From assembly GCA_035495615.1 (NCBI GenBank), contig DATJFP010000078.1:1-57148 (forward strand): DNA of 57,148 bases, read 5' to 3'. The number at the start of each line of letters is the position of its first letter. Position 1 is the first letter of the stretch. The notes under the pieces were generated by a model. That model did not search any database. It was not told the DNA's origin and saw nothing but the letters and a program-made list of their open reading frames with translations. Of the stretch, positions 1-57,148 are shown piece after piece. This DNA is from Verrucomicrobiia bacterium. GTDB taxonomy: Bacteria > Omnitrophota > Omnitrophia > Omnitrophales > Aquincolibacteriaceae. The translations under genes and the position numbers were made by a program.

Positions 1-1089
1 GATGATGGACTGATACTTGGAATCGCGCGGGATTTCCGCGCCCAAACTGAGAAACACGTCGTGCGTGAAGCCCGAGCAGTCCCGGCCGTTGTACTGCCCG
101 CCCCATCCGTAGCGCGCACCCAGCAGCTTGAAAGCCTGGCGGATGATGTTAGCCTGGCTGAAAGCCGGAAACTTGGCCGACACGTCCGCCTGAGGATCAA
201 GATAAGCCTTTTCGAGGGAAACCGCGCCGTCGGATTTACGGAACGGCATCCAGACCGTGCGCGGGGTCAGCTTCGCGCGTGGAAGGACAGTGCCCATGCT
301 CGCGCGGCCGACCGAAGCCGTAAGCTCCGGGTCGGAATAAATTCTCACGCTCTCGCCCGTCACCACAAAATAGTCCGTCGACTTCACATATTCTTTCATC
401 TCGCCGCGCGAAGGAAACAGCGCGATGTCTTTGGCGTGCACCCACCCGCGCGAGTAAGGCGCCTGCAGGTAATACCACTGGCCGTCGGGAGACGTGTGCA
501 GGATGCCGACGGGCGTCCAGGTCTTGATCTGCGTGAACTGGAGCTGGTCGAATTCAATGTCGCCCAATTCCTCGAGCATTTTCACATCGGTCGGCACCGC
601 GCGGACGGACGCGGGCCTGACCGCGACGCCCCATTTCAATTTCACGCGGCTGGGCACGGTTTCCCAGGCCATGACGGGCTTCACTTTCTGTTCAAAAAAT
701 TCTTTGGGAATGCGCTGATCATCCACCCCGAACAGAAGGCGGTTGCTGACGGTATTGTAGGTGGATTCCAGGGCCTCGCTGACTTCCGCCCCCCGCCGCG
801 AAGCATCCAGCTTGAAAACGTTTTTGCGTTCCTGAATGGCGTCTTCGATTTCCTCGTTGAATTCGCTGAGTTCCGCGGGCGTCTTGATGGGCGTTTCCGC
901 ATTCGGGATGCGCTTGATCCAGTAGTCGGGATTGAGCTGTTCGGGCGTGACGCTGGTCAGCATCAGCGGGCCTTTGGGAAGCGGAGGCAGTTCTTCTTCC
1001 GCGCGGCCCAGAGGAGCCATGAGCAGGACGGCCGTCAAAAGAGACAAAGCCTTGAGCGTACGGCGGTTTTTGGTCAAAAATAATTTCAT
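1..1089 (-). CDS. NlpC/P60 family peptidase with SH3 domains, exported (3' end outside window)
   Basis: The frame is open from an ATG at 1089 to the window edge: 363 residues, with the C-terminus missing. It begins with a signal peptide (basic stretch to about residue 11, hydrophobic core LSLLTAVLLMAPL, then A/E). Residues around 200-300 look like the SH3-type domains that precede the catalytic domain in NlpC/P60 enzymes (GQWYYLQAPYSRGWVHAKDI, VVTGESVRIY). The catalytic domain opens with GARYGWGG and GRDCSGF; Cys338 would be the nucleophile, and the catalytic His lies beyond the edge. Family knowledge: these hydrolases cut peptide cross-links of peptidoglycan, usually the gamma-D-Glu-diaminopimelate bond. 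No clear Shine-Dalgarno is seen. The gene is transcribed leftward and stands apart from the operon to its right. Confidence 0.88.
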   Translation of the reverse strand, partial: MKLFLTKNRRTLKALSLLTAVLLMAPLGRAEEELPPLPKGPLMLTSVTPEQLNPDYWIKRIPNAETPIKTPAELSEFNEEIEDAIQERKNVFKLDASRRGAEVSEALESTYNTVSNRLLFGVDDQRIPKEFFEQKVKPVMAWETVPSRVKLKWGVAVRPASVRAVPTDVKMLEELGDIEFDQLQFTQIKTWTPVGILHTSPDGQWYYLQAPYSRGWVHAKDIALFPSRGEMKEYVKSTDYFVVTGESVRIYSDPELTASVGRASMGTVLPRAKLTPRTVWMPFRKSDGAVSLEKAYLDPQADVSAKFPAFSQANIIRQAFKLLGARYGWGGQYNGRDCSGFTHDVFLSLGAEIPRDSKYQSII

Positions 1090-1279
1090 GCGATTTAAGT
1101 AAACCCTTTTCCGGGGGTTATCAGAAGCGAGGGAGGCTTCTCAGCGAAAGGAACCCCATTTTACAACGGCTCGCGCGCGGCTGCAATGTCGCGCTTCGAT
1201 TTTTTTACGCGGCTTTTACTTCCCGCCCGCAGACGCGCCGCTTTCCGGGCGCATACTCGCCTCTATTGAAAGGGGCTCT

Positions 1280-1435
1280 ATGAACATAATGTATCGTTTA
1301 CTTTACCGCATTCTTGAAGTTCTCGACGGCACCTGGATGAGCTGCGTGCGTTTTTTTCCCCGCAGGCCTTCGGCCAGGATCAAACGGGAGCTTCGCAGGA
1401 AAATCATCGCGGCCTGGGAACTTGGATCGGTTTGA
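1280..1435 (+). CDS. small basic protein, 51 aa, hypothetical
   Basis: A short open frame starts at an ATG preceded by AAGGGG about 5 bases upstream and ends in TGA. The product is 51 residues, Arg-rich (FFPRRPSARIKRELRRK) with an amphipathic N-terminal segment (MYRLLYRILEVLDGTW). It lies alone on the plus strand in the gap between two leftward genes and faces the 151-residue gene. I recognise no family. The ribosome-binding site and the lack of a competing gene are the only support, so it may be a chance ORF. Confidence 0.4.
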   Translation: MNIMYRLLYRILEVLDGTWMSCVRFFPRRPSARIKRELRRKIIAAWELGSV

Positions 1436-1474
1436 CGGGCCGGCGGCGGATTTCTTCAAAACGGAAAAGGCGGA

Positions 1475-1930
1475 TTACGCGACCGCGGCGTCCGGCCCGA
1501 GCGGGATGCCCATGCTCCCTCCGAACGCAAGCGGGCGGGAAACATTACGAATGCGGAAGCGGTCCCGGGCGGGATCCATGCTTTTACGGTAGTAGACGAT
1601 TTTTTTGATGCCGGGATTTTCGCGGAGGCAGTATTTCACGAGCCGGCGCACGGCAATGGGAATCTTTCCCTCGGAAGCCACGAACGGAATATAGAGGATG
1701 TCCCCTTCCTCTTTTTCCGGCATCTTGTCTTTGCCTTTCTCGTCCCATGCCTTGATCCGGTACGCGCCGAGCACGGCGTTCAGCTGGGACCCCTTCACCG
1801 AGCAATAAAGCCAGCGGCGGCGGTGCATATAAAGAAGCGTGCTCATCCACTGGGCAGGCAAAAGATGCGGGCAGGCTTCGGAAGAAAGCACAAGCTCGTA
1901 GATTTTGGACAGAAGCTCGTTCTCGGTCAT
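1475..1930 (-). CDS. hypothetical protein, 151 aa
   Basis: The ORF has a good ribosome-binding site (AAGGAG, 6 bases before ATG 1930) and no signal peptide. The first 60 residues are Leu/Tyr-rich (LLPAQWMSTLLYMHRRR). The centre contains GDILYIPFVASEGKIP followed by an Arg/Lys-rich helix (AVRRLVKYCLRE). The tail has alternating Arg and aromatic residues. The beta-strand, Gly-Lys, helix pattern is faintly like a GNAT-type or HlyC-type acyltransferase core, but I see no diagnostic motif and make no functional call. It lies 69 bases after the ABC subunit ending at 2000, on the same strand, so it may be the last gene of that operon. Confidence 0.65.
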   Translation of the reverse strand: MTENELLSKIYELVLSSEACPHLLPAQWMSTLLYMHRRRWLYCSVKGSQLNAVLGAYRIKAWDEKGKDKMPEKEEGDILYIPFVASEGKIPIAVRRLVKYCLRENPGIKKIVYYRKSMDPARDRFRIRNVSRPLAFGGSMGIPLGPDAAVA

Positions 1931-1999
1931 ACCGCTCCTTGGGGAAGGCCCGGGTTAATGATAAGTAACGGCGAAAGTTCCCCGGGATAAAGGAAATTT

Positions 2000-3754
2000 T
2001 TACGGGACGGGCGGTCCCTGGCGGGCGGCCTGCTCTAAGTCCTTGGCCAGTTTGGCATAAAGGCCTCCGAGACGGACCAGTTCCTCGTGCGTTCCCCGCT
2101 CCACGATGCGGCCCTGGTCCAGGACGAGGATCAGGTCCGCGTTCCGGATGGTGCTGAGGCGGTGGGCAATGGCGATCACGGTCTTGTCGCGCAGCACATG
2201 TTCCACGGCTTTTTCCAGGCACTGCTCGGTCACGGAATCCACGGCGCTTGTTGCTTCGTCCAGGATCACGAATTCTCCGGCGCCGGCGACAGCCCTCGCA
2301 AAGCAAAGCAGCTGCCCCTGGCCCGAGGAAAGATTCTTTCCATTTTCCGCCACGTGAAAATCGTATTGGCCCGGCAGCCGCCCGATGAACGAGTCCGCGT
2401 AAACGTAATGCGCCGCGGACACAATATCGTCCGCACCGATGCCGTGCCGGTCCAGCCCGATGTTGAAGGCCACGGTCTCTTCGAACAGATGCGCGTCCTG
2501 CGTCATGATCGCGATTCTCCGGCGCACGCGCGGCGGCGCAACCTGGGCCAGCTCCGCGCCGTTTAGCCGGATCGAGCCTTCGTAACCTTCATACATCTTG
2601 CCCAGCAGCCGGATGATCGTGGATTTTCCGGAACCGGTCGGCCCCACGATCGCAATCCTCTGCCCTTTGCGAAGCGTGAACGAAATGCCGTCCAGGACGT
2701 CCGGCCCCTGCTTGCGGTAGCGGAAGCGCACGTTCTCGAAGCTCAGCTCGCGGAACGCATCGCCCGGATCGGCCTGGCCGTGACGCGGCTCGGACGGCAC
2801 CGCATAAGTCTGATCCATGTGCTCGAGCGCGGCGAACGACTTCTGGAGCACCGTGAGATGCCCCGCGAAATCGCGGATCGGCGCGAACGCGCGGTCGACA
2901 GAATTCATGAACGCGATCAAAACGCCTACCGTCACGCTGCCCGCGGCAATGCCTTTCGCACCCGCCCACAGGATCAGGACCAGCGCAAAATTGGTCAACC
3001 CTTCCACGCCGGAAGCCACGCTGACTTCCGCGAAATTGGCGAGCCGCTGCGCGTTGTAGTAGCGGTGGTTTTTCTGCGCGTAGCGTTCCGCGGCCCGGGC
3101 TTCGGCCGTGTAAAGCTGCAGCGTTTTCACGCCTTTCAGGCATTCCTGCAAAAAACCGGTGGATTCGGCCAGCGCCGCGCGCGCGCTGAGATAAATCGCG
3201 CGCAGTTTGATCTGCACCCAGCGGATCAGGAAAAATGACGGGACCAGGACCGCGAGCAGGACCAGCGTGAGCGATCCCGCGATGTGGAAGAGAAAAAGAA
3301 GCAGCGCCGTGATCTTCAGGACATCCGTCAGCACCCCGACCATGCCGACGCTCAGCGATTCGCCGATGGAATCCGTGTCCGTCGTGAGCCGCGTCAGGAT
3401 GGCGCCGACCGGATGATGGTCGAAAAAAACGCGCGGCAGGCGAAGCACGTGCCGGTAAAGATCGCTGCGCAGGAAATAAATGCCCGTCTGCCCCACGGCT
3501 TGATAGATATAGGCGCACGAGCCGTCCACGGCATAGCTCAAGGCCCAGACGCCCAGCATGGCCGCAACGAGCGCCGGCATTTTTTCCCAGTGCCCAGCCA
3601 TGAGGCAGGTGTCCACGAACGTCATGAGAAGCCACGGGCCGAGCACCGCGGCCGCGATCGACAGGGGCAGCAGGCCGAACGTGATTTTGACCCACAGGAG
3701 TCTCGGCCGCAGCGCGCGCAAGGCCTTCGAAAGGAGCAGGAGTTTCTTTTTCAT
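2000..3754 (-). CDS. ABC exporter half-transporter, catalytic-Walker-B subunit of a probable heterodimer
   Basis: 584 residues from ATG 3754. GGAGG lies just upstream, and the start overlaps the stop of the preceding ABC gene by 4 bases (ATGA). A longer frame to 3856 runs inside that neighbour and is less likely. The N-terminal half has about six membrane segments (for example ITFGLLPLSIAAAVLG). The ATPase domain shows Walker A GPTGSGKST, Walker B VILDEATSAVD with the catalytic Glu, and H-loop IAIAHRLSTI. The signature motif is LSSGQ instead of LSGGQ, with Ser477 at the first Gly. This is an MsbA/LmrA-type exporter fold. Its partner has a defective Walker B, so the two probably form a heterodimer with one active and one degenerate ATP site. 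The substrate (lipid, peptide or drug) cannot be read from the sequence. Confidence 0.93.
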   Translation of the reverse strand: MKKKLLLLSKALRALRPRLLWVKITFGLLPLSIAAAVLGPWLLMTFVDTCLMAGHWEKMPALVAAMLGVWALSYAVDGSCAYIYQAVGQTGIYFLRSDLYRHVLRLPRVFFDHHPVGAILTRLTTDTDSIGESLSVGMVGVLTDVLKITALLLFLFHIAGSLTLVLLAVLVPSFFLIRWVQIKLRAIYLSARAALAESTGFLQECLKGVKTLQLYTAEARAAERYAQKNHRYYNAQRLANFAEVSVASGVEGLTNFALVLILWAGAKGIAAGSVTVGVLIAFMNSVDRAFAPIRDFAGHLTVLQKSFAALEHMDQTYAVPSEPRHGQADPGDAFRELSFENVRFRYRKQGPDVLDGISFTLRKGQRIAIVGPTGSGKSTIIRLLGKMYEGYEGSIRLNGAELAQVAPPRVRRRIAIMTQDAHLFEETVAFNIGLDRHGIGADDIVSAAHYVYADSFIGRLPGQYDFHVAENGKNLSSGQGQLLCFARAVAGAGEFVILDEATSAVDSVTEQCLEKAVEHVLRDKTVIAIAHRLSTIRNADLILVLDQGRIVERGTHEELVRLGGLYAKLAKDLEQAARQGPPVP

Positions 3755-5625
3755 GTTTCCTCCGCCCCGCCGGGCACGCCCGGCTCCGCGGGTTCCGCGG
3801 TCGCTTCTTTCGGAAATTCTTCTTCCCTTTCGGGCGCCGCGTTCTGCAAAAGCCACGTGTCGCGGTAAAAGCCTCCGCGGCGCAGCAGCTCTTCATGCGT
3901 TCCCTGGTCCGCGATTTTTCCGTCTTCCAGCACGAGGATGAGGTCCGCTTTTTCGAGCGCCTTCACGCGGTGCGAGACAAGGAGAAGGCTCTGGATGTGC
4001 CGCTTTTGATAAATCGTCTCCAGAAGCCGCCGCTCGGTTTCATAATCCACAGCCGAGAGCATGTTATCCAGGATCAGCAGCGAGCACGGCGCAAGCAGCG
4101 CGCGGGCCAGGGCCATTCTCTGTTTTTGCCCGCCGGAGAGCATGATGCCTTTTTCGCCCACGAGCGTTTTCTCCTGCTGCGGAAAATGCCTGACTTCATT
4201 TTCCAGGGCGCATTCCCGAAAAATCCGCCACAGCTCGTCGTCCCCCAGATGCGCGCCGGAAAGAAATTCCACGTTGTCGCGGACGGTTTCCGAAAAAAGA
4301 AAAGGTTCCTGCGTGACGGTCCTGATCTTCGAGCGGAGTTTCGCGAGGTCCATGACCGCCGCGTCTTCCCCGTCCACGAAAATGCGGCCGGGGCCCGGAT
4401 CGAGGTACCCGTTCAGGCAATTGACGAGCGTCGTCTTTCCCGCGCCGATGCGGCCGAGAATCCCCACGACCTTGCCCGGCGGGGCCTTGAAGGAAACGCC
4501 GCGCAGGATCTCACCGTCCGCCCCCGGATACGCGTAATGAAGGTCGCGCACTTCCAGTCCGGGCTCAGGCTTTGCCGGCGCCGCAATGGCGGCCGCTCGG
4601 GCCGGAGCGCCTTCGCTCCGGCACTGAGAAGACCCTCCGCGCTCGAAGCGCGGAGCTCGGGCCGGCGGCTTTTCGCTCAGGATCGTCTCGATGCTTTCCA
4701 GGCCCAGGATGCCCTGCTGCAGCATGTTCGTCATCCAGTTGAGGCCCATGAGCGGCGCCATGATGAGCGCGATGTAGGCGAGGTAGGCCGTAAGATCGCC
4801 GACCGAAAACTCCCCGCGCAGGACCATGCGCGCGCCGAGCGCGAGCACCAGGATTTTCAGCAGGGATTCGAGGCTGCCCAGGAGAGGCCCGAGAAAGCAG
4901 TTCCACACCGACATCTTGAGGCCGGTCGTGAGCCAGCCGAGATTGTGCGTTTTAAATTTGCGGCGTGCCCACCGGGCCATGGAAAAGTTTTTGATCACTT
5001 CGACCGCGGACAACGACGACGCGCTGAAGGCCGAGAGGTCGCGCATGTGCGCCATCTGCCGGCGTGAAAGGATGCGGACATGCTCCATGCCGGTCCGGTA
5101 AACCGCGAACACGACGGCCGCAGCAAACGCGGCCCAGAGCGTGAGCCGGGGCGACAAGCGCCACATCTGGGCCGGGGCCAGGGAAAATGACGACAGGAGA
5201 TTCACGACCTGGAAAACGCCGAAGCCGCACAAGAGGCGTACGCCGGTGATATCGTTGTTGATCCGGGAGATGACCGCGCCGGAGGAATTGCGGTCGTAAT
5301 AATTTTTGTCCAGGGAGAGGAGTTTTTCGAGCAGGTCCCCTTTCATCCGGCGCTCGATTTCGCGCGCGGCATTGTAAAAAAGGAACCGGGAAAAGATGCG
5401 GGCCGCGGCCATGCCCGCGGCAAGCGCCGCCATCACGGCCAGGTAACGGCGAAGCCGCGAAAAATCCGCGCCGCCGGACGTGATCAGGTCGACACTCAGC
5501 TTGATGTAATGCGGCAGCGTCACCGCAATCCAGTTCGTGCCGAGCGTGGCCAGCGCCGCCAAAAGATACTCGGCCTTATGCTGGCCCAGATAATGAAAGA
5601 GAAGCCTCATGCGGCGGGTCGCCAT
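3751..5625 (-). CDS. ABC exporter half-transporter with degenerate Walker B
   Basis: 624 residues: six-helix transmembrane domain (about 1-310), a linker (about 315-360), then an ATPase domain. Walker A is ILGRIGAGKTT, the signature is canonical LSGGQKQRMALARAL and the H-loop is LLLVSHRVKAL. Walker B reads LLILDNMLSAVD: Asn521 replaces the catalytic Glu. Known heterodimeric exporters (LmrCD, TM287/288, BmrCD) also have one subunit lacking this Glu and a partner with an altered signature, which is what the downstream gene shows. The linker carries a 60-bp palindromic insertion between 11-bp direct repeats (4595-4665). The gene starts 6 bases after the MFS stop and is translationally coupled to the second subunit. 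Confidence 0.93.
   Translation of the reverse strand: MATRRMRLLFHYLGQHKAEYLLAALATLGTNWIAVTLPHYIKLSVDLITSGGADFSRLRRYLAVMAALAAGMAAARIFSRFLFYNAAREIERRMKGDLLEKLLSLDKNYYDRNSSGAVISRINNDITGVRLLCGFGVFQVVNLLSSFSLAPAQMWRLSPRLTLWAAFAAAVVFAVYRTGMEHVRILSRRQMAHMRDLSAFSASSLSAVEVIKNFSMARWARRKFKTHNLGWLTTGLKMSVWNCFLGPLLGSLESLLKILVLALGARMVLRGEFSVGDLTAYLAYIALIMAPLMGLNWMTNMLQQGILGLESIETILSEKPPARAPRFERGGSSQCRSEGAPARAAAIAAPAKPEPGLEVRDLHYAYPGADGEILRGVSFKAPPGKVVGILGRIGAGKTTLVNCLNGYLDPGPGRIFVDGEDAAVMDLAKLRSKIRTVTQEPFLFSETVRDNVEFLSGAHLGDDELWRIFRECALENEVRHFPQQEKTLVGEKGIMLSGGQKQRMALARALLAPCSLLILDNMLSAVDYETERRLLETIYQKRHIQSLLLVSHRVKALEKADLILVLEDGKIADQGTHEELLRRGGFYRDTWLLQNAAPEREEEFPKEATAEPAEPGVPGGAEET
4595..4665. repeat. 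palindromic element inserted in frame in ABC transporter gene (copy 1)
   Basis: Two 11-bp direct repeats, GCTCGGGCCGG (4595-4605 and 4655-4665), lie exactly 60 bases apart. Between them are hairpin A (GCCGGAGCG, loop CCTT, CGCTCCGGC; 4601-4622) and hairpin B (CTCCGCGCT, loop CGA, AGCGCGGAG; 4635-4655), both perfect 9-bp stems. The 60 bases equal 20 codons in the interdomain linker, so the gene stays in frame; residues PARA occur on both sides of the insert. Confidence 0.75.
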
Positions 5626-5631
5626 GACAGG

Positions 5632-6858
5632 TCACGCCTCTTCGGGCGGCTTGACGTGGCGGAAGGCCCGATACATGAGAACGTCGTAGACGACCTTGAT
5701 CGAGGACCCGATGTAGATGCACGCGGGCAGGCTGAGCGCCTTGATCACCGGCGCGGCCACCATGGATGAAAAAGCCCAGGCCAGGTTCCGCGCCAGCGTG
5801 GCCGATCCCGCGGCCAGCGTGCGCTCCTCTTCCTTGACGATGGCCACGATATAAGACTGGCGCGTGGGCAGGTCCATTTCTACGAGGGCCTCACGCAGCA
5901 GGAACAAGATCACGGCAATCGGAAGCGTCGGTGAAAGCGGCACGAGCATGAGAATGAGACTCGAAGGCAAATGCGTGAAGACCATGGTGTTGACGAGACC
6001 GATCCTCTTCGCGAGCCAGGCCGCGCCCAGATGCGAAATCCCGTTGGCCAGGCGCGCCGCGAGAAAGAAAGGGCCGAGGAACGCTTCCGAAACGCCGAAG
6101 CGCTGGAAAAACCAGTAACTCAGAAGCGCCGTGCTCAAAAATCCGCCGCCGAAACTGTCCAGACCCGAGATCAAGGCGAACTGGCGGATCAAAGGACGCG
6201 ACTCCGCGGAAATCTTGCCCTGAGTAATCGCCTTGGCCGCCTGCTCCGGCGCGGACTGCACATGCCCCAATTCCACCCGGCGCGGGATCAAAAGGACGAG
6301 CACGCCGGAAAGAAAAACCAGCGCGCCGTAAAAAATCCACGTGGCCTGATACGAACCCAGCAGCGAGAATCCGGCCCTTTCCCGCAGGAGCGCAGGAATG
6401 ATGCCGAGAAAAGCACCCACGGCATTGCCGGAATCCACGACCAGGCTATACCACGCAAGCGTCTGGGTCCTGTGCCGCGAGTCTGTCACCTGCGCGAGCA
6501 TGATCTGGTCGAGGGTCATGCTGGCCCCGCGGTCGCGGCCCATGCCGTTCACCATGCCGATGAAAAAGGCCGTGAAGAGGACGGCTTCCGACCTCGAAAG
6601 CGCCGCGGCAAGGCCTCCCGCGGCCATGAGCAGCCCGACAAAGGCAACCGAAATTCTTCTTCCGAAGCGGTCCCCGGCAAAAGTCACGATAAACGTGGCC
6701 GCGGCGCAGCCGCAAAGCCCGAGCGAAACCGCGAACGCGATCTGGAAAGGAGTGAACCCGGCTTGGGCGAGATAAACGGAAAGAATGACGCTGGAAAGGC
6801 TGATGGCCACCGCCCGCAGTCCCGCGGCCCCGAGAATGAGGAAACAAGCCGGGCCCAT
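5632..6858 (-). CDS. MFS transporter
   Basis: 408 residues from ATG 6858, which shares one base with the stop of the helicase gene (TGATG). An upstream in-frame start at 7014 lies wholly inside the helicase gene and codes for an Arg/Pro-rich stretch, so I reject it. The protein is hydrophobic throughout with about 12 membrane segments. It has an MFS-style loop after helix 2 (GDRFGRRISVAF) and a gap of charged residues mid-protein (PRRVELGHVQSAPEQAAKA). It ends in KPPEEA just before the first ABC subunit. Family knowledge: proton-coupled or facilitative export or uptake of small molecules. Being in one transcription unit with an ABC exporter pair suggests efflux, which is inference. Confidence 0.85.
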   Translation of the reverse strand: MGPACFLILGAAGLRAVAISLSSVILSVYLAQAGFTPFQIAFAVSLGLCGCAAATFIVTFAGDRFGRRISVAFVGLLMAAGGLAAALSRSEAVLFTAFFIGMVNGMGRDRGASMTLDQIMLAQVTDSRHRTQTLAWYSLVVDSGNAVGAFLGIIPALLRERAGFSLLGSYQATWIFYGALVFLSGVLVLLIPRRVELGHVQSAPEQAAKAITQGKISAESRPLIRQFALISGLDSFGGGFLSTALLSYWFFQRFGVSEAFLGPFFLAARLANGISHLGAAWLAKRIGLVNTMVFTHLPSSLILMLVPLSPTLPIAVILFLLREALVEMDLPTRQSYIVAIVKEEERTLAAGSATLARNLAWAFSSMVAAPVIKALSLPACIYIGSSIKVVYDVLMYRAFRHVKPPEEA

Positions 6859-8138
6859 CAGACGGGGTCCGGAAGGCGGGAAGCGTCGAGCCCTTCGTAA
6901 AATTGGCGCACGGCACTGTCGGCAATTATTGAGCGGGCTTCCCATCCGCTCAGGCTCACGCCGCTGCCGTTGCGCGCGCGGCTGAGCGCCACGTAAGCCT
7001 GTCCCGGTTCCCACAGCGATTTCAAATCCACGTGCACGCGGTCGAGCGTGGTGCCCTGGATTTTGTGGATCGTGCTGGCGTAGGCAAGGTTCACGGGGAA
7101 ATTATGCGCGAACGCGACTTCGTGGCCGTCTTCGTCCTGGATGCTGAACGTAAATTTGTTGATCTCCATGCGCCGGCCGCGCACCTGCACGCACAACGTC
7201 TCGTCGGTCATGTCCACGACATGCCCGACCGTGCCGTTGATGAAACGCTGCTTGGGATCGTTGACGCGCAGCATGACGAGCGCGCCTTCTTTCAGCTCCA
7301 AACTGGGCGGGATCGGCGCTTCTTTCATGAGCCGTTCCATGTAAGGCTGCGCTCCGCCGTATTCGGTATCGTAAAGGCGGGCCGCGAGCGGAATCTCCGC
7401 GAGCTTGGCCTTATTGAAAGCCTCGGTCTGGACGCGGCGCGGAAAAAGATGAGGCACGTCGCTTTCGAGCTCCTCTTCCATGGTGAGCCGGCCGTTCAGG
7501 AAAGCCTCGGTCTTTTCGGTCAAGGCGCCCCAGCGGATTTCTTCGAGCACTTCGAGAAATGCCGCGTCGCGCGTTCTTTTCACTTCGCGCAGCACCACGG
7601 TCTGAAACACGGACCGCTCCCAGGCCGGTCCCTGGAACCCCCACATCCGCTCGGCTCCCCGGCTGATCGGCGGAAGCTGCGCGAAATCCCCCACGGCGAT
7701 GATGCGGATGCCGCCCCAGGGCTCCTGCGACTGCCGCACGGCGCGCGCAACGGCTTCGGCCGTGTCAAGGGTCTCGGACGAGAGCATGGAAATTTCATCG
7801 ATGATCAGCGTGCGGGCGTCCCGGAGCCTTTTCTTGAGCCGGCTGTTTCGGACGGCCTTGTCGAACACGGCTTTGGGCCCGCCCTGCATGATGCCCAGGC
7901 CGAAGAAGCTGTGAAACGTGCGTCCGCCGACGAGAATGGCCGCGGCGCCGGTGCTGGCAATGACCGGAACGTCGTCCTCGGTGTGGGCCAGATATTCGCG
8001 GATCAGGAAGCTTTTGCCCGTGCCCGCGCCTCCGGTGATGAAGATATTGGCGCACGAATCCGTCAGCAGGCGCAGGCCGTGCTGCTGCGAAGGCGTCAAT
8101 TCATGAGGAGAAGGTTCGGGGGCGGCTTTATGCGTCAT
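6858..8138 (-). CDS. Pif1/RecD-like DNA helicase
   Basis: 426 residues of a superfamily 1B helicase. Walker A is ITGGAGTGKSFLIREYL (about residues 33-49), followed by the motif Ia region VIASTGAAAILVGGRTFHSF, Walker B LIIDEISMLS, motif III GDFAQLPPI, and the C-terminal motifs AYASTIHKIQGTTLDRV and AYVALSRARN. These are typical of short bacterial Pif1 homologues, 5'-3' helicases acting on DNA ends, G-quadruplexes or D-loops. It is the first gene of a packed minus-strand set (MFS, two ABC genes) and is divergent from the asparaginase gene across a 67-bp gap. Nothing in the sequence explains why a helicase leads a transporter operon; they may simply be co-transcribed. Confidence 0.92.
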   Translation of the reverse strand: MTHKAAPEPSPHELTPSQQHGLRLLTDSCANIFITGGAGTGKSFLIREYLAHTEDDVPVIASTGAAAILVGGRTFHSFFGLGIMQGGPKAVFDKAVRNSRLKKRLRDARTLIIDEISMLSSETLDTAEAVARAVRQSQEPWGGIRIIAVGDFAQLPPISRGAERMWGFQGPAWERSVFQTVVLREVKRTRDAAFLEVLEEIRWGALTEKTEAFLNGRLTMEEELESDVPHLFPRRVQTEAFNKAKLAEIPLAARLYDTEYGGAQPYMERLMKEAPIPPSLELKEGALVMLRVNDPKQRFINGTVGHVVDMTDETLCVQVRGRRMEINKFTFSIQDEDGHEVAFAHNFPVNLAYASTIHKIQGTTLDRVHVDLKSLWEPGQAYVALSRARNGSGVSLSGWEARSIIADSAVRQFYEGLDASRLPDPV

Positions 8139-8205
8139 TAACGGGAAAAGTTTTTTGTGATATGTTGGTATGGGAAATGGCCGTGACTATCTTATACGAG
8201 GCCCC

Positions 8206-9060
8206 ATGAAAGTAAAATCAAAAATCCAGCCGGTCCTGATCATCCACGGCGGCGCGGGCTCGAGCCCGGGCGGCCACCGCAGCGCGGAACTGCGCAAGAA
8301 AATAAGGCGCGTGCTTTCGGCCGCGCACAAAAAGCTTTTGGCTTCCAGCGCCGTCGAAGCCGTGACTTACGCGGTCAGGCTCCTGGAAGACGATCCGGCT
8401 TTCAATGCCGGCACGGGTTCTGTACTCCAATCTGACGGCAAGGCGCGCCTGACCGCGTCGGTCATGGACGGCGAACGCCTCGTCTTCGCCGCGGTCATCA
8501 ACGTCGAAAACATGAAGAACCCCGTCCTGATTGCGCGCAAGCTCCTGGAAGAAGAGTCCCGCATCCTCTCGGGCCCGGGCGCGTTTCGGTTCGCGCGCAA
8601 AAAAGGATTCAAAAAGCACGACCCGCGCACGCCGCTTTCGATCCGGGCTTGGCGCAAGAAGAAAGCCCTGGGATGCGACACGGTCGGGGCCTGCGCGCTG
8701 GACGCCTCGGGCCGCCTGGCCAGCGCGACGTCGACGGGCGGACGCGGCATGGAATTTCCCGGCCGCGTCAGCGACAGCGGCATGCCCGCGGCGAATTACG
8801 CGACCGCGGATGGCGCGGTATCCGCGACCGGGCACGGCGAGGAAATCGTGGACGAGGCTTTGGCCGCCAGGATCATCCAGCGGGTGCAGGACGGCATGAC
8901 CCTGGAACGCGCCTTCGCCAAGACGTTTGCCGAAGTGCGGCGCCGGAAAAAACGCATGGGCGCCATTGGACTCGACAAGCGGGGACGAATCGCGCATCGG
9001 ACTTCGACGCCGAGCCTGATCTATGGCTGGAAAAAAGGCGGGACGATCAAGACCTTCTAG
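8206..9060 (+). CDS. iaaA: isoaspartyl peptidase/L-asparaginase (Ntn-hydrolase, T2 family)
   Basis: 284 residues from ATG 8206, chosen over the ATG at 8170 because GAGG sits 6 bases upstream and the fold begins directly (VLIIHGGAGSSPGG). The nucleophile region GCDTVGACALD holds the Thr freed by autocleavage of this family. The second half shows SATSTGGRGMEFPGRVSDS and ATGHGEEIVDEALA, which form the substrate pocket. Family knowledge: the enzyme removes isoaspartyl residues from dipeptides and hydrolyses asparagine, working in the cytoplasm; no signal peptide is seen. The stop overlaps the stop of the opposing gene in a shared CTAG. It is the only plus-strand gene among leftward neighbours, so it is probably monocistronic. 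Confidence 0.92.
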   Translation: MKVKSKIQPVLIIHGGAGSSPGGHRSAELRKKIRRVLSAAHKKLLASSAVEAVTYAVRLLEDDPAFNAGTGSVLQSDGKARLTASVMDGERLVFAAVINVENMKNPVLIARKLLEEESRILSGPGAFRFARKKGFKKHDPRTPLSIRAWRKKKALGCDTVGACALDASGRLASATSTGGRGMEFPGRVSDSGMPAANYATADGAVSATGHGEEIVDEALAARIIQRVQDGMTLERAFAKTFAEVRRRKKRMGAIGLDKRGRIAHRTSTPSLIYGWKKGGTIKTF

Positions 9061-9584
9061 ACGGGCTCCGGAAAGTTCAGGCTGCGGGCCATCTTGAAAA
9101 AGACAGGCTGCTGCTGGACGAAAGTGGCTTCTTTGCCGCTGAACGTCACTGAGTAAATCTGCTCATTGCGCACCATCACGTAATTCAAATACATCATGCG
9201 CGTTTTGCCTTCCATCTGCTTCCGGAACTTGCCCTTCAGCGTGTAAAGGCAGTATTTGGTCCGGGCCCCGTCGATCTCGGTAAAGCCCTGAAGACGCATG
9301 TTCACGGAACCGTACATGGGCGAAAACAAGTCTTCCCATTTGAGGTCTTCGGTTTCCATGCCCGCCCCATCCCGGACGGAGATGTTCACGCTTGCGCCTG
9401 AGGTGTATTCCGAAAAAGACGCGGCAACGCCTTCGTATTGGGGAATCTTCGGGGCCCAGCCTTCGGGCACCTCGATCACGAAGCGGCGGTCCGGGTCTTG
9501 ATAAGGTTCTGCGAGCGGCGCGCGCATTGCCGAGAAAAAAACCGCGATGCCGCAAAGAAGGGCGAAAACCTCAGGTCGTTTCAT
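9057..9584 (-). CDS. exported protein, PsbP/DUF1795-like, hypothetical
   Basis: 175 residues from ATG 9584, where a signal peptide begins directly (MKRPEVFALLCGIAVFF, cleavage near APLAEP). A longer frame to 9629 only adds residues overlapping the TPR gene. The mature part begins DRRFVIEVPEGWAP and goes on with alternating beta strands (ASVNISVRDG, MYLNYVMVRNEQIYSVTFSG). This pattern recalls the PsbP/DcrB/DUF1795 fold, whose function is mostly unknown. The start overlaps the end of the TPR gene by 14 bases, so the two are probably made together. It ends tail to tail with the asparaginase gene, sharing four bases. Confidence 0.7.
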   Translation of the reverse strand: MKRPEVFALLCGIAVFFSAMRAPLAEPYQDPDRRFVIEVPEGWAPKIPQYEGVAASFSEYTSGASVNISVRDGAGMETEDLKWEDLFSPMYGSVNMRLQGFTEIDGARTKYCLYTLKGKFRKQMEGKTRMMYLNYVMVRNEQIYSVTFSGKEATFVQQQPVFFKMARSLNFPEPV

Positions 9585-10038
9585 TTTTCTTTCTTTCTGG
9601 GAGCGGCAAAGGCTCCGGAGATTTTTCAACGGCTACTTTGTACTGCGAACGGATCTTGGCCTGGATCTTCAGCGCAGCCTTGGAATGGGCGTCCGACTTG
9701 ACCATGTCTCCCAGCGCGATGTAAATCCGCGCCAGGTACAAATGCGCGGTCTCGCTTTCGGGGTTCTTCTGCAGCCCTCTCTCGAAATAATCGGCCGCTT
9801 CCTTCAGGCGCCGGCGGTCGGTAAAAAAACGGCCCGCCCAAAAATAAGCCTCCGCCTGTTCCGGGAAGGCTTTCGGCATTTCCGCGTAAATTTTTTCCGC
9901 ATTCGCCCAATCCTGCTGGGCCTCGAACCCCGACGCTTCGTGCTGCATTTCCTGAAGTGTCTTGGCCTGGGCGAGAGCCGGGCCGCTGAGCGCGGCCGCC
10001 AGGAACAAGGCGAAGATTTGGGAAGTTGCGGGTCTCAT
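9571..10038 (-). CDS. exported TPR-repeat protein
   Basis: 155 residues. The signal peptide is MRPATSQIFALFLAAALSGPALAQA. Three or so tetratricopeptide-like helix pairs follow: DWANAEKIYAEMPKAFPEQAEAYF, then RRRLKEAADYFERGLQKNPE, then AHLYLARIYIALGDMVKSDAHSKAAL, each shown here in part. The C-terminus is charged (PLPERKKNETT). TPR domains hold protein partners together; the partner here is not evident. It lies just downstream of the terminator of the cupredoxin gene and overlaps the PsbP-like exported protein, so both probably act in the periplasm or at the envelope. Confidence 0.75.
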   Translation of the reverse strand: MRPATSQIFALFLAAALSGPALAQAKTLQEMQHEASGFEAQQDWANAEKIYAEMPKAFPEQAEAYFWAGRFFTDRRRLKEAADYFERGLQKNPESETAHLYLARIYIALGDMVKSDAHSKAALKIQAKIRSQYKVAVEKSPEPLPLPERKKNETT

Positions 10039-10050
10039 GAGGTGCTTCCG

Positions 10051-10087
10051 AAAAAAAACTCGGGGAAGATTGCTCTTCCCCGAGTTT
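10051..10087 (-). terminator. rho-independent terminator of the cupredoxin gene
   Basis: A 14-bp perfect stem (arms 10056-10069 and 10074-10087, core CTCGGGGAAGA) closes a 4-base loop. On the minus strand it is followed by eight T residues (10058-10051). It starts 13 bases after the cupredoxin stop codon. Confidence 0.92.
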
Positions 10088-10099
10088 CAAAAACTTAGG

Positions 10100-10801
10100 T
10101 TAGGCCGCCTTGTATTCGAAATTGGCGGTCGCGTCGCCGCTTTCGGTGACCGTGATTTCCTGGGTCTGCGTTCCGTATTTTTCATGCCAGGCCTCGATCG
10201 TATACTTGCCCGGGGGCAGGTCCTTGATCGTGAACGAGCCGTCGTCGCCGGTCACGCCGAAATACGGGTGCGGCAGAACGCCGACATAAGCGCGCATCCA
10301 GGGATGCACGTCGCACTTGATTTTCACCATGATTTCGGGCGTCGTGAATTTCTTTTTGACTTTCATGCCCTTGATCGGCATGCCGAGGTTAAACTCTTTC
10401 TCCGCCGTCGGCATCGCGTGCACGTTGTGCAGCGTGCTGTCGCTGTTGATGATTTCGAAGTCCTGATTGACCTGAGCTCCCATGACATGCGGCGTGTAAA
10501 GGCATCCGCTCTGGTCGAATTTCACGGGCTCTTTCGGCGTTTCGAAGGTCTTGCCTTCGAGGCCCGTCTTCACGTACACGAACACGTTCTTCAGAGTATT
10601 GTTGGAATTCACGATGACTTCGGGGTTCGTGACCGGCGTCGGATGAGCGCTCATGCACGTCGGGTCCGCGTTCATTTTGATGACGTCTGCGGCGGGCGCG
10701 GTTCCGGAAAAGTTCACGCTTCCGGTAAGATTGGCCGCCATGGCCTGCGAAGGCAGGATGATGAGGCCGAGAATGACGAAGGCTGACAAAAACGTTTTCA
10801 T
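10100..10801 (-). CDS. cupredoxin-like exported protein with C-terminal carboxypeptidase-regulatory-like domain
   Basis: 233 residues from ATG 10801; GGAGGA sits 5 bases upstream, which favours it over the ATG at 10813 that forms part of that site. Signal peptide: MKTFLSAFVILGLIILPSQAMA. Type 1 copper-ligand candidates are His125 or His128 (TLHNVHAMP) and the cluster Cys163-x2-His166-x2-Met169 (KCDVHPWM), the usual Cys-His-Met arrangement of blue copper proteins. Residues about 180-215 (DGSFTIKDLPPGKYTIEAWH) are a beta-sandwich of the carboxypeptidase-regulatory type. It is likely a periplasmic copper electron carrier. Its place straight after the bc-type complex genes fits, but it has its own promoter and terminator. 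Confidence 0.8.
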   Translation of the reverse strand: MKTFLSAFVILGLIILPSQAMAANLTGSVNFSGTAPAADVIKMNADPTCMSAHPTPVTNPEVIVNSNNTLKNVFVYVKTGLEGKTFETPKEPVKFDQSGCLYTPHVMGAQVNQDFEIINSDSTLHNVHAMPTAEKEFNLGMPIKGMKVKKKFTTPEIMVKIKCDVHPWMRAYVGVLPHPYFGVTGDDGSFTIKDLPPGKYTIEAWHEKYGTQTQEITVTESGDATANFEYKAA

Positions 10802-10827
10802 TTTATCCTCCATGGGTTCAGTCCAGT

Positions 10828-10855
10828 ATCATAGCCGTAACCAAAAAAATAGCAA
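10828..10855 (-). promoter_or_regulatory. sigma-70-like promoter of the cupredoxin gene
   Basis: On the minus strand, TTGCTA (10855-10850) and TATGAT (10833-10828) are separated by 16 bases. This matches 4/6 and 5/6 of the consensus and gives a leader of about 20 bases before GGAGGATAAAATG. Confidence 0.55.
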
Positions 10856-10868
10856 GCCGCCGGGATGT

Positions 10869-10882
10869 CGGGGTTTTCCCCG
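10869..10882 (-). terminator. short GC stem-loop after the cytochrome c gene
   Basis: CGGGG, AAAA loop, CCCCG forms a 5-bp hairpin 3 bases after the stop of the octahaem cytochrome gene. There is no T-run, so it may be a weak terminator or an mRNA 3'-end stabiliser. Confidence 0.3.
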
Positions 10883-10885
10883 AAA

Positions 10886-13711
10886 CTAGCCCTGGGAGGC
10901 CGCGGCCGCCGCCTGCGTGACCTTTTGCGCCTCTTCAGGCGTAAACTGCCAGAGGTAGTCCCGGATGGCCTCGATCTGTTTGACGGCGTCGCCCTCGAAA
11001 ATATTCGGGATCGGCGATTGCCCGTCCGCGAAGAAGGTCGGCATCATCGTGCCCTCAAGAAGGGCCTGGGGGTCTTTGAGCCACTCAGGAACCCAGTCGG
11101 CCTGGAGGCGGTGCTTGGCCATGGTGAGGTCCGGCGCCAGGAACGAGGCGGTAAGCCCCGGTTCGGGATTGGATTTGTGGCATTTGATGCACTGCAGGGT
11201 CGTGAAAAGCTGACGGCCCGCGTCGATTTTTTCGGGCGTGGATTCCACGGCTTCCGATTTATAGGAAATCTGGGCCTTGTCCAGATTGTGGAAATATTCC
11301 ACAAGCGTATTGAGCTTGGCCTCGTCGAAGCCGAACGTCGGCATCCGGTATTTCAACCAGGGGCGGATGGTCGTGGGGTTCTGGATGAAATGGTAGAGCC
11401 ACTCGCCCTGCACTTTTTTGCCCTCTCCTTTCAGGATCGGCGGCGCGTTGCCCGGATCCTCGGCGAGCGTGCGCAAAAGGCCGTCTTTCCCGTCGAGCGT
11501 GTGGCAGCCGTTGCAGTTGAAGCGCGCGACAATAAGCCGCCCCTCTTCCACTTTTTTCTCGTTGAGGTCGAGGTTCTTCTTCATGTCCATGGGGATATAT
11601 GCCTTCTGCAGGCTGAGCAGAAACGTCGTGAGCGCGTCGGCCTGTTCGTCCGTGAAATCGAAATTCGGCATGCGCAGTTTTTCATGGTAGGTTTTGACCT
11701 TGCCCTGGTCGAAAAAGCGCGGGTCTTTCATTTTCTGGAAGAACCAGGCCTCGCGCGTGTGCGGCAGGTCGGAAAGCGCGAAGTCCAGCTTCTTGATTTC
11801 CTTGGAGCCTTCTTCAGTCAGGTCTGTCCCGATGCGCTTGGCGTCTTCAAAGCCCTTGATGTCGTGGCAACCCATGCAGCCCTGATGGCTGATGCTCTGC
11901 TTGCCCACGTATTCGAGTTTTTCTTCGGCGCTCATCTTGTCGAGCGAGGCGCGCGCTTCCTGCTGGCGCATGCGGCCGGTCATGAAGGCCATGGCGAGCG
12001 TATCCACGACTTCGGGCGACACGCGCGGCGGCGTGATGCCTTCGAACTTTTCGTTCTTGTCCGCGAGCAGGAAGGCGGTCAGGTCCGCGGCTTCCTGGTC
12101 GGAAAGACGCAGGTTCGGCATGCGCGTGTCCGGCCAGTAATGCTTGGGATTTTTCAGCCAGGTGTAAAGCCAGTCGGCCTTGACCTTGCTGCCCAGCCCG
12201 ACCAGCTCGGGGCCATGCTCGCCGCCCTTGATCTCCCCTTTGGAATGGCAGCCCATGCAGCCCACTTCCTGGAAAATCTTTTTGCCGTTTTCCGCGTCAC
12301 CCTGCACCGGCGGCGGCGTGAGATCAACCGGGTCGGAATTCTTCGTGAGGTATGCGGCAATGCCCGCGATCGCGGCATTGCTCTTTTCCACACTCTCTTT
12401 GTCGGAAGTGTTGCTGAGGTGGAAGATGCGCGGCATCTTGGTAGAAGCCCGGAATTCTTTCGGATTCTGCAGCCAGCGCACGATCCAGTCGGACTCGACC
12501 TTGCTTTGGATGTGCGTGAGGTTCGGGCCGACCTTCCATTCGCCGTGCTGCATGTTGTCGACTTTGTGGCAGGCATAGCAGCCGTTCGTCTGGGCCAGGC
12601 GCCGCCCCTCGTTCAGCTTGTCGGCGCCGGGGATCGCGAGCTCGCCCTGATGGCATTTGGTGCAGGACGCCTGCACATGATTGAGCGGCAGCATCTTGTC
12701 CGCCCAATGATGCATCTCGTGCCAGTGGTATTTCTTTTTCCAGGCCTTGGCCTGGTCTTCGTTTTGGGGCGTATGCGCGGAAGTCGTAAAATTTGCGGAA
12801 TGCCCGCTGCCGCCGTGGCAGATGGTGCAGCCGATCGTTTCCATGGGATGGGGGGAATTCTGGCCCAGATAAAGGTCGAGGTTCGGATGCGTGCGGAAAG
12901 GCTGCGGCGCATCTTCAAAGCCTTTCTGGTCGATGCCCAGGTGGCAGCTCACGCAGCGGTCGACTTTGGGCACTTTCTGAAAATAGTAGTCGTCGTAGAG
13001 ATGCGAGACCACGATCTGCTGGATCTGGAGCGACGGCGCGATAAAATCCAGCATCGGGGCGTTCAGGATATTTTTGACGAGCGACGGCGAGAGCTTTTTG
13101 ATCTGCTGCTGGAACTGGTCGACGTCCTTGGTCATCTTGGAAACGTCTTTTTGCAGCTTTTTCTCATGCTCGAGGAGCGCGTCGATCGCCGCCTGCTTCT
13201 CGTCGCGTTGGGCCTCAAATCCTTCGAGCTTCTTTTTTAATTCCGCGATCTTGGGCTCACGGTCCTTGAGCATCTTGTCGTAATGCTCGGTCTCTTTTTC
13301 CTCGTTGTGTTTTTTGACCTCTTCGTAGAAATAGCGGTTGGAATCCTGGTACTGCTTGAGCGTCTGGTACTGTTTGTTCGCGACCGTGTAGTCCAGGTTG
13401 ATCTTGTCGCGCTCTTTCTCGAGCGCCTTGATCTCGCCGCGCTTGGCCGCCGCGTCCTTGTCCGCCTGGGCAAGCTCGGCTTTCAGTGTCTCGAGCTGCT
13501 TTGCGTCCATGGCCTTTTTCGCGGTCTCGAGCTGAGCCTGGATCTTTTCCCGCTTGTAGGCCATGAATTTTTTCTGCCAGACCTTCCATTCGCGCGTGGA
13601 GTCCTGGAGAATCATGCCGGCGAGGCTCAGCAGGAGGACAAACGACGCCACAAAAAACCAGAACGCGGTTTTTTTCAGGTCATAAAGCTTCGGCGATTTG
13701 TCTGGAGGCAT
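10886..13711 (-). CDS. octahaem cytochrome c subunit of a bc-type quinol oxidising complex
   Basis: 941 residues. One N-terminal membrane anchor (about 14-33, FWFFVASFVLLLSLAGMIL) is followed by a Lys/Glu-rich coiled coil (about 45-215), then eight CxxCH haem sites near residues 253, 295, 350, 380, 486, 610, 731 and 843 (CVSCH, CTICH, CTKCH, CYACH, CMGCH, CMGCH, CNGCH, CIKCH). Met-containing stretches such as TKMPRIFHL, TRMPNLRL, LRMPNFDF and YRMPTFGF recur after single haem sites, as in mono-haem class I domains with Met as sixth ligand. It starts 14 bases after the subunit IV gene and must face the periplasm. It probably takes electrons from the Rieske/b6 core and passes them to a terminal acceptor. 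The long coiled coil next to the membrane is unusual for a cytochrome c1 equivalent. Confidence 0.92.
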   Translation of the reverse strand: MPPDKSPKLYDLKKTAFWFFVASFVLLLSLAGMILQDSTREWKVWQKKFMAYKREKIQAQLETAKKAMDAKQLETLKAELAQADKDAAAKRGEIKALEKERDKINLDYTVANKQYQTLKQYQDSNRYFYEEVKKHNEEKETEHYDKMLKDREPKIAELKKKLEGFEAQRDEKQAAIDALLEHEKKLQKDVSKMTKDVDQFQQQIKKLSPSLVKNILNAPMLDFIAPSLQIQQIVVSHLYDDYYFQKVPKVDRCVSCHLGIDQKGFEDAPQPFRTHPNLDLYLGQNSPHPMETIGCTICHGGSGHSANFTTSAHTPQNEDQAKAWKKKYHWHEMHHWADKMLPLNHVQASCTKCHQGELAIPGADKLNEGRRLAQTNGCYACHKVDNMQHGEWKVGPNLTHIQSKVESDWIVRWLQNPKEFRASTKMPRIFHLSNTSDKESVEKSNAAIAGIAAYLTKNSDPVDLTPPPVQGDAENGKKIFQEVGCMGCHSKGEIKGGEHGPELVGLGSKVKADWLYTWLKNPKHYWPDTRMPNLRLSDQEAADLTAFLLADKNEKFEGITPPRVSPEVVDTLAMAFMTGRMRQQEARASLDKMSAEEKLEYVGKQSISHQGCMGCHDIKGFEDAKRIGTDLTEEGSKEIKKLDFALSDLPHTREAWFFQKMKDPRFFDQGKVKTYHEKLRMPNFDFTDEQADALTTFLLSLQKAYIPMDMKKNLDLNEKKVEEGRLIVARFNCNGCHTLDGKDGLLRTLAEDPGNAPPILKGEGKKVQGEWLYHFIQNPTTIRPWLKYRMPTFGFDEAKLNTLVEYFHNLDKAQISYKSEAVESTPEKIDAGRQLFTTLQCIKCHKSNPEPGLTASFLAPDLTMAKHRLQADWVPEWLKDPQALLEGTMMPTFFADGQSPIPNIFEGDAVKQIEAIRDYLWQFTPEEAQKVTQAAAAASQG

Positions 13712-13725
13712 AATCCGGTCTTGGA

Positions 13726-14808
13726 TTAAATGTTAAAAAAGAACTCGGGTATCGAGACAATGTATTTCAGGTTAAACGCCCATCGTAAATACATCTTGAG
13801 CGGCAATGCGAGAAGGGTGAGCGCCAGCATCATGAAAATGCTGTAACGCACCGGCCCGAGCTTGTCATGGAACTTTCTGAGCGACGTCTTGGCAAGGATT
13901 GCCGGCGGCGCCATGAGATAGGTCGCCGCGATGATGATGCCCGGCAATTCCCGGATGAACCAGCTGTGCGGCAGGCCGCGCCCCAGCCACTTGATGTAAA
14001 CAAACTCGGAAAGGTTGACGTTGAGGAGCGGCACGAGCTTGTGCTCGTCCCAAATCTCGAAAGGCCCGAAAAAGTTCCAGTTCGGGCCGCGCAGGAAAGT
14101 TCCGAACGCGATCATGAGAATCCACAGCACCCAGAAACCGAAAAGGAAGGTCGAGATGGCCATGCGGCGCTGCTTGAAGCAATAAAACCCGGAGTTCTTG
14201 TTGTCCGGGTCCAGGTACGGGATCGCGCAAAGCCCCAGAATAATGAAGGTCGGGAAAAGAACGCCCGCGATCCAGGGATCGAAATAGACGAGCATTTCCT
14301 GGAGGCCGAGGAAGTACCACGGCGCCTTCGACGGGTTTGGGGAAATGGTCGGATTGGCCGGATCTTCGAGAGGCGCCTTCAGGAAAATCGACCACAGCAC
14401 CAGGCCGATGGAATAAAAAAGCGCCACCACGAACTCGATATAAATAAGGTAGGGAAAGACCATGACCTTTTCTTCGGATTCGGTCTTTTCCACCGTGGGC
14501 TTGCCCTCTTCGATGAGCTTGTCGTTCACGACGGCTTTTCTGAGCGCGTACCAGGTGAAATACGCGAAGATGAAAAGCATGCCCACGATGGGAACGTTGT
14601 CGGGCGTGGTGACGATGGTCCGGAAATGCTCGTCGGTGAGACCGAGGCCGAAAAACGCGAGGCCGAGGGCGGCGAGGATCAGCGCGACGGGCGGCGAGGT
14701 GAAAAAAGCGGGAAAGGAGACAAACAACGCAAAGAAAACAATCGTCGACGTGAAAATCGTGGCCGGCGACGAAACGTGGTTCACGGCTTGTTTGATCGTA
14801 TCGAGCAT
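13726..14808 (-). CDS. cytochrome b C-terminal (subunit IV-like) protein of bc-type complex
   Basis: 360 residues with a strong ribosome-binding site (GGGGAGAG). Hydrophobic helices occur at about 17-60, 75-90, 120-145, 180-205, 220-240, 280-305 and 320-345. The stretch NPSKAPWYFLGLQEML corresponds to the quinol-site P-x-W-Y motif (PEWY in bc1, here APWY) of subunit IV/cytochrome b C-terminal domains. It lacks haem-ligand His pairs, as expected for the C-terminal half of a split cytochrome b. The protein is longer than plant-type subunit IV (about 160 residues) and has extra N-terminal helices. Operon order is Rieske, b6-like, this gene, cytochrome c. Confidence 0.88.
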   Translation of the reverse strand: MLDTIKQAVNHVSSPATIFTSTIVFFALFVSFPAFFTSPPVALILAALGLAFFGLGLTDEHFRTIVTTPDNVPIVGMLFIFAYFTWYALRKAVVNDKLIEEGKPTVEKTESEEKVMVFPYLIYIEFVVALFYSIGLVLWSIFLKAPLEDPANPTISPNPSKAPWYFLGLQEMLVYFDPWIAGVLFPTFIILGLCAIPYLDPDNKNSGFYCFKQRRMAISTFLFGFWVLWILMIAFGTFLRGPNWNFFGPFEIWDEHKLVPLLNVNLSEFVYIKWLGRGLPHSWFIRELPGIIIAATYLMAPPAILAKTSLRKFHDKLGPVRYSIFMMLALTLLALPLKMYLRWAFNLKYIVSIPEFFFNI

Positions 14809-14838
14809 GACTCTCCCCGCATCAGTCCGGACGCCGGT

Positions 14839-15831
14839 TTAAAGCGGCGCGCTGATGCCTCCGTCTTTACGGATTCTCCAAAAATGCACGGCCATCAGGA
14901 TCACGACGGCCACCGGTATGGCAACGCAATGAAGAATATAAAAGCGGAGAAGCGCGGCCTCGCCCACAAAATGGCCGCCGAGGAGCGCAAAGCGCACGTC
15001 GCTGCCGGAGTGGATGAGCTGAATATCGCCGAGTTTCAAGAGCGCGGCGCCCGGGCCTTCGTGCCCGAGGAACGGCGTGGCGCGGGCCATGTTGCTGCCG
15101 ACCGTGATGGCCCACATGGCCAGCTGGTCCCACGGAAGCAGATAGCCGGTAAAGCTGAGAAGCATCGTGAGGACGAGGAGAATGACGCCGATCACCCAGT
15201 TGAATTCGCGCGGCGGCTTGTAAGAACCGGTCATGAACACGCGGAACATGTGCAGCCACACCGTGATGATCATGGCATGCGCGCCCCAGCGGTGCAATTC
15301 GCGCATGATGCCGAACGGAACGTGTTCGCGCATGGCGATGATGTCGTTGTAGGCGTATTCCACGGTCGGACGGTAATAGAACATGAGCAGGATGCCGCTC
15401 ACGACCAGCGTCAGAAACACGAAGAACGAAAGCCCGCCCGCGCACCAGGTGAATCCGAATCTCGCGCCGGATTTGCGGACTTTCACGGGATGCAGGTGGA
15501 AAAAAACGTTGGTGAGGACCGTCATGGCGCGGTCGCGGTCGTCGTCGGAATAGCCGTGGCGGAACATCGACTTTCCGACCTGAGTCTTCATGCGGAAGTC
15601 TTTGAAGCTGAAGGAAGGCAGAAGATTGAACGGGAATTTCTTCTTCGGTGCTGCCGCGGCGGGAGCGGCAGGTTTGGGCGCGGCGGCCGCGGGCGTCACG
15701 GGTTTCGGCGGCTGCGCGGCCGACGGCGGAGGCGTGGCCGGGGTCTTGGGCGGTTCGGGTTTCTTGGGACCGGAACCCTGCGGATTTTCCGGTTTCGGAC
15801 CTTGCTGCTCGGAGCCTTGCTCGTCTGCCAT
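14839..15831 (-). CDS. cytochrome b6-like haem subunit of bc-type complex
   Basis: 330 residues. The first 65 are Pro/Ala/Lys-rich and look disordered. Four or five helices follow. Haem ligands are His180/His194 (ELHRWGAH...WLHMFRV, spacing 14) and His301/His316 (ILHC...[12 protein letters not shown], spacing 15). The 14/15 spacing is characteristic of cytochrome b6 rather than mitochondrial-type cytochrome b (14/14). TGYLLPWDQ matches the conserved loop near the Qi/b-haem region. Two b-type haems would carry electrons across the membrane from quinol oxidation. The gene follows Rieske by 24 bases and precedes the subunit IV gene by 30. Confidence 0.92.
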
Positions 15832-15855
15832 ATCCTCACAACCCTGTTTTAGAAA

Positions 15856-16443
15856 TTAAAGGGTGAGAAAACTATCCGGGTTATTCCACTCGCCTTTTTC
15901 CTGCTGAAATTTCCGGCTCTTGTCGATCACGATCTGTCCGTCGTCGCCAAGCCGGATCGCGACGCGCTCGAGCGGCCGGGGCGCGGGGCCCTCGAAATTG
16001 ATGCCGCTCTTGTAGAACCCGCTGCCGTGGCAGGGGCATTTGAATTTCTGTTCGTTTTCCAGCCAGCTCGGCGTGCAGCCCAGGTGCGTGCAGACGCCCA
16101 GGAGCGCATAGATGCCGTCGACCGTGCGCACCACCCACACGTTGTATTTTTCTTTCCAGCGCACGTCCACCATGCCGATTTCGTAATCTTCGGGCTTTCC
16201 TGCCTTAAAGGAAGACTTGGGCTCGAAAAGGACGTTGGGATACATGAAGCGCAGGCACGTGCCGAGCGCCGTGGCCGTCGAGGCGGCAAAGGCAATCCAT
16301 GCGAATTTCAGCCAGGAAACCACGAATTCACGGCGGGCGGGCGAGGCAACGACAGCGGGCTTGGCCGCTGCGGGAGCGGCAGGACGGGCAACGGCGGGTT
16401 GTTTGGATTCCGGAAGTTTCGAATCGGGTGCCTGATCCGTCAC
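15856..16443 (-). CDS. Rieske iron-sulfur protein
   Basis: 195 residues from GTG 16443, overlapping the HEAT gene stop by 4 bases (GTGA). An Ala/Pro-rich N-terminus is followed by one membrane helix (VSWLKFAWIAFAASTATAL, about 43-61) and the Rieske domain. Box 1 is CTHLGC (Cys118, His120, Cys123) and box 2 is CPCHGSGF (Cys136, Cys138, His139). Cys118/136 and His120/139 would bind the 2Fe-2S cluster, and Cys123/138 form the stabilising disulfide. It takes electrons from quinol and hands them to the multihaem cytochrome. The Ala/Pro-rich tail resembles that of the neighbouring b6-like protein. Confidence 0.94.
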   Translation of the reverse strand: MTDQAPDSKLPESKQPAVARPAAPAAAKPAVVASPARREFVVSWLKFAWIAFAASTATALGTCLRFMYPNVLFEPKSSFKAGKPEDYEIGMVDVRWKEKYNVWVVRTVDGIYALLGVCTHLGCTPSWLENEQKFKCPCHGSGFYKSGINFEGPAPRPLERVAIRLGDDGQIVIDKSRKFQQEKGEWNNPDSFLTL

Positions 16444-17306
16444 GAAAGACTTTCCCTTTTTGTTGTTTCCAAAACTTCCAGGGCCGCCTGCCTGACTTTC
16501 AGGCTGGAGTCCGATTTGGAAAGTTCTTCAAGTATCGGCATTGCGTCCGCGCGCTTAAGAAGTCCGAGGCCTTTGACCGCGTTGACCATGACTTCCTCGA
16601 CCTTGTCCGCGGGAATTTCCATCGCCGCCAGGGTGCTGCGGTCGGTCATCTTCACCAGCTCGGCGTATCCCGCGTCATTTCCCAGCCTCGCAAGAGCAAG
16701 GGCCGCGTTCCAGCGCACGTCCCGCGATTCGTCGTCAACCAGCGGAAGAAGCGCCGGGACCGATTGAGGATCGCCGAGCGCGCCCAGCACGTACGACGCC
16801 ATTTTCTTCAGGTCTTCCTGCGGCGAAGCCAGGAAGGGCTCGATATCTTTGCGCGCCGGCAGGTATTGTTTCTGCCCCAAGCCCCAGAGGAGATAAAGCT
16901 GGACCTCCTCCTCGGTTTCTTCCTTCAAGGCCTCGTAGAGGGCCGCGCCCGCTTCTTCGCTTTCAAAACGGCTGAGCGCGATCGCCATGTAAGAACGGGT
17001 GCGCGCATCGTAACCCGCGCGGTCTTTCAGGACGTGGATTACTTCCTTCATGACGGCGCCGGACCGGATCATGGCCGGATCGCGGTTCAATTCGTTCGAA
17101 AGCTCGAAGGCCTTCTGCCAGCGCTTGCTTGGAGATCCCGTTTTGATGGCCGTGATCAGTGATTCCGGAGTTTCGGTCTCTCGCGTCAGCAAAACGACCG
17201 TGCAGAGGAGGACCGCCATTCCCACGGCGATCAAAAGAGGAAAGACAAAGAGCCCGTAAAATAATTTTCTTCCAGAATTCGGAACGGATGTTTGCGAATC
17301 TATCAT
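16440..17306 (-). CDS. membrane-anchored HEAT-repeat protein in the bc-complex operon
   Basis: 288 residues. One N-terminal membrane helix (LFYGLFVFPLLIAVGMAVLLCTVVLL, about 15-40, shown in parts: LFYGLFVFPLL then IAVGMAVLLC) is followed by about six HEAT/PBS-lyase-type helical repeats, such as MASYVLGALGDPQSVPALLP and VRWNAALALARLGNDAGYAE. No catalytic motif is seen. It overlaps the Rieske start by 4 bases and lies between the haem-attachment genes and the complex genes, so a role in assembling or holding the complex is a fair guess. No Shine-Dalgarno is clear at ATG 17306. Confidence 0.8.
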   Translation of the reverse strand: MIDSQTSVPNSGRKLFYGLFVFPLLIAVGMAVLLCTVVLLTRETETPESLITAIKTGSPSKRWQKAFELSNELNRDPAMIRSGAVMKEVIHVLKDRAGYDARTRSYMAIALSRFESEEAGAALYEALKEETEEEVQLYLLWGLGQKQYLPARKDIEPFLASPQEDLKKMASYVLGALGDPQSVPALLPLVDDESRDVRWNAALALARLGNDAGYAELVKMTDRSTLAAMEIPADKVEEVMVNAVKGLGLLKRADAMPILEELSKSDSSLKVRQAALEVLETTKRESLS

Positions 17307-17377
17307 TTTTTTAAACGGGAATCAATCGTTTGATAACAAATCATGGCATTTGAAAGCATGCCGGAGCCATCTTAACG

Positions 17378-19147
17378 TCAAAGAGCGCTCGCCGCCAGCG
17401 CCTTTTTGGAAGAATTTTTTTTGTATTTCCAGGCCAGTCCGCCCAGAAGCGCGAGATCCGCGGCAATGCCCGCCAAAACATAGATAATTCCCCCGCCGCC
17501 GAAGCCGTAGCTGTGAAGGCCCGCGCCGAGCACGAAGTTCACGCCGTACCAGGCCATGAGCACGCCGAGGAAGGCAAAACAGGAACCCAGCGCAATGCCG
17601 AAATTCCCGGCCCAGCCCGCGAAGCGCGCGTGCAGCACCACGAGATAGCCGAGCAGCGCGATGAGCGCCCAGGTTTCTTTCGGATCCCATCCCCAGAACC
17701 GGCCCCACGAATAATTGGCCCAAACGCCGCCGAGGATCGTACCCGCCGCGAGAAGCACGACGCCGACTTGGAGCGTGCGATAGAGGTATTGCGATAACCG
17801 GCGCTGCTTTTCCACGTTTTCGGGAGAAAAAGCAAAAGTGGTCACGGTGCCGTGCCCGAGCGCCCAGGCCAGGAGAAAAGCACCGTAGCTCATGGTGATC
17901 GTGAGCACGTGAATCGTCAGCCACATGTTGTTGCGCAGAACGGGGACGAGCGGCGAAATAGCGGGGTTGAGCGCCACGGGAAAAGACTGCGCGAGAAGCA
18001 GCGCAAAGCCCGCCACCACGGCCGCGCTGTTACGGATCACCAGATTTTTGTAAAAAAAGTAGAGAATGAGCGAAATAAAGGCCGCGGCCCAGGACACCCA
18101 GATCATGGACTCGTACATATTCGTGACCGGAGGCCTTCCGGCCACCATGCAGCGCAGCACAAATCCGAAAGTATGAATCGAGAAGGCCGCGGCGAAAAGG
18201 CCGAGCCCGGCATACGTCAGCGCGTTCACAGCGGCCGAAGGCCGCTCCACGCCGTAGGAACCTTTTCTCCGGACCGCGGCGCCGGCAAGCGAGACAATCA
18301 GGCTGAGGAAATAAAACATCCACGCCAGGTGGAACGGGCGCAGCCGGAGGTAGGTGATTTCTTTTCCTAATACGGATTTATCCAGGCGTATGCCGCGCGA
18401 CTCGAACAAGGCGCCCAGCGACTGGGAAAAAGCTTCGGCGGTCCCGGCCGAGACCGCAGCGCCGGAATCCTGGGCGTCCCGGATTTCCTTTAATAAGGCG
18501 GCCGTAGCCCCGGTGAGGCGCTCGGAAAGTTCGGGCGAAAAAAACTGCCCCAGGATTTCCTGGCCCTGCACGGAAACAAACGATTGGACGGGCAGCCAGC
18601 CCGCGCGCGGATCTTCGGGATGCGCGACAAAGCCGGGCACTGCGTCCTGCGCGATATTTTCGAAAAAGACGGCGCGTTCATAAAGCTCGAGACGCTTTTT
18701 TTCCAGGACCGTGAGCTTGTCCTTCCGTTCGCGCTTCATCGCGGCTTCTTTGACGAGCTGTGTGAAAGGCCCGTGCTGCAGCACGACTTCGGCCGAGATG
18801 CGGTTGTTGACGAGCATGAGGCCGAATTCTTTGCGCAGCGCATGGTACGAAACCGGGATGATCGGCCGCGAAGCCCACGCCTCGCCCGCGGACATCCATT
18901 CCCAGACCAGCGCCGTGGGCGCCTCGCCGCCGAATTTTTGCCTGCCCGTCACGTAGAGAACCGCTTCCTGGGCAAAACTCTGGAAAGGCTTCACGCGCCC
19001 GCCCTGCTGCACCGGAATTTCTTCCAGGATTTTCAGCACACCGCGCGAGAAAGCGGCGCCGCCCTTCGCGGGCTCGGCGGCTTTCGCGGCAGGCAGGAAG
19101 GCTGCACTCAAAAAAATGGCGAGGATGGCGGCAAAATTTTTCTTCAT
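17378..19147 (-). CDS. ccsA: CcsA-type cytochrome c synthase subunit (System II) with long N-terminal periplasmic domain
   Basis: 589 residues from ATG 19147, where a signal-like segment begins (MKKNFAAILAIFLSAAFLP). Extra upstream codons to 19204 lie in the ResB gene. Residues about 25-295 are soluble and Ala/Glu-rich. From about 300 there are eight or so helices. The Trp-rich haem-handling motif WGRFWGWDPKETWALIALLG (about residues 475-495) is diagnostic of the CcmC/CcmF/CcsA family. Plain CcsA is about 300-350 residues, so a periplasmic domain of some 270 residues is fused in front. Together with ResB it moves haem across the membrane and attaches it to CxxCH, needed by the eight-haem cytochrome downstream. 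The start is one base after the ResB stop. Confidence 0.92.
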   Translation of the reverse strand: MKKNFAAILAIFLSAAFLPAAKAAEPAKGGAAFSRGVLKILEEIPVQQGGRVKPFQSFAQEAVLYVTGRQKFGGEAPTALVWEWMSAGEAWASRPIIPVSYHALRKEFGLMLVNNRISAEVVLQHGPFTQLVKEAAMKRERKDKLTVLEKKRLELYERAVFFENIAQDAVPGFVAHPEDPRAGWLPVQSFVSVQGQEILGQFFSPELSERLTGATAALLKEIRDAQDSGAAVSAGTAEAFSQSLGALFESRGIRLDKSVLGKEITYLRLRPFHLAWMFYFLSLIVSLAGAAVRRKGSYGVERPSAAVNALTYAGLGLFAAAFSIHTFGFVLRCMVAGRPPVTNMYESMIWVSWAAAFISLILYFFYKNLVIRNSAAVVAGFALLLAQSFPVALNPAISPLVPVLRNNMWLTIHVLTITMSYGAFLLAWALGHGTVTTFAFSPENVEKQRRLSQYLYRTLQVGVVLLAAGTILGGVWANYSWGRFWGWDPKETWALIALLGYLVVLHARFAGWAGNFGIALGSCFAFLGVLMAWYGVNFVLGAGLHSYGFGGGGIIYVLAGIAADLALLGGLAWKYKKNSSKKALAASAL

Positions 19148-19148
19148 G

Positions 19149-20960
19149 TCAGGAACTTTTCGTTTGATACAGCTTGCGCATGGAAAACATCGTGATGATA
19201 CCACCGATCATGATAACCGCGCCGAGGTATTTCACGGCAACGCCGGGATCTTTTCCGACGGCAAAAACCGAAACCTCGGGCTGGCCCTCGGCCAGGCTGT
19301 AGGCGGCCTGATAGATTTTATAGCCCTGGTATTCCAGCGGCTTGTTCATGGAAATCGTGGTGTCGCGCACAACGCCGCGCATGTCGTCTTTCATGGTCAC
19401 ATCGCTCGAAAAGCTGGCGGGCTGGTTGGTGCCGGGATCGTTCTCGATTTTGAAATCGCGCAGCTCGACCTTGAAGCCGAGCGGAATTCTCTTCTGTCCG
19501 TAAACGAGATCGTAGGGAAATTGGCCGAGCGTGATCTTCTGGCGCACGCCCTGTTCCAGCCAGAGTGTCTGCGTCTCGCCCCCCGCGGAGATTTCGACCT
19601 GCACGGCGGAGGTCAAATCTTCAGCCTCGGAGTTGCTGGGCTGGGGCTCGAAAGCTTTGACAACGGCGGCGTGAGGATAAAATTCATCCACGGTGAATTT
19701 CAAATCCATCCAGCCCGTTTCCACGTCCTGGCCCAAAGGCACGGCATCGGAACGCATTTCGGTTCCTTTGCTCACCTGGTACATCAGGCCCTTTTCCGCG
19801 TCCATGGCAAAACGCAGTTCGTTGTTCGGCGCTTCGGCGTCAGGCAGCCGGTAATAAACTTTCACGCCCGCGGCGCTGGGCTTCATGCCGTGCACCGTGG
19901 GAAAATCGGGAAAACGGGCAAATACCGTATGATTTTCCCGCAAGCCTTCTCCTTCGAGGAGAAATTCGACGGCCGGGTTCGTGGCTTTGTCCTTTTCTTC
20001 CGGCTGGTCCACGAGATCGCGCCCGACGACCATGGCGTTTTTCAAAACGCGGCGGAACGTCACCTGGTACGGCGTTCCGGCAAGCGGCTGGGTCTGAGGA
20101 ATCACCAGCTCTTCCGGCACGGGCAGAAAAACGGAAGGATGGTTTTGAAACGCGAATTCAAGGGTTCCGGCCGCGGAGGGCTTTTCTACGCTTTCCTTTA
20201 ATAAGGGGCCGGAGAAGATCAGCTTGGCCGGACCGGCCGAAACGCTCTGGCGCTGAGGGTCGTTTTCCACGAGCCACTGGGACTGATTGACGAAAGAATT
20301 GTGAAGCGTGACCTTCAGCGCCGCGGGCCCCGCTTCCGCTTTTTGAAGGGTTTCGTGGACGCGCGCTTTCGGGTACAGCTCCCGCATCCGGAGTTCAAAG
20401 GGCGCGTCGCGCAGCGCCAGCTTCTGATTTCCTTTCCAGGGAAAGGCCTTGGGAGGGACCTTCACGATCCAGTCCCGCCTGAGGTTCTGGGAGAAAATAT
20501 AAACTAACGGTTCGGAAAGCGTGATCGCGGAGCCCGTCTCGCCTTCCGCGATCGGCATTTGGCCGTCCACCATGAAATGCCGCGAGAGAAACGCGCCTGT
20601 CAGGATGGTGATGATGCCGAGGTGCGTGACCACGAATCCGATGTGTTTTTTCTTCCACGGGAGCCGGTCCAGCGTCGCGGCCAGGACATTAACGCCCAAG
20701 CAAAACAAGATCACGCCAAACCACCACGTATCATAGACCAGGATTTTCGCGGCCTCGGCGCCGTGGAGGGATTCCACAATCGTGCCAGCGGCCAGCACCG
20801 TCATGAGCGATGCCAGGACAAAGATCGCCAGCTTCAGGGAAGCAAAGAAGCGGAAAAGTTTTTCCAAGAAGACCGGGGCCCGCTTCTGCGCCGGAGCGGC
20901 GGTTTTGGCGGCATCCGATGGAGCGGCTTCAGCAAACATCCACTGGTTTGGAACTTTCAC
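19149..20960 (-). CDS. resB: ResB/Ccs1-type cytochrome c biogenesis protein (System II)
   Basis: 603 residues from GTG 20960 (GAGG 4 bases upstream); ATG 20939 is an alternative start. A Lys/Ala-rich head is followed by helices at about 42-62, 82-100 and 108-128. A large periplasmic domain of beta strands occupies about 140-560 (for example VKVYYRLPDAE, GYKIYQAAYSLAEGQPEVSV), and a last helix lies near 572-592 (YLGAVIMIGGIITMF). THLGIITILTGAFLSRHF holds a conserved His. This matches ResB, the partner of CcsA in the System II haem lyase. It is the first gene of the respiratory block, so haem-attachment proteins would be made before the cytochromes on the same message. Confidence 0.9.
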   Translation of the reverse strand: MKVPNQWMFAEAAPSDAAKTAAPAQKRAPVFLEKLFRFFASLKLAIFVLASLMTVLAAGTIVESLHGAEAAKILVYDTWWFGVILFCLGVNVLAATLDRLPWKKKHIGFVVTHLGIITILTGAFLSRHFMVDGQMPIAEGETGSAITLSEPLVYIFSQNLRRDWIVKVPPKAFPWKGNQKLALRDAPFELRMRELYPKARVHETLQKAEAGPAALKVTLHNSFVNQSQWLVENDPQRQSVSAGPAKLIFSGPLLKESVEKPSAAGTLEFAFQNHPSVFLPVPEELVIPQTQPLAGTPYQVTFRRVLKNAMVVGRDLVDQPEEKDKATNPAVEFLLEGEGLRENHTVFARFPDFPTVHGMKPSAAGVKVYYRLPDAEAPNNELRFAMDAEKGLMYQVSKGTEMRSDAVPLGQDVETGWMDLKFTVDEFYPHAAVVKAFEPQPSNSEAEDLTSAVQVEISAGGETQTLWLEQGVRQKITLGQFPYDLVYGQKRIPLGFKVELRDFKIENDPGTNQPASFSSDVTMKDDMRGVVRDTTISMNKPLEYQGYKIYQAAYSLAEGQPEVSVFAVGKDPGVAVKYLGAVIMIGGIITMFSMRKLYQTKSS

Positions 20961-21089
20961 GAGGCCTCGGTCTTATAGTATTCCCATGCCGAATGGAGCG
21001 GATGGCGATGGGGGCAGCCTAAGCTGCGAAATCGCGGGGGATTCCCGGATTTTCTGAGGAAAAGACCTTTCCAGTATAGGGGGTTTTTT

Positions 21090-21446
21090 CTAATTGCGGA
21101 AGAACATTTTGATCGCCACGAGCGCCAGAAATACGGCGAAAAGCCGGCGCAGGAGAAGCGAGCTGAGCTTCAGAGAAAGACCCGCGCCGATCCAGGCTCC
21201 AATGATGGCAAAGGCCGCGACCATGAGCGCTGCCTTCCAGTTCACATGTCCTGAAGCCGCGAAACGCGTGAGCCCGGAAAAAGCGGTGGGCAGGATCACG
21301 GCGAGCGAAGTCCCGATCGCCAAATGAACATCGAAGTGAAGCAGGAAGACCAGCAGCGGTACAAAAATGAGTCCACCGCCCACGCCGAAAAGGCCGCTGC
21401 AGATTCCGCCGAACGCTCCGATCAGCGCCAGCCACAGCCACGTCAT
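21090..21446 (-). CDS. TauE/SafE-family membrane protein, half-length
   Basis: 118 residues with about four helices. The start IGAFGGICSGLFGVGGGLIFVP carries the G-x-F-G-V-G-G-G-x-(I/L) motif of the TauE/SafE (DUF81) permease family. Usual members have two such halves in about 250 residues; this one has a single half and would have to dimerise. AGGAGC precedes ATG 21446. It lies 12 bases after the RNase HI stop, so both genes are probably co-transcribed. The family exports sulfite or sulfo-compounds; the substrate here is unknown. Confidence 0.85.
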   Translation of the reverse strand: MTWLWLALIGAFGGICSGLFGVGGGLIFVPLLVFLLHFDVHLAIGTSLAVILPTAFSGLTRFAASGHVNWKAALMVAAFAIIGAWIGAGLSLKLSSLLLRRLFAVFLALVAIKMFFRN

Positions 21447-21458
21447 AGCCGCTCCTGT

Positions 21459-21929
21459 TTAAAAATTAAACCCGCCCTGAGGATTTTGTTTTTTGAAGGG
21501 CTTGAGGTCTGGAAATGAGGCGGCCTCGTCGAGCGCCTGGTTCACGAGCCTGTCCACGTAACGGATTTTTTCGTGCGTGCGCGGGACGTGACGGAACGAT
21601 ATTTTGCGGAAGCGCGTCATCTTTTCTTTCGCCTTCAGGAAAAGCTCGAGGATGTGCGGCGTTTTCACGCGGTATTCGCCGCAGATCTGTTTGGCCACCA
21701 GCTCGCTGTCGACGTAATATTCGACGTCCTGGATGCCATGGGCCGCGGCCATGTCCAGGCCGGTCAGGACGGCCGTGTATTCGGCGACGTTGTTGGTGGT
21801 ATTACCGATGACCTCTTTATGGTCTTCGATCATCTCCCCTTTCGGATCGCAGAGAAGGACACCGATCGCGGCCGGGCCGGGATTGCCGCGGGCGCCGCCG
21901 TCGGAATAAATTTTGTAGGCCGTAGACAT
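21459..21929 (-). CDS. rnhA: ribonuclease HI-like protein
   Basis: 156 residues from ATG 21929; the longer frame to 22028 adds a hydrophobic stretch with no family match. The RNase H fold shows YSDGGARGNPGPAAIG with the first catalytic Asp, TTNNVAEYTAVLTGL with the catalytic Glu, VDSELVAKQI with the second Asp, and a final Asp in the RYVDRLVNQALD region. The layout (no basic protrusion helix) is like short bacterial and archaeal type RNase HI. It cleaves the RNA strand of RNA-DNA hybrids. The tail FKKQNPQGGFNF is unremarkable. It is followed by the TauE/SafE half-permease. Confidence 0.88.
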   Translation of the reverse strand: MSTAYKIYSDGGARGNPGPAAIGVLLCDPKGEMIEDHKEVIGNTTNNVAEYTAVLTGLDMAAAHGIQDVEYYVDSELVAKQICGEYRVKTPHILELFLKAKEKMTRFRKISFRHVPRTHEKIRYVDRLVNQALDEAASFPDLKPFKKQNPQGGFNF

Positions 21930-22004
21930 GCGGGCAGTGTAGAGAGAAGCAAAAAGAGTGTCAAGAAAAGCAAGCGAGGCCATGAAAAATTGCGGCGGGA
22001 CCAG

Positions 22005-22053
22005 GCCGGAACGTCTTCGTTTCGGCACGGTTGCGAGGGCTCGAAGCCCTCGC
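22005..22053. repeat. two-hairpin palindromic element, copy 2 (intergenic)
   Basis: Hairpin 1 has arms GCCGGAACG (22005-22013) and CGTTTCGGC (22018-22026) with loop TCTT. Hairpin 2 has arms GCGAGGGCT (22033-22041) and AGCCCTCGC (22045-22053) with loop CGA. The same design (9-bp, 4-base loop, then 9-bp with CGA loop) occurs at 4601-4655. This copy lies between RNase HI and a small membrane protein gene. Confidence 0.7.
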
Positions 22054-22063
22054 TAACCAGAAG

Positions 22064-22113
22064 GATCGGGGGACCCTGAAGAGCCCTGGGAGGCCGTTTC
22101 AGGGTCCCCGATC
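22064..22113. repeat. long stem-loop downstream of small membrane protein gene
   Basis: Arms GATCGGGGGACCCTGAA (22064-22080) and TTCAGGGTCCCCGATC (22098-22113) pair over 16 bp with one bulged G, around a 17-base loop. It lies 18 bases after the stop of the minus-strand gene ending at 22132. No T-run follows, so it is a candidate 3' stabiliser, terminator or structured RNA. Confidence 0.6.
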
Positions 22114-22131
22114 GGACCGGTCAGATCCTTT

Positions 22132-22275
22132 TTAGTTGATCTTCACAAACCGGAGCAGGTACAAGAGCCCCAGAACCAGAAAAATCGGCATGAACGGAGT
22201 TAATGTTCCGCCATAGTGGAGCCCGATCGTGATTCCGATGAATAACCCTGCCACTAAATGATCATCGAATTTCAT
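22132..22275 (-). CDS. small membrane protein, 47 aa (paralogue of next gene)
   Basis: 47 residues from ATG 22275, with GGAGGG 7 bases upstream. Two hydrophobic segments (LVAGLFIGITIGLHYG and FMPIFLVLGLLYLLRF) are joined by a short turn and end in KIN. The neighbour at 22357-22500 codes for another 47-residue protein with the same pattern: Met, x, Phe/Leu, Asp near the start, L-x-x-G, I-G, G-L-x-Y, and P-I in helix 2. I know no family. The likely location is the inner membrane as a two-helix hairpin. Confidence 0.7.
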   Translation of the reverse strand: MKFDDHLVAGLFIGITIGLHYGGTLTPFMPIFLVLGLLYLLRFVKIN

Positions 22276-22356
22276 AAGCGTGCCCTCCATTCTGGACCCA
22301 CCAGCTCCCAGAGCCTTCTGTGGGATCCGCATTTAAAGACAAACTCGGTTACAGGA

Positions 22357-22500
22357 TCAGGTGTGACGCAGCGTCTTGACAATCATGAACACGGCTGCGA
22401 CTACGAGTATGGGCAGGTAGAGCGCGAGGCTCATGTAATATTTCAGCCCAAGAACCACACCTATCAAGATCCCCGTAGTCAACTTTGTATCTAGGTGCAT
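22357..22500 (-). CDS. small membrane protein, 47 aa (paralogue of previous gene)
   Basis: 47 residues from ATG 22500, with AAGGGG about 9 bases upstream; the ORF is short and easily missed. Two helices: LTTGILIGVVLGLKYYM and LYLPILVVAAVFMIVK, tail TLRHT. Aligning without gaps with the downstream 47-residue protein gives shared M-x-[FL]-D, L-x-x-G-[LI]-x-I-G, G-L-x-Y and P-I positions, so this is a tandem duplication that has diverged. It is 81 bases from its paralogue and probably in one message. Confidence 0.65.
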   Translation of the reverse strand: MHLDTKLTTGILIGVVLGLKYYMSLALYLPILVVAAVFMIVKTLRHT

Positions 22501-22690
22501 GCTACTCACCCCTTTCGCATCCCCCGGGATACCCAGGGTATAATGCCTCTCTAAGAATGAAAACGCGCGAAGCGGGTGATATTCTCAGGCTAAAAGAACC
22601 GTAACACACGTTTTATAGGACGTCAACGCGTTATCGGACTCATGCCTCGTAAGCGGCCAATATGGAATGAGTTAGGATGGCGAGAAAAAG

Positions 22691-23353
22691 CTATTTTCCG
22701 CCGGGTTTGACCTGTTCTTCGAGATCGTCGATCTCTTTTTGGAGGGCACGAATGCGATTCTTGAGAGCCTTGACGGGATCCGGCAAATCGCCGTGTTCGA
22801 GGTCGCATCCCCGGACTCTTTGGCCGTCTTTGCGGACGATTTCGGCCGGGACGCCGACCACCGTGCAGTTGTCCGGCACCGGACGGATGACCACCGAACC
22901 CGCGCCGACCTTCACGTTATTGCCGATTTTGATGCTTCCAAGGATTTTTGCGCCCGCGCCGACCACCACGTTGTCCCCCAGCGTGGGATGCCGCTTGCCG
23001 CGCTCGAGACCGGTACCGCCCAGCGTGACGCCCTGGTAAAGGGTCACGTTTTCCCCGATTTCCGAGGTTTCGCCGATGACCACGCCCATGCCGTGATCAA
23101 TAAAAATGCCGGGGCCGATTTTCGCACCGGGATGGATCTCGATGCCCGTCCAGAAGCGGGCGATCTGAGAAAACATCCTGGGAAAGAACGGAATGTGCAG
23201 GAGCTGCAGGAGATGCGTAAGCCGGTGGATCAGGACCGCATGGAACCCGGAATAAAGGAAAACCACTTCGAGAAAACCCACGGGCGTCCGGGCGGCCGGG
23301 TCCCTTTCGAAGCAGGCTTTGAAGTCTCTATAAATAGCGTAAAAGATATTCAT
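22691..23353 (-). CDS. cysE: serine O-acetyltransferase
   Basis: 220 residues. A short helical N-terminus ([18 protein letters not shown]) is followed by a left-handed beta-helix of hexapeptide repeats: [57 protein letters not shown]. The conserved pieces [18 protein letters not shown] and KRHPTLGD are those of CysE, which acetylates serine with acetyl-CoA to make O-acetylserine for cysteine synthesis. The N-terminal domain is shorter than in E. coli CysE (273 residues), as in many bacterial short forms. The C-terminus is a Lys/Glu-rich coiled coil ([20 protein letters not shown]). It lies 136 bases after the giant gene and is probably separately transcribed. Confidence 0.94.
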
Positions 23354-23408
23354 GGGCGGGCATTATTTCATAAATGGAAGGTGGAGTAAAGGGGCGGGGT
23401 CTACCGGG

Positions 23409-23494
23409 CAAGGTCCGCCTTGAGGGGATCTCATACCTGCGCCCCCGTGGCGCAGGTACGTAATGGGAGGGCCTCGATGGCCCTCTCCATTACG
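23409..23494. repeat. three successive stem-loops at the 3' end of the giant gene
   Basis: Hairpin a: CAAGG/CCTTG (23409-23422). Hairpin b: TACCTGCGCC (23434-23443) and GGCGCAGGTA (23449-23458), 10 bp perfect with loop CCCGT. Hairpin c: CGTAATGGGAGGGCC (23459-23473) with GGCCCTCTCCATTACG (23479-23494), 15 bp with one bulge. Hairpin c overlaps the stop codon of the 5,128-residue gene. None has a T-run. Confidence 0.6.
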
Positions 23495-26400
23495 CCATAC
23501 TCGAAATAAGTTCGGAGGCTTCGTGACGGTACATGAGTTCGAGGGCGACGGTCGTGATTTCCAGCCGGCCGTTGTTGAACGTGACGATTTCCGGCAGCCA
23601 CGCGGGGATGCGCCGCAGGAGTTCCGCCGTGATTTGCCGGATGTCTTCATGCGCCAGAGCGGAGGTAAGGAGCAGCGCCACGGGAACCGTGTGCTCGGCG
23701 TCCGCGGACGAATGAACGATTCTGGAACCGTATTTTTGTGAATCCGCAAGCGCGGAAAAGCTGTAGATAAGCGCGCGGCCGTTTTCCTTCAAGTAATCAT
23801 CGAGACGGATCTGCGTCAAGGCATTGTCATGCAGCTCGAAAAAGTGCGCCACTTCGGACTGTTCCACTTTCTGGACAAACTCTTTGGGAAGGCCGCGTTT
23901 TTCTTCCGGCGTGAGGAGAATTTGAATGTCGGCCTTCACACGCAAAGGCTCTTTCTTTTTCAGGCGCTCGACCATGTCAATGTATCCGGAAAGCCATTCC
24001 ACAGCCTTGACCGAACCCTGGGGCTGGAAGCCGAAGCTGAAATCAAGATTGCCCTGCGGGGCCTGGAGATACCGGTCAAAATTGGCTTCTTCCAAACGCA
24101 GCATTTCCCGCACAAACCCCGGGAATTCCTGCTCGTGATCAGGATGCCGCGCCCGTAATCTTTCGCGCGCCTCCGAAAGCAGGCGCGCCGCCCGGTCAGT
24201 CTTGTGATCGGCCGCGAACAAGGCAAGATACCGCGGCGTTTCACGGGCTTCCACTTCCATGGCGTAGGCCACGCGCGGAAACGAAACGCCTTCGACGGCT
24301 TCGAGAAAACGTTCGAGCGTGGAACCGAATCTCATCTCGCTGCGGAGGTTTTCGTCCGCGAGCCCTTCCAGAACCGGCGCCGCAACGGCGCGCAGTTCCG
24401 ACTGTGTGACATCTTCCGCCTTCAAAGTTTTGAGATCGGTACGGATCGTCGATTCTCCGAGACCCGCCGCATTCTGCGAACCTTCGGGTAAGAGGGCGGC
24501 CAAACGTTCGCGGGCTTCACGCGCGAGAATGTCCGGCTTGTCTTTACGGATCTGTCTGAGTGCGTCGCGCCGCGAGGCGGCCGTGACGGCATTGCCTTCG
24601 ATCACAAGCTTGATCGTTGCCGCTTCCGCCGCAGGCGGAGGAGGCGTTTCCGGTTCGGGGGTCGTAACGGGCAGCTGGGCCTGCGCGGCCACGAGCTGCG
24701 GTAAAGGCTCGGCCGTAAGGCCGTTGAAAAATTCTCTTTTGGCATCCAGCCCGGCAACGAGCGCCGGAACGGGTCCGGGGCGCCGCTGGCGCAGCTGCAT
24801 GACGATCGGATTCCATTCCGCGTGCTGGGCCTTGATCCACTGCGCGACTTCCCGGCTGCGGGCCGGTTCGCCGTGGCCGATCAGGACCTGGCGAAGATTC
24901 GGCATCGTGCCGAGGACATGCTCCATCATGTCCGGACCCGAGATGTGGCCCGAAAGCTTAAACTCTTCGATGCGCGCGAGCAGCGGCAGCGGGCCGAGCT
25001 TCAGGGTTTCGCGAAGCGGCTCGAGAAGCTCGCCCACGTCCTGCTGGTCGATGCGTTCCCACCGCAGCAGGGCTTTGACGCGCTGGTCCGCGAGGGCGCC
25101 GACTTCTTCATGGAAATCAAAATGCGTCGCACCTTCCCGCTTGGCGCGCACGAGCTCGCTGCCTTTTTCCAGAGGATCCATGTACCCGGTCGGGAAAATG
25201 CCCGCGTTGGGATCGTTCACAAGGCGCGTCGCGTAAAAAAGCGAGCGGCCGGAAGACATGTTTCCCGGGCTGGCGATGATGACGGTTTTCTGGCCGCCGT
25301 CGCGTTCCAGGATCTCCGCGCGCTGGCGGCCCCGCGTCACATAATCGGCGTCGTTGATGATCACCACGCGGTTTCGGAGAAGTTCGCGGTAGGGCGCATA
25401 GGCCTGCGCCTTCCACTTCAGGTACGAGTCGATGAACGCCGCGGCCTGGCCGTCCACGTAGATTTTCAGGTCCATGCCGCCGGAAACGAGGCTGGCAAAA
25501 TTTTCGAGAAGAAGGGAGAGCACGCGGTCCGAACGTCCGTTCGCGAAAACGGGCAGCAGCACGCGGCCGCGGTCTTTGTGCAGTGTTTCCGAAACGGCTT
25601 TGACGAGCAGCCTTTCCTGTTCTTCGTCCGGCACGCGGTCGGCCATGCCGTAAGTGGATTCGATTTGCGCCTGGTCGATCTGCGCGGCGATTTCCTGCGG
25701 AATCGGCGCAAAGCCCGGCGTGGTTCCTTGGCGCGAATAGGAAACGTCGCCTGAAAGGAACGTCGTGCTGTCGGGCGTGCTCACGATCAAGGAAGCGGCC
25801 CCGTGAAGATGTCCGACCGGGCCGTGGAAATAGACTTTCATCTTCGGCGTCACTGAATACCATTTGCCGGTCTCGAGAATAATCACCGATTTCAGGAACT
25901 CCTCGGCCTCTTCGCGCGTGAAGCGGGTATTGATCTCTTCGTTGCCGGCGCCCTTTTCCTGCGCGATGCTGTCGGCCAGAAAACTCAGGACCGACGGAAG
26001 CAGTTCGTAGGTTCCCTGCGTCACATAAATGGGCACTTTTTTCTTCAGCACGTCCCGCCAGAAAGGCACGACGTGGCCGACGTGGTCAAGGTGGGCGTGC
26101 GTGAGAAAAACGCCTCTGAGTTTTCCCGGGAAATGGTCGAGCTGCCGCGGGGTCCGGGGCGGGGTCAGGCGGCCGTCGAGCTTGACGCCCATGTCGACCA
26201 GCAGAAGATCTTTTTCTTCCTGGCCGCTTCCCTGGTATTCGACGAGCGTCGAACTTGCGCCGATCCCCTGCACGCCGCCGTAAGGCGTCAGGTATGTGGC
26301 TCTTACCTTGGCCTCGGGTGCGGAGACCTGCTGTTTTCTTCTTTCTTCTTCCGAGGCACGCTGCGCGGCTTCGGCCGCGACCGCGGCCTCCCGCTTCTTC

Positions 26401-29400
26401 CTGAAAAATTCGCGTGCGAAATAACCCTGCGTGGGATGAACCGGCTGGTCGAGCGTCTTGATGAGCCCGTTCCTTCTCGCTTCTTCGGTGTCCAGCCATT
26501 GCGCGCCGTTTTCATCGATGACGCCGGGGTGCTCCGCCAGCACGGTTTCGATGTGTCCTTTCACGCTGTGGGCGTGTTCGAGGGTCGTGCCCAGGAAGAT
26601 TTCTTCCGTCCAGGCCCCCGCCCCCGCTTCCGGCGCATGGACCGCGGGCAGGATAACGGAACTGACAAAGTCTTCGAACTGGTTGGCGAAGCGCGCGCGG
26701 TCCGCCGCTTCTTCCGGCGCGTTCACGAGCCATTCCATGTCCATGTCGAAGTAGTCGTTGTGGACGACGAGGTACGTCTGAAGATTGTTGAGCACGCGCT
26801 TGGGCTCGCGCGCAAGGGCCTTTGTCAGGGCTTCCGAGCGGGCCACGGCCTTTTCCGGGCCTTCACGCAGGAGGTCGGTGAAGATCATGCGAAGCACGGC
26901 ATAGTTGAGTTCGTTCGTGTATTTCGTGGAATCCAGCACGTGCGGCAGGATCTGTTTCAGATTCCCAAGGACCGTGATTTTGCGATCCAGGCTCTCCAGC
27001 ACGTTATCCGGCCCCATGGCTTCGAGGAACTGGCCGAAATAAGTTTGCACCTTCGCCATATCGAGTTCCGTCTTGGCCTTGACCGCGTCTTCGAAAATCC
27101 CGCTCAGGGCGGCCCCGAGTTTTTCGCGGCGGCTGGCAAATTCAAACTGTTCCTGCAGGAGCTGCTCGCCGGTTTCCAGATCGAAAAGCACGACGACGGG
27201 CATGTCTTTCTGCACGGCCGCGGCGCCTTCCCTGGAGAAAACAAAATTCCGTTTATACCGGATAAAAAGATACGGGTGCTCGGCCTCTACGGTCGTGGTC
27301 GTCAGCTGATAGTAGTCTTTTTCCTTGTCGGCGATGGTGGCGTCATGATGGTAAGCATAGTGGCTGGCCGTCGCAAGCCCCATGCCGTCATTGAGGACGC
27401 GTCCGGTTTCCGTCCTCAGAAGCGCCGGGACTTCGTAAAACGTCGAGCCGTCACGCGACTTGAAATAAAAGGAGGCATCCGAGCTGTTGCCGTGATATTC
27501 GAGGACATTGCGCAGCACGAAACGAAACGCGGTTTCAGAACCCAGCTTGCCGAGCTTGGCGGTGTTCCTGACCCGGTATTGATCCAGCTTACGCGCCACT
27601 TTGATGCGCTGCGTCAGGGCCTGGCTGTCTTCGTAAGTCTTGCCGTAACGTTCGAGGTTCGCCGCCGGCCATCCGGTCATCTGTTCCGGTGTATAGCGTT
27701 CCGGCATGGCGGGAACTTCGATGTCGGCGTTGAACGTATCCTGTTTCCAGATTTCTTCGAGTTTTCTTTTGTGTTCTTCGATCTGGCGCAGCGGGTCCCG
27801 GCTTTCCATGACTTCTTCGAGTTTCGTGAGCGCGGCGGCCGGATTATGAAGCAGCGATCGCGACACGGAAACGGTCCCCTGCGTGAGGTCGATCTGCACG
27901 CCGGCATCTTCATCTTCCAGGAGTTCGATCTTGGTGTAGCCGCGGCCGGAGCTCATGCGGGCTTTCAATTGGGCTGCGAGGGCATTCAGCCCCAGGTACT
28001 CGACCGCGTCCCGCGGATTCAAATGCGCCACGGCGGGCGCGAGTTCTGTCAGCACTTGCGCATCTGTCGTTCCCGGAACAGCCTTGGGTTCGGGAGCCAC
28101 CACGACACGGCCCAGATAAGTCAGGGCTTCGGAGCCGACTCCGGGCTGACGCGCATAAAACGTGATCGAATCGCCGCTCTTCTGCACGATGAGGGACTTG
28201 TCCTGCCGGCCGCGGATATGCACGGCCAGTTCGCGGGCCGCGAGCGGAAAACGCAGCAGGTCGCTGCCTGTCAGCGGCACGTTGTAAAAACCATCCTCTT
28301 CGATTTTACCCGTAACCTTTTTCGTCTGTTCGTCGACGGCGACTTGCTTGACGGCGGACGCTTCCGGCTGAGGCACGATTTCCCACGCGATGCTTCCCTG
28401 CGTGCCTTTCATGCCGAAGGGACGCGCAGCGTCTTTGACCGGAATCTGAACCACGGTTTCGGCCGGCGCCACCGCTTCCGGCACTTCAGGCGACTGGTCG
28501 GCGGGAGGCTGCGTGTACGGCTCAAACGTCAGCTTGTCCTCGCGAATCGTGAGTTTGACGAGCGTTCCCGGCGCGAGGTGCGAAGCTTTGAAAACCAGGT
28601 TCGTGCCGGGAAGCCGGACACCGTTCACTCCGTAAGTGCCGACCCAAACCGCTTCTTTGTCTGTGAAAGGCTTTGCCGTATCATCCGGGTCTTTGATTCC
28701 GTACCAAGGATGCTTGGCGAGGTTCATGAAATTGTCCGCGGGAAAAGGTTCGGGGCTGTATTTTCCGAAAGCGCGGGTCCGCATGAGCGCCCTATTGCTG
28801 TCCGGATCGGGATGGCGGCCTTCATGCATGAGCCCGACGCGCACCGGAGGTTCGAACTGTACGGATCCGGGAAAGGCGGCCCTGAAAAGCTCCTGCCATT
28901 CGTTGAAACTTTCGGGGGCGCCCTCAGGCGCCAGGAACTTTTTGAACGCCTCGAGATCCGGCACGCTGATGCCGTCCGGATGGATGTGAATGAAGTTCAT
29001 CAGCTCGTCCAAAAGGAACGGGAATCCCATGTCGCGGCGGGTACGCGGCATGCCGGACCAATAGAGGGCGAGAATCGAATCGATCAGCACGCGGGCGGAC
29101 TGCGGCGTCAGACGGTCGGAGTCTTTCTCGGTTTGCAATTCCTGCGCAAGCCGCGCGAAAAGGCTGTCGCCCCGGGTGAAGAGCGAATAATACCAGAAGA
29201 GCAGCGCTTCGGTCGGATTGTCCGAGTAAACGAGGTCCATGTAATCTTTGATTTTCGGATAATGCGAACGCACGTGGTGCCAGAACGAGGCCTCAGCATC
29301 CTCCTGAATCATCATCACGTCGCGGACCCAGCTTTCCATGTCCACGCCTCCGGGCGCGTAATAAGACGGCCGGCTGTTCTGCGGCGTCATGCGCTTGCGC

Positions 29401-32400
29401 ATGCCGAGCAGCAGCTCGAAAACGTGCTGGATGTCTTCATTCTGCGTCGTGGTCGCGTGGTCATGCACGCCATGGAGCCATCCCAGGATTTCACTCCAGA
29501 GGTGCTGGGGATAGCGCTGCTCCGTGATCGTGTTCGCGGCTTCATCGATGTCGTAATAAGTCGTGCGGTAGACGCCCACCATGGCGCCGGTGCGCACATG
29601 CGACGCGGTGGCAAGACGCACGCCTTCGGCGATTTCCCGGACGTCGGGATTCTGCGCGAGCACGGCGTAAGCGTAGCTTTTGAGAAGATTGTTGTGATGC
29701 ATCACGAGCCCGGGCAGAGGTTCGTAGCCTGAAAATCCCACGATGAAACTGTTCGCTTCCGCGTTGGTAATGCGGCCCAGGCCATCGACGTACATCTTGT
29801 CGTCTTCATGCCCATAAGTTCTCTGCCGGCCGTGATACCAGTCGGGCGGCGCCAGGAGTCCGGCGCTCAAAGTCTCCTGATACGTCTTGAGGGTCCTGTC
29901 GAAAGCTTCGCGGGAGAGCGGCCCGAACTGCTGCGCCGCAAGAACCGACGGTTCAGGCATGTTGAATTTCAAATTGCCCCTGCGGATGGCCCCGGCAAGA
30001 AAATCTTCCGCTTTGAAAGGCGTCGCGGCTCCGCCGATGAAGCGGCCGAGGCGGCTGAGCTGCTCGGTGTCGCGAGTGAATTGGGTGTTTGCCTGCATGG
30101 TGCCGAGCAGGGATTGGCGGACTCCCGAAAAATAAAGGAAGTACTGGTCGCGGTATTCGGAAAAGGCGATGAGCGGCAAAATCACGTTGAAGAAAGCCGA
30201 GAGGACGGCCTCGGCTTCGCGCTTGTCGCGTTCATTGGCCGCGAGGATTCCGCTCGGAACGCTGAGGCCGGCGGTCACCGGCTTGCTGAACGCTTTGACT
30301 TTTCTCCAAGCCTCGGTCGCATCCGTGTTCCTCTGCCAGAGTTTTTTGGCAAGGTATCCGGCCTGGGAAATGACGGGATGCGGTTCGTTCTTGATGTCCA
30401 GCTGCAGCCAGTCCGCGAAAAGCGTGTCCGTGGCGATATATGTGTTTCCGGAAATAAATCCCTTGAAGCGCTGGGCCGCGGGATAAAGAAATTTCGCCGT
30501 GGAAAGGTCGCTGAATTCGCGGTAGGTCCTTTGGAAACCGACTTCGGAATCCGTTCCGAAAACCGCTTTCGCGAGCTGGTCGGCGAGTTCCGGGGCCTGC
30601 CATTCCTGCTGGGACCCGCGCACTCTCTGGGCATAACTGCGCACGCCCGCGGCGAATAAAATCTGCGCGGCGAAATCCTCGTCGTCAAAAACACCGAGGC
30701 CGAGATCGATCCTGTGCGCGGCGGGTGTTCCATAATAATAAGAACCGTCCAGCCAACGCTGCTCTTCGAAAGCGTAAAAGGATGAAACCCCCTGCTTGGG
30801 CGCGAGAGATTCGAGATGTTTCAAGACCGCCGCGGCGCGGTCTTTTTCCTGGCTGGGCCCCATGCCTTCGATTTTGCCCCGCAGCCGCGCGAAATGCGGC
30901 TCGAGAAAATCGCGGGTGAGCTGCTGCATGTCTTTGACAGCCCGGACTCTTTCAGCGGCCTTGCCCTCGCCCCAGAATTCGGCGCTCCCGCGGGAGACCG
31001 TGCGCAGCTCCGGCCTTTCGACCGTCAGGATGCGGTAGGGCTGGTCGGGGTCGAGAGAAATCCCCGTGATCGTCCGGTCGGTCTCGTTGATATCGAAGCG
31101 GTGATGCGTTGAAGCGTCCCGGACCTTGTAATCGGCGACGGCGCCGGGAAGCGCCTCTTCGCCCGGCAGCTTGACGTAACCAAGCTTTTGCCCTTGCTGG
31201 GGCCAGAGGTCCGCGACAAAAATTTTCCATTCGCCGGTCGGTTCCTCCCATCCGAGCGTGACAAAACGTCCGGGATCCTGATTCGCAAGAATCCTGTAGA
31301 TCGGCCGCGGCAAGCCCGGGTCTCGCGGTTTGACCATGTCCAGCAGTTCCTGAATGCGGTAGGCAACGGAAGCATCCTGCACGGCGTCGATCAGGCGGTC
31401 GAAGTTCAAAAGGGTTTCCGCTTCTTCCTGGCTGGCGAAAGGATGGTCGTGCATGCGGTCCGGGTGCTGGTCTCCGCCGGGAATCGGAAAAAGCTGTCCG
31501 GAAAATTCGAGCCAGTCGCGCAGGTCGATCATGACGTCTACGCCGAGGTGCGCCATGACGAGAAGAAGGGCCGTGGCCGCCTTGCGCGAGATTCCGCCCG
31601 AAGACTTGATGAAAGGAAACTGGTCGAAATTCGAAAAATAAATCGTCGTCCTGTCGCCGTGATGCAGGGCGTGCTCGAGGGCCCCAAGAAGCTCATACAC
31701 GGGACGCCCCCTGCCCGCTTTCACGAGGTTCTCGAAAACGTCGGGATAATAAGCGCCTTCTGCGCCGACCTCGTGCAGCTTGCGCCTTAGATCCGGATTG
31801 TAAGACTCGGTGTTGAATCTCAACTTTTTCCCCTCAGGCCGCGGATCATAGTCTTTGGCCGCCTCAAAAATCCCCGTCCAGGGCTCGTCGATTTCATGCA
31901 GGTTCTTCTCGATTTCCTCGGCAATGCCGGGCTTGCGGCGGGGGCTTTTCCACATGCTCCAGCCGTATTCGTCGGAAAAATAAGTCCTGTTTCTCTTGTC
32001 CCAGCCTTCGCGCTTGTCGCCGAGGAAGTATTCCCGGAGATACGTTTCCGCCATGTCGATGCGCACTTCGTCGACTCCGAGATCGATGAGTTTTTTCATG
32101 CTGCGAATGTAATATTCCCGGACGTCATTGACGAACGGGTTGAGCATGATCTGGTCGACGTTCGGCGCGTAGAGCCCCTGGAGATGCCGCACGAGAATGA
32201 CGCGCTCTCCGCTTCCGGAACCAATGCGCACCGCGACATGCCCTTCGTTGCGCCGGGCCAGCTCCTTCAGGAATTCGAGCTTGCGGCCTTCGTCGAATCC
32301 GACGAACTGCCTGTTTTCGTCGTCGCTGATTTCTTTATAAAACGTCCAATGGTAATTCTCTTCGGTGATCTTGTCCGGCGCGAGCCACGGAATAAAATCC

Positions 32401-35400
32401 AGCGTCACGCTCATGCCGAGCGCATGCGCCTCGTTGATCAGTTCCCGCAGCAGCTGCTGCGTCTTTTCCGATGAGCCCGCCTGATCACGGGTCGCGGAAA
32501 GCTGCGCATTGAATTCTTCCATGCTTCCGGAAAAAGGATTGAGGTCGTCTTCGTGTTGGATCGCCGCGCCCGTCGCGGGATCTTTATAGCTGGCAAGCTT
32601 CGTGGGATAATCCCGGACCGTGCCGACGACGCGGCCGTCGCGGCCGGTGGTGTACTGGAGGCTTTTATCCTTGCGGCCGCGGTGCACCTGGCCGTTGAAC
32701 GGCGTCATCTCATAAAGCCCGCCGTAGAAATAAACCTTGCCGGCGCCGCGCGCGCGCAGCGTGCGGAGAAGCTGCTTGCCCCGGTTCAGGCTGTCTTCGT
32801 ACCGGATTTTGCCGTCCTTTACGACCGCTCCGATTTCTTTCAGGTTGACGGAGACTTTCAAATGAGAGAGTTTCGGCGCGGCCACGGCTTCTTGACGATG
32901 CAGAACCACGCGGTCCTGGCCGTTGCGGCTTTTGCGCAGATCGATCAGCTGGAAACCCAGCGGGTACTCCGGCGTCTTGCCTTTCCATTCGCGGCTCCAG
33001 ATCGGAATGCCGATTTCCCAGCCCGCCTGCAGCAACTGGCTCCCCTGCACGACGCCGTAGTAACGCTTGCGGATGAGGTCGTAAGGCTCGTATTCCGTGT
33101 TCCGGTCAAGGCCCAGACCTTCGCTTCCCTCGCCAAGAGCCGTCACGAAAGTCCAGACTTTCGGGGCGGTGTCCCGCGTGCTGACGTGGTCGGATGTAAG
33201 CTGCACGGGAAGAACGAGCCGCTGGTCGCCGAATGTCCGGGACAGGACGAGCGTCGTCTGCTGGTTGCTCGGCTTGGGAAAATCGATTTTGCCGTGTTCG
33301 AAAACGTCGCTGTTATGGCGGACCGTGCGGGCCAGAAGGCGGTAGGTATGGATGTCCCAATTGTGCATGAGCCTCAAGAGCGAAGGCGCCAGGAAAGAAA
33401 CAAGCGCCATGACCGAGGGCAGCGTTTCCTGCGAGAAGAGCCTTGCCGCCGTCTTTTTATCCAGGGACGCGATGGGCATCAGCAGCTCTTTCAAATCTTC
33501 TCCCGACTCCTGCGCGGCCTTGATTCTTTCGATGAAAATCTCGAGCGGCACGACGCCCTCCATGGGCTTTTTGTGAATGGCGGAGGAGAGATACGAGATC
33601 ATCTCGGCTTCGATCTTGTCGAACGTGAGCACCTGGATGCTGGCCGGCGCCGGGACACCCAGCAAAACAGGAGATTTAGAAGCAGAGCCGTCGTAAAACC
33701 GGTACCGCCGGTCCTTGTTGGGTTCGTAGGCCTGGAAAAGATACCGGCCGCTCGGCTCGTCGAGGTCTTCCCAGAACTTTTTGAGCTTCGAGTCATAAAT
33801 AAGATTGCCCCAGGCTTTCTGCGCTCCGGTTTCTCCCGGGAAAGACACGGGAACCCGGCGCAGGTTGATGGCCACGACCATTTGCTTTCCGTCGGCGTCG
33901 TACCGGTAGGCATGCATGCCGGCTTCGTCCACCGTCAGCGGCGAGGCCTTGGCATTGCTGTCGAGGAAGCGGATTAAGTGCTTGCGCAGCGCCTTTTGTT
34001 CGAAAACTTTTTCGTAGCGCGCCACCTCATCGGGCTGGTCGGACGTCAGCTTTAGATAATGCTCGAAAAATTGGCCGGTAGCCTGGAGCATGAAACGGTC
34101 TACAAGATCAAGGGCTCGCAGGTTCATCCGGAGGACCTTATCGCGGTCATCGCTTCCCGCGGCTTCGGCGGCGAGTTCATCGATTCTGTCGCGCAAGGGC
34201 TGCGCGGCGTCGGAAAGCGGGGCTAAGAGAGCCTTGATGTACGGGAAAATGCTGCCGCCATTGTGACGTTCTTCCCAGGCGTGGTGCCGGAGCGAGGCGA
34301 CCGCGTTCTGTCCCCGCAGCAAACCGTCGCCCTGCGACCGGAGACGGCGGAAGCCTTCCATGAGCCCCGGCAGGCCGGGCCTGCCGCGCTGGACGATGTG
34401 GCCGCCCAGGATGCGCCAGTCGAACACGGGATTTTGCGGGTTATAAAGCTTTTCGACGTCTTCCAGATTGTAAGAAATGCCGTCCAGGATTTTCTGCTTG
34501 CGCTGGCGCACTTCCAGCATCCGCTCCCAAAGCTGGCGATGCGCGCGCGACTGGCCGACCTGCATGTCGACTTTATAAGAAGCGGCGAGGACGTTATACT
34601 GCCGCTGACGGCGGACCGCCGGGTCCTTGTAATCGGTTTTCAGGTCGACGAGCGCAAGCGCCAGACTTTCCGCGGACGGGCGCCGATGGCCTTCCGGCTT
34701 CAGGTTGCTTTCTTCGCGGCCGGGGCCGGTGCCGTAAGGCAGGAACCACACCACGCGGCCGTTGGTGACTTCCCATTCTTTTCTCGCGATGCGCGCCTGC
34801 AGTTCGTCGTGGGTGACGATCGGCTTGCCGTCTTTGTCGAGGACTTCGATTTCCTTGCCGGTTTCCTTGTCGACGATGGACCAGATTTCGAGGTTGGCGC
34901 CGCCCACCACGCCAATGATTTCGCCAAGGTTCGTGGCGCCTTTCATCATGCTGGTGGCGGAGGCTTCCAGGAATTCGTCCGCGATCATCACCACGCCGGA
35001 CATGGCCTGAAACAGAATGGGCGCTTCGCGGATGTTGTAGTTTTCGATGGTCGTAACGCGGTCTTCCAGGCCCATTTCGCGGATCAGGCTCTTGATGGTC
35101 TCAAAGGTTTTCAGATCGTCCGGGCCGAACACGCGGCCCCCGATCACGATGCGCGGCGCGTTTTCCTTAAAATATTGCAGCGCGCTCTGGTCCTGCTTCA
35201 GGCGCGAGAAGAAATAAAACCACTGGTGCTGGTCTTTCGACCACGGGTTCTGCAGGAACTCGAAGACGTCTTTCCATTTGTCCGGACCTTTGTAAGGCAC
35301 CTGCCGGCGCACGTTCGAGACGATCGGGTCCTGCATGAGCGTTTCGCGGAGGCGTTCGAATTTCTTGTCGAGCTCCTGCCACTGGGCTTCGGCCGCGCGC

Positions 35401-38400
35401 GCGTCAGGATTCATCGCGGCGTCGTGAACGAGTTTCACAAACTCTGCGATCTCGCCTTCTTCGGCTTCGGCGCTCACGTCCTCGGGACGGTATTGCTTGA
35501 AAGTGCTGTGCAGCCAATCGGACGCGCCGCCCTTGCCCTGCTTTTTACGCAGCCACACGAGAAATTTGGCGACGCTCATGGCGCCGACGTATTCGTTACG
35601 GATCTTGAAGGTCTCGAAAGCCTCCGGGATTTTCGCCAGCGCGATGAAGAAATCCTTGTCATCGGTTTCAGGAGCAATGCCGATCCTGGTCTTGGTCGCC
35701 TCGATCAGCGAGCGGCGTTCTTCGGCCTGCCAGCGGCGGAGAAAGGCGCCGTTTGTGCTGCGGACATCGTCTTCCCGCAGGCCCTGGAGCGTTTCCAGCT
35801 CCGCGGGGAAAATGGATTCCTTGAGTTTCGGCGTGTGCTCGGCAAGGCCAACGCCTGTGATGAGATCGTAGGTCAAGCCGACGTAATCCGCGATGCGGAT
35901 CCTTTTGTTGTGCACGATGAGCGGGCGCATCCACTCGGGGAAACCCAGCAGCTCGAACGCCTCTTCACCCGGTTCTTCGAGGCCGGGCGTATAAACCGTG
36001 TGGTTGATGTGATGCTTTTTCGCGGCCGGCAGAAAATTGGCGGGCAAGCTGACGAACTGTTCATTGTCGATGAGGAGCAGGTCTTTTTTCAGGAGGTTAC
36101 GCTTTTGAAGCTCGAGAATGAGTTTCTGTCCCGCCTGGCGGTAGATGGCCATGTGCACGTAGCGCCAGTACTGCTTGCCTTTGATGTTCGTGCCGTCGTC
36201 GTTGTACACCTCATCGAAAATGCGGACCCGGTTCTCCTCGATGTCCGGCTGGCTTTCGTCCTTGAGGTAATACGCGTCCAGGTAATATTGCGGCGTCTTG
36301 TAATAAGTGGCCTCGCTTTTGAAGGCGCGGACTTTGATTTTTTTGTCGAGGATCTGTTTGGCTTTACTGCCGCGCGCAATGACCGCGGCGCGGAAACCGC
36401 TTGTGATCGTCAAGTCGACCTGGAAGGAAATGCCCGTGTCCTCCATGCCTTTGCGCAAATACTGTCCCAAGCCGCCCGGCGGCTGAGGCACGTTTTTGAT
36501 TTCTTCCCAAATCGGCTGGACGGAGATGACGTTGGTGTTGTTGGCCTTCCACGTCTCGAAGAGGTCCGGCATGAGAGCGCCGAGACCGCCGGTCACCGTG
36601 CTCTGTGCCACGCGGTCCGCGACTTCTTCGCCGTATTGCTTGGCCACCCATTCCAGAAAATGCGGCGGAAGCCCTGCTTCCATCTGAAAGCTGACGACCG
36701 AATGCTCGTCGAGAATCGGGGTGGGTTTTTGGAGACGCAGTTCCGCGCGCGGCGGAGCCTGCTCCTGCGGCTGCGCGGCCCCAGGATGTTCTTCGTCCCG
36801 CCGGGTTTGACTTTCGAGGGCGGCTTCGGGCGCGGTTCTCAATTCCGATTGGGCTGACGCGGAAAGTTCGGCCTCGGGCCGGGGCGAGTAACGCACCCGC
36901 GTCCAGTCCACGGGAACTGTGGCTTTCGGAGCGGCGATCATGACCGAAGTCCATGACGCGGCCGTCGGCCGGTTCATGGCCTGGAGCAGCGCGTCCGGAG
37001 TCAGCTCGCCCTGCGCATGCCGCTCGCGCAGCGCGTCCAGGAAACTTTCGACTCTTTCAAACCACGCCGTGCGGATTTTTTCACGCTCCGCGGGATCCAT
37101 GCCGCGCACGCCGATCTCGTCGATCGTCGAGGTGCTGCGCGCCGCTTCCGCGAGCCGGTTTTCCCCGGCCAGCTGCCGCAGGACGTTGTCTCTCCAATTT
37201 TTCAAAAAAGTTTTTTCGCTTTGCGGGTTGGTTTTCCGGTAAGCCAGGACCAGTTTGTCCGCGGCCGCTTCGCTGAAGGCCTCGGAAACGCGGATCCTGC
37301 CGCGGCTGGGCTTGAAATAATTTTTCCAGGAAACCTGGCCCTGCATGTGATTGACGTAATCCGGATTTTCCGGCATGGCCTCGATCTTCGGCGTCACCAG
37401 CAGGTACGGCGCGCCCCGCTCTTCGAGCGCCGCCATCAATCCCTCGCTGTGAAAACCGCCGGTCACGATAATCGCGGCCGGCGCTTTTTCTTCGGCCATG
37501 CGGCGGCCCATGTTTTCGAGCATGGCCTTTTCGCGCTGCTGCGCCAATTCGTAAAATTTGCGGGACGGGCTATCGGATGACGTGAGAGTTCCGGCAAGCG
37601 CCGCGATTCTGGCTTCGAGCGCCCGGGTTTCTTCGAATCCGGCACCCGGAGTTTTCGCCGCGGCTTCCTTCCCTTTTTTCCATTCGTCCCGCGACAATTC
37701 GAGCCGCGCGGTTTTTTCCAGGAGGCCGAGCTGCCGCGAAAGCGCGTCGATCTGCTTTTCGAGCGCGGAGCGGAACAGCTTTTCCTTCGCGGCACGGGTG
37801 TAGGCCTCGAGCTCGGAAAAGAAATGGCTTCCTTCCATCTGTTTGAGCCAGCGGAAATTTTCAGCGTGGTCCCGCAACGCCTGCGAGAGCGCAAGCTTCA
37901 CGGACCGGCGGCCCGCGTCATCCATGAGAAACGCAGCGAATTCGCCTGCGGAGATGCGCTCGGTTTCATAGGCCTGGTCTTTTTCGTGGAACTGGCGCAG
38001 CGCGTCGGGATCGCGCAGGTCTTTTTCGATTTTCGCCGCCGCGGCACGAAGCTCCGCGCGCAGGCCGAGGAATTCTTTTTCAGAAGGAACTTTCAGGTGG
38101 TCGAGAACGTTGCGGAGGTTCGGGTAATCGGATTTGCGGATTTCCGCGCCTTTTTTATGGGACATCTTTTCGATTTTGTACAAAAGCCCGGCAAGCTCGA
38201 TCTGCCGCGCATCAAAGCCGGTCAGCGTATGATCCAGATCCAAAAGCTCGGTGGAATATTTTTCTTTCTTGAGAGTCTCGAGGGCCGCGCGCGCTTCGCC
38301 GAGTTCTTTTTCGCGGGCCGACCTTGCTTCGAGCGCGTCGAGATAGGCGTCGATGTCCTTTTCATAGAAGCGGCTGTCTTCGAGACCGTAATATCGGATG

Positions 38401-38876
38401 TCTTGGGGACCCAGGATTGCGGTAAGAAGAGCGCCCGAGATTTCGCCGCGGGAAAGGTAATCTTCGAACACGGATTGAAGCGCTCCGCGGTCCGGAAAGG
38501 CCCGGAACAATGTGGTGTCCAGAGGGCCGGAAGCGCCTTCCAGTCCCACGAGACGCACGCCGTATTCGCGATGGAAAAATTCGATGATGCCCTGGACGGA
38601 ACGCTGCGCGTCCGGAATGTCGTGCGCGTCCTGCACAATAATGAAGCCGGGCAAATGGCCTTCGGGCGCAAAGGACTGCTTGAGCTGGCCGAGTTCTGAA
38701 GGAAGACGGGCCTGCGAAAAAAGAAGCGCGGCGGATTTCGGCGCGAAAGAAGAATCCTGCTGCGCGATTCCCGCGGGCGCCTGCGCGGAAGCAGGGCCGA
38801 TTGCATAAAAGGAGAGTAAAGAAAAGACGAGTAGGGATGCAGTTCCCCTTTTCCAATTTTTTTGTTTTGGGCTCAT
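23490..38876 (-). CDS. giant exported multidomain protein, 5128 aa (TraB-like, GT35-like, GH13-like, MBL/beta-CASP)
   Basis: A single uninterrupted frame of 15.4 kb with AGGAAG before ATG 38876. Signal peptide: WKRGTASLLVFSLLSFYAI, then ASAQA. Domains: (1) about 60-500, TraB/ChaN-like, with VQDAHDIPDAQ (His85), VGLEGASG and VTGGFHSEGL (His476) around a helical insert. (2) about 740-1450, alpha-glucan phosphorylase (GT35)-like: TGGLGALMPDLF, DNEQFVSLP, and EASATSMMKGATNLGE, in which Lys1312 matches the PLP lysine. (3) about 2050-2600, GH13-like: VTLDFIPWL, VDEVRIDMAE (Asp2274), GIFEAAKDY (Glu2338), YFSNFDQFP (Asp2418), matching nucleophile, acid/base and third carboxylate. (4) about 2700-4150, unassigned. 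(5) about 4190-4690, metallo-beta-lactamase plus beta-CASP: THAHLDHVGH (His4260, His4262, Asp4264, His4265), GHLHGAAS (His4358), LSGDVS (Asp4377), ESTYG, VLLPVFANGRSD, LIGHGEP. (6) a helical tail. It probably acts on alpha-glucans outside the cytoplasm; the nuclease-like domain is unexplained. Confidence 0.9.
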   Translation of the reverse strand: MSPKQKNWKRGTASLLVFSLLSFYAIGPASAQAPAGIAQQDSSFAPKSAALLFSQARLPSELGQLKQSFAPEGHLPGFIIVQDAHDIPDAQRSVQGIIEFFHREYGVRLVGLEGASGPLDTTLFRAFPDRGALQSVFEDYLSRGEISGALLTAILGPQDIRYYGLEDSRFYEKDIDAYLDALEARSAREKELGEARAALETLKKEKYSTELLDLDHTLTGFDARQIELAGLLYKIEKMSHKKGAEIRKSDYPNLRNVLDHLKVPSEKEFLGLRAELRAAAAKIEKDLRDPDALRQFHEKDQAYETERISAGEFAAFLMDDAGRRSVKLALSQALRDHAENFRWLKQMEGSHFFSELEAYTRAAKEKLFRSALEKQIDALSRQLGLLEKTARLELSRDEWKKGKEAAAKTPGAGFEETRALEARIAALAGTLTSSDSPSRKFYELAQQREKAMLENMGRRMAEEKAPAAIIVTGGFHSEGLMAALEERGAPYLLVTPKIEAMPENPDYVNHMQGQVSWKNYFKPSRGRIRVSEAFSEAAADKLVLAYRKTNPQSEKTFLKNWRDNVLRQLAGENRLAEAARSTSTIDEIGVRGMDPAEREKIRTAWFERVESFLDALRERHAQGELTPDALLQAMNRPTAASWTSVMIAAPKATVPVDWTRVRYSPRPEAELSASAQSELRTAPEAALESQTRRDEEHPGAAQPQEQAPPRAELRLQKPTPILDEHSVVSFQMEAGLPPHFLEWVAKQYGEEVADRVAQSTVTGGLGALMPDLFETWKANNTNVISVQPIWEEIKNVPQPPGGLGQYLRKGMEDTGISFQVDLTITSGFRAAVIARGSKAKQILDKKIKVRAFKSEATYYKTPQYYLDAYYLKDESQPDIEENRVRIFDEVYNDDGTNIKGKQYWRYVHMAIYRQAGQKLILELQKRNLLKKDLLLIDNEQFVSLPANFLPAAKKHHINHTVYTPGLEEPGEEAFELLGFPEWMRPLIVHNKRIRIADYVGLTYDLITGVGLAEHTPKLKESIFPAELETLQGLREDDVRSTNGAFLRRWQAEERRSLIEATKTRIGIAPETDDKDFFIALAKIPEAFETFKIRNEYVGAMSVAKFLVWLRKKQGKGGASDWLHSTFKQYRPEDVSAEAEEGEIAEFVKLVHDAAMNPDARAAEAQWQELDKKFERLRETLMQDPIVSNVRRQVPYKGPDKWKDVFEFLQNPWSKDQHQWFYFFSRLKQDQSALQYFKENAPRIVIGGRVFGPDDLKTFETIKSLIREMGLEDRVTTIENYNIREAPILFQAMSGVVMIADEFLEASATSMMKGATNLGEIIGVVGGANLEIWSIVDKETGKEIEVLDKDGKPIVTHDELQARIARKEWEVTNGRVVWFLPYGTGPGREESNLKPEGHRRPSAESLALALVDLKTDYKDPAVRRQRQYNVLAASYKVDMQVGQSRAHRQLWERMLEVRQRKQKILDGISYNLEDVEKLYNPQNPVFDWRILGGHIVQRGRPGLPGLMEGFRRLRSQGDGLLRGQNAVASLRHHAWEERHNGGSIFPYIKALLAPLSDAAQPLRDRIDELAAEAAGSDDRDKVLRMNLRALDLVDRFMLQATGQFFEHYLKLTSDQPDEVARYEKVFEQKALRKHLIRFLDSNAKASPLTVDEAGMHAYRYDADGKQMVVAINLRRVPVSFPGETGAQKAWGNLIYDSKLKKFWEDLDEPSGRYLFQAYEPNKDRRYRFYDGSASKSPVLLGVPAPASIQVLTFDKIEAEMISYLSSAIHKKPMEGVVPLEIFIERIKAAQESGEDLKELLMPIASLDKKTAARLFSQETLPSVMALVSFLAPSLLRLMHNWDIHTYRLLARTVRHNSDVFEHGKIDFPKPSNQQTTLVLSRTFGDQRLVLPVQLTSDHVSTRDTAPKVWTFVTALGEGSEGLGLDRNTEYEPYDLIRKRYYGVVQGSQLLQAGWEIGIPIWSREWKGKTPEYPLGFQLIDLRKSRNGQDRVVLHRQEAVAAPKLSHLKVSVNLKEIGAVVKDGKIRYEDSLNRGKQLLRTLRARGAGKVYFYGGLYEMTPFNGQVHRGRKDKSLQYTTGRDGRVVGTVRDYPTKLASYKDPATGAAIQHEDDLNPFSGSMEEFNAQLSATRDQAGSSEKTQQLLRELINEAHALGMSVTLDFIPWLAPDKITEENYHWTFYKEISDDENRQFVGFDEGRKLEFLKELARRNEGHVAVRIGSGSGERVILVRHLQGLYAPNVDQIMLNPFVNDVREYYIRSMKKLIDLGVDEVRIDMAETYLREYFLGDKREGWDKRNRTYFSDEYGWSMWKSPRRKPGIAEEIEKNLHEIDEPWTGIFEAAKDYDPRPEGKKLRFNTESYNPDLRRKLHEVGAEGAYYPDVFENLVKAGRGRPVYELLGALEHALHHGDRTTIYFSNFDQFPFIKSSGGISRKAATALLLVMAHLGVDVMIDLRDWLEFSGQLFPIPGGDQHPDRMHDHPFASQEEAETLLNFDRLIDAVQDASVAYRIQELLDMVKPRDPGLPRPIYRILANQDPGRFVTLGWEEPTGEWKIFVADLWPQQGQKLGYVKLPGEEALPGAVADYKVRDASTHHRFDINETDRTITGISLDPDQPYRILTVERPELRTVSRGSAEFWGEGKAAERVRAVKDMQQLTRDFLEPHFARLRGKIEGMGPSQEKDRAAAVLKHLESLAPKQGVSSFYAFEEQRWLDGSYYYGTPAAHRIDLGLGVFDDEDFAAQILFAAGVRSYAQRVRGSQQEWQAPELADQLAKAVFGTDSEVGFQRTYREFSDLSTAKFLYPAAQRFKGFISGNTYIATDTLFADWLQLDIKNEPHPVISQAGYLAKKLWQRNTDATEAWRKVKAFSKPVTAGLSVPSGILAANERDKREAEAVLSAFFNVILPLIAFSEYRDQYFLYFSGVRQSLLGTMQANTQFTRDTEQLSRLGRFIGGAATPFKAEDFLAGAIRRGNLKFNMPEPSVLAAQQFGPLSREAFDRTLKTYQETLSAGLLAPPDWYHGRQRTYGHEDDKMYVDGLGRITNAEANSFIVGFSGYEPLPGLVMHHNNLLKSYAYAVLAQNPDVREIAEGVRLATASHVRTGAMVGVYRTTYYDIDEAANTITEQRYPQHLWSEILGWLHGVHDHATTTQNEDIQHVFELLLGMRKRMTPQNSRPSYYAPGGVDMESWVRDVMMIQEDAEASFWHHVRSHYPKIKDYMDLVYSDNPTEALLFWYYSLFTRGDSLFARLAQELQTEKDSDRLTPQSARVLIDSILALYWSGMPRTRRDMGFPFLLDELMNFIHIHPDGISVPDLEAFKKFLAPEGAPESFNEWQELFRAAFPGSVQFEPPVRVGLMHEGRHPDPDSNRALMRTRAFGKYSPEPFPADNFMNLAKHPWYGIKDPDDTAKPFTDKEAVWVGTYGVNGVRLPGTNLVFKASHLAPGTLVKLTIREDKLTFEPYTQPPADQSPEVPEAVAPAETVVQIPVKDAARPFGMKGTQGSIAWEIVPQPEASAVKQVAVDEQTKKVTGKIEEDGFYNVPLTGSDLLRFPLAARELAVHIRGRQDKSLIVQKSGDSITFYARQPGVGSEALTYLGRVVVAPEPKAVPGTTDAQVLTELAPAVAHLNPRDAVEYLGLNALAAQLKARMSSGRGYTKIELLEDEDAGVQIDLTQGTVSVSRSLLHNPAAALTKLEEVMESRDPLRQIEEHKRKLEEIWKQDTFNADIEVPAMPERYTPEQMTGWPAANLERYGKTYEDSQALTQRIKVARKLDQYRVRNTAKLGKLGSETAFRFVLRNVLEYHGNSSDASFYFKSRDGSTFYEVPALLRTETGRVLNDGMGLATASHYAYHHDATIADKEKDYYQLTTTTVEAEHPYLFIRYKRNFVFSREGAAAVQKDMPVVVLFDLETGEQLLQEQFEFASRREKLGAALSGIFEDAVKAKTELDMAKVQTYFGQFLEAMGPDNVLESLDRKITVLGNLKQILPHVLDSTKYTNELNYAVLRMIFTDLLREGPEKAVARSEALTKALAREPKRVLNNLQTYLVVHNDYFDMDMEWLVNAPEEAADRARFANQFEDFVSSVILPAVHAPEAGAGAWTEEIFLGTTLEHAHSVKGHIETVLAEHPGVIDENGAQWLDTEEARRNGLIKTLDQPVHPTQGYFAREFFRKKREAAVAAEAAQRASEEERRKQQVSAPEAKVRATYLTPYGGVQGIGASSTLVEYQGSGQEEKDLLLVDMGVKLDGRLTPPRTPRQLDHFPGKLRGVFLTHAHLDHVGHVVPFWRDVLKKKVPIYVTQGTYELLPSVLSFLADSIAQEKGAGNEEINTRFTREEAEEFLKSVIILETGKWYSVTPKMKVYFHGPVGHLHGAASLIVSTPDSTTFLSGDVSYSRQGTTPGFAPIPQEIAAQIDQAQIESTYGMADRVPDEEQERLLVKAVSETLHKDRGRVLLPVFANGRSDRVLSLLLENFASLVSGGMDLKIYVDGQAAAFIDSYLKWKAQAYAPYRELLRNRVVIINDADYVTRGRQRAEILERDGGQKTVIIASPGNMSSGRSLFYATRLVNDPNAGIFPTGYMDPLEKGSELVRAKREGATHFDFHEEVGALADQRVKALLRWERIDQQDVGELLEPLRETLKLGPLPLLARIEEFKLSGHISGPDMMEHVLGTMPNLRQVLIGHGEPARSREVAQWIKAQHAEWNPIVMQLRQRRPGPVPALVAGLDAKREFFNGLTAEPLPQLVAAQAQLPVTTPEPETPPPPAAEAATIKLVIEGNAVTAASRRDALRQIRKDKPDILAREARERLAALLPEGSQNAAGLGESTIRTDLKTLKAEDVTQSELRAVAAPVLEGLADENLRSEMRFGSTLERFLEAVEGVSFPRVAYAMEVEARETPRYLALFAADHKTDRAARLLSEARERLRARHPDHEQEFPGFVREMLRLEEANFDRYLQAPQGNLDFSFGFQPQGSVKAVEWLSGYIDMVERLKKKEPLRVKADIQILLTPEEKRGLPKEFVQKVEQSEVAHFFELHDNALTQIRLDDYLKENGRALIYSFSALADSQKYGSRIVHSSADAEHTVPVALLLTSALAHEDIRQITAELLRRIPAWLPEIVTFNNGRLEITTVALELMYRHEASELISSMA

Positions 38877-38930
38877 CTTCTTCCTGGGTTATGGGTTAGG
38901 AATCTTTAAAACCGGGTCAGCAGTGGGGAA

Positions 38931-38964
38931 ATAATACCTAATGACAAGGCGTTGCGCAACGCCT
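38931..38964 (-). promoter_or_regulatory. promoter with overlapping 18-bp palindrome upstream of giant gene
   Basis: On the minus strand, TTGCGC (38959-38954), a 17-base spacer and TATTAT (38936-38931, 5/6 match) form a sigma-70-like promoter with a poor -35 box. The -35 lies inside a perfect palindrome, AGGCGTTGCGCAACGCCT (38947-38964), which would suit a dimeric regulator. Confidence 0.45.
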
Positions 38965-39066
38965 ATGAAAAGCTTTTACTAACAGAATAAATATAACTGC
39001 ACCAAGGGTTTAGATGCTATATCCTGCTTGCTTTTTTAGGCGGGTAGGCGGGGGTGTTGAAGAGGG

Positions 39067-40161
39067 TTAGACGTTGAACCTGAAAAGCATCACGTCCCCG
39101 TCCGAAACGACGTATTCTTTGCCTTCGATCTTGAGAAGGCCCTTTTCTTTGACCGCGGCGGCGGAGCCGAGCTCGAGAAGGTTGTCGCATTTCATGACTT
39201 CCGCGCGGATGAAGCCGCGCTCGAAATCGGAGTGAATGACGCCCGCGGCGCCGGGGGCTTTCGTGCCTTTGCGGATCGTCCACGCGCGCACTTCTTTTTC
39301 ACCCGCGGTGAAATACGTGATGAGGTCGAGCAGTTTGTAGCCCGCGCGGATGAGAAGATTGAGGCCCGGCTCTTTCAGGTTCAGCGAATCGAGAAATTCT
39401 TTCTGGTCGGCTTCGGAAAGGTCGACGAGCTCGGATTCGACTTTGCCGGAGATGACGACGTGGCCAGCGCCTTCTTTCTGCGCGAACTCCTGCACTTTCT
39501 TTGCCCACGGCCCGCCTTCCGGCAGGTCGGTCTCGGCGACGTTGCAGCAGTAGAGCACCGGCTTGATCGTCAGGAAATTCATGTCGCGGATGCCGAGCTT
39601 TTCTTCGTCGGTAAGCCCAAGGCGGCGCAGCGGCGTTCCGTCTTCGAGCGCCTTCTTCACTTTCTCGTATAGCGGCATTCTCTCTTTGGATTCCTTGTCG
39701 CCCGAGCGCGCGAGCTTTTCGACCTTCGTAAACCGCTGGCTCATGCTTTCCAGATCGGTGAGGCAGAGCTCGGTGTCGATCACTTCGATGTCGCGGATCG
39801 GGTCCACGCCGCCGGAAACGTGCACGATGTTCTCGTCCTCGAAGCAGCGCACCACGTGGACGATGGCTTCGACTTCGCGGATATGCGCGAGGAATTTGTT
39901 GCCGAGTCCTTCGCCTTCGGACGCGCCCTTAACCAAGCCGGCAATGTCATAGATTTCCATGACGGTCGGCGTCGTTTTCTGCGGGGTGTACATGCGGCTC
40001 AGCGCATCGAGGCGGGCATCAGGGACACTGACGATTCCTTTATTAGGATCGATCGTACAGAACGGATAATTGGAGGCTTCGACCTTGGCCTTGGCCAGCG
40101 CGTTAAATAGCGTCGACTTGCCCACATTCGGAAGACCCACAATCCCGCAGCGAAAACCCAT
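39067..40161 (-). CDS. ychF: GTP/ATP-binding protein YchF (Obg family)
   Basis: 364 residues, the normal length for the family. G1 is GLPNVGKSTLFNAL at the N-terminus, G2 region YPFCTIDPNKGIV, G3 IYDIAGLVKGASEGEGLGN. A helical arm (about 140-200) follows, and then the C-terminal TGS-like domain (DLITYFTAGEKEVRAWTIRK, VIHSDFERGFIRAEV, YVVSDGDVMLFRFNV). The family binds ribosomes and hydrolyses ATP; it acts in the cytoplasm and takes part in stress and translation control. It is divergent from the beta-propeller gene and stands alone after the giant gene promoter region. Confidence 0.97.
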   Translation of the reverse strand: MGFRCGIVGLPNVGKSTLFNALAKAKVEASNYPFCTIDPNKGIVSVPDARLDALSRMYTPQKTTPTVMEIYDIAGLVKGASEGEGLGNKFLAHIREVEAIVHVVRCFEDENIVHVSGGVDPIRDIEVIDTELCLTDLESMSQRFTKVEKLARSGDKESKERMPLYEKVKKALEDGTPLRRLGLTDEEKLGIRDMNFLTIKPVLYCCNVAETDLPEGGPWAKKVQEFAQKEGAGHVVISGKVESELVDLSEADQKEFLDSLNLKEPGLNLLIRAGYKLLDLITYFTAGEKEVRAWTIRKGTKAPGAAGVIHSDFERGFIRAEVMKCDNLLELGSAAAVKEKGLLKIEGKEYVVSDGDVMLFRFNV

Positions 40162-40344
40162 ACCCTCTCCTGTTCGTTGGGAAAAAGAGGGGCAACTATA
40201 TCACGAAATACTTTGGGTTTAAAGAAGGGAGAAGCGGAAATAGCCCGCGATCCGAGACCATTCCGGCTCCTTTGGCGGGCCGCGCGTGGGAATTTCTTGC
40301 TCCTCTTGTTGAATACGCAAAAAAATTATGCAAAATCCAAACTC

Positions 40345-42048
40345 ATGAAACGCTCCTTTTCGATTTCATCCCGCGCCCTCGTGATCTTCGCGCTACTTTC
40401 CGGCGCGCTGATTCCGCTGGCCTACGCGTTTCACGGATGGGAAAGACCCGCGCAGCCCTCCCAGCCCTCGCAGCTGCAGGACGTGATCCCGCATCCGGTG
40501 GATCCGGCCGGGCTCATTCTCGCGTCCAAACACGAAATCCTGACCGGCGGACGTTCCGGCAAATGGGAATCGCTTTGGGACAGACGTTACTCCGATACCT
40601 TTCATTCCGTGCTTTCCTTCGAGACGCTGCCGGAATTCATCTTCGCCTTGTCGGACCGGCGGATTCTCTGCGGCCGCGTCTCGGACCGGGATGGGGCGGA
40701 AATTTTTCGCGCGGATCCTTCGCGGAACGAACAGGTGCTTTCTTTTGCCGTTCTGCCGGAAGATCCGGATTATTGGCTTGCCGGCACGAGCCGCGGCCTC
40801 TTTGAGTCCGACGACCGGGGAAGGACATGGTCACGTTTTCCCGGCTTTCCGATTTCGGGAGAAGACGCATCCGTTGCGGTCCTGAAATTTTACGGGGATC
40901 GCCTTTTCGTGGCCACCTCCCGCAAGCTGATGATATCGCGCGACCTCAAACGCTTCGAACCGCTTCTCACGCTCGGCGCTTCGCGCGACGACCAAGAGGC
41001 CTTTTCTATCGAAGATGAGAAAACGTCCCAATTCCAGGGCCGCATCCATGCCCTTGTTCCTTCTTCCACGGCGCCGGGACTTTTGTGGCTCGGAACCTCG
41101 GCAGGCGTTTTGGAGAGCCGGGATTACGGCGTTTCGTGGAAACCGCTTCCGTCTTCGGGCCTGAAAAGCCGGGACATCCGCAAGCTTCTGGTCCTGCCCA
41201 AATCCGGCAGTCTGGCCGCGAGCAGCTCCGATGGAATTTATTTGTATGACTTTGCGCAGGCCCGCTGGAAGGAACTGTTTGGGGGACTGAGCGCGGCGCC
41301 TCGCGCGCTGTCGCTGGCCGGCGAAGATCACAATTCGCTGGCCGTCATTTCCGACGACGGCTTTGCCTTTTATCCCCTGGGCGGCGAGGTACAGCCTCCG
41401 CCACCCCTTTCGATTCCTTCTCCGGAAAAACTCGAATTGTTCCACCGCCTCCTCAAGCTCGAGCCTTCGGCGCGAGACATCCAGTCCGCGGTCGTGCGGT
41501 ATTCCAACACCGGCTCTCAAAAAACAAAACGCTGGCAATGGGAGTCCCGGCTGAAGGCCCTCGTGCCGCAATTTTCCGTAGGGAAAAATTATTCGCGGGG
41601 AAACAGCGTGGACATCGACCGCGGCAGCACGACCGACGCGGACCGCTACATCCTAGGTCCCGACAATCTCGACCGGGACATCGACGTGGACGTTTCCTGG
41701 GATTTGAAAGATTTCATCTGGAGCTCGGACCAGACCTCGATCGATTCCCGGGAAAAACTCATGATCGAGCTGCGCCATGATATGGTTTCCGAGGCCACGC
41801 GTCTGTACCATGAGCGGCGGCGCCTCCAAATGGAGATCTTCTTTACGCCCGCGTCCGGTGAAATGGACCATGTGCTCCGGCAAGTCCGCCTGGACGAAAT
41901 CACGGCGCTGCTCGACGGCATGACGGGCGGCTATCTCTCGCAGGCGCTCGACCGCCTTTACGATGAGAACCCGGCCTTCATGCGCCTGTGGGAATATGAA
42001 GGCCCCGCCTCTCCGGCAGCTCTTTCCGCGGCTCCCGCTTCCGCCTGA
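40345..42048 (+). CDS. exported beta-propeller (BNR/YCF48-like) protein
   Basis: 567 residues from ATG 40345, where a signal peptide starts (MKRSFSISSRALVIFALLSG, cleavage near AYAFHG). The longer frame from 40177 adds a basic stretch without signal features. The middle consists of repeated blades of sortilin/YCF48 type: GTSRGLFESDDRGRTWSRFP, GTSAGVLESRDYGVSWKPLP, LAASSSDGIYLYDFAQARW. From about 400 the blades stop, and a C-terminal domain of about 150 residues has charged helices and DRGSTTDADRYILGPDNLDR, giving it the look of an outer-membrane or envelope structural part. No enzyme motif is seen. The methyltransferase gene follows 61 bases later. Confidence 0.78.
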   Translation: MKRSFSISSRALVIFALLSGALIPLAYAFHGWERPAQPSQPSQLQDVIPHPVDPAGLILASKHEILTGGRSGKWESLWDRRYSDTFHSVLSFETLPEFIFALSDRRILCGRVSDRDGAEIFRADPSRNEQVLSFAVLPEDPDYWLAGTSRGLFESDDRGRTWSRFPGFPISGEDASVAVLKFYGDRLFVATSRKLMISRDLKRFEPLLTLGASRDDQEAFSIEDEKTSQFQGRIHALVPSSTAPGLLWLGTSAGVLESRDYGVSWKPLPSSGLKSRDIRKLLVLPKSGSLAASSSDGIYLYDFAQARWKELFGGLSAAPRALSLAGEDHNSLAVISDDGFAFYPLGGEVQPPPPLSIPSPEKLELFHRLLKLEPSARDIQSAVVRYSNTGSQKTKRWQWESRLKALVPQFSVGKNYSRGNSVDIDRGSTTDADRYILGPDNLDRDIDVDVSWDLKDFIWSSDQTSIDSREKLMIELRHDMVSEATRLYHERRRLQMEIFFTPASGEMDHVLRQVRLDEITALLDGMTGGYLSQALDRLYDENPAFMRLWEYEGPASPAALSAAPASA

Positions 42049-42109
42049 AAATTTCCTCCAATCCTGGCCCCTTTTTACCGTAAATATAGGGAACCCGCGA
42101 GGCTTCCGG

Positions 42110-42730
42110 ATGTTGCCCGAATCGATCTCCTATTATTTTTTCAAAAGGACGCTGCGAAAAAAGCTGGATTCGCTCTACGAAATGAGCGATCCCTGGGGCG
42201 CGGAATTTGTCCGTGACTTTTTCGTGCTTTGGATCCGCGATCAGATGAAAGCGATGCCGGAGTCCGCGCTTCGCGCGCCGCTCCTGGACGCGGGCGGCGG
42301 CGAAGGCCACTATTACGCGCCGCTCAAAGATCTAATCCGGGAATACCACCTTTTGGACATGAGCGTCCGTGCCCTTTCCCGCGGCCGGGAAAGCATCAAA
42401 TCCGGAATCGTCCGCACGATTCCCGCCTCGCTCGACCAGCTGGCCGCGCCGGCGGACACCTACGGCACGATCTGGCTCTTCAGCGTCCTGACTTATCTGG
42501 GAGAAATTCGCTTTCCCCGCACCTTCCGGCGCACGCTGGAAAAGCTCTGGAAGGCTTTGCGGCCCGGGGGCCGGATCCTCTTGATCCACCCCTATTATTC
42601 CGAGGAAGAGCGCAAAAGGATTGTCCGGTACGGAGAGATTTTCGCCGGGTTTGGAGGCAAGCTTATCTCCAATGAAGACAAAAGCTTAGGGCGGCAGCAA
42701 TTCATCGTACAGGCCGTGGCCAAAGAATGA
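42110..42730 (+). CDS. SAM-dependent methyltransferase (class I)
   Basis: 206 residues from ATG 42110 (GAGG 8 bases upstream); codons before this overlap the previous gene. Motif I is LLDAGGGEGHYY and the acidic residue after beta-2 is in YHLLDMS. The motif IV-like part is GTIWLFSVLTYLGE, and the post-motif segment LWKALRPGGRILLIHPYYS is typical of class I methyltransferases. The substrate is not evident. It precedes a B12-type radical SAM protein and a glycosyltransferase on the same strand, which suggests cell-envelope, lipid or glycan modification. Confidence 0.82.
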   Translation: MLPESISYYFFKRTLRKKLDSLYEMSDPWGAEFVRDFFVLWIRDQMKAMPESALRAPLLDAGGGEGHYYAPLKDLIREYHLLDMSVRALSRGRESIKSGIVRTIPASLDQLAAPADTYGTIWLFSVLTYLGEIRFPRTFRRTLEKLWKALRPGGRILLIHPYYSEEERKRIVRYGEIFAGFGGKLISNEDKSLGRQQFIVQAVAKE

Positions 42731-42767
42731 CGGTTTCGCCGTCCCTGAGAAAAAAAATGCAGGACGT

Positions 42768-42796
42768 TTGTCGTTTGCCCTTTTATCAGATAAAAT
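42768..42796 (+). promoter_or_regulatory. sigma-70-like promoter for radical SAM gene
   Basis: TTGTCG (42768-42773), a 17-base spacer and TAAAAT (42791-42796), matching 4/6 and 5/6 of the consensus, lie 73 bases before the GTG start. The leader carries a 7-bp inverted repeat, GCATCGA (42828-42834) and TCGATGC (42849-42855), ending just before the ribosome-binding site. Confidence 0.5.
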
Positions 42797-42869
42797 TGTT
42801 AACACCTGCTCAATGAAGCTCTAAAAAGCATCGATAAGTGACAGCCGGTCGATGCGGCGGAGGTCTTTT

Positions 42870-44405
42870 GTGAAAGTTTTCTTTTTGAACATCCCGTTCC
42901 ATGAACGCTATTCCCGGGAAAGCCGTTCTCCCGGGGTTGCGCCTTCCGGGACGCTTTATTACCCCATTTACCTCGCGCTCGCCGCCGGCGTGACCCGCAA
43001 AGGCGGGCACACCATCGATTTTCTGGATGCCCCAGCCGACCGTTACGACCTCGAACAGACAAAAACCCGCATCAAGGCCTTCAAGCCCGATCTCATCGTG
43101 GCCACGACCGTGACCGCGTCGGTTTGCCATGACGTGAAAGTCATGGACGATCTGGCGGAAGCGACGGGCGCCATGACGATGCTGTGCGGAACTCATGCGA
43201 CGGCACGCCCCACCGAAACGCTGCAGATGTCGCAGCGCCTCGATTTTGTCGCCGTCGGCGAATACGATTTCACCATTCTCGCGGTGGCTGACCATTTCGC
43301 TTCCGGCAAAACGCGCGGCCAGCTTTCCGAAGTCCTGGGTCTCGCGTACCGCCACAATGGCCAGTTTTACCGCAATGCCGACCGCCCTATGTGGGAAAAG
43401 ATGGACGAGATTCCCTGGGCAAGCCTCATCTACAAAGATTTTCTCAAGATTGAAAATTACAGCTACGGTGCGCAGCTGCACCCTGAGATCACGATCGTCG
43501 GCGGCCGCGGCTGCCCTTACCAGTGCACCTACTGCGTTTTCCCGCAGACCATCACGGGCCAGCGCTACCGCGCGCGCTCGGTGAAAGACGTCGTGGATGA
43601 AATGGAATTCATCGTGAAGACCTGGCCCCATAATAAGGAAGTCATGTTCGAAGACGATACCATGACGCTCGACAAGCAGCGCATGCGCGAGATCTCCGAG
43701 GAAATCCTGCGCCGCGGCCTGAAAGTCACCTGGTCCGGCAATGCGCGGGCGGATTTCGACGATGTGGAGCTTCTCAAGATCATGAAGAAGGCGGGCTGCC
43801 GTCTTTTCTGCGTGGGCTTCGAGTCCTCGGATCCCGAGCTCCTCAAAAAAATGATGAAAGGCGGCGCCACCGTGAAAATGCAGGAGCGTTTCGTCGAGGC
43901 CTGCAAAAAGGCCGGCGTCCTGGTTCACGGCTGTTTTCTTCTGGGCGGCGTGGGTGAAACCAAAGCGACCATGAAAAACACGCTGGAGATCGCCAAGAAA
44001 TACAATTGCGACACGGCACAGTTTTTCCCGATGATGGTCTATCCCGGCACGCGCGCCTACGAAGAAGCCAAAAAGCGCGGCGATCTCAAGACCGAAAATT
44101 ACGAAGGCTGGCTCAAGGATTCCGGCTACTACATGTCGCAGGTCAACCGCACGGACTTCACCAACGACGAGCTCACGGCTTTCTGCGACCACGCGCTCAA
44201 AGAATTTTATTTCCGGCCGCAGTACCTCTTGTCCAAGATCAAGCAGTTCTTCCTGGAGCCGCGCGAACGCTCGCGCATCGTGAAGGGCGGGCTGTATTTC
44301 GTCCAGAAACTCGCGGCCATGCATTCCTCGAAAAACAAATGCTCCGCGGTCCCCGAAACCGGGAACTCCCAGGACCACGACCGTCCGGTTCCCCTGGCCT
44401 CCTGA
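42870..44405 (+). CDS. B12-binding-domain radical SAM protein
   Basis: 511 residues from GTG 42870, chosen because GGAGG (42859-42863) lies 6 bases before it and the product then starts VKVFFLNIPF, as is usual in this family; the ATG at 42852 overlaps that site. The N-terminal Rossmann-like B12-binding domain (about 1-150) has PSGTLYYPIYLALAAG and PDLIVATTVTASVCHDV but lacks an evident D-x-H-x-x-G lower-ligand motif. The radical SAM core has CPYQCTYC (Cys215, Cys219, Cys222) binding 4Fe-4S. VMFEDDTMTLDKQR and HGCFLLGGVGET are typical of the HpnJ/BchE-like group. The reaction is unknown; with the following GT2 gene it may modify a lipid or glycan. Confidence 0.9.
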   Translation: MKVFFLNIPFHERYSRESRSPGVAPSGTLYYPIYLALAAGVTRKGGHTIDFLDAPADRYDLEQTKTRIKAFKPDLIVATTVTASVCHDVKVMDDLAEATGAMTMLCGTHATARPTETLQMSQRLDFVAVGEYDFTILAVADHFASGKTRGQLSEVLGLAYRHNGQFYRNADRPMWEKMDEIPWASLIYKDFLKIENYSYGAQLHPEITIVGGRGCPYQCTYCVFPQTITGQRYRARSVKDVVDEMEFIVKTWPHNKEVMFEDDTMTLDKQRMREISEEILRRGLKVTWSGNARADFDDVELLKIMKKAGCRLFCVGFESSDPELLKKMMKGGATVKMQERFVEACKKAGVLVHGCFLLGGVGETKATMKNTLEIAKKYNCDTAQFFPMMVYPGTRAYEEAKKRGDLKTENYEGWLKDSGYYMSQVNRTDFTNDELTAFCDHALKEFYFRPQYLLSKIKQFFLEPRERSRIVKGGLYFVQKLAAMHSSKNKCSAVPETGNSQDHDRPVPLAS

Positions 44406-44418
44406 CGCCGGGCTTTCC

Positions 44419-45405
44419 ATGCGCGTGGCCGTGACCTCAGCCGTCTACAACGAAGCCCGAAACATCCCGCGTTTTTTGGATGCGCTCCTCTTGCAAACGC
44501 GGCTTCCCGACGAAATCGTGCTGGTCGACGACGGTTCTTCCGACGAGACCGGGCGGCTGCTGCTCGAAGCCGCGGAAAAAAATCCCCGTCTCCGCTATTT
44601 CCACCAGGAAAACAAAGGCCCGGCCTCGGCGCGTAACAAGGCGTGGAAAAGCGCGAATGCCGACATCTGCCTTTTCACGGACGGAGACTGCGTGCCGGAA
44701 CCGGACTGGATTGAAAAATTATTGGCGCCCTTCGAAGATCCGCGCGTGGGCGCTTCGGCCGGCGCTTACAAAACGCGGAACCCGGAAAGCCTGCTCGCGC
44801 GTTTCATCGGGCTCGAGATCGCGTGGCGCTACCGCAATGTACTCGGAGAAATCGATGCGCACGGCTCCTACAACCTGGCGGTGCGCAAATCCGTTCTCGA
44901 GGAAATCGGCGGGTTCAAGGAAGACTATGCTCATCCGAGCGGAGAAGACTGGGACCTGACTTACAAAATCTCGAAAAAATACAAAATCATGTTCGTCCCT
45001 GAAGCGCGCGTCGCTCACGACCATCCCACGGATTTCGTCTGGTACATGAAAAACCAGATGCGCCGCGGCTACGACAGGATTCGCGTGTACCAGGACCATC
45101 CCGACAAGAAAAATTCCGACACTTACACCGGGCCTTGGGTGAAATACCAGGTCGCGGCCGCCGGGCTCTTGCTGCTTTCCCTCGCTGCACGGGCGTTTTT
45201 TTCCACCGGCCTTGTCTCGCTCGCCCTTTTTCTTTTCCTCTTGGCCACGTCGCTGATTCCTTTTCCCTATTTCCTGCGGCGGGACCCGGCAGCGGCTTTT
45301 TCGGGGATCGGCATTCAGATGGCGCGCTTTTTCGCGTGGTTCTGGGGTGGAATGGCAGGGCTTTTGAAGTGGGAAGCGCTCATTCCCGGATCCAAAAGAA
45401 AATAA
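44419..45405 (+). CDS. family 2 glycosyltransferase, membrane-anchored
   Basis: 328 residues. The GT-A fold starts at residue 1 (VAVTSAVYNEARNIPRFLDA). EIVLVDDGSSDETG is the nucleotide-binding region and LFTDGDC the D-x-D-type metal site. GSYNLAVRKSVLEEIGGF and HPSGEDWDLTYKI are acceptor-side motifs with the catalytic E-D. Two or three membrane helices at the C-terminus (about 240-310) anchor it with the active site in the cytoplasm. It starts 14 bases after the radical SAM gene, so the two are co-transcribed. Typical roles are sugar transfer to lipid carriers or to envelope glycans. Confidence 0.9.
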   Translation: MRVAVTSAVYNEARNIPRFLDALLLQTRLPDEIVLVDDGSSDETGRLLLEAAEKNPRLRYFHQENKGPASARNKAWKSANADICLFTDGDCVPEPDWIEKLLAPFEDPRVGASAGAYKTRNPESLLARFIGLEIAWRYRNVLGEIDAHGSYNLAVRKSVLEEIGGFKEDYAHPSGEDWDLTYKISKKYKIMFVPEARVAHDHPTDFVWYMKNQMRRGYDRIRVYQDHPDKKNSDTYTGPWVKYQVAAAGLLLLSLAARAFFSTGLVSLALFLFLLATSLIPFPYFLRRDPAAAFSGIGIQMARFFAWFWGGMAGLLKWEALIPGSKRK

Positions 45406-45417
45406 CTTCCAGCGGAA

Positions 45418-46494
45418 TCATCCCGCCTTTTTCTCTTGTTCCCGGTCCAACCGAAGCTGGCCGCATGCGGCGTTGATGTCTCTTCCCGCCGTCTGGCGGA
45501 CGATAACGCGGAGTCCCCCGCGTTCGAGGATGGCGACGAAGGCATCCAGCTTTTGCTTGGAAGGCGTTTTGTATTCCATCTCGCGGATCGGATTGTAGGG
45601 AATGATGTTGACCTTGGCGTTCAGCGGCTTGGCGATTTTCACCACGCCCCTGGCTTCTTCCGGCGAATCGTTGACGCCGTCGATCAGCGTGAACTCGAAG
45701 GTGATGTCCCTTTTGAGATCGCGGTTGATTTTGCCCAGCGTCTCGACGAGCTCTTTCAGCGTGTAGCGTTTGTTGATAGGAACGAGTTCCGTGCGCGTGG
45801 CCTCGTTACTCGAATGCAGCGAAACCGACAGACGCACGCGGCCTTCGTTTTTTTCCACGAACTGGACGATCCGGGGCGTGATGCCGGAAGTCGAAACGGT
45901 AATACGGCGCGAGCCCAGGGCAAATCCCCACGGGGCCTGCAGGATTTTGAGGGCCTTCATGGTCGCGTCGAAATTGTCCAGCGGCTCGCCCATGCCCATG
46001 AAGACGATGTTCGTGATTTTCCTTCCCGTCTCACGCGACACCGCGGCCACCTGCTCGACGATTTCCCCCGCGGTCAGGTTCCGGCCGAACTTTCCCTTGC
46101 CGCTCGCACAGAAGCTGCAGCCGACCTTGCATCCCAGCTGCGTCGAAACGCACACGGTCTCGCGGTCGGACTGCGAGATCAGGACCGTTTCCAGCAGCCG
46201 TCCGTCATGCGTCGAGAAAAGAAATTTCGTGGATTCGGCGTTCGAAGATTTTTTGACCTCGCTGACTTTCAGAGTCGAAACCGGCACCTCGCGTCCGATG
46301 CTTTCGCGCAGGTCTTTCGGAAGCGTCTTGGCTTCGGCGATCTCCCGGATATTTTTCTGATAAATCCATTCCAGGATCTGGCGGCCGCGGTAGGCGGGCG
46401 CATGATGCTGCACGGCAAAGGCCTCGGCTTCTTCGATGTCCATGCCATAGAGGGACGAAGGTTGAGGAGCGGCCTTGCCTGCGGCTAAATCCAT
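45418..46494 (-). CDS. rlmN: 23S rRNA (adenine2503-C2)/tRNA methyltransferase RlmN
   Basis: 358 residues from ATG 46494, which overlaps the end of corA by 10 bases; ATG 46512 is an alternative. An N-terminal helical domain includes QILEWIYQKN. The radical SAM motif is CKVGCSFCASG (CxxxCxxC), followed by NIVFMGMGEPLDN, and VSTSGITPRIVQF with LSVSLHSSNEATR. Near the C-terminus AACGQL has the Cys that forms the methyl-enzyme intermediate. It methylates A2503 of 23S rRNA and A37 of some tRNAs. It is the last gene of a four-gene minus-strand set. Confidence 0.95.
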   Translation of the reverse strand: MDLAAGKAAPQPSSLYGMDIEEAEAFAVQHHAPAYRGRQILEWIYQKNIREIAEAKTLPKDLRESIGREVPVSTLKVSEVKKSSNAESTKFLFSTHDGRLLETVLISQSDRETVCVSTQLGCKVGCSFCASGKGKFGRNLTAGEIVEQVAAVSRETGRKITNIVFMGMGEPLDNFDATMKALKILQAPWGFALGSRRITVSTSGITPRIVQFVEKNEGRVRLSVSLHSSNEATRTELVPINKRYTLKELVETLGKINRDLKRDITFEFTLIDGVNDSPEEARGVVKIAKPLNAKVNIIPYNPIREMEYKTPSKQKLDAFVAILERGGLRVIVRQTAGRDINAACGQLRLDREQEKKAG

Positions 46495-47468
46495 TTTCGC
46501 CACTTCATCCATACCAGCATGCCAACCGACACCACGATCGAAAGCCCGATAGCATAATGATAACCATACGCCCAATCGAGCTCGGGGATATGCTTGAAAT
46601 TCATGCCGTAGATGCTCGCGATGAGTACCGCGGGCATGGTCAGCGTAGCCATAACGGTCATGTGCTTGATGATTTCGTTTAATTTGTGGGAAGAATAGGA
46701 AAAATAGGCTTGAAGCAGGTTGGAGAGCATTTCATGATGCCCTTCCGCGAACTGATAGATGCTCACGAGGTGATCATAGACATCGCGGAAATAAATCATG
46801 TGTTCTTGCTTGATATAGGGCGAACTGCTGCGCGTCAAATGGCTCAGGAGTTCGCGCTGGGGAGCGATCATCCTTCGAAGAAAAAAAAGATCGCGCTTAA
46901 GCTGGAGAACCGTCGAGATAAAGCGTTCGGGCGCATCTCCAAAAGCCGCGTCCTCGACCTTGTCGATCTTCACGTCATAGTAGTCCAGGCTGGGCTGGTA
47001 ATCGTCGACGAGGCGGTCGAGAAGGGCATGGACCAGCATGTCGGAGCCTTGCCCGAGAAACCGCTCGTGTTTTTTTTCGACAGCAGCCCGGATCTGGGCA
47101 ACGGCTGCGATCGGCACTTTGTGGAACGTGACGACATAGTTTTTTCCGAAGAAAATGTTGAGCTCAAGGGCGGCAAGCTTTTCGACGTCTTTTTCCCGGT
47201 CATGAGAAATGCTCAGGCTGCTGGCCACCAGAAACAAGTATTCGTCGTAGTCGTCCAGCTTGGGCTCGGACCGGTCGTTGATGCAGTCTTCGATCGCCAG
47301 GGGATGGAAATTGAAAAGCTCGATCAGGCATTCGATTTCGAAGTCGTTCGGGCTTTCCAGATCCACCCAAAGGACGCAATCCGGGCTCTTCAGCGCATTG
47401 AACATATCCGTGCGCGAGAGATTCGTTTTTAATTCGGCGCTTTTTTTGTAGAGATACGTATTGATCAT
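46485..47468 (-). CDS. corA: CorA-family magnesium/divalent cation transporter
   Basis: 327 residues from ATG 47468, with AAGGAG 7 bases upstream. A soluble N-terminal domain (LWVDLESPNDFEIECLIE, HPLAIEDCI) is followed by a long helix and two C-terminal membrane helices. The first helix ends in the diagnostic motif YGMN (IASIYGMNFKHIPELDW). As in other CorA proteins the tail is basic (KWRKWI). It forms a pentameric Mg2+/Co2+ channel in the inner membrane. It follows the ABC-2 permease by 11 bases and overlaps rlmN. Confidence 0.95.
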   Translation of the reverse strand: MINTYLYKKSAELKTNLSRTDMFNALKSPDCVLWVDLESPNDFEIECLIELFNFHPLAIEDCINDRSEPKLDDYDEYLFLVASSLSISHDREKDVEKLAALELNIFFGKNYVVTFHKVPIAAVAQIRAAVEKKHERFLGQGSDMLVHALLDRLVDDYQPSLDYYDVKIDKVEDAAFGDAPERFISTVLQLKRDLFFLRRMIAPQRELLSHLTRSSSPYIKQEHMIYFRDVYDHLVSIYQFAEGHHEMLSNLLQAYFSYSSHKLNEIIKHMTVMATLTMPAVLIASIYGMNFKHIPELDWAYGYHYAIGLSIVVSVGMLVWMKWRKWI

Positions 47469-47479
47469 CGGGGGACTCC

Positions 47480-48244
47480 TTATTTGCGCAGCTTGAACCC
47501 GGTGCGAAAAAGGTAAACCGTGTAAGCGAAAAGCGCGAAGAAAATGACCAGCACAATGCCGGCGCACAACCCCGCGGGCACGTCGGAAGTCCCGAGCATG
47601 CTGTAACGCATGCCGTTGATCATGTAAAACATGGGGTTCCACACCGTGAACGCGCGCAGGGCCGGCGGAACCATGTCCGACGAATGGAAGACCCCGCCCA
47701 GGAAAACCAGCGGAGTGATGACAAACGTGGTGGCAATGGTCAAGTGCTCCCATTCTTCGGCAAAAAGCGCGACCACCATACCCGCCGCGGAGAAAATGAG
47801 CGACACCAGGACGAGAAAAAAAAGCACCGCGACCGGATGCACGACTGGAAACCGGACAAAAAAAAGCGAAACGGCGTAGACGCCGGCGGCCGTCACCGCG
47901 CTGCGCACGAGGCCGCCGAGCAGAATGGCCAGGACCATCTCGAAATATGAAAGCGGCGTGACAAGCAGCTCCTCGATGTAATTCGCCCATCGCGAAATAA
48001 AAAGAGAGCTCGACGTGTTCGTGTAGGAACCTTCGATGACATGCATCATCACAAGTCCGGGAATCAGGAACTCCAGATAAGAGACACCCTTCACCTGCTG
48101 GATCTGGGAGCCGAGCGAGCATCCGAAAATCAGGATGAAGAGGAAGCTGGAAACAAGCGGCGGAATTACCGTCTGGCTGATGACCGACAGGAAGCGGTAA
48201 ATTTCGCGCCACACCAGCGTCCAGAAACCGGTAAGGGCTTTCAT
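47480..48244 (-). CDS. ABC-2 type transporter permease
   Basis: 254 residues with six hydrophobic helices, in the layout of ABC-2 permeases (VIPPLVSSFLFILIFGCSLG, then a long loop, then SRWANYIEELLVTPLSYFEM). The stretch EELLVTPLS is the common coupling-helix motif of this family, and WNPMFYMINGMRYSMLG its conserved C-terminal signature. It overlaps the ATPase gene by 4 bases (ATGA), so the two form an export pump, probably of lipids, glycans or a drug. Confidence 0.92.
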   Translation of the reverse strand: MKALTGFWTLVWREIYRFLSVISQTVIPPLVSSFLFILIFGCSLGSQIQQVKGVSYLEFLIPGLVMMHVIEGSYTNTSSSLFISRWANYIEELLVTPLSYFEMVLAILLGGLVRSAVTAAGVYAVSLFFVRFPVVHPVAVLFFLVLVSLIFSAAGMVVALFAEEWEHLTIATTFVITPLVFLGGVFHSSDMVPPALRAFTVWNPMFYMINGMRYSMLGTSDVPAGLCAGIVLVIFFALFAYTVYLFRTGFKLRK

Positions 48245-49173
48245 GCGTGGTTTTTCTCCTTTTTTTCCGTCAGCCTGAGAAAGGCGTCTTCAAGGGTCGG
48301 GTGCCGGATGTCGATTTTCTCGACTTCCAGTCCCGCGTCATGGAGGATTTTCAGGACGCGCGTCACGCGGTCACCGACCTCTTCGAACCGCAGCATCTTG
48401 GCCTCGGCATCGGCAATCACCGAAAGCTCCGCAAGCTTTGGGGCAAGGCGCGCGGGGCTGTCTTTCAAATAAAGTTCCACCAGGTCTCCGCTGATTCTGC
48501 GGATCAAATCCCCGGTCGCGTCCATGGCCACGATGCTGCCCTCGTGGATGACGCCGATATGCCGGCAAAGCCTCTCGGCTTCTTCGATGTAGTGCGTGGT
48601 CAGGAAAAGCGTCACGCCTTCCTGGTTCAGCCTCTTCAGAAATCCCCAGAGCTGGTGGCGCAGCTCGAGGTCCACGCCGGCCGTGGGTTCGTCCAGAATC
48701 AGGATCTTGGGCCGGTGCATCAGGGCCCGCGCGATCAGGAGGCGCCGCTTCATGCCGCCTGACAGCTTTTTGTAATCCACCTTGCGCTTGGCGGTCAGCT
48801 CGAAAAGCTCCAGGAGTTCGTGCGCCCGGACAAGCGCCTGGCGCCGGGGAATCCCGAAATATCCGGCCACAAACACCAGGATATTTTCGACGGAAAGATA
48901 CGGATCGAAATTGAATTCCTGCGGGACGAATCCGACGAGCGCGCGCGTCTTCCGGTATTCGGCGATGACATCATGGCCAAAAATCTTGACGGAGCCCCCG
49001 TTGAAATTCGCAAGGCCGGTCATGACGCTGATCGTCGTCGTCTTCCCCGCGCCGTTCGGCCCGAGGAACCCGAAAAAATCCCCCTCCCGGACTTCGAGGG
49101 AAACATCATTCAGCGCCTTCAGGTCCTTGTAATATTTGGTCAGCGATTTAATCGCAATGGCTGGCTGTGTCAT
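48241..49173 (-). CDS. ABC transporter ATP-binding protein
   Basis: 310 residues. Walker A is GPNGAGKTTTISV, Q-loop VGFVPQEFNF, signature KLSGGMKRRLLIARAL, Walker B ILILDEPTAGVD and switch His FLTTHYIEEAERL. A C-terminal extension of about 80 residues ends DIRHPTLEDAFLRLT, as in DrrA/CcmA-like ATPases of ABC-2 exporters. All catalytic residues are present. It is the first gene of the set with permease, corA and rlmN. Confidence 0.94.
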   Translation of the reverse strand: MTQPAIAIKSLTKYYKDLKALNDVSLEVREGDFFGFLGPNGAGKTTTISVMTGLANFNGGSVKIFGHDVIAEYRKTRALVGFVPQEFNFDPYLSVENILVFVAGYFGIPRRQALVRAHELLELFELTAKRKVDYKKLSGGMKRRLLIARALMHRPKILILDEPTAGVDLELRHQLWGFLKRLNQEGVTLFLTTHYIEEAERLCRHIGVIHEGSIVAMDATGDLIRRISGDLVELYLKDSPARLAPKLAELSVIADAEAKMLRFEEVGDRVTRVLKILHDAGLEVEKIDIRHPTLEDAFLRLTEKKEKNHA

Positions 49174-49277
49174 GTAATTTTGGGGAGACGTCGTACGGTT
49201 GGGTTATGGGTTCTGGCGATTGATCGCCTCACGGTTGTGGCGGCCGCCGGATGAGGCCTTCTTTGGTCCCGATCGCG

Positions 49278-49369
49278 CCGTCATTTTCCCAACGGAAAAT
49301 GGCGGTCACCGTCCGAGGCCATCCGTGGGCCTCGACGGTGCCGTCACTTTTTGACCAAAAAAGTGGCGG
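49278..49369. repeat. array of three imperfect hairpins beside tRNA-Ser
   Basis: H1 has arms CCGTCATTTTCC (49278-49289) and GGAAAATGGCGG (49294-49305). H2 has arms ACCGTCCGAGGCC (49308-49320) and GGCCTCGACGGT (49328-49339). H3 has arms CCGTCACTTTTT (49341-49352) and AAAAAGTGGCGG (49358-49369). H1 and H3 share the same frame (CCGTCA, T-rich; A-rich, TGGCGG). H3 runs into the tRNA 3' end (49364-49369). Confidence 0.65.
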
Positions 49370-49453
49370 AGAGGGCGAGATTCGAACTCGCGAAACCTTG
49401 CGGTTTACTCGCTTTCCAAGCGAGCGCACTAGACCAGGCTATGCGACCTCTCC
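49364..49453 (-). tRNA. tRNA-Ser (GGA), CCA encoded
   Basis: The minus strand folds to a class II tRNA. Acceptor GGAGAGG pairs with CCTCTCC, followed by discriminator G and CCA. The anticodon stem is CTCGC/GCGAG around TTGGAAA (anticodon GGA). A long variable arm lies between GCGAG and the T-arm, which is GCGAG-TTCGAAT-CTCGC. Serine identity is supported by the anticodon and by the long variable arm. Confidence 0.95.
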
Positions 49454-49472
49454 TGAATCATGAATTCGACGA

Positions 49473-49958
49473 TTACCGGCGATCTTTGCGCAGGGCCTTG
49501 AAAAACGCCTGGAGCAGAGACCGCGATTCCTCCGCCAGGATTCCCGGAACAACCTTCAGGCGGTGGTTCAAACGATCGTCCTGCACCACGTTGTACAGGC
49601 TGCCGCAGCATCCGGCCCGCGCATCCTGCGAACCATAGACAAGCTGGGAACACTTGGTCACGACCAGCGCGCCCGCGCACATGGCGCACGGCTCCAAAGT
49701 CGCGTACAGGACCGCCTTTTCAAGGGAACCCCGGTGGTCTTTCTTGTCTTGAGACAAGGCTTCCGAGGCCTGGGTCAGGGCGATCATTTCGGCATGCGCC
49801 GTCGGATCGTGAAGGGTTTCCATCTGGTTATGGGCCCTCGCGATGATCCGGTTTTCAAAAACGACCACAGCGCCGACCGGGATTTCTCCCGCGTCAAAGG
49901 CCTTCACGGCCTGCTTGAGCGCTTCGCGCATAAAATGTTCGTGGGAGATGTCCTGCAT
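49473..49958 (-). CDS. tadA: tRNA-specific adenosine deaminase
   Basis: 161 residues. The zinc site has HAEMIAL (His ligand and catalytic Glu) and PCAMCAGAL (two Cys ligands). The N-terminus EHFMREALKQAVKAFDAGEIPVG (in part: FMREALKQAV, GEIPVGAVVV) and DPTAHAEM are typical of TadA, which converts A34 of tRNA-Arg(ACG) to inosine. This fits the ACG-type tRNA-Arg remnant seen at the right end. The gene follows tRNA-Ser closely on the same strand (upstream of it in transcription order). Confidence 0.93.
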   Translation of the reverse strand: MQDISHEHFMREALKQAVKAFDAGEIPVGAVVVFENRIIARAHNQMETLHDPTAHAEMIALTQASEALSQDKKDHRGSLEKAVLYATLEPCAMCAGALVVTKCSQLVYGSQDARAGCCGSLYNVVQDDRLNHRLKVVPGILAEESRSLLQAFFKALRKDRR

Positions 49959-50038
49959 CGCTTGTCCGTAAAGGACGGTTATTCTACTGGTTTTCCCCGG
50001 GCTTTTCTATGGTTGTTTTGGCCGCGCGGCCGCTTAGG

Positions 50039-50074
50039 CAAAAAAAGCCGCGGGGCGCAATGCCCCGCGGCTTT
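50039..50074 (-). terminator. rho-independent terminator of the TIGR04073-like gene
   Basis: A 13-bp perfect stem (arms 50044-50056 and 50062-50074, core GCCGCGGGGC) with a 5-base loop is followed on the minus strand by a run of T (50046-50040). It lies 45 bases after the stop at 50120. Confidence 0.92.
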
Positions 50075-50119
50075 GATGCGAAAAACCCGGGCGGAGGGTA
50101 GGGTTCCGCCGTTTTGAAA

Positions 50120-50479
50120 TTACACCGTTGTCGTGTTGCCGGCCCATTCCTGCCAAGCGTATTCGGGCTTGATGAGCGGACCTTTGTCGTCCTTGGGGAA
50201 ATCAAAGGGACAGGTCACGGTGTCGATGATGCCGGCGCCGAGGCGGAGAATCGTGCGTCCGAAGCCGCCGAGAAGCCCCACGGTCCAGCCATAGGCCTTG
50301 CCTTCTTTATTGCTGGTGACATTGACCGTCCTCGCGATTTCGACCGGCGAAGAAATAATGTTTAAAAGGCCGCGGTTCAGCTTGTCCGACCATTTGTATT
50401 CACCGACCGTCAAATCCGCAAAGGCGGGGGTTGCCGACAACAAAAGCATGAGAGCCGTCATTCGCCATACATTCTTCAT
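50120..50479 (-). CDS. exosortase-system-associated protein, TIGR04073-like
   Basis: 119 residues with AAGGAG 8 bases before ATG 50479. The signal peptide is MTALMLLLSATPAFA within the first 22 residues. The mature part contains KLNRGLLNIISSPVEIART, then a Gly-rich hydrophobic stretch (WTVGLLGGFGRTILRLGAG) and ends near PLIKPEYAW. The K-L-x-R-G-x-x-N, P-x-E-I pattern is that of the TIGR04073 family, found in genomes that have exosortase. No exosortase or PEP-CTERM protein is in the window. It is monocistronic with its own terminator. Confidence 0.7.
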   Translation of the reverse strand: MKNVWRMTALMLLLSATPAFADLTVGEYKWSDKLNRGLLNIISSPVEIARTVNVTSNKEGKAYGWTVGLLGGFGRTILRLGAGIIDTVTCPFDFPKDDKGPLIKPEYAWQEWAGNTTTV

Positions 50480-50511
50480 AATCTAATCTCCTTTTCTGAT
50501 TCAATGCGATA

Positions 50512-50985
50512 TTACGCCGCAAAAGTTTCTCCGAACGAACCTTTCGAACCGCCATACCTGCGGAAAATTTCGCCTGCGTCGCTGCGCCTTTGTTCATTTT
50601 CCACTTTGACGGCGACCAGAATCTGACCTTCCTGGATTTTTTTCTCAAACCGCGCGCCTTCTTCTTCAGACACTCCCCAGATCGAGAGGATCGCGGCAAA
50701 TCCTTTTTCCGCGGCCTGCGTCGGCGCCTCGAGAAAGAGAGCGAGCAAGTCCCCGTCCGCCCTGAGAGGCCCCAGCCCGGGCAGGAAAAAAGTCTCGATT
50801 CCCTCGAAGAGTCCGAAGGCTTCTCCCAGAAGGCCCGCGGGAGCGCCCACGGCCGCGGGTGATCTCGAGCCTTCGAGGACCATCACGGAAACGTCCTGCA
50901 TGAAAAATTCCGCTTCCAGCAGGTCCCGCACCGCCGGCATCACGTCTTCTTCGTTCACCGTTCCCAAAACCATTTCGTGAGCCAT
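50512..50985 (-). CDS. general-stress-protein-17M/YflT-like protein
   Basis: 157 residues with GGAGG before ATG 50985. A ferredoxin-like N-terminal part (residues 1-45, VMPAVRDLLEAEFFMQDVSV) is followed by a Gly/Ala-rich hydrophobic centre (GLLGEAFGLFEGIETFFLPG). The C-terminal part WGVSEEEGARFEKKIQEG then ILVAVKV matches the G-x-x-x-E-E-A...Y-x-x-x-[IV]-x-x-G-x-[IV]-L-V pattern of YflT-like stress proteins. Function unknown. Starts 3 bases after the membrane-protein gene stop, in one operon with the DUF883-like gene. Confidence 0.65.
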   Translation of the reverse strand: MAHEMVLGTVNEEDVMPAVRDLLEAEFFMQDVSVMVLEGSRSPAAVGAPAGLLGEAFGLFEGIETFFLPGLGPLRADGDLLALFLEAPTQAAEKGFAAILSIWGVSEEEGARFEKKIQEGQILVAVKVENEQRRSDAGEIFRRYGGSKGSFGETFAA

Positions 50986-50988
50986 TGC

Positions 50989-51432
50989 TTAATCCTCCAT
51001 GTCGAGTCCCAGATCATTGGCCCCGCGGCTTCTCGCAGTCTGCAGCAGCTTCCGTATCCCGGGATTCCAGTGCATGGCAAAATCCACCCAGCGCTTGGAA
51101 GAGAGCAGCCAGCCCACAAATCCGGCCGAAACCGCGCTTTCCGCGAAGCCCAGCCCCAGAAGCGCCCAGGCCCGGTGGCCCGGCCCTTCGGCCAGGAAAA
51201 AATAAGCCGCGAAGTGAAGCAGGACAATGCCCGCGAAAAAGAAGAGAAGCCCGAACAGCACGAAAAACAAAGTCATGAATCCGCTGCGCACACTTTGCAC
51301 GGCCTTCAGGTAATAAATCGCGCCCTGAATCCGGGCCATGGTGACGGCTCCCTTCTGGTATTCCTTGAAAACGTTTCCCAGGCCCAGGATGCCCAGCTCC
51401 ATCAAGCGGTTGGAAAGATGCGGCTTTTTCAC
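50989..51432 (-). CDS. holin/YqjE-like small membrane protein
   Basis: 147 residues from GTG 51432, which overlaps the DUF883-like stop by 4 bases (GTGA); ATG 51402 is an alternative start. The N-terminal helix is amphipathic. Two or three membrane segments follow (FMTLFFVLFGLLFFFAGIVL and WALLGLGFAESAVSAGFVGW), then a charged tail with SRGANDLGLDMED. The order DUF883-like then this two-to-three-helix protein is the same as yqjD-yqjE in enterobacteria, where the second is a holin-like (Phage_holin_3_6-type) protein. Function unknown. Confidence 0.65.
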   Translation of the reverse strand: MKKPHLSNRLMELGILGLGNVFKEYQKGAVTMARIQGAIYYLKAVQSVRSGFMTLFFVLFGLLFFFAGIVLLHFAAYFFLAEGPGHRAWALLGLGFAESAVSAGFVGWLLSSKRWVDFAMHWNPGIRKLLQTARSRGANDLGLDMED

Positions 51433-51815
51433 TTTTCGTCCCCGTTGTTGTCCTGAGGGATCGCCGGCTGGCGGACCCGCGGCGCCGAGGCCTTGCGTCC
51501 GAACCTGACGCCGAAAAGAAAGGAAACGAACGCGACGGCGCCGACAAACGCCCACGGATTTTCGTGTGCCTGCTTGTCGACTTCCTTGGCCCTTTCGAAA
51601 ATCTTCTCTTCTTCGTCCTGCAGTGCCTTGAAGAGCTGCTTTTTGGCGCTCTCCACGGCATGAAGGCCGTTTTCGGCTTTTTCCTGGATCGCTTCCGCGA
51701 TTTGCCCGTATTTTTCGCCGATGAGTCCGTAAAGCTCTTCCTTCTTTTCCTTTGCGGCTTCATTCAAAAGGTCCACCACTTCATGCAGCTTGTCGTTCTT
51801 AAATCGCGTTCTCAT
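51429..51815 (-). CDS. DUF883/YqjD/ElaB-like membrane-anchored protein
   Basis: 128 residues from ATG 51815 (GGAGGATCTC upstream). Residues 1-85 are a charged amphipathic helix (DLLNEAAKEKKEELYGLIGE, AESAKKQLFKAL). The C-terminal anchor HENPWAFVGAVAFVSFLFG then VRFGRK matches the DUF883 tail, in which a P-W precedes a Gly-rich helix and basic residues. E. coli relatives bind inner-membrane ribosomes in stationary phase. First gene of a three-gene operon. Confidence 0.75.
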   Translation of the reverse strand: MRTRFKNDKLHEVVDLLNEAAKEKKEELYGLIGEKYGQIAEAIQEKAENGLHAVESAKKQLFKALQDEEEKIFERAKEVDKQAHENPWAFVGAVAFVSFLFGVRFGRKASAPRVRQPAIPQDNNGDEK

Positions 51816-51840
51816 GAGATCCTCCGTTTTTTCTTTTGCA

Positions 51841-52971
51841 TCAGGCGGCTTCTTTGTGCGGCGACGCGGCATGGACCAGTTCCGGCTTTTTGACCGGCGG
51901 CAGCTCCATGGCCTGCTTTTTGGACGGCCGCGCGGGCGGAGGCAGAATCTCCAGCCGCACGGGCAATCCGGACTCCGCGGAACGGTACAACGCTTCGATG
52001 ATTCGAACGTCGGCCAGGCCTTCGTACCCGGAAGGCTCGGGCTGCCGGTCGCGAAGTACGCAATCGGAAAAATAAAGCAGCTCCGGCCCGAACTGGTCCT
52101 TCATGGGAAACTTTTTTTCGGAGGTCTTGCTTCCGGCGATCACGCGCTGGCGCCGCGGCTGCGCGTATTCGTATCCGCCTTCCATGATGAGCTGCCCTTT
52201 AGAGCCGACCAGCCTGTAATCAGAAGTGTCCGCCGCGCCGAAGCTGGTCACGAAGGCCGCCAGCTTCTGTTTGGGGAAGCGCAGGATCGCGGAGGTCATT
52301 TCGTCGACCTGCTCGAAGCGTTTCTCGCCGTTGTTGGCGCTGAAGGCCGTGACCTCCACGGGCTCCGAACGGAAAAAATAGCGCGCGGCGTTGATGCAAT
52401 AGATCCCGATGTCATAAAGCGTCCCGCCGCCCAGTTTTTTCTGGAGGCGGATGTCGCCGGACTTGACCTGCATGGAAAAAACGGAGTTAAACATGCGGAG
52501 ATCGCCCAATTTTCCGGATTCCGCGATCTGGACGGCGGCCATGTTGGCCTTGTCGAAGTGAAGCCGGTAAGCGATCATCAGCTTCACCCGGTTTTGCTCC
52601 GCGGCCCGGATCATGGCTTCGCAGTCCGCGGACGTGACGGCCATGGGCTTTTCGCAGAGAATGTGGATGCCTGCCTTGGCGGCGCGCACTGTGTATTCCC
52701 GGTGCATGCTGTTGGGAAGCGCGATATAAACGGCGTCGATCTCGCCGCTCGCCATATAGGAATCGTAGAGGTCGTAGGTCAGGACGTATTTGCTGCGGTA
52801 TTGCCGGCTGAGTTTCTTGAGCTTGGCCGCATCGTCGGAAACAAGCGCGACAAGCTCGGAGTTTTTTCTCGCATGCTCGAAGGCGGGGAGCACGGCATTC
52901 TGGGAAATGTAACCAAGCCCGACGACCGCATACCGGATCTTCCGGGACTTCTTTTTCCGCGGCTTGGCCAT
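51841..52971 (-). CDS. Gfo/Idh/MocA-family oxidoreductase
   Basis: 376 residues. The Rossmann fold begins IRYAVVGLGYISQNAVLPAF (NAD(P)-binding). IDAVYIALPNSMHREYT and HILCEKPMAV follow, with the E-K-P lysine of the active site. GGGTLYDIGIYCINAARYFF is the conserved D-x-G-x-x-x-x-x-x-R/H region of the C-terminal domain, which resembles glucose-fructose oxidoreductase. A basic N-terminus (MAKPRKKKSRK) and a Pro/Lys-rich tail (about 345-376) are unusual. It oxidises or reduces sugars or inositols. It is 25 bases upstream of the DUF883-like gene on the same strand. Confidence 0.9.
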   Translation of the reverse strand: MAKPRKKKSRKIRYAVVGLGYISQNAVLPAFEHARKNSELVALVSDDAAKLKKLSRQYRSKYVLTYDLYDSYMASGEIDAVYIALPNSMHREYTVRAAKAGIHILCEKPMAVTSADCEAMIRAAEQNRVKLMIAYRLHFDKANMAAVQIAESGKLGDLRMFNSVFSMQVKSGDIRLQKKLGGGTLYDIGIYCINAARYFFRSEPVEVTAFSANNGEKRFEQVDEMTSAILRFPKQKLAAFVTSFGAADTSDYRLVGSKGQLIMEGGYEYAQPRRQRVIAGSKTSEKKFPMKDQFGPELLYFSDCVLRDRQPEPSGYEGLADVRIIEALYRSAESGLPVRLEILPPPARPSKKQAMELPPVKKPELVHAASPHKEAA

Positions 52972-52991
52972 GTTTTTCCCTTTCTTAAGAC

Positions 52992-53020
52992 CCGGCTCCG
53001 GCAGCTGCTGCCGGAGCCGG
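52992..53020. terminator. perfect 14-bp GC hairpin between two genes
   Basis: Arms CCGGCTCCGGCAGC (52992-53005) and GCTGCCGGAGCCGG (53007-53020) surround one base. It follows the 104-residue gene ending at 53028 and precedes the oxidoreductase start. There is no T-run, so terminator function is uncertain. Confidence 0.45.
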
Positions 53021-53027
53021 TAAACTG

Positions 53028-53342
53028 TTATCCCGCTTTACGCTGCTCGCGGTTTTCATCCTCAGGACGGTATCCGCCCTGCTTTTGCTGCTGTTGCGGA
53101 TCATCGAAATCTTCGGCGTCTTCTTCGTCGGTCTCGCTCGTGTCACGCGGGCGGCGAGCTTCCTTTTCTTCTTCGAGATCCTCTTCGAACTCATCCTCGG
53201 CCTCAGAAGACAGCTGAGGATTGTCCGCCATGCGCCCCTTGCCGGCGGCGGCGGAAGCATCCTCTTCATAAGGCTGCTCACGCCCCGATCGATCCTGGGG
53301 CTCCCCGGCCTGTTCATTTTTACGTTTTTTTTTGGGATCCAT
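53028..53342 (-). CDS. small acidic, low-complexity protein, 104 aa
   Basis: 104 residues from ATG 53342 (GGGAGA about 7 bases upstream). It starts with a basic stretch (MDPKKKRKNEQ) and continues as Glu/Asp/Gln-rich sequence (FEEDLEEEKEARRPRD, DEEDAEDFDDPQQQQKQGGY), without hydrophobic segments. It looks intrinsically disordered. No family is recognised. The ribosome-binding site and its place among small stress-type genes support it, but composition alone does not show function. Confidence 0.55.
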   Translation of the reverse strand: MDPKKKRKNEQAGEPQDRSGREQPYEEDASAAAGKGRMADNPQLSSEAEDEFEEDLEEEKEARRPRDTSETDEEDAEDFDDPQQQQKQGGYRPEDENREQRKAG

Positions 53343-53392
53343 ACCGCATCTCCCTTCGGTAAAAGTTTAGATGAAGCTAAAAACTTTGCGTG

Positions 53393-53563
53393 CTATTTGC
53401 CTTTATGATGGCCCTTTTTCGAGTGATTTTTCATGACGGTGCGCGCCGCCACTTCCTCGGCTCTTTTGCCGTACCGGCCCGATTTTTTAGCGCTGTTTTT
53501 AATGTGCTCGTATTGACGCTGTTCCTTGGAACCGACCCCCCTGAGATGTTTTTTACCTGGCAT
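53393..53563 (-). CDS. small basic KHLRGVGSKEQRQYEHIK-type protein, 56 aa
   Basis: 56 residues from ATG 53563, with AGGAGA 5 bases upstream; a longer frame to 53764 is not supported by any start site. The protein is Lys/Arg/His-rich, with KEQRQYEHIKNSAKKSG, RYGKRAEEVAARTV and a tail HSKKGHHKGK. It resembles the short 'plasmid stabilization'/DUF-type proteins with R-x-Y-E-H-I and E-V-A-A-R-T-V found in many bacteria. Nucleic-acid binding is likely from its charge but unproven. Confidence 0.65.
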   Translation of the reverse strand: MPGKKHLRGVGSKEQRQYEHIKNSAKKSGRYGKRAEEVAARTVMKNHSKKGHHKGK

Positions 53564-53798
53564 AAGAGTCTCCTTTCCTGATTCCGCCGACAGCATAAGC
53601 GCGATCGCAAAAAGGCATAATCGGGGAAACGATCCTTTTTCTTTAAGGGGTCGTCTGACGGAGGCGGCCCGGTTTTTTGCCCGGATAAGGATACAAGGAA
53701 TTCCCCGATAGCCGGGGCCGAGCTGGTTTTTTATGATGCCAGCCATTCGAAAGCGGAGGATCATCTGCTTTCATAACAATTAAAAATGAGGTGCTATC

Positions 53799-54476
53799 AT
53801 GAAAACAAATGACCGTTGTTTTTTTGCGGCGGTGCTTTCGCTCCTGACGGGCCTGGTCTTCGTTTCTATGCCGGCCCGCGCGGAACAAAGCGTGCTTACA
53901 AACCTGCAGAACAAAGCCGCCGAGGCATGGGAAAAGCTGACGCCCGACGTCGAGGTGAACCGGGACGCTTATGTCCGCGTGACCGGCGACCGCCTGAATG
54001 CCTTGAAGCAGGGCATCCAGGAGCTCAAGAGCTCCCCCAGAAATGATTTCGAAGGCGAATCCTGGGAAGAAATCTCGACAGGCCTGGACCGGATGGAAAC
54101 CGAGGCGGAATCGCAATACAATCGCCTGCAGACGGCCGTGGGTGACAGCTGGCGCGATAAGCGCTCGGATGTGGACAAGGCCCTGAAAGCGGCTCGCTCG
54201 GATCTCGACAAGGCCGCGGACAAAGTGCTTCCGGAAAGGGACGCTTATGCAGTGAAAACGGGGCAGCGTCTGGCGGAAATGAATGCACGCCTGCAGAAGC
54301 TGGAAGCCAAGCGCGCCGAAACCACGGATCAGGCCGAGCAGGCCAAACTCGACGGCCAGATCAAAGAGCTGAAAGACAGGCATGACGGCGCGCAGCAGCA
54401 CCTGGATCAGCTCAAGACCGACAAGACCGAAACATGGAAGACACATCGTGACGCCATCGAGGCGCTTTTGAAATAA
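53799..54476 (+). CDS. exported coiled-coil protein
   Basis: 225 residues with GAGG before ATG 53799. The signal peptide is FFAAVLSLLTGLVFVSMPAR within the first 28 residues, cleaved near ARAEQ. The rest is alpha-helical and charged, made of two similar halves: each begins near DAYVRVTGDRL / DAYAVKTGQRL and runs through a Leu-heptad helix (LNALKQGIQELK / LAEMNARLQKLEAK). This suggests an internal duplication. It has a strong terminator. It is probably periplasmic; function unknown. Confidence 0.75.
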   Translation: MKTNDRCFFAAVLSLLTGLVFVSMPARAEQSVLTNLQNKAAEAWEKLTPDVEVNRDAYVRVTGDRLNALKQGIQELKSSPRNDFEGESWEEISTGLDRMETEAESQYNRLQTAVGDSWRDKRSDVDKALKAARSDLDKAADKVLPERDAYAVKTGQRLAEMNARLQKLEAKRAETTDQAEQAKLDGQIKELKDRHDGAQQHLDQLKTDKTETWKTHRDAIEALLK

Positions 54477-54495
54477 TTCTGCGGAAGGTCAAACG

Positions 54496-54531
54496 ACAGC
54501 CGCGGGAATTTCTCCCGCGGCTGTTTTTTTT
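54496..54531 (+). terminator. rho-independent terminator after the coiled-coil gene
   Basis: Arms ACAGCCGCGGGA (54496-54507) and TCCCGCGGCTGT (54513-54524) pair with a 5-base loop, followed by TTTTTTT. It is 20 bases after the stop at 54476. Confidence 0.93.
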
Positions 54532-54533
54532 GC

Positions 54534-54752
54534 TTAAAACGGCCTGACAGAAGGCGGTTCGGAGGGAGACGCCGGAGGTTCCGAAGGAGGTTCGACGCTC
54601 GGCGGCTCCTGAGGCAGGGCGGGCGCAGGTGCCGGGGGGCGCAGTGGCGCGGGCTCGCGGGCCGGAGCCGGTTCTTTTTCGGGTTCGACTTCGGGCTTGC
54701 CGCCTTTTTTTTCGGCGGCCGTTTGGCCCGGAATGCGAAAATGCGAATTCAT
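54534..54752 (-). CDS. Pro/Glu-rich small protein, 72 aa
   Basis: 72 residues from ATG 54752. After MNSHFRIPGQTAAEKK the sequence is almost wholly Pro, Glu, Ser and Ala (EPAPAREPAPLRPPAPAPAL, EPPSVEPPSEPPASPSEPP). There is no hydrophobic segment. It looks disordered and may be a chance frame in Pro-rich, high-GC sequence. The stop overlaps the T-run of the facing terminator. Low confidence; an upstream lipoprotein gene on the same strand is the main context. Confidence 0.4.
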   Translation of the reverse strand: MNSHFRIPGQTAAEKKGGKPEVEPEKEPAPAREPAPLRPPAPAPALPQEPPSVEPPSEPPASPSEPPSVRPF

Positions 54753-54780
54753 GACTGCCGCCTTTCCGGGGATGTCTGGC

Positions 54781-55017
54781 TTAATAGACCACGGAACCTT
54801 TTTCGATCTGGTCCTTGCGGATTTCATACTCCCGCTGGTCGATCTTGCCGGCTTTATAATCGTCTTCGATTTGCTGCAATTGCTGCCTGGCGCGGAGCTC
54901 GTAAGCTGTCGCCGTGCCGCCTGCCCCGGCTCCTGTGCCGCCCCAAAACCAGCCGCTGCAACCCGCGGAAAATAAACAGATCGATACTAATGCCATGGCT
55001 GTTCTTAATTTCGTCAT
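54781..55017 (-). CDS. small lipoprotein, SHOCT-like tail
   Basis: 78 residues with GAGGG before ATG 55017. The signal and lipobox are MALVSICLFSAGC, so Cys20 would carry the lipid. A Gly-rich linker (GWFWGGTGAGAGGTA) leads to a helical end (LQQIEDDYKAGKIDQREYEI) of the short oligomerisation (SHOCT)-like type: D-x-Y-x-x-G-x-I-x-x-x-E-Y-E. It is divergent from the DUF4383 gene over 205 bases that hold the two promoters. Confidence 0.78.
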   Translation of the reverse strand: MTKLRTAMALVSICLFSAGCSGWFWGGTGAGAGGTATAYELRARQQLQQIEDDYKAGKIDQREYEIRKDQIEKGSVVY

Positions 55018-55222
55018 ACATCCCTCGCTGTTTTTCTCGTTCGACGTTGTTGAAACTCACCGGTATTCCAGCACTCGCGGGGCAGACCGGCTATCGGGGA
55101 TCGTCTTGATTTGGTTTCGGGGGATGCTGGCAAAGCCCTATCGAATGTTCAGCGTGTCCCCTATGGCAGGCGAAAGCGTTGCGGTCCAGTATGGTCGCGG
55201 GCATCTGCCCAGGAGGCATCTC

Positions 55223-55624
55223 ATGAACGCAACCATCTTTACTCGAATCTTGGGCCTTACCTTTATTCTCGTCGGCATCGCGGGCACCGTGACAGGCACA
55301 CACGCCCACAATCTGGTGATCTTCGGGATCAATATGCCGCACAACCTGGTCCACGTGATCTCCGGCGTCTTCGCCGTTTTTGCTTCGGGCCTGGGGCCGC
55401 GTGCGTCGCGGACCTTTTGCCGTATTTTCGGCGTTGTCTACGGCCTTGTCACGATCGCCGGTTTTGCGAGGATCGCGCCAGTGGTGTCCTATCTGAATAT
55501 CAATGCCGCCGACAACTGGCTTCACCTGGCCATTTCCGTCTCCTGCCTCATCGCGGGCTTCGGAAACCGTAAGCATCGCCGCAAAGAACATCGGCCTTAT
55601 CGCGAAGAAGCCCTGGCTGCCTAG
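55223..55624 (+). CDS. DUF4383-family membrane protein
   Basis: 133 residues from ATG 55223 (AGGAGG upstream); the longer frame overlaps the lipoprotein gene. Four hydrophobic helices: ILGLTFILVGIAGTV, NLVHVISGVFAVFASGLG, IFGVVYGLVTIAGFARI and WLHLAISVSCLIAGFG. The N-[LM]-x-H-x-x-[ST]-G and N-x-x-[HN]-W-L-H motifs fit DUF4383. Function unknown. It is followed 27 bases later by an SRPBCC gene, probably in one unit. Confidence 0.8.
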   Translation: MNATIFTRILGLTFILVGIAGTVTGTHAHNLVIFGINMPHNLVHVISGVFAVFASGLGPRASRTFCRIFGVVYGLVTIAGFARIAPVVSYLNINAADNWLHLAISVSCLIAGFGNRKHRRKEHRPYREEALAA

Positions 55625-55651
55625 CGGCCTAACCCTAAGCAGGGAGGCGTC

Positions 55652-56167
55652 ATGGATTCCGAACGCCCTTCAAAAAAAAATTCTCCGGGCGACCCGAATG
55701 TGCCCGTGGATTTTTCCGACATCCTCAAAAAAACGGTCGTCATCCGCCGGCCCGTTTCCGAAGTTTATGCGTACTGGCGGGATCTGGAACATCTCCCGGG
55801 CCTCATGCCCTATCTCAATCTGGTGCAAGAGCTCGATCGCCGCAGGTCGCGCTGGCGCACGGAAGGGCCGGCCGGCGATGTCGAGTGGACAGCCGAGATC
55901 ACCAATGACATCGAGAACAAACTGATCAGCTGGCGGACCCTCGATGGTTCCGATATCGAACACGCAGGCTCGGTGCAGTTCACGCCGGTTCCCGAAAGCC
56001 GCACCACGGAAGTGCTGGTGACTTTCGCATACAATCCTCCGGCGGGAAAAGCGGGAAAACTCGCGGCGAAAATTCTTCGGAAGGACCCGGAAAAAGAGAT
56101 CGAGGACGCGCTCGACCGCTTCAAAGGAATGCTCGAAGCCGGCCCGGACGCAGAGATGGCAGCTTAG
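55652..56167 (+). CDS. SRPBCC-family (COG5637, cyclase/dehydrase-like) protein
   Basis: 171 residues with GGGAGG before the ATG. The SRPBCC fold begins KKTVVIRRPVSEVYAYWRDL, followed by EHLPGLMPYLNLVQELD, a W-x-A-E-I-T strand (VEWTAEITNDIENKLISW) and a C-terminal helix (PEKEIEDALDRFKGMLEAG). This matches the COG5637 type of helix-grip proteins, often found next to other stress genes. It may bind a hydrophobic ligand. Follows the DUF4383 gene. Confidence 0.85.
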   Translation: MDSERPSKKNSPGDPNVPVDFSDILKKTVVIRRPVSEVYAYWRDLEHLPGLMPYLNLVQELDRRRSRWRTEGPAGDVEWTAEITNDIENKLISWRTLDGSDIEHAGSVQFTPVPESRTTEVLVTFAYNPPAGKAGKLAAKILRKDPEKEIEDALDRFKGMLEAGPDAEMAA

Positions 56168-56308
56168 CCGCGGCATTTGCAAGATTGGCTTTCCTTCAGA
56201 ACTCCTCTTTACAGCTGCAACCGCACCTCGAGAGGGATTCGCAGCAGAATTTCCCTATTTTATTTTTTCGGTCACGGCGACGACGATAAGCGGTGAGGTT
56301 CTGGCCTG

Positions 56309-56440
56309 TCAGAGGGTGGGCGGCATTCTTTTGCGCGGGGGCGTCATGATTTCCGGACAAAAAGTTCTGCGCTGAGCGGGGATAAGCTTTTTCAGATTCT
56401 CGAATCTGAGGGGCTCATCGTGGGGTTTTTCTTTCAGCAT
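56309..56440 (-). CDS. small protein, 43 aa, hypothetical
   Basis: 43 residues from ATG 56440, with AAAGGAT 5 bases upstream. It is rich in Pro/Lys/Arg (RFENLKKLIPAQRRTFCPEI, TPPRKRMPPTL) and has no membrane segment. I recognise no family. It lies after a 141-bp spacer (56168-56308) in which I see no gene. Could be a chance ORF. Confidence 0.35.
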   Translation of the reverse strand: MLKEKPHDEPLRFENLKKLIPAQRRTFCPEIMTPPRKRMPPTL

Positions 56441-56569
56441 AAGACATCCTTTCTTTAGCCCCGTTATTTCGAATTGGAACATTTTAAACTTACGGTTTTT
56501 TTTCGCCATCGGGGCGAAGCCAGAAAAAGATTACGGGGTTCCCTTATAGGAGTTCGTTCACTTCGACTC

Positions 56570-56621
56570 TGGCGGGCAAAAAAAGAGCGGCAGATTGCCT
56601 GCCGCTTATTAGAACGCGCCC
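56570..56621. repeat. 52-bp direct repeat, copy 1, containing a minus-strand terminator
   Basis: It is identical to 56746-56797 except for one base (g in copy 1, a in copy 2, sixth base). It holds the terminator stem AGCGGCAG/CTGCCGCT with a minus-strand T-run at 56584-56578. The plus side starts with ACTCTGGCGGG, a T-arm-like sequence. Confidence 0.85.
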
Positions 56622-56642
56622 TAAAAACGAGTCGGCCACTAC

Positions 56643-56725
56643 GGCTCGCGGGGCGAGCCTGCGTCGCCTCACCTCGCTCGCTGACGCGGGCCTTCGGCTT
56701 ACCGCTTTTCCGGCCATAAGGCCGG
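56643..56725. repeat. cluster of GC-rich hairpins between the 52-bp repeats
   Basis: GGCTCGC/GCGAGCC (56643-56659, loop GGG), GCCTGCGTC/GACGCGGGC (56657-56691, one mismatch), and CCGGCC/GGCCGG (56710-56725, loop ATAA). No gene is seen here. Confidence 0.55.
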
Positions 56726-56745
56726 CGCTCACTCGCTTCAACTCC

Positions 56746-56797
56746 TGGCGGACAAAAAAAGAGCGGCAGATTGCCTGCCGCTTATTAGAACGCGCCC
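56746..56797. repeat. 52-bp direct repeat, copy 2, adjoining the tRNA-Arg remnant
   Basis: Second copy of the unit at 56570-56621, 176 bases away. Its left end (ACTCCTGGCGG) and the T-arm of the adjoining tRNA remnant (CCGCCAGGAGT) form an 11-bp inverted repeat around the terminator stem (56762-56782). Confidence 0.85.
56754..56782 (-). terminator. terminator downstream of tRNA-Arg remnant
   Basis: On the minus strand AGCGGCAG, loop GCAAT, CTGCCGCT, then CTTTTTTT. It would have ended transcription of the original tRNA gene. The same structure is repeated at 56578-56606. Confidence 0.85.
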
Positions 56798-56832
56798 GCC
56801 AGGAGTCGAACCTGGAACCTTCTGATCCGTAG
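56791..56832 (-). pseudogene. 3' half of tRNA-Arg (ACG), attachment-site remnant
   Basis: On the minus strand the sequence from the anticodon loop (CTACGGA, anticodon ACG) through the 3' anticodon stem (TCAGA), T-arm (CCAGG-TTCGACT-CCTGG) and acceptor 3' strand (CGGGCGC, discriminator G) is intact. The 5' anticodon strand should be TCTGA but reads GGAGA, and no D-arm or 5' acceptor is found upstream. This is the usual scar left when an element integrates in the 3' half of a tRNA gene. No CCA is encoded. Confidence 0.8.
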
Positions 56833-56935
56833 TCTCCTTTAAAGCGGACAAGTGACTTTGAAGCAAAATACTCCCGCTACTACGGTTAAATCAATAATTT
56901 TTGCTCGCCCTTAAAAGGACGGTGTCAAAAAGGTG
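56833..56935. other. AT-richer junction sequence, probably the end of an integrated element
   Basis: No gene seen. It includes an inverted repeat CCGTAGT (56827-56833) and ACTACGG (56879-56885) and a tandem GGTGTCA (56921-56927 and 56932-56938). Base content falls compared with the rest of the window, which agrees with foreign DNA starting at the tRNA remnant. Confidence 0.45.
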
Positions 56936-57148
56936 TCAGACTGTCGCGAGTGCGGGGACAAGCCGATCACCGCGGCGGACCAAAATGGCTCCTTCTGGCG
57001 GATTCGGATCGTAATCGGCCGCATCAAGGAAATGTGCCTTGTTGTCGGCATCAACCCAAAACAAAGTAATACGATCGCCGCAAAGATTGTTTAGGACAAA
57101 CTGATTTTTTTCGGCGTAAGCGTGCACTTCCGCACCCAAGGCATCCTC
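56936..57148 (-). CDS. partial hypothetical protein (5' end outside window)
   Basis: The frame is open from the right edge to TGA at 56936, giving at least 70 C-terminal residues. It contains ITLFWVDADNKAHFLDAADY and ends RRGDRLVPALATV. I recognise no family. It sits on the far side of the tRNA-Arg remnant and so would belong to the integrated element. The gene may start outside the window; an in-frame TTG at 57139 is not a reason to start it here. Confidence 0.45.
   Translation of the reverse strand, partial: EDALGAEVHAYAEKNQFVLNNLCGDRITLFWVDADNKAHFLDAADYDPNPPEGAILVRRGDRLVPALATV

What the first reader, a model, noticed from the sequence alone, without database searches (positions are those of the whole stretch)
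23490..38876. One 5,128-residue exported protein combining TraB-like, GT35-like, GH13-like and beta-CASP nuclease-like domains
An unbroken 15.4-kb gene with a signal peptide carries four recognisable enzyme-like domains from unrelated superfamilies, separated by long regions I cannot assign (about 1450-2050, 2600-4190, 4700-5128). Giant proteins are known from Omnitrophota, but I know of no described family with this combination. Seen: frame, signal peptide, motifs. Known: the motif families. Inferred: a secreted multi-enzyme working on alpha-glucans and perhaps nucleic acids of a host or prey cell.
Basis: partly seen in the sequence, partly recalled or inferred. Interest (0 to 1): 0.88.

Follow-up and report, generated by a model that had tools for sequence, protein, structure and literature searches.

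The report
Exported giant multi-enzyme protein of Omnitrophota
A bacterium from the barely studied phylum Omnitrophota carries one unbroken gene for a 5,128-residue exported protein containing a glycogen-phosphorylase-type enzyme, an amylase-type enzyme and a nuclease; it is one of about 28 such exported proteins in this genome, several of which carry everyday metabolic enzymes, with cysteine removed almost everywhere except at active sites.

Summary
One 5,128-aa ORF (23490-38876, minus) has a signal peptide. A GT35 fold is confirmed by structure prediction: the top 50 PDB matches are all glycogen/maltodextrin phosphorylases, and the PLP-lysine and phosphate-site motifs are invariant in 15 relatives. 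A GH13-like module keeps its catalytic D/E/D. The beta-CASP nuclease is closest to archaeal aCPSF1/FttA. The "TraB-like" N-domain belongs to the wider TraB/ChaN/EreA group. The protein has no cysteine (about 54 expected).

The larger finding is that this N-domain heads about 28 exported ORFs in the same genome (601-23,959 aa, 11% of it) and occurs in 54 of 58 sampled Omnitrophota genomes. The payloads include housekeeping enzymes. One paralog joins PGK, GAPDH, aldolase-like, GPI, FBPase and TIM domains, and its only two cysteines in 8,448 residues sit at the GAPDH active site. Others carry PTS enzyme I, rRNA-type pseudouridine synthases, and a sigma-70 segment beside an amylase.

Giant Omnitrophota ORFs were known. 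I did not find this shared head, the metabolic cargo or the cysteine pattern described. Export and working enzymes are well supported. Destination (prey or host cell versus the bacterium's own envelope) is inferred. No experiment was done.

The parts
38784..38876 (-). Sec signal peptide, aa 1-31 (cleavage likely after ASA)
   Evidence: read directly from the translation; helix 3-26 in the model; the paralogs start the same way
36957..38783 (-). N-terminal TraB/ChaN/EreA-superfamily-like domain, aa ~32-640; invariant AH84-85, E113-G114, GGFH473-476
   Evidence: 27-member alignment A2; 28 ORFs in own genome; 54/58 genomes; members weakly match PF04187 and PF01963; model pLDDT 85.7
34377..36734 (-). 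GT35 (glycogen/alpha-glucan phosphorylase-type) catalytic unit, aa ~715-1500; PLP lysine K1312, phosphate-site R1191/K1196, H959
32937..34376 (-). C-terminal extension of the GT35 unit, aa ~1501-1980, conserved with GT35 in relatives
   Evidence: blastp against relatives to aa 1959-1980; modelled as helices plus beta-rich segments
30987..32879 (-). GH13-like module, aa ~2000-2630; LDF(I)P, RIDM, TES, SNFD motifs
   Evidence: the same module lies BEFORE GT35 in G019 and G025
26307..30959 (-). U1-U2, aa ~2640-4190, unassigned, conserved as one unit with the nuclease in G013, G015, G017 and (U2 onwards) G004
   Evidence: no fold assigned
24792..26294 (-). Metallo-beta-lactamase / beta-CASP / RMMBL nuclease module, aa ~4195-4695 (THAHLDH, GHLHGA, SGDVS, ESTYG, ANGR, SGHISG)
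23493..24401 (-). C-terminal domain, aa ~4826-5128, shared with other giants (e.g. G014 11,456 aa, G010 12,231 aa, own contig C26)

Best explanation
The gene encodes an exported multi-enzyme polypeptide, one of a repertoire of about 28 in this Omnitrophota genome that share a signal peptide and a TraB/ChaN-like N-terminal domain and carry different enzyme payloads. The signal peptide takes the chain across the cytoplasmic membrane. The N-domain is the common handling or targeting part (possibly a protease-like or cofactor-binding unit, since it belongs to the TIKI/TraB/ChaN/EreA group). The payload here is a PLP-dependent GT35 phosphorylase and a GH13 alpha-glucan enzyme, which would break down alpha-glucan, plus an aCPSF1-like metallo-beta-lactamase nuclease, which would cut RNA. 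Other members carry enzymes for the next steps (GH77; GPI, FBPase, aldolase-like, TIM, GAPDH, PGK). Because their substrates and cofactors (glycogen, sugar phosphates, NAD, ATP, ribosomal RNA, RNA polymerase) are found together only inside a cell, I think the most likely place of action is the cytoplasm or released contents of a prey or host cell. Shown by sequence or model: one frame, signal peptide, modules, conserved catalytic residues, cysteine purge, paralogous repertoire. Inferred: export in vivo, catalytic activity, destination, whether the chain stays whole.
For: Export: signal peptides on this ORF and its paralogs. 0 Cys in 5,128 aa against about 54 expected from 220 soluble control ORFs of the same genome (1.05% Cys, ln P = -54), with normal Met (1.9%), so this is not sulphur saving. 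The 23,959-aa paralog also has 0 Cys. Selection for catalysis: the glycolytic paralog (8,448 aa) keeps exactly two Cys, both in the GAPDH active-site motif SNASCTTNC. A 14,650-aa ORF in another family (G028) keeps three Cys, all in two GAPDH-like active sites. The PTS-EI paralog keeps one of its two Cys at the EI active-site position (TICGALA). GT35 relatives keep GGSCFPKD, the UDP-glucose dehydrogenase catalytic motif. GT35 fold and invariant active-site residues. GH13 catalytic residues. Nuclease motifs. TIM and PGK copies in the glycolytic paralog keep their active-site residues, and standalone cytoplasmic-type copies of PGK, TIM and GT35 exist elsewhere in the genome, so the giants carry second copies. 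Destination: payloads include RsuA/RluB-like pseudouridine synthases with the GRLD aspartate, and sigma-70 regions 2-3 next to M23 peptidase and GH13. Predation or host dependence has been proposed for Omnitrophota (PMC10066038).
Against: No translocation apparatus, partner or target was identified. The neighbours are ordinary housekeeping genes (YchF, CysE, RNase HI, ResB/CcsA). A Sec signal leads to the periplasm, not into another cell. A PLP- and phosphate-using phosphorylase is unexpected outside a cytoplasm. GH13 is a weak match. 1,550 aa are unassigned. Nothing shows that the protein is made, exported, whole or active. Cysteine loss shows extracytoplasmic life or transit, not which compartment.
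Confidence: 0.45

Rival explanations
1. The giants work in the bacterium's own envelope: an enlarged periplasm, a surface coat or an internal membrane-bounded compartment holds a second, extracytoplasmic set of carbohydrate enzymes that build or recycle a polysaccharide (alpha-glucan storage or coat).
For: The Sec signal alone leads there. GT35, GH13, GH77, UDP-glucose dehydrogenase, glycogen-synthase-like and FBPase modules form a plausible polysaccharide route. The protein shows no transmembrane segment beyond the signal peptide at the stricter threshold. V. archaeovorus was named for a proposed coat (PMC10066038).
Against: Needs NAD, ATP, PEP, PLP and sugar phosphates outside the cytoplasm. 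Pseudouridine synthases and sigma-70 regions have no substrate there.
Confidence: 0.3
2. The enzyme folds are inert building blocks: duplicated housekeeping genes fused into a large exported scaffold or coat, with catalysis irrelevant.
For: Payloads are very diverse and poorly conserved. Some modules are degenerate: the PGK-like domains of G048 and G056 are strongly diverged. Long stretches have no recognisable fold.
Against: GT35 active-site residues are invariant in 15 sequences at ~35-47% identity. Cysteine is purged everywhere except at GAPDH, EI and UDP-glucose dehydrogenase active sites, which selection on structure alone would not give.
Confidence: 0.15
3. Polyprotein: the N-terminal TraB/ChaN-like domain or another protease cuts the chain into separate exported enzymes, so 'giant protein' is a gene-level, not protein-level, fact. 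(Compatible with either destination above.)
For: The superfamily includes proteases (Tiki; own knowledge). Modules are shuffled and reused as discrete units.
Against: No protease catalytic site was demonstrated and no repeated cleavage motif was sought.
Confidence: 0.15
4. Assembly chimera or a mis-called signal peptide on a cytoplasmic protein.
For: Metagenome-assembled genome; two module joints not seen in relatives.
Against: Independent assemblies show the same N-to-GT35 and U1-U2-nuclease joints (G001, G013, G015, G017) and a relative with the same N-terminus, GT35 unit and C-terminus (G014, 11,456 aa). No N runs, even codon usage and 0 Cys over the whole length.
Confidence: 0.03

Closest known systems
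Giant ORFs of Omnitrophota (Seymour et al. 2023, PMC10066038; V. archaeovorus 39,678-aa ORF; West-Roberts et al. 2023 preprint, as cited in PMC12057145)
   Same: Same phylum, very long uninterrupted exported ORFs, proposed link to predation or symbiosis
   Different: Those were described as having few annotated domains and being poorly conserved, with transmembrane helices and adhesion or carbohydrate-degrading domains. Here there is a shared N-terminal domain in 54/58 sampled genomes, an absence of cysteine, and housekeeping enzymes with retained catalytic residues
'Gigantic' Omnitrophota proteins with lipocone domains (PMC12419801)
   Same: Gigantic proteins mixing polysaccharide-biosynthesis enzymes, methylases and peptidases, read as predation proteins
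   Different: Lipocone domain and transmembrane segments there; TraB/ChaN-like head and a central-metabolism payload here
Glycogen/alpha-glucan phosphorylase, GT35 (PF00343)
   Same: Whole fold, PLP lysine, phosphate-binding Arg/Lys, NHT and TNG motifs in order
   Different: Exported, inside a 5,128-aa chain, only a 66-aa Pfam match, with a ~480-aa C-terminal extension of its own
Archaeal aCPSF1/FttA and other CPSF73-like beta-CASP nucleases
   Same: MBL, beta-CASP and RMMBL order and motifs
   Different: Exported; joined to unassigned U1-U2 regions; far below the aCPSF1 equivalog score
Polymorphic toxin systems
   Same: Constant N-terminal export or handling part, variable payload, many paralogs per genome
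   Different: Payloads are long metabolic and RNA-modifying enzymes rather than one short C-terminal toxin; no immunity genes or trafficking domain of those systems recognised

Membership tests
GT35 phosphorylase | Whole GT-B phosphorylase fold | tested here: met
   172 PDB hits E<=1e-3, top 50 all phosphorylases, prob 1.0, ~870-900 aligned columns, TMt ~0.5
GT35 phosphorylase | PLP-binding lysine and phosphate-site Arg/Lys | tested here: met
   K1312, R1191, K1196 invariant in 15 sequences
GT35 phosphorylase | Phosphorolysis activity with PLP | not testable with these tools
   needs protein
GH13 | Curated Pfam score | tested here: not met
   17.1 bits against cut-off 22; so called GH13-like, not filed as a member
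GH13 | Catalytic Asp (RID), Glu (TES), Asp (NFD) in conserved regions II-IV | tested here: met
   conserved in window, G019, G025; profile hits GH13 structures
beta-CASP MBL nuclease (aCPSF1-like) | MBL + beta-CASP + RMMBL domains and HxHxDH motif | tested here: met
beta-CASP MBL nuclease (aCPSF1-like) | Equivalog score of TIGR03675 | tested here: not met
   128 bits against cut-off 580; related, not an orthologue
TraB/ChaN/EreA (TIKI) superfamily | Two conserved His motifs (GxxH-type) and a conserved Glu | tested here: met
   AH85, EG113-114, GGFH476 invariant (first motif is DAH, not GxxH)
TraB/ChaN/EreA (TIKI) superfamily | Significant profile or fold match | tested here: inconclusive
   window copy has none; other members match PF04187 (to 1e-5) and PF01963 (1.7e-4) below cut-off; Foldseek's three highest probabilities are ChaN 2g5g, 3b55 and 2rad but E>1
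Omnitrophota giant ORFs as previously described | ORF >20 kb in Omnitrophota | tested here: not met
   15.4 kb here; paralogs and relatives exceed it (72 kb at C88; 34 kb in G014)
Polymorphic toxins | Known trafficking domain and adjacent immunity gene | tested here: not met
   no such Pfam domain; neighbours are housekeeping genes

The most novel reading that the evidence does not exclude
Omnitrophota export a second, cysteine-purged set of central-metabolism, glycogen and RNA-handling enzymes, fused into giant chains behind a common TraB/ChaN-like head, to run or reprogram metabolism outside their own cytoplasm, probably in a prey or host cell. This would be a kind of secreted 'metabolic takeover' system not previously described.
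Probability: 0.4. Interest if true: 0.95.

Novelty: new variant of a known kind. Interest (0 to 1): 0.86.

Why it matters
Giant Omnitrophota proteins have been reported as having few recognisable domains and unclear function. A shared head domain, modular enzyme payloads and the pattern 'no cysteine except at the active site' give a way to recognise, align and test them. If the enzymes work outside the producer's cytoplasm, glycolysis-type chemistry would be running in a place where it is not expected, and the unresolved question of how Omnitrophota exploit other cells becomes testable by proteomics and simple enzyme assays.

Tried and rejected
Single-sequence genome-contig search gave no relatives; the family alignment found 18 loci, 16 Omnitrophota and 2 labelled Elusimicrobia. 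The N-domain has no Pfam or PDB sequence match and no significant fold match. U1-U2 gave no match outside the nuclease. Rfam: only the tRNA, so no known intron in the gene. G031's 24,209-aa 'giant with PGK' was rejected as evidence because the frame crosses an N run next to a near-canonical PGK; four G011 open frames are N runs. hhalign of the GT35 family with the genome's own GlgP aligned only the PLP region, so the fold was predicted instead. A crude signal-peptide filter for control genes was too noisy to give a cysteine rate for ordinary exported proteins. Considered and rejected: cysteine loss from sulphur economy (Met normal); chance ORF in GC-rich DNA.

Full report
OBSERVATION. The ORF at 23490-38876 on the minus strand is 5,128 codons long and has no stop. 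It contains no N, shows even codon-position GC along its length, and is preceded by a Shine-Dalgarno-like AGGAAG. It begins with a standard signal peptide. No Rfam element interrupts it. It stands between ordinary genes: YchF upstream, CysE, RNase HI and ResB/CcsA downstream. The genome is an Omnitrophota MAG: named relatives of the GT35 unit are Candidatus Omnitrophota, apart from two labelled Elusimicrobia.

DOMAINS. Pfam assigns with confidence only the MBL/beta-CASP/RMMBL nuclease (aa ~4195-4695) and a 66-aa piece of GT35. An alignment of 15 homologous units shows that all GT35 hallmarks are present in order: GGLGAL763, NHT958, TNG1041, RRQVPYKG1190, IGGR1245, ENYN1278, EASATSMMK1304 and GGANLEI1325. 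The PLP lysine and the phosphate-site Arg/Lys are invariant. The AlphaFold2 model of aa 715-1900 (pLDDT 83, pTM 0.80) matches whole glycogen phosphorylases. The GH13-like module (aa ~2000-2630) is below the Pfam cut-off, but the three catalytic carboxylates are conserved in three homologues and a profile finds almost only GH13 structures. The nuclease is closest to archaeal aCPSF1/FttA among solved structures without being an orthologue. U1-U2 (aa ~2640-4190) has no assignment but is conserved together with the nuclease in several genomes.

THE HEAD DOMAIN. aa ~32-640 is a family of its own (27-member alignment), with invariant AH85, EG113-114 and GGFH473-476 motifs. It is well modelled (pLDDT 85.7) but has no significant fold match; the three highest Foldseek probabilities belong to ChaN and two erythromycin-esterase-like structures, all with E>1. 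In a phylum-wide search with the ChaN and TraB Pfam models, six of the seven weak ChaN matches and one weak TraB match fall in proteins of this family.

MODULARITY. In relatives the GT35 unit sits in ORFs of up to 11,695 aa. The GH13-like module precedes it in G019 and G025. U1-U2-nuclease follows the head, without GT35, in G015. The last 300 aa recur in other giants. G014 has the same head, GT35 unit and C-terminus in one 11,456-aa frame.

THE REPERTOIRE. The head domain occurs on 28 ORFs in this genome, 118,203 aa in total or 11.2% of the assembly. They carry signal peptides, as far as the eye can judge, and reach 23,959 aa. Sampled Omnitrophota genomes have it in 54 of 58 cases, often 10-29 copies. 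Payloads located in this genome: C49 (>=8,448 aa) has PGK, GAPDH, DeoC/LacD aldolase-like, GPI, FBPase GlpX and TIM. C84 has GH77, a PLP-dependent enzyme and an HAD hydrolase. C62 has PTS enzyme I, an HPr match, glutamate-dehydrogenase-type and LCAT domains. C85 has two pseudouridine synthases. C63 has acyl-CoA dehydrogenase. C9 has M23, GH13 and sigma-70 regions 2-3 (the sigma match is confirmed genome-wide). C51 has GNAT and methyltransferase domains. C10 has methyltransferases and a protein kinase, and C11 FHA domains. C14 has APH, M48, ABC1 and kinase domains. Standalone GT35, PGK and TIM genes exist as well. PGK-like domains lie in giant frames in other families too (G027, G028, G048).

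CYSTEINE. The window protein has 0 Cys. 220 soluble control ORFs from the same genome average 1.05%, which predicts 54. The 23,959-aa paralog has 0 Cys. Where cysteines remain outside the signal peptide, a notable share fall on active sites: both in C49 are at GAPDH SNASCTTNC; all three in the 14,650-aa G028 frame are in two GAPDH-like sites; one of two in C62 is at the enzyme I site; several relatives keep GGSCFPKD of UDP-glucose dehydrogenase. The enzyme identities of these motifs rest on Pfam matches for C49 and C62 and on motif recognition alone for G028 GAPDH and for UDP-glucose dehydrogenase. This is independent evidence both for life outside the cytoplasm and for selection on catalysis. 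Not all remaining cysteines are explained, and more distant relatives (G048) are less depleted.

MECHANISM. Shown: sequence, modules, motifs, repertoire, cysteine pattern. Inferred: export by Sec, catalysis, destination. I favour action on the contents of another cell, because the payload substrates and cofactors coexist only in a cytoplasm and because the producer already has its own cytoplasmic copies. The main rival is an envelope compartment of the bacterium itself. Neither is proven.

COMPARISON. Seymour et al. 2023 (PMC10066038) describe giant Omnitrophota ORFs as poorly conserved with few domains. PMC12419801 notes gigantic Omnitrophota proteins with polysaccharide-biosynthesis enzymes and methylases. 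PMC12057145 summarises the giant-gene preprint, which could not be read here. The head domain, the metabolic payloads and the cysteine pattern were not found in the held literature, but the original V. archaeovorus paper and the preprint are not held, so priority is not settled.

Noticed in passing
G000:C49:7314-32657 (L131, L132): Paralog of at least 8,448 aa (runs off the contig) carrying PGK, GAPDH, aldolase-like, GPI, FBPase and TIM domains behind a signal peptide; its only two cysteines are at the GAPDH active site.
   Followed up: yes
G028:C8:20934-64883 (L180-L182): 14,650-aa open frame of another family; its only three cysteines lie in two GAPDH-like active-site motifs.
   Followed up: partly
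G000:C9:3-7442 (L110): N-domain protein with M23 peptidase, GH13 and sigma-70 regions 2 and 3, cut by the contig end.
   Followed up: partly
G000:C85:14242-31509 (L125): 5,756-aa N-domain protein with two RsuA/RluB-like pseudouridine synthases, catalytic GRLD retained.
   Followed up: partly
G000:C88:18416-90292 (L119-L123): 23,959-aa N-domain ORF without a single cysteine; payload only surveyed in bulk.
   Followed up: partly
L029, L031, L032, L034, L037, L044, L048, L053: In eight relatives a standalone N-domain gene of about 700-790 aa lies near the GT35-bearing giant, on the opposite strand.
   Followed up: no
L029-L030, L031, L028, L036-L037, L040: GT35-bearing giants of relatives carry, downstream, a UDP-glucose dehydrogenase-like motif (GGSCFPKD) whose Cys is among their few cysteines; G021 also has a glycogen-synthase-like FEPCGL motif.
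   Followed up: partly
L158, L164: The GT35 unit also occurs in two MAGs labelled Elusimicrobia; transfer or mislabelled bins.
   Followed up: no
window 26073-29732 (+): 1,219-aa open frame antisense to the giant gene; probably a by-product of codon bias, not a gene candidate.
   Followed up: no
G000:C26:88431-95999 (L143): Another long ORF ending in the same C-terminal domain (30% identity), cut by the contig end.
   Followed up: partly
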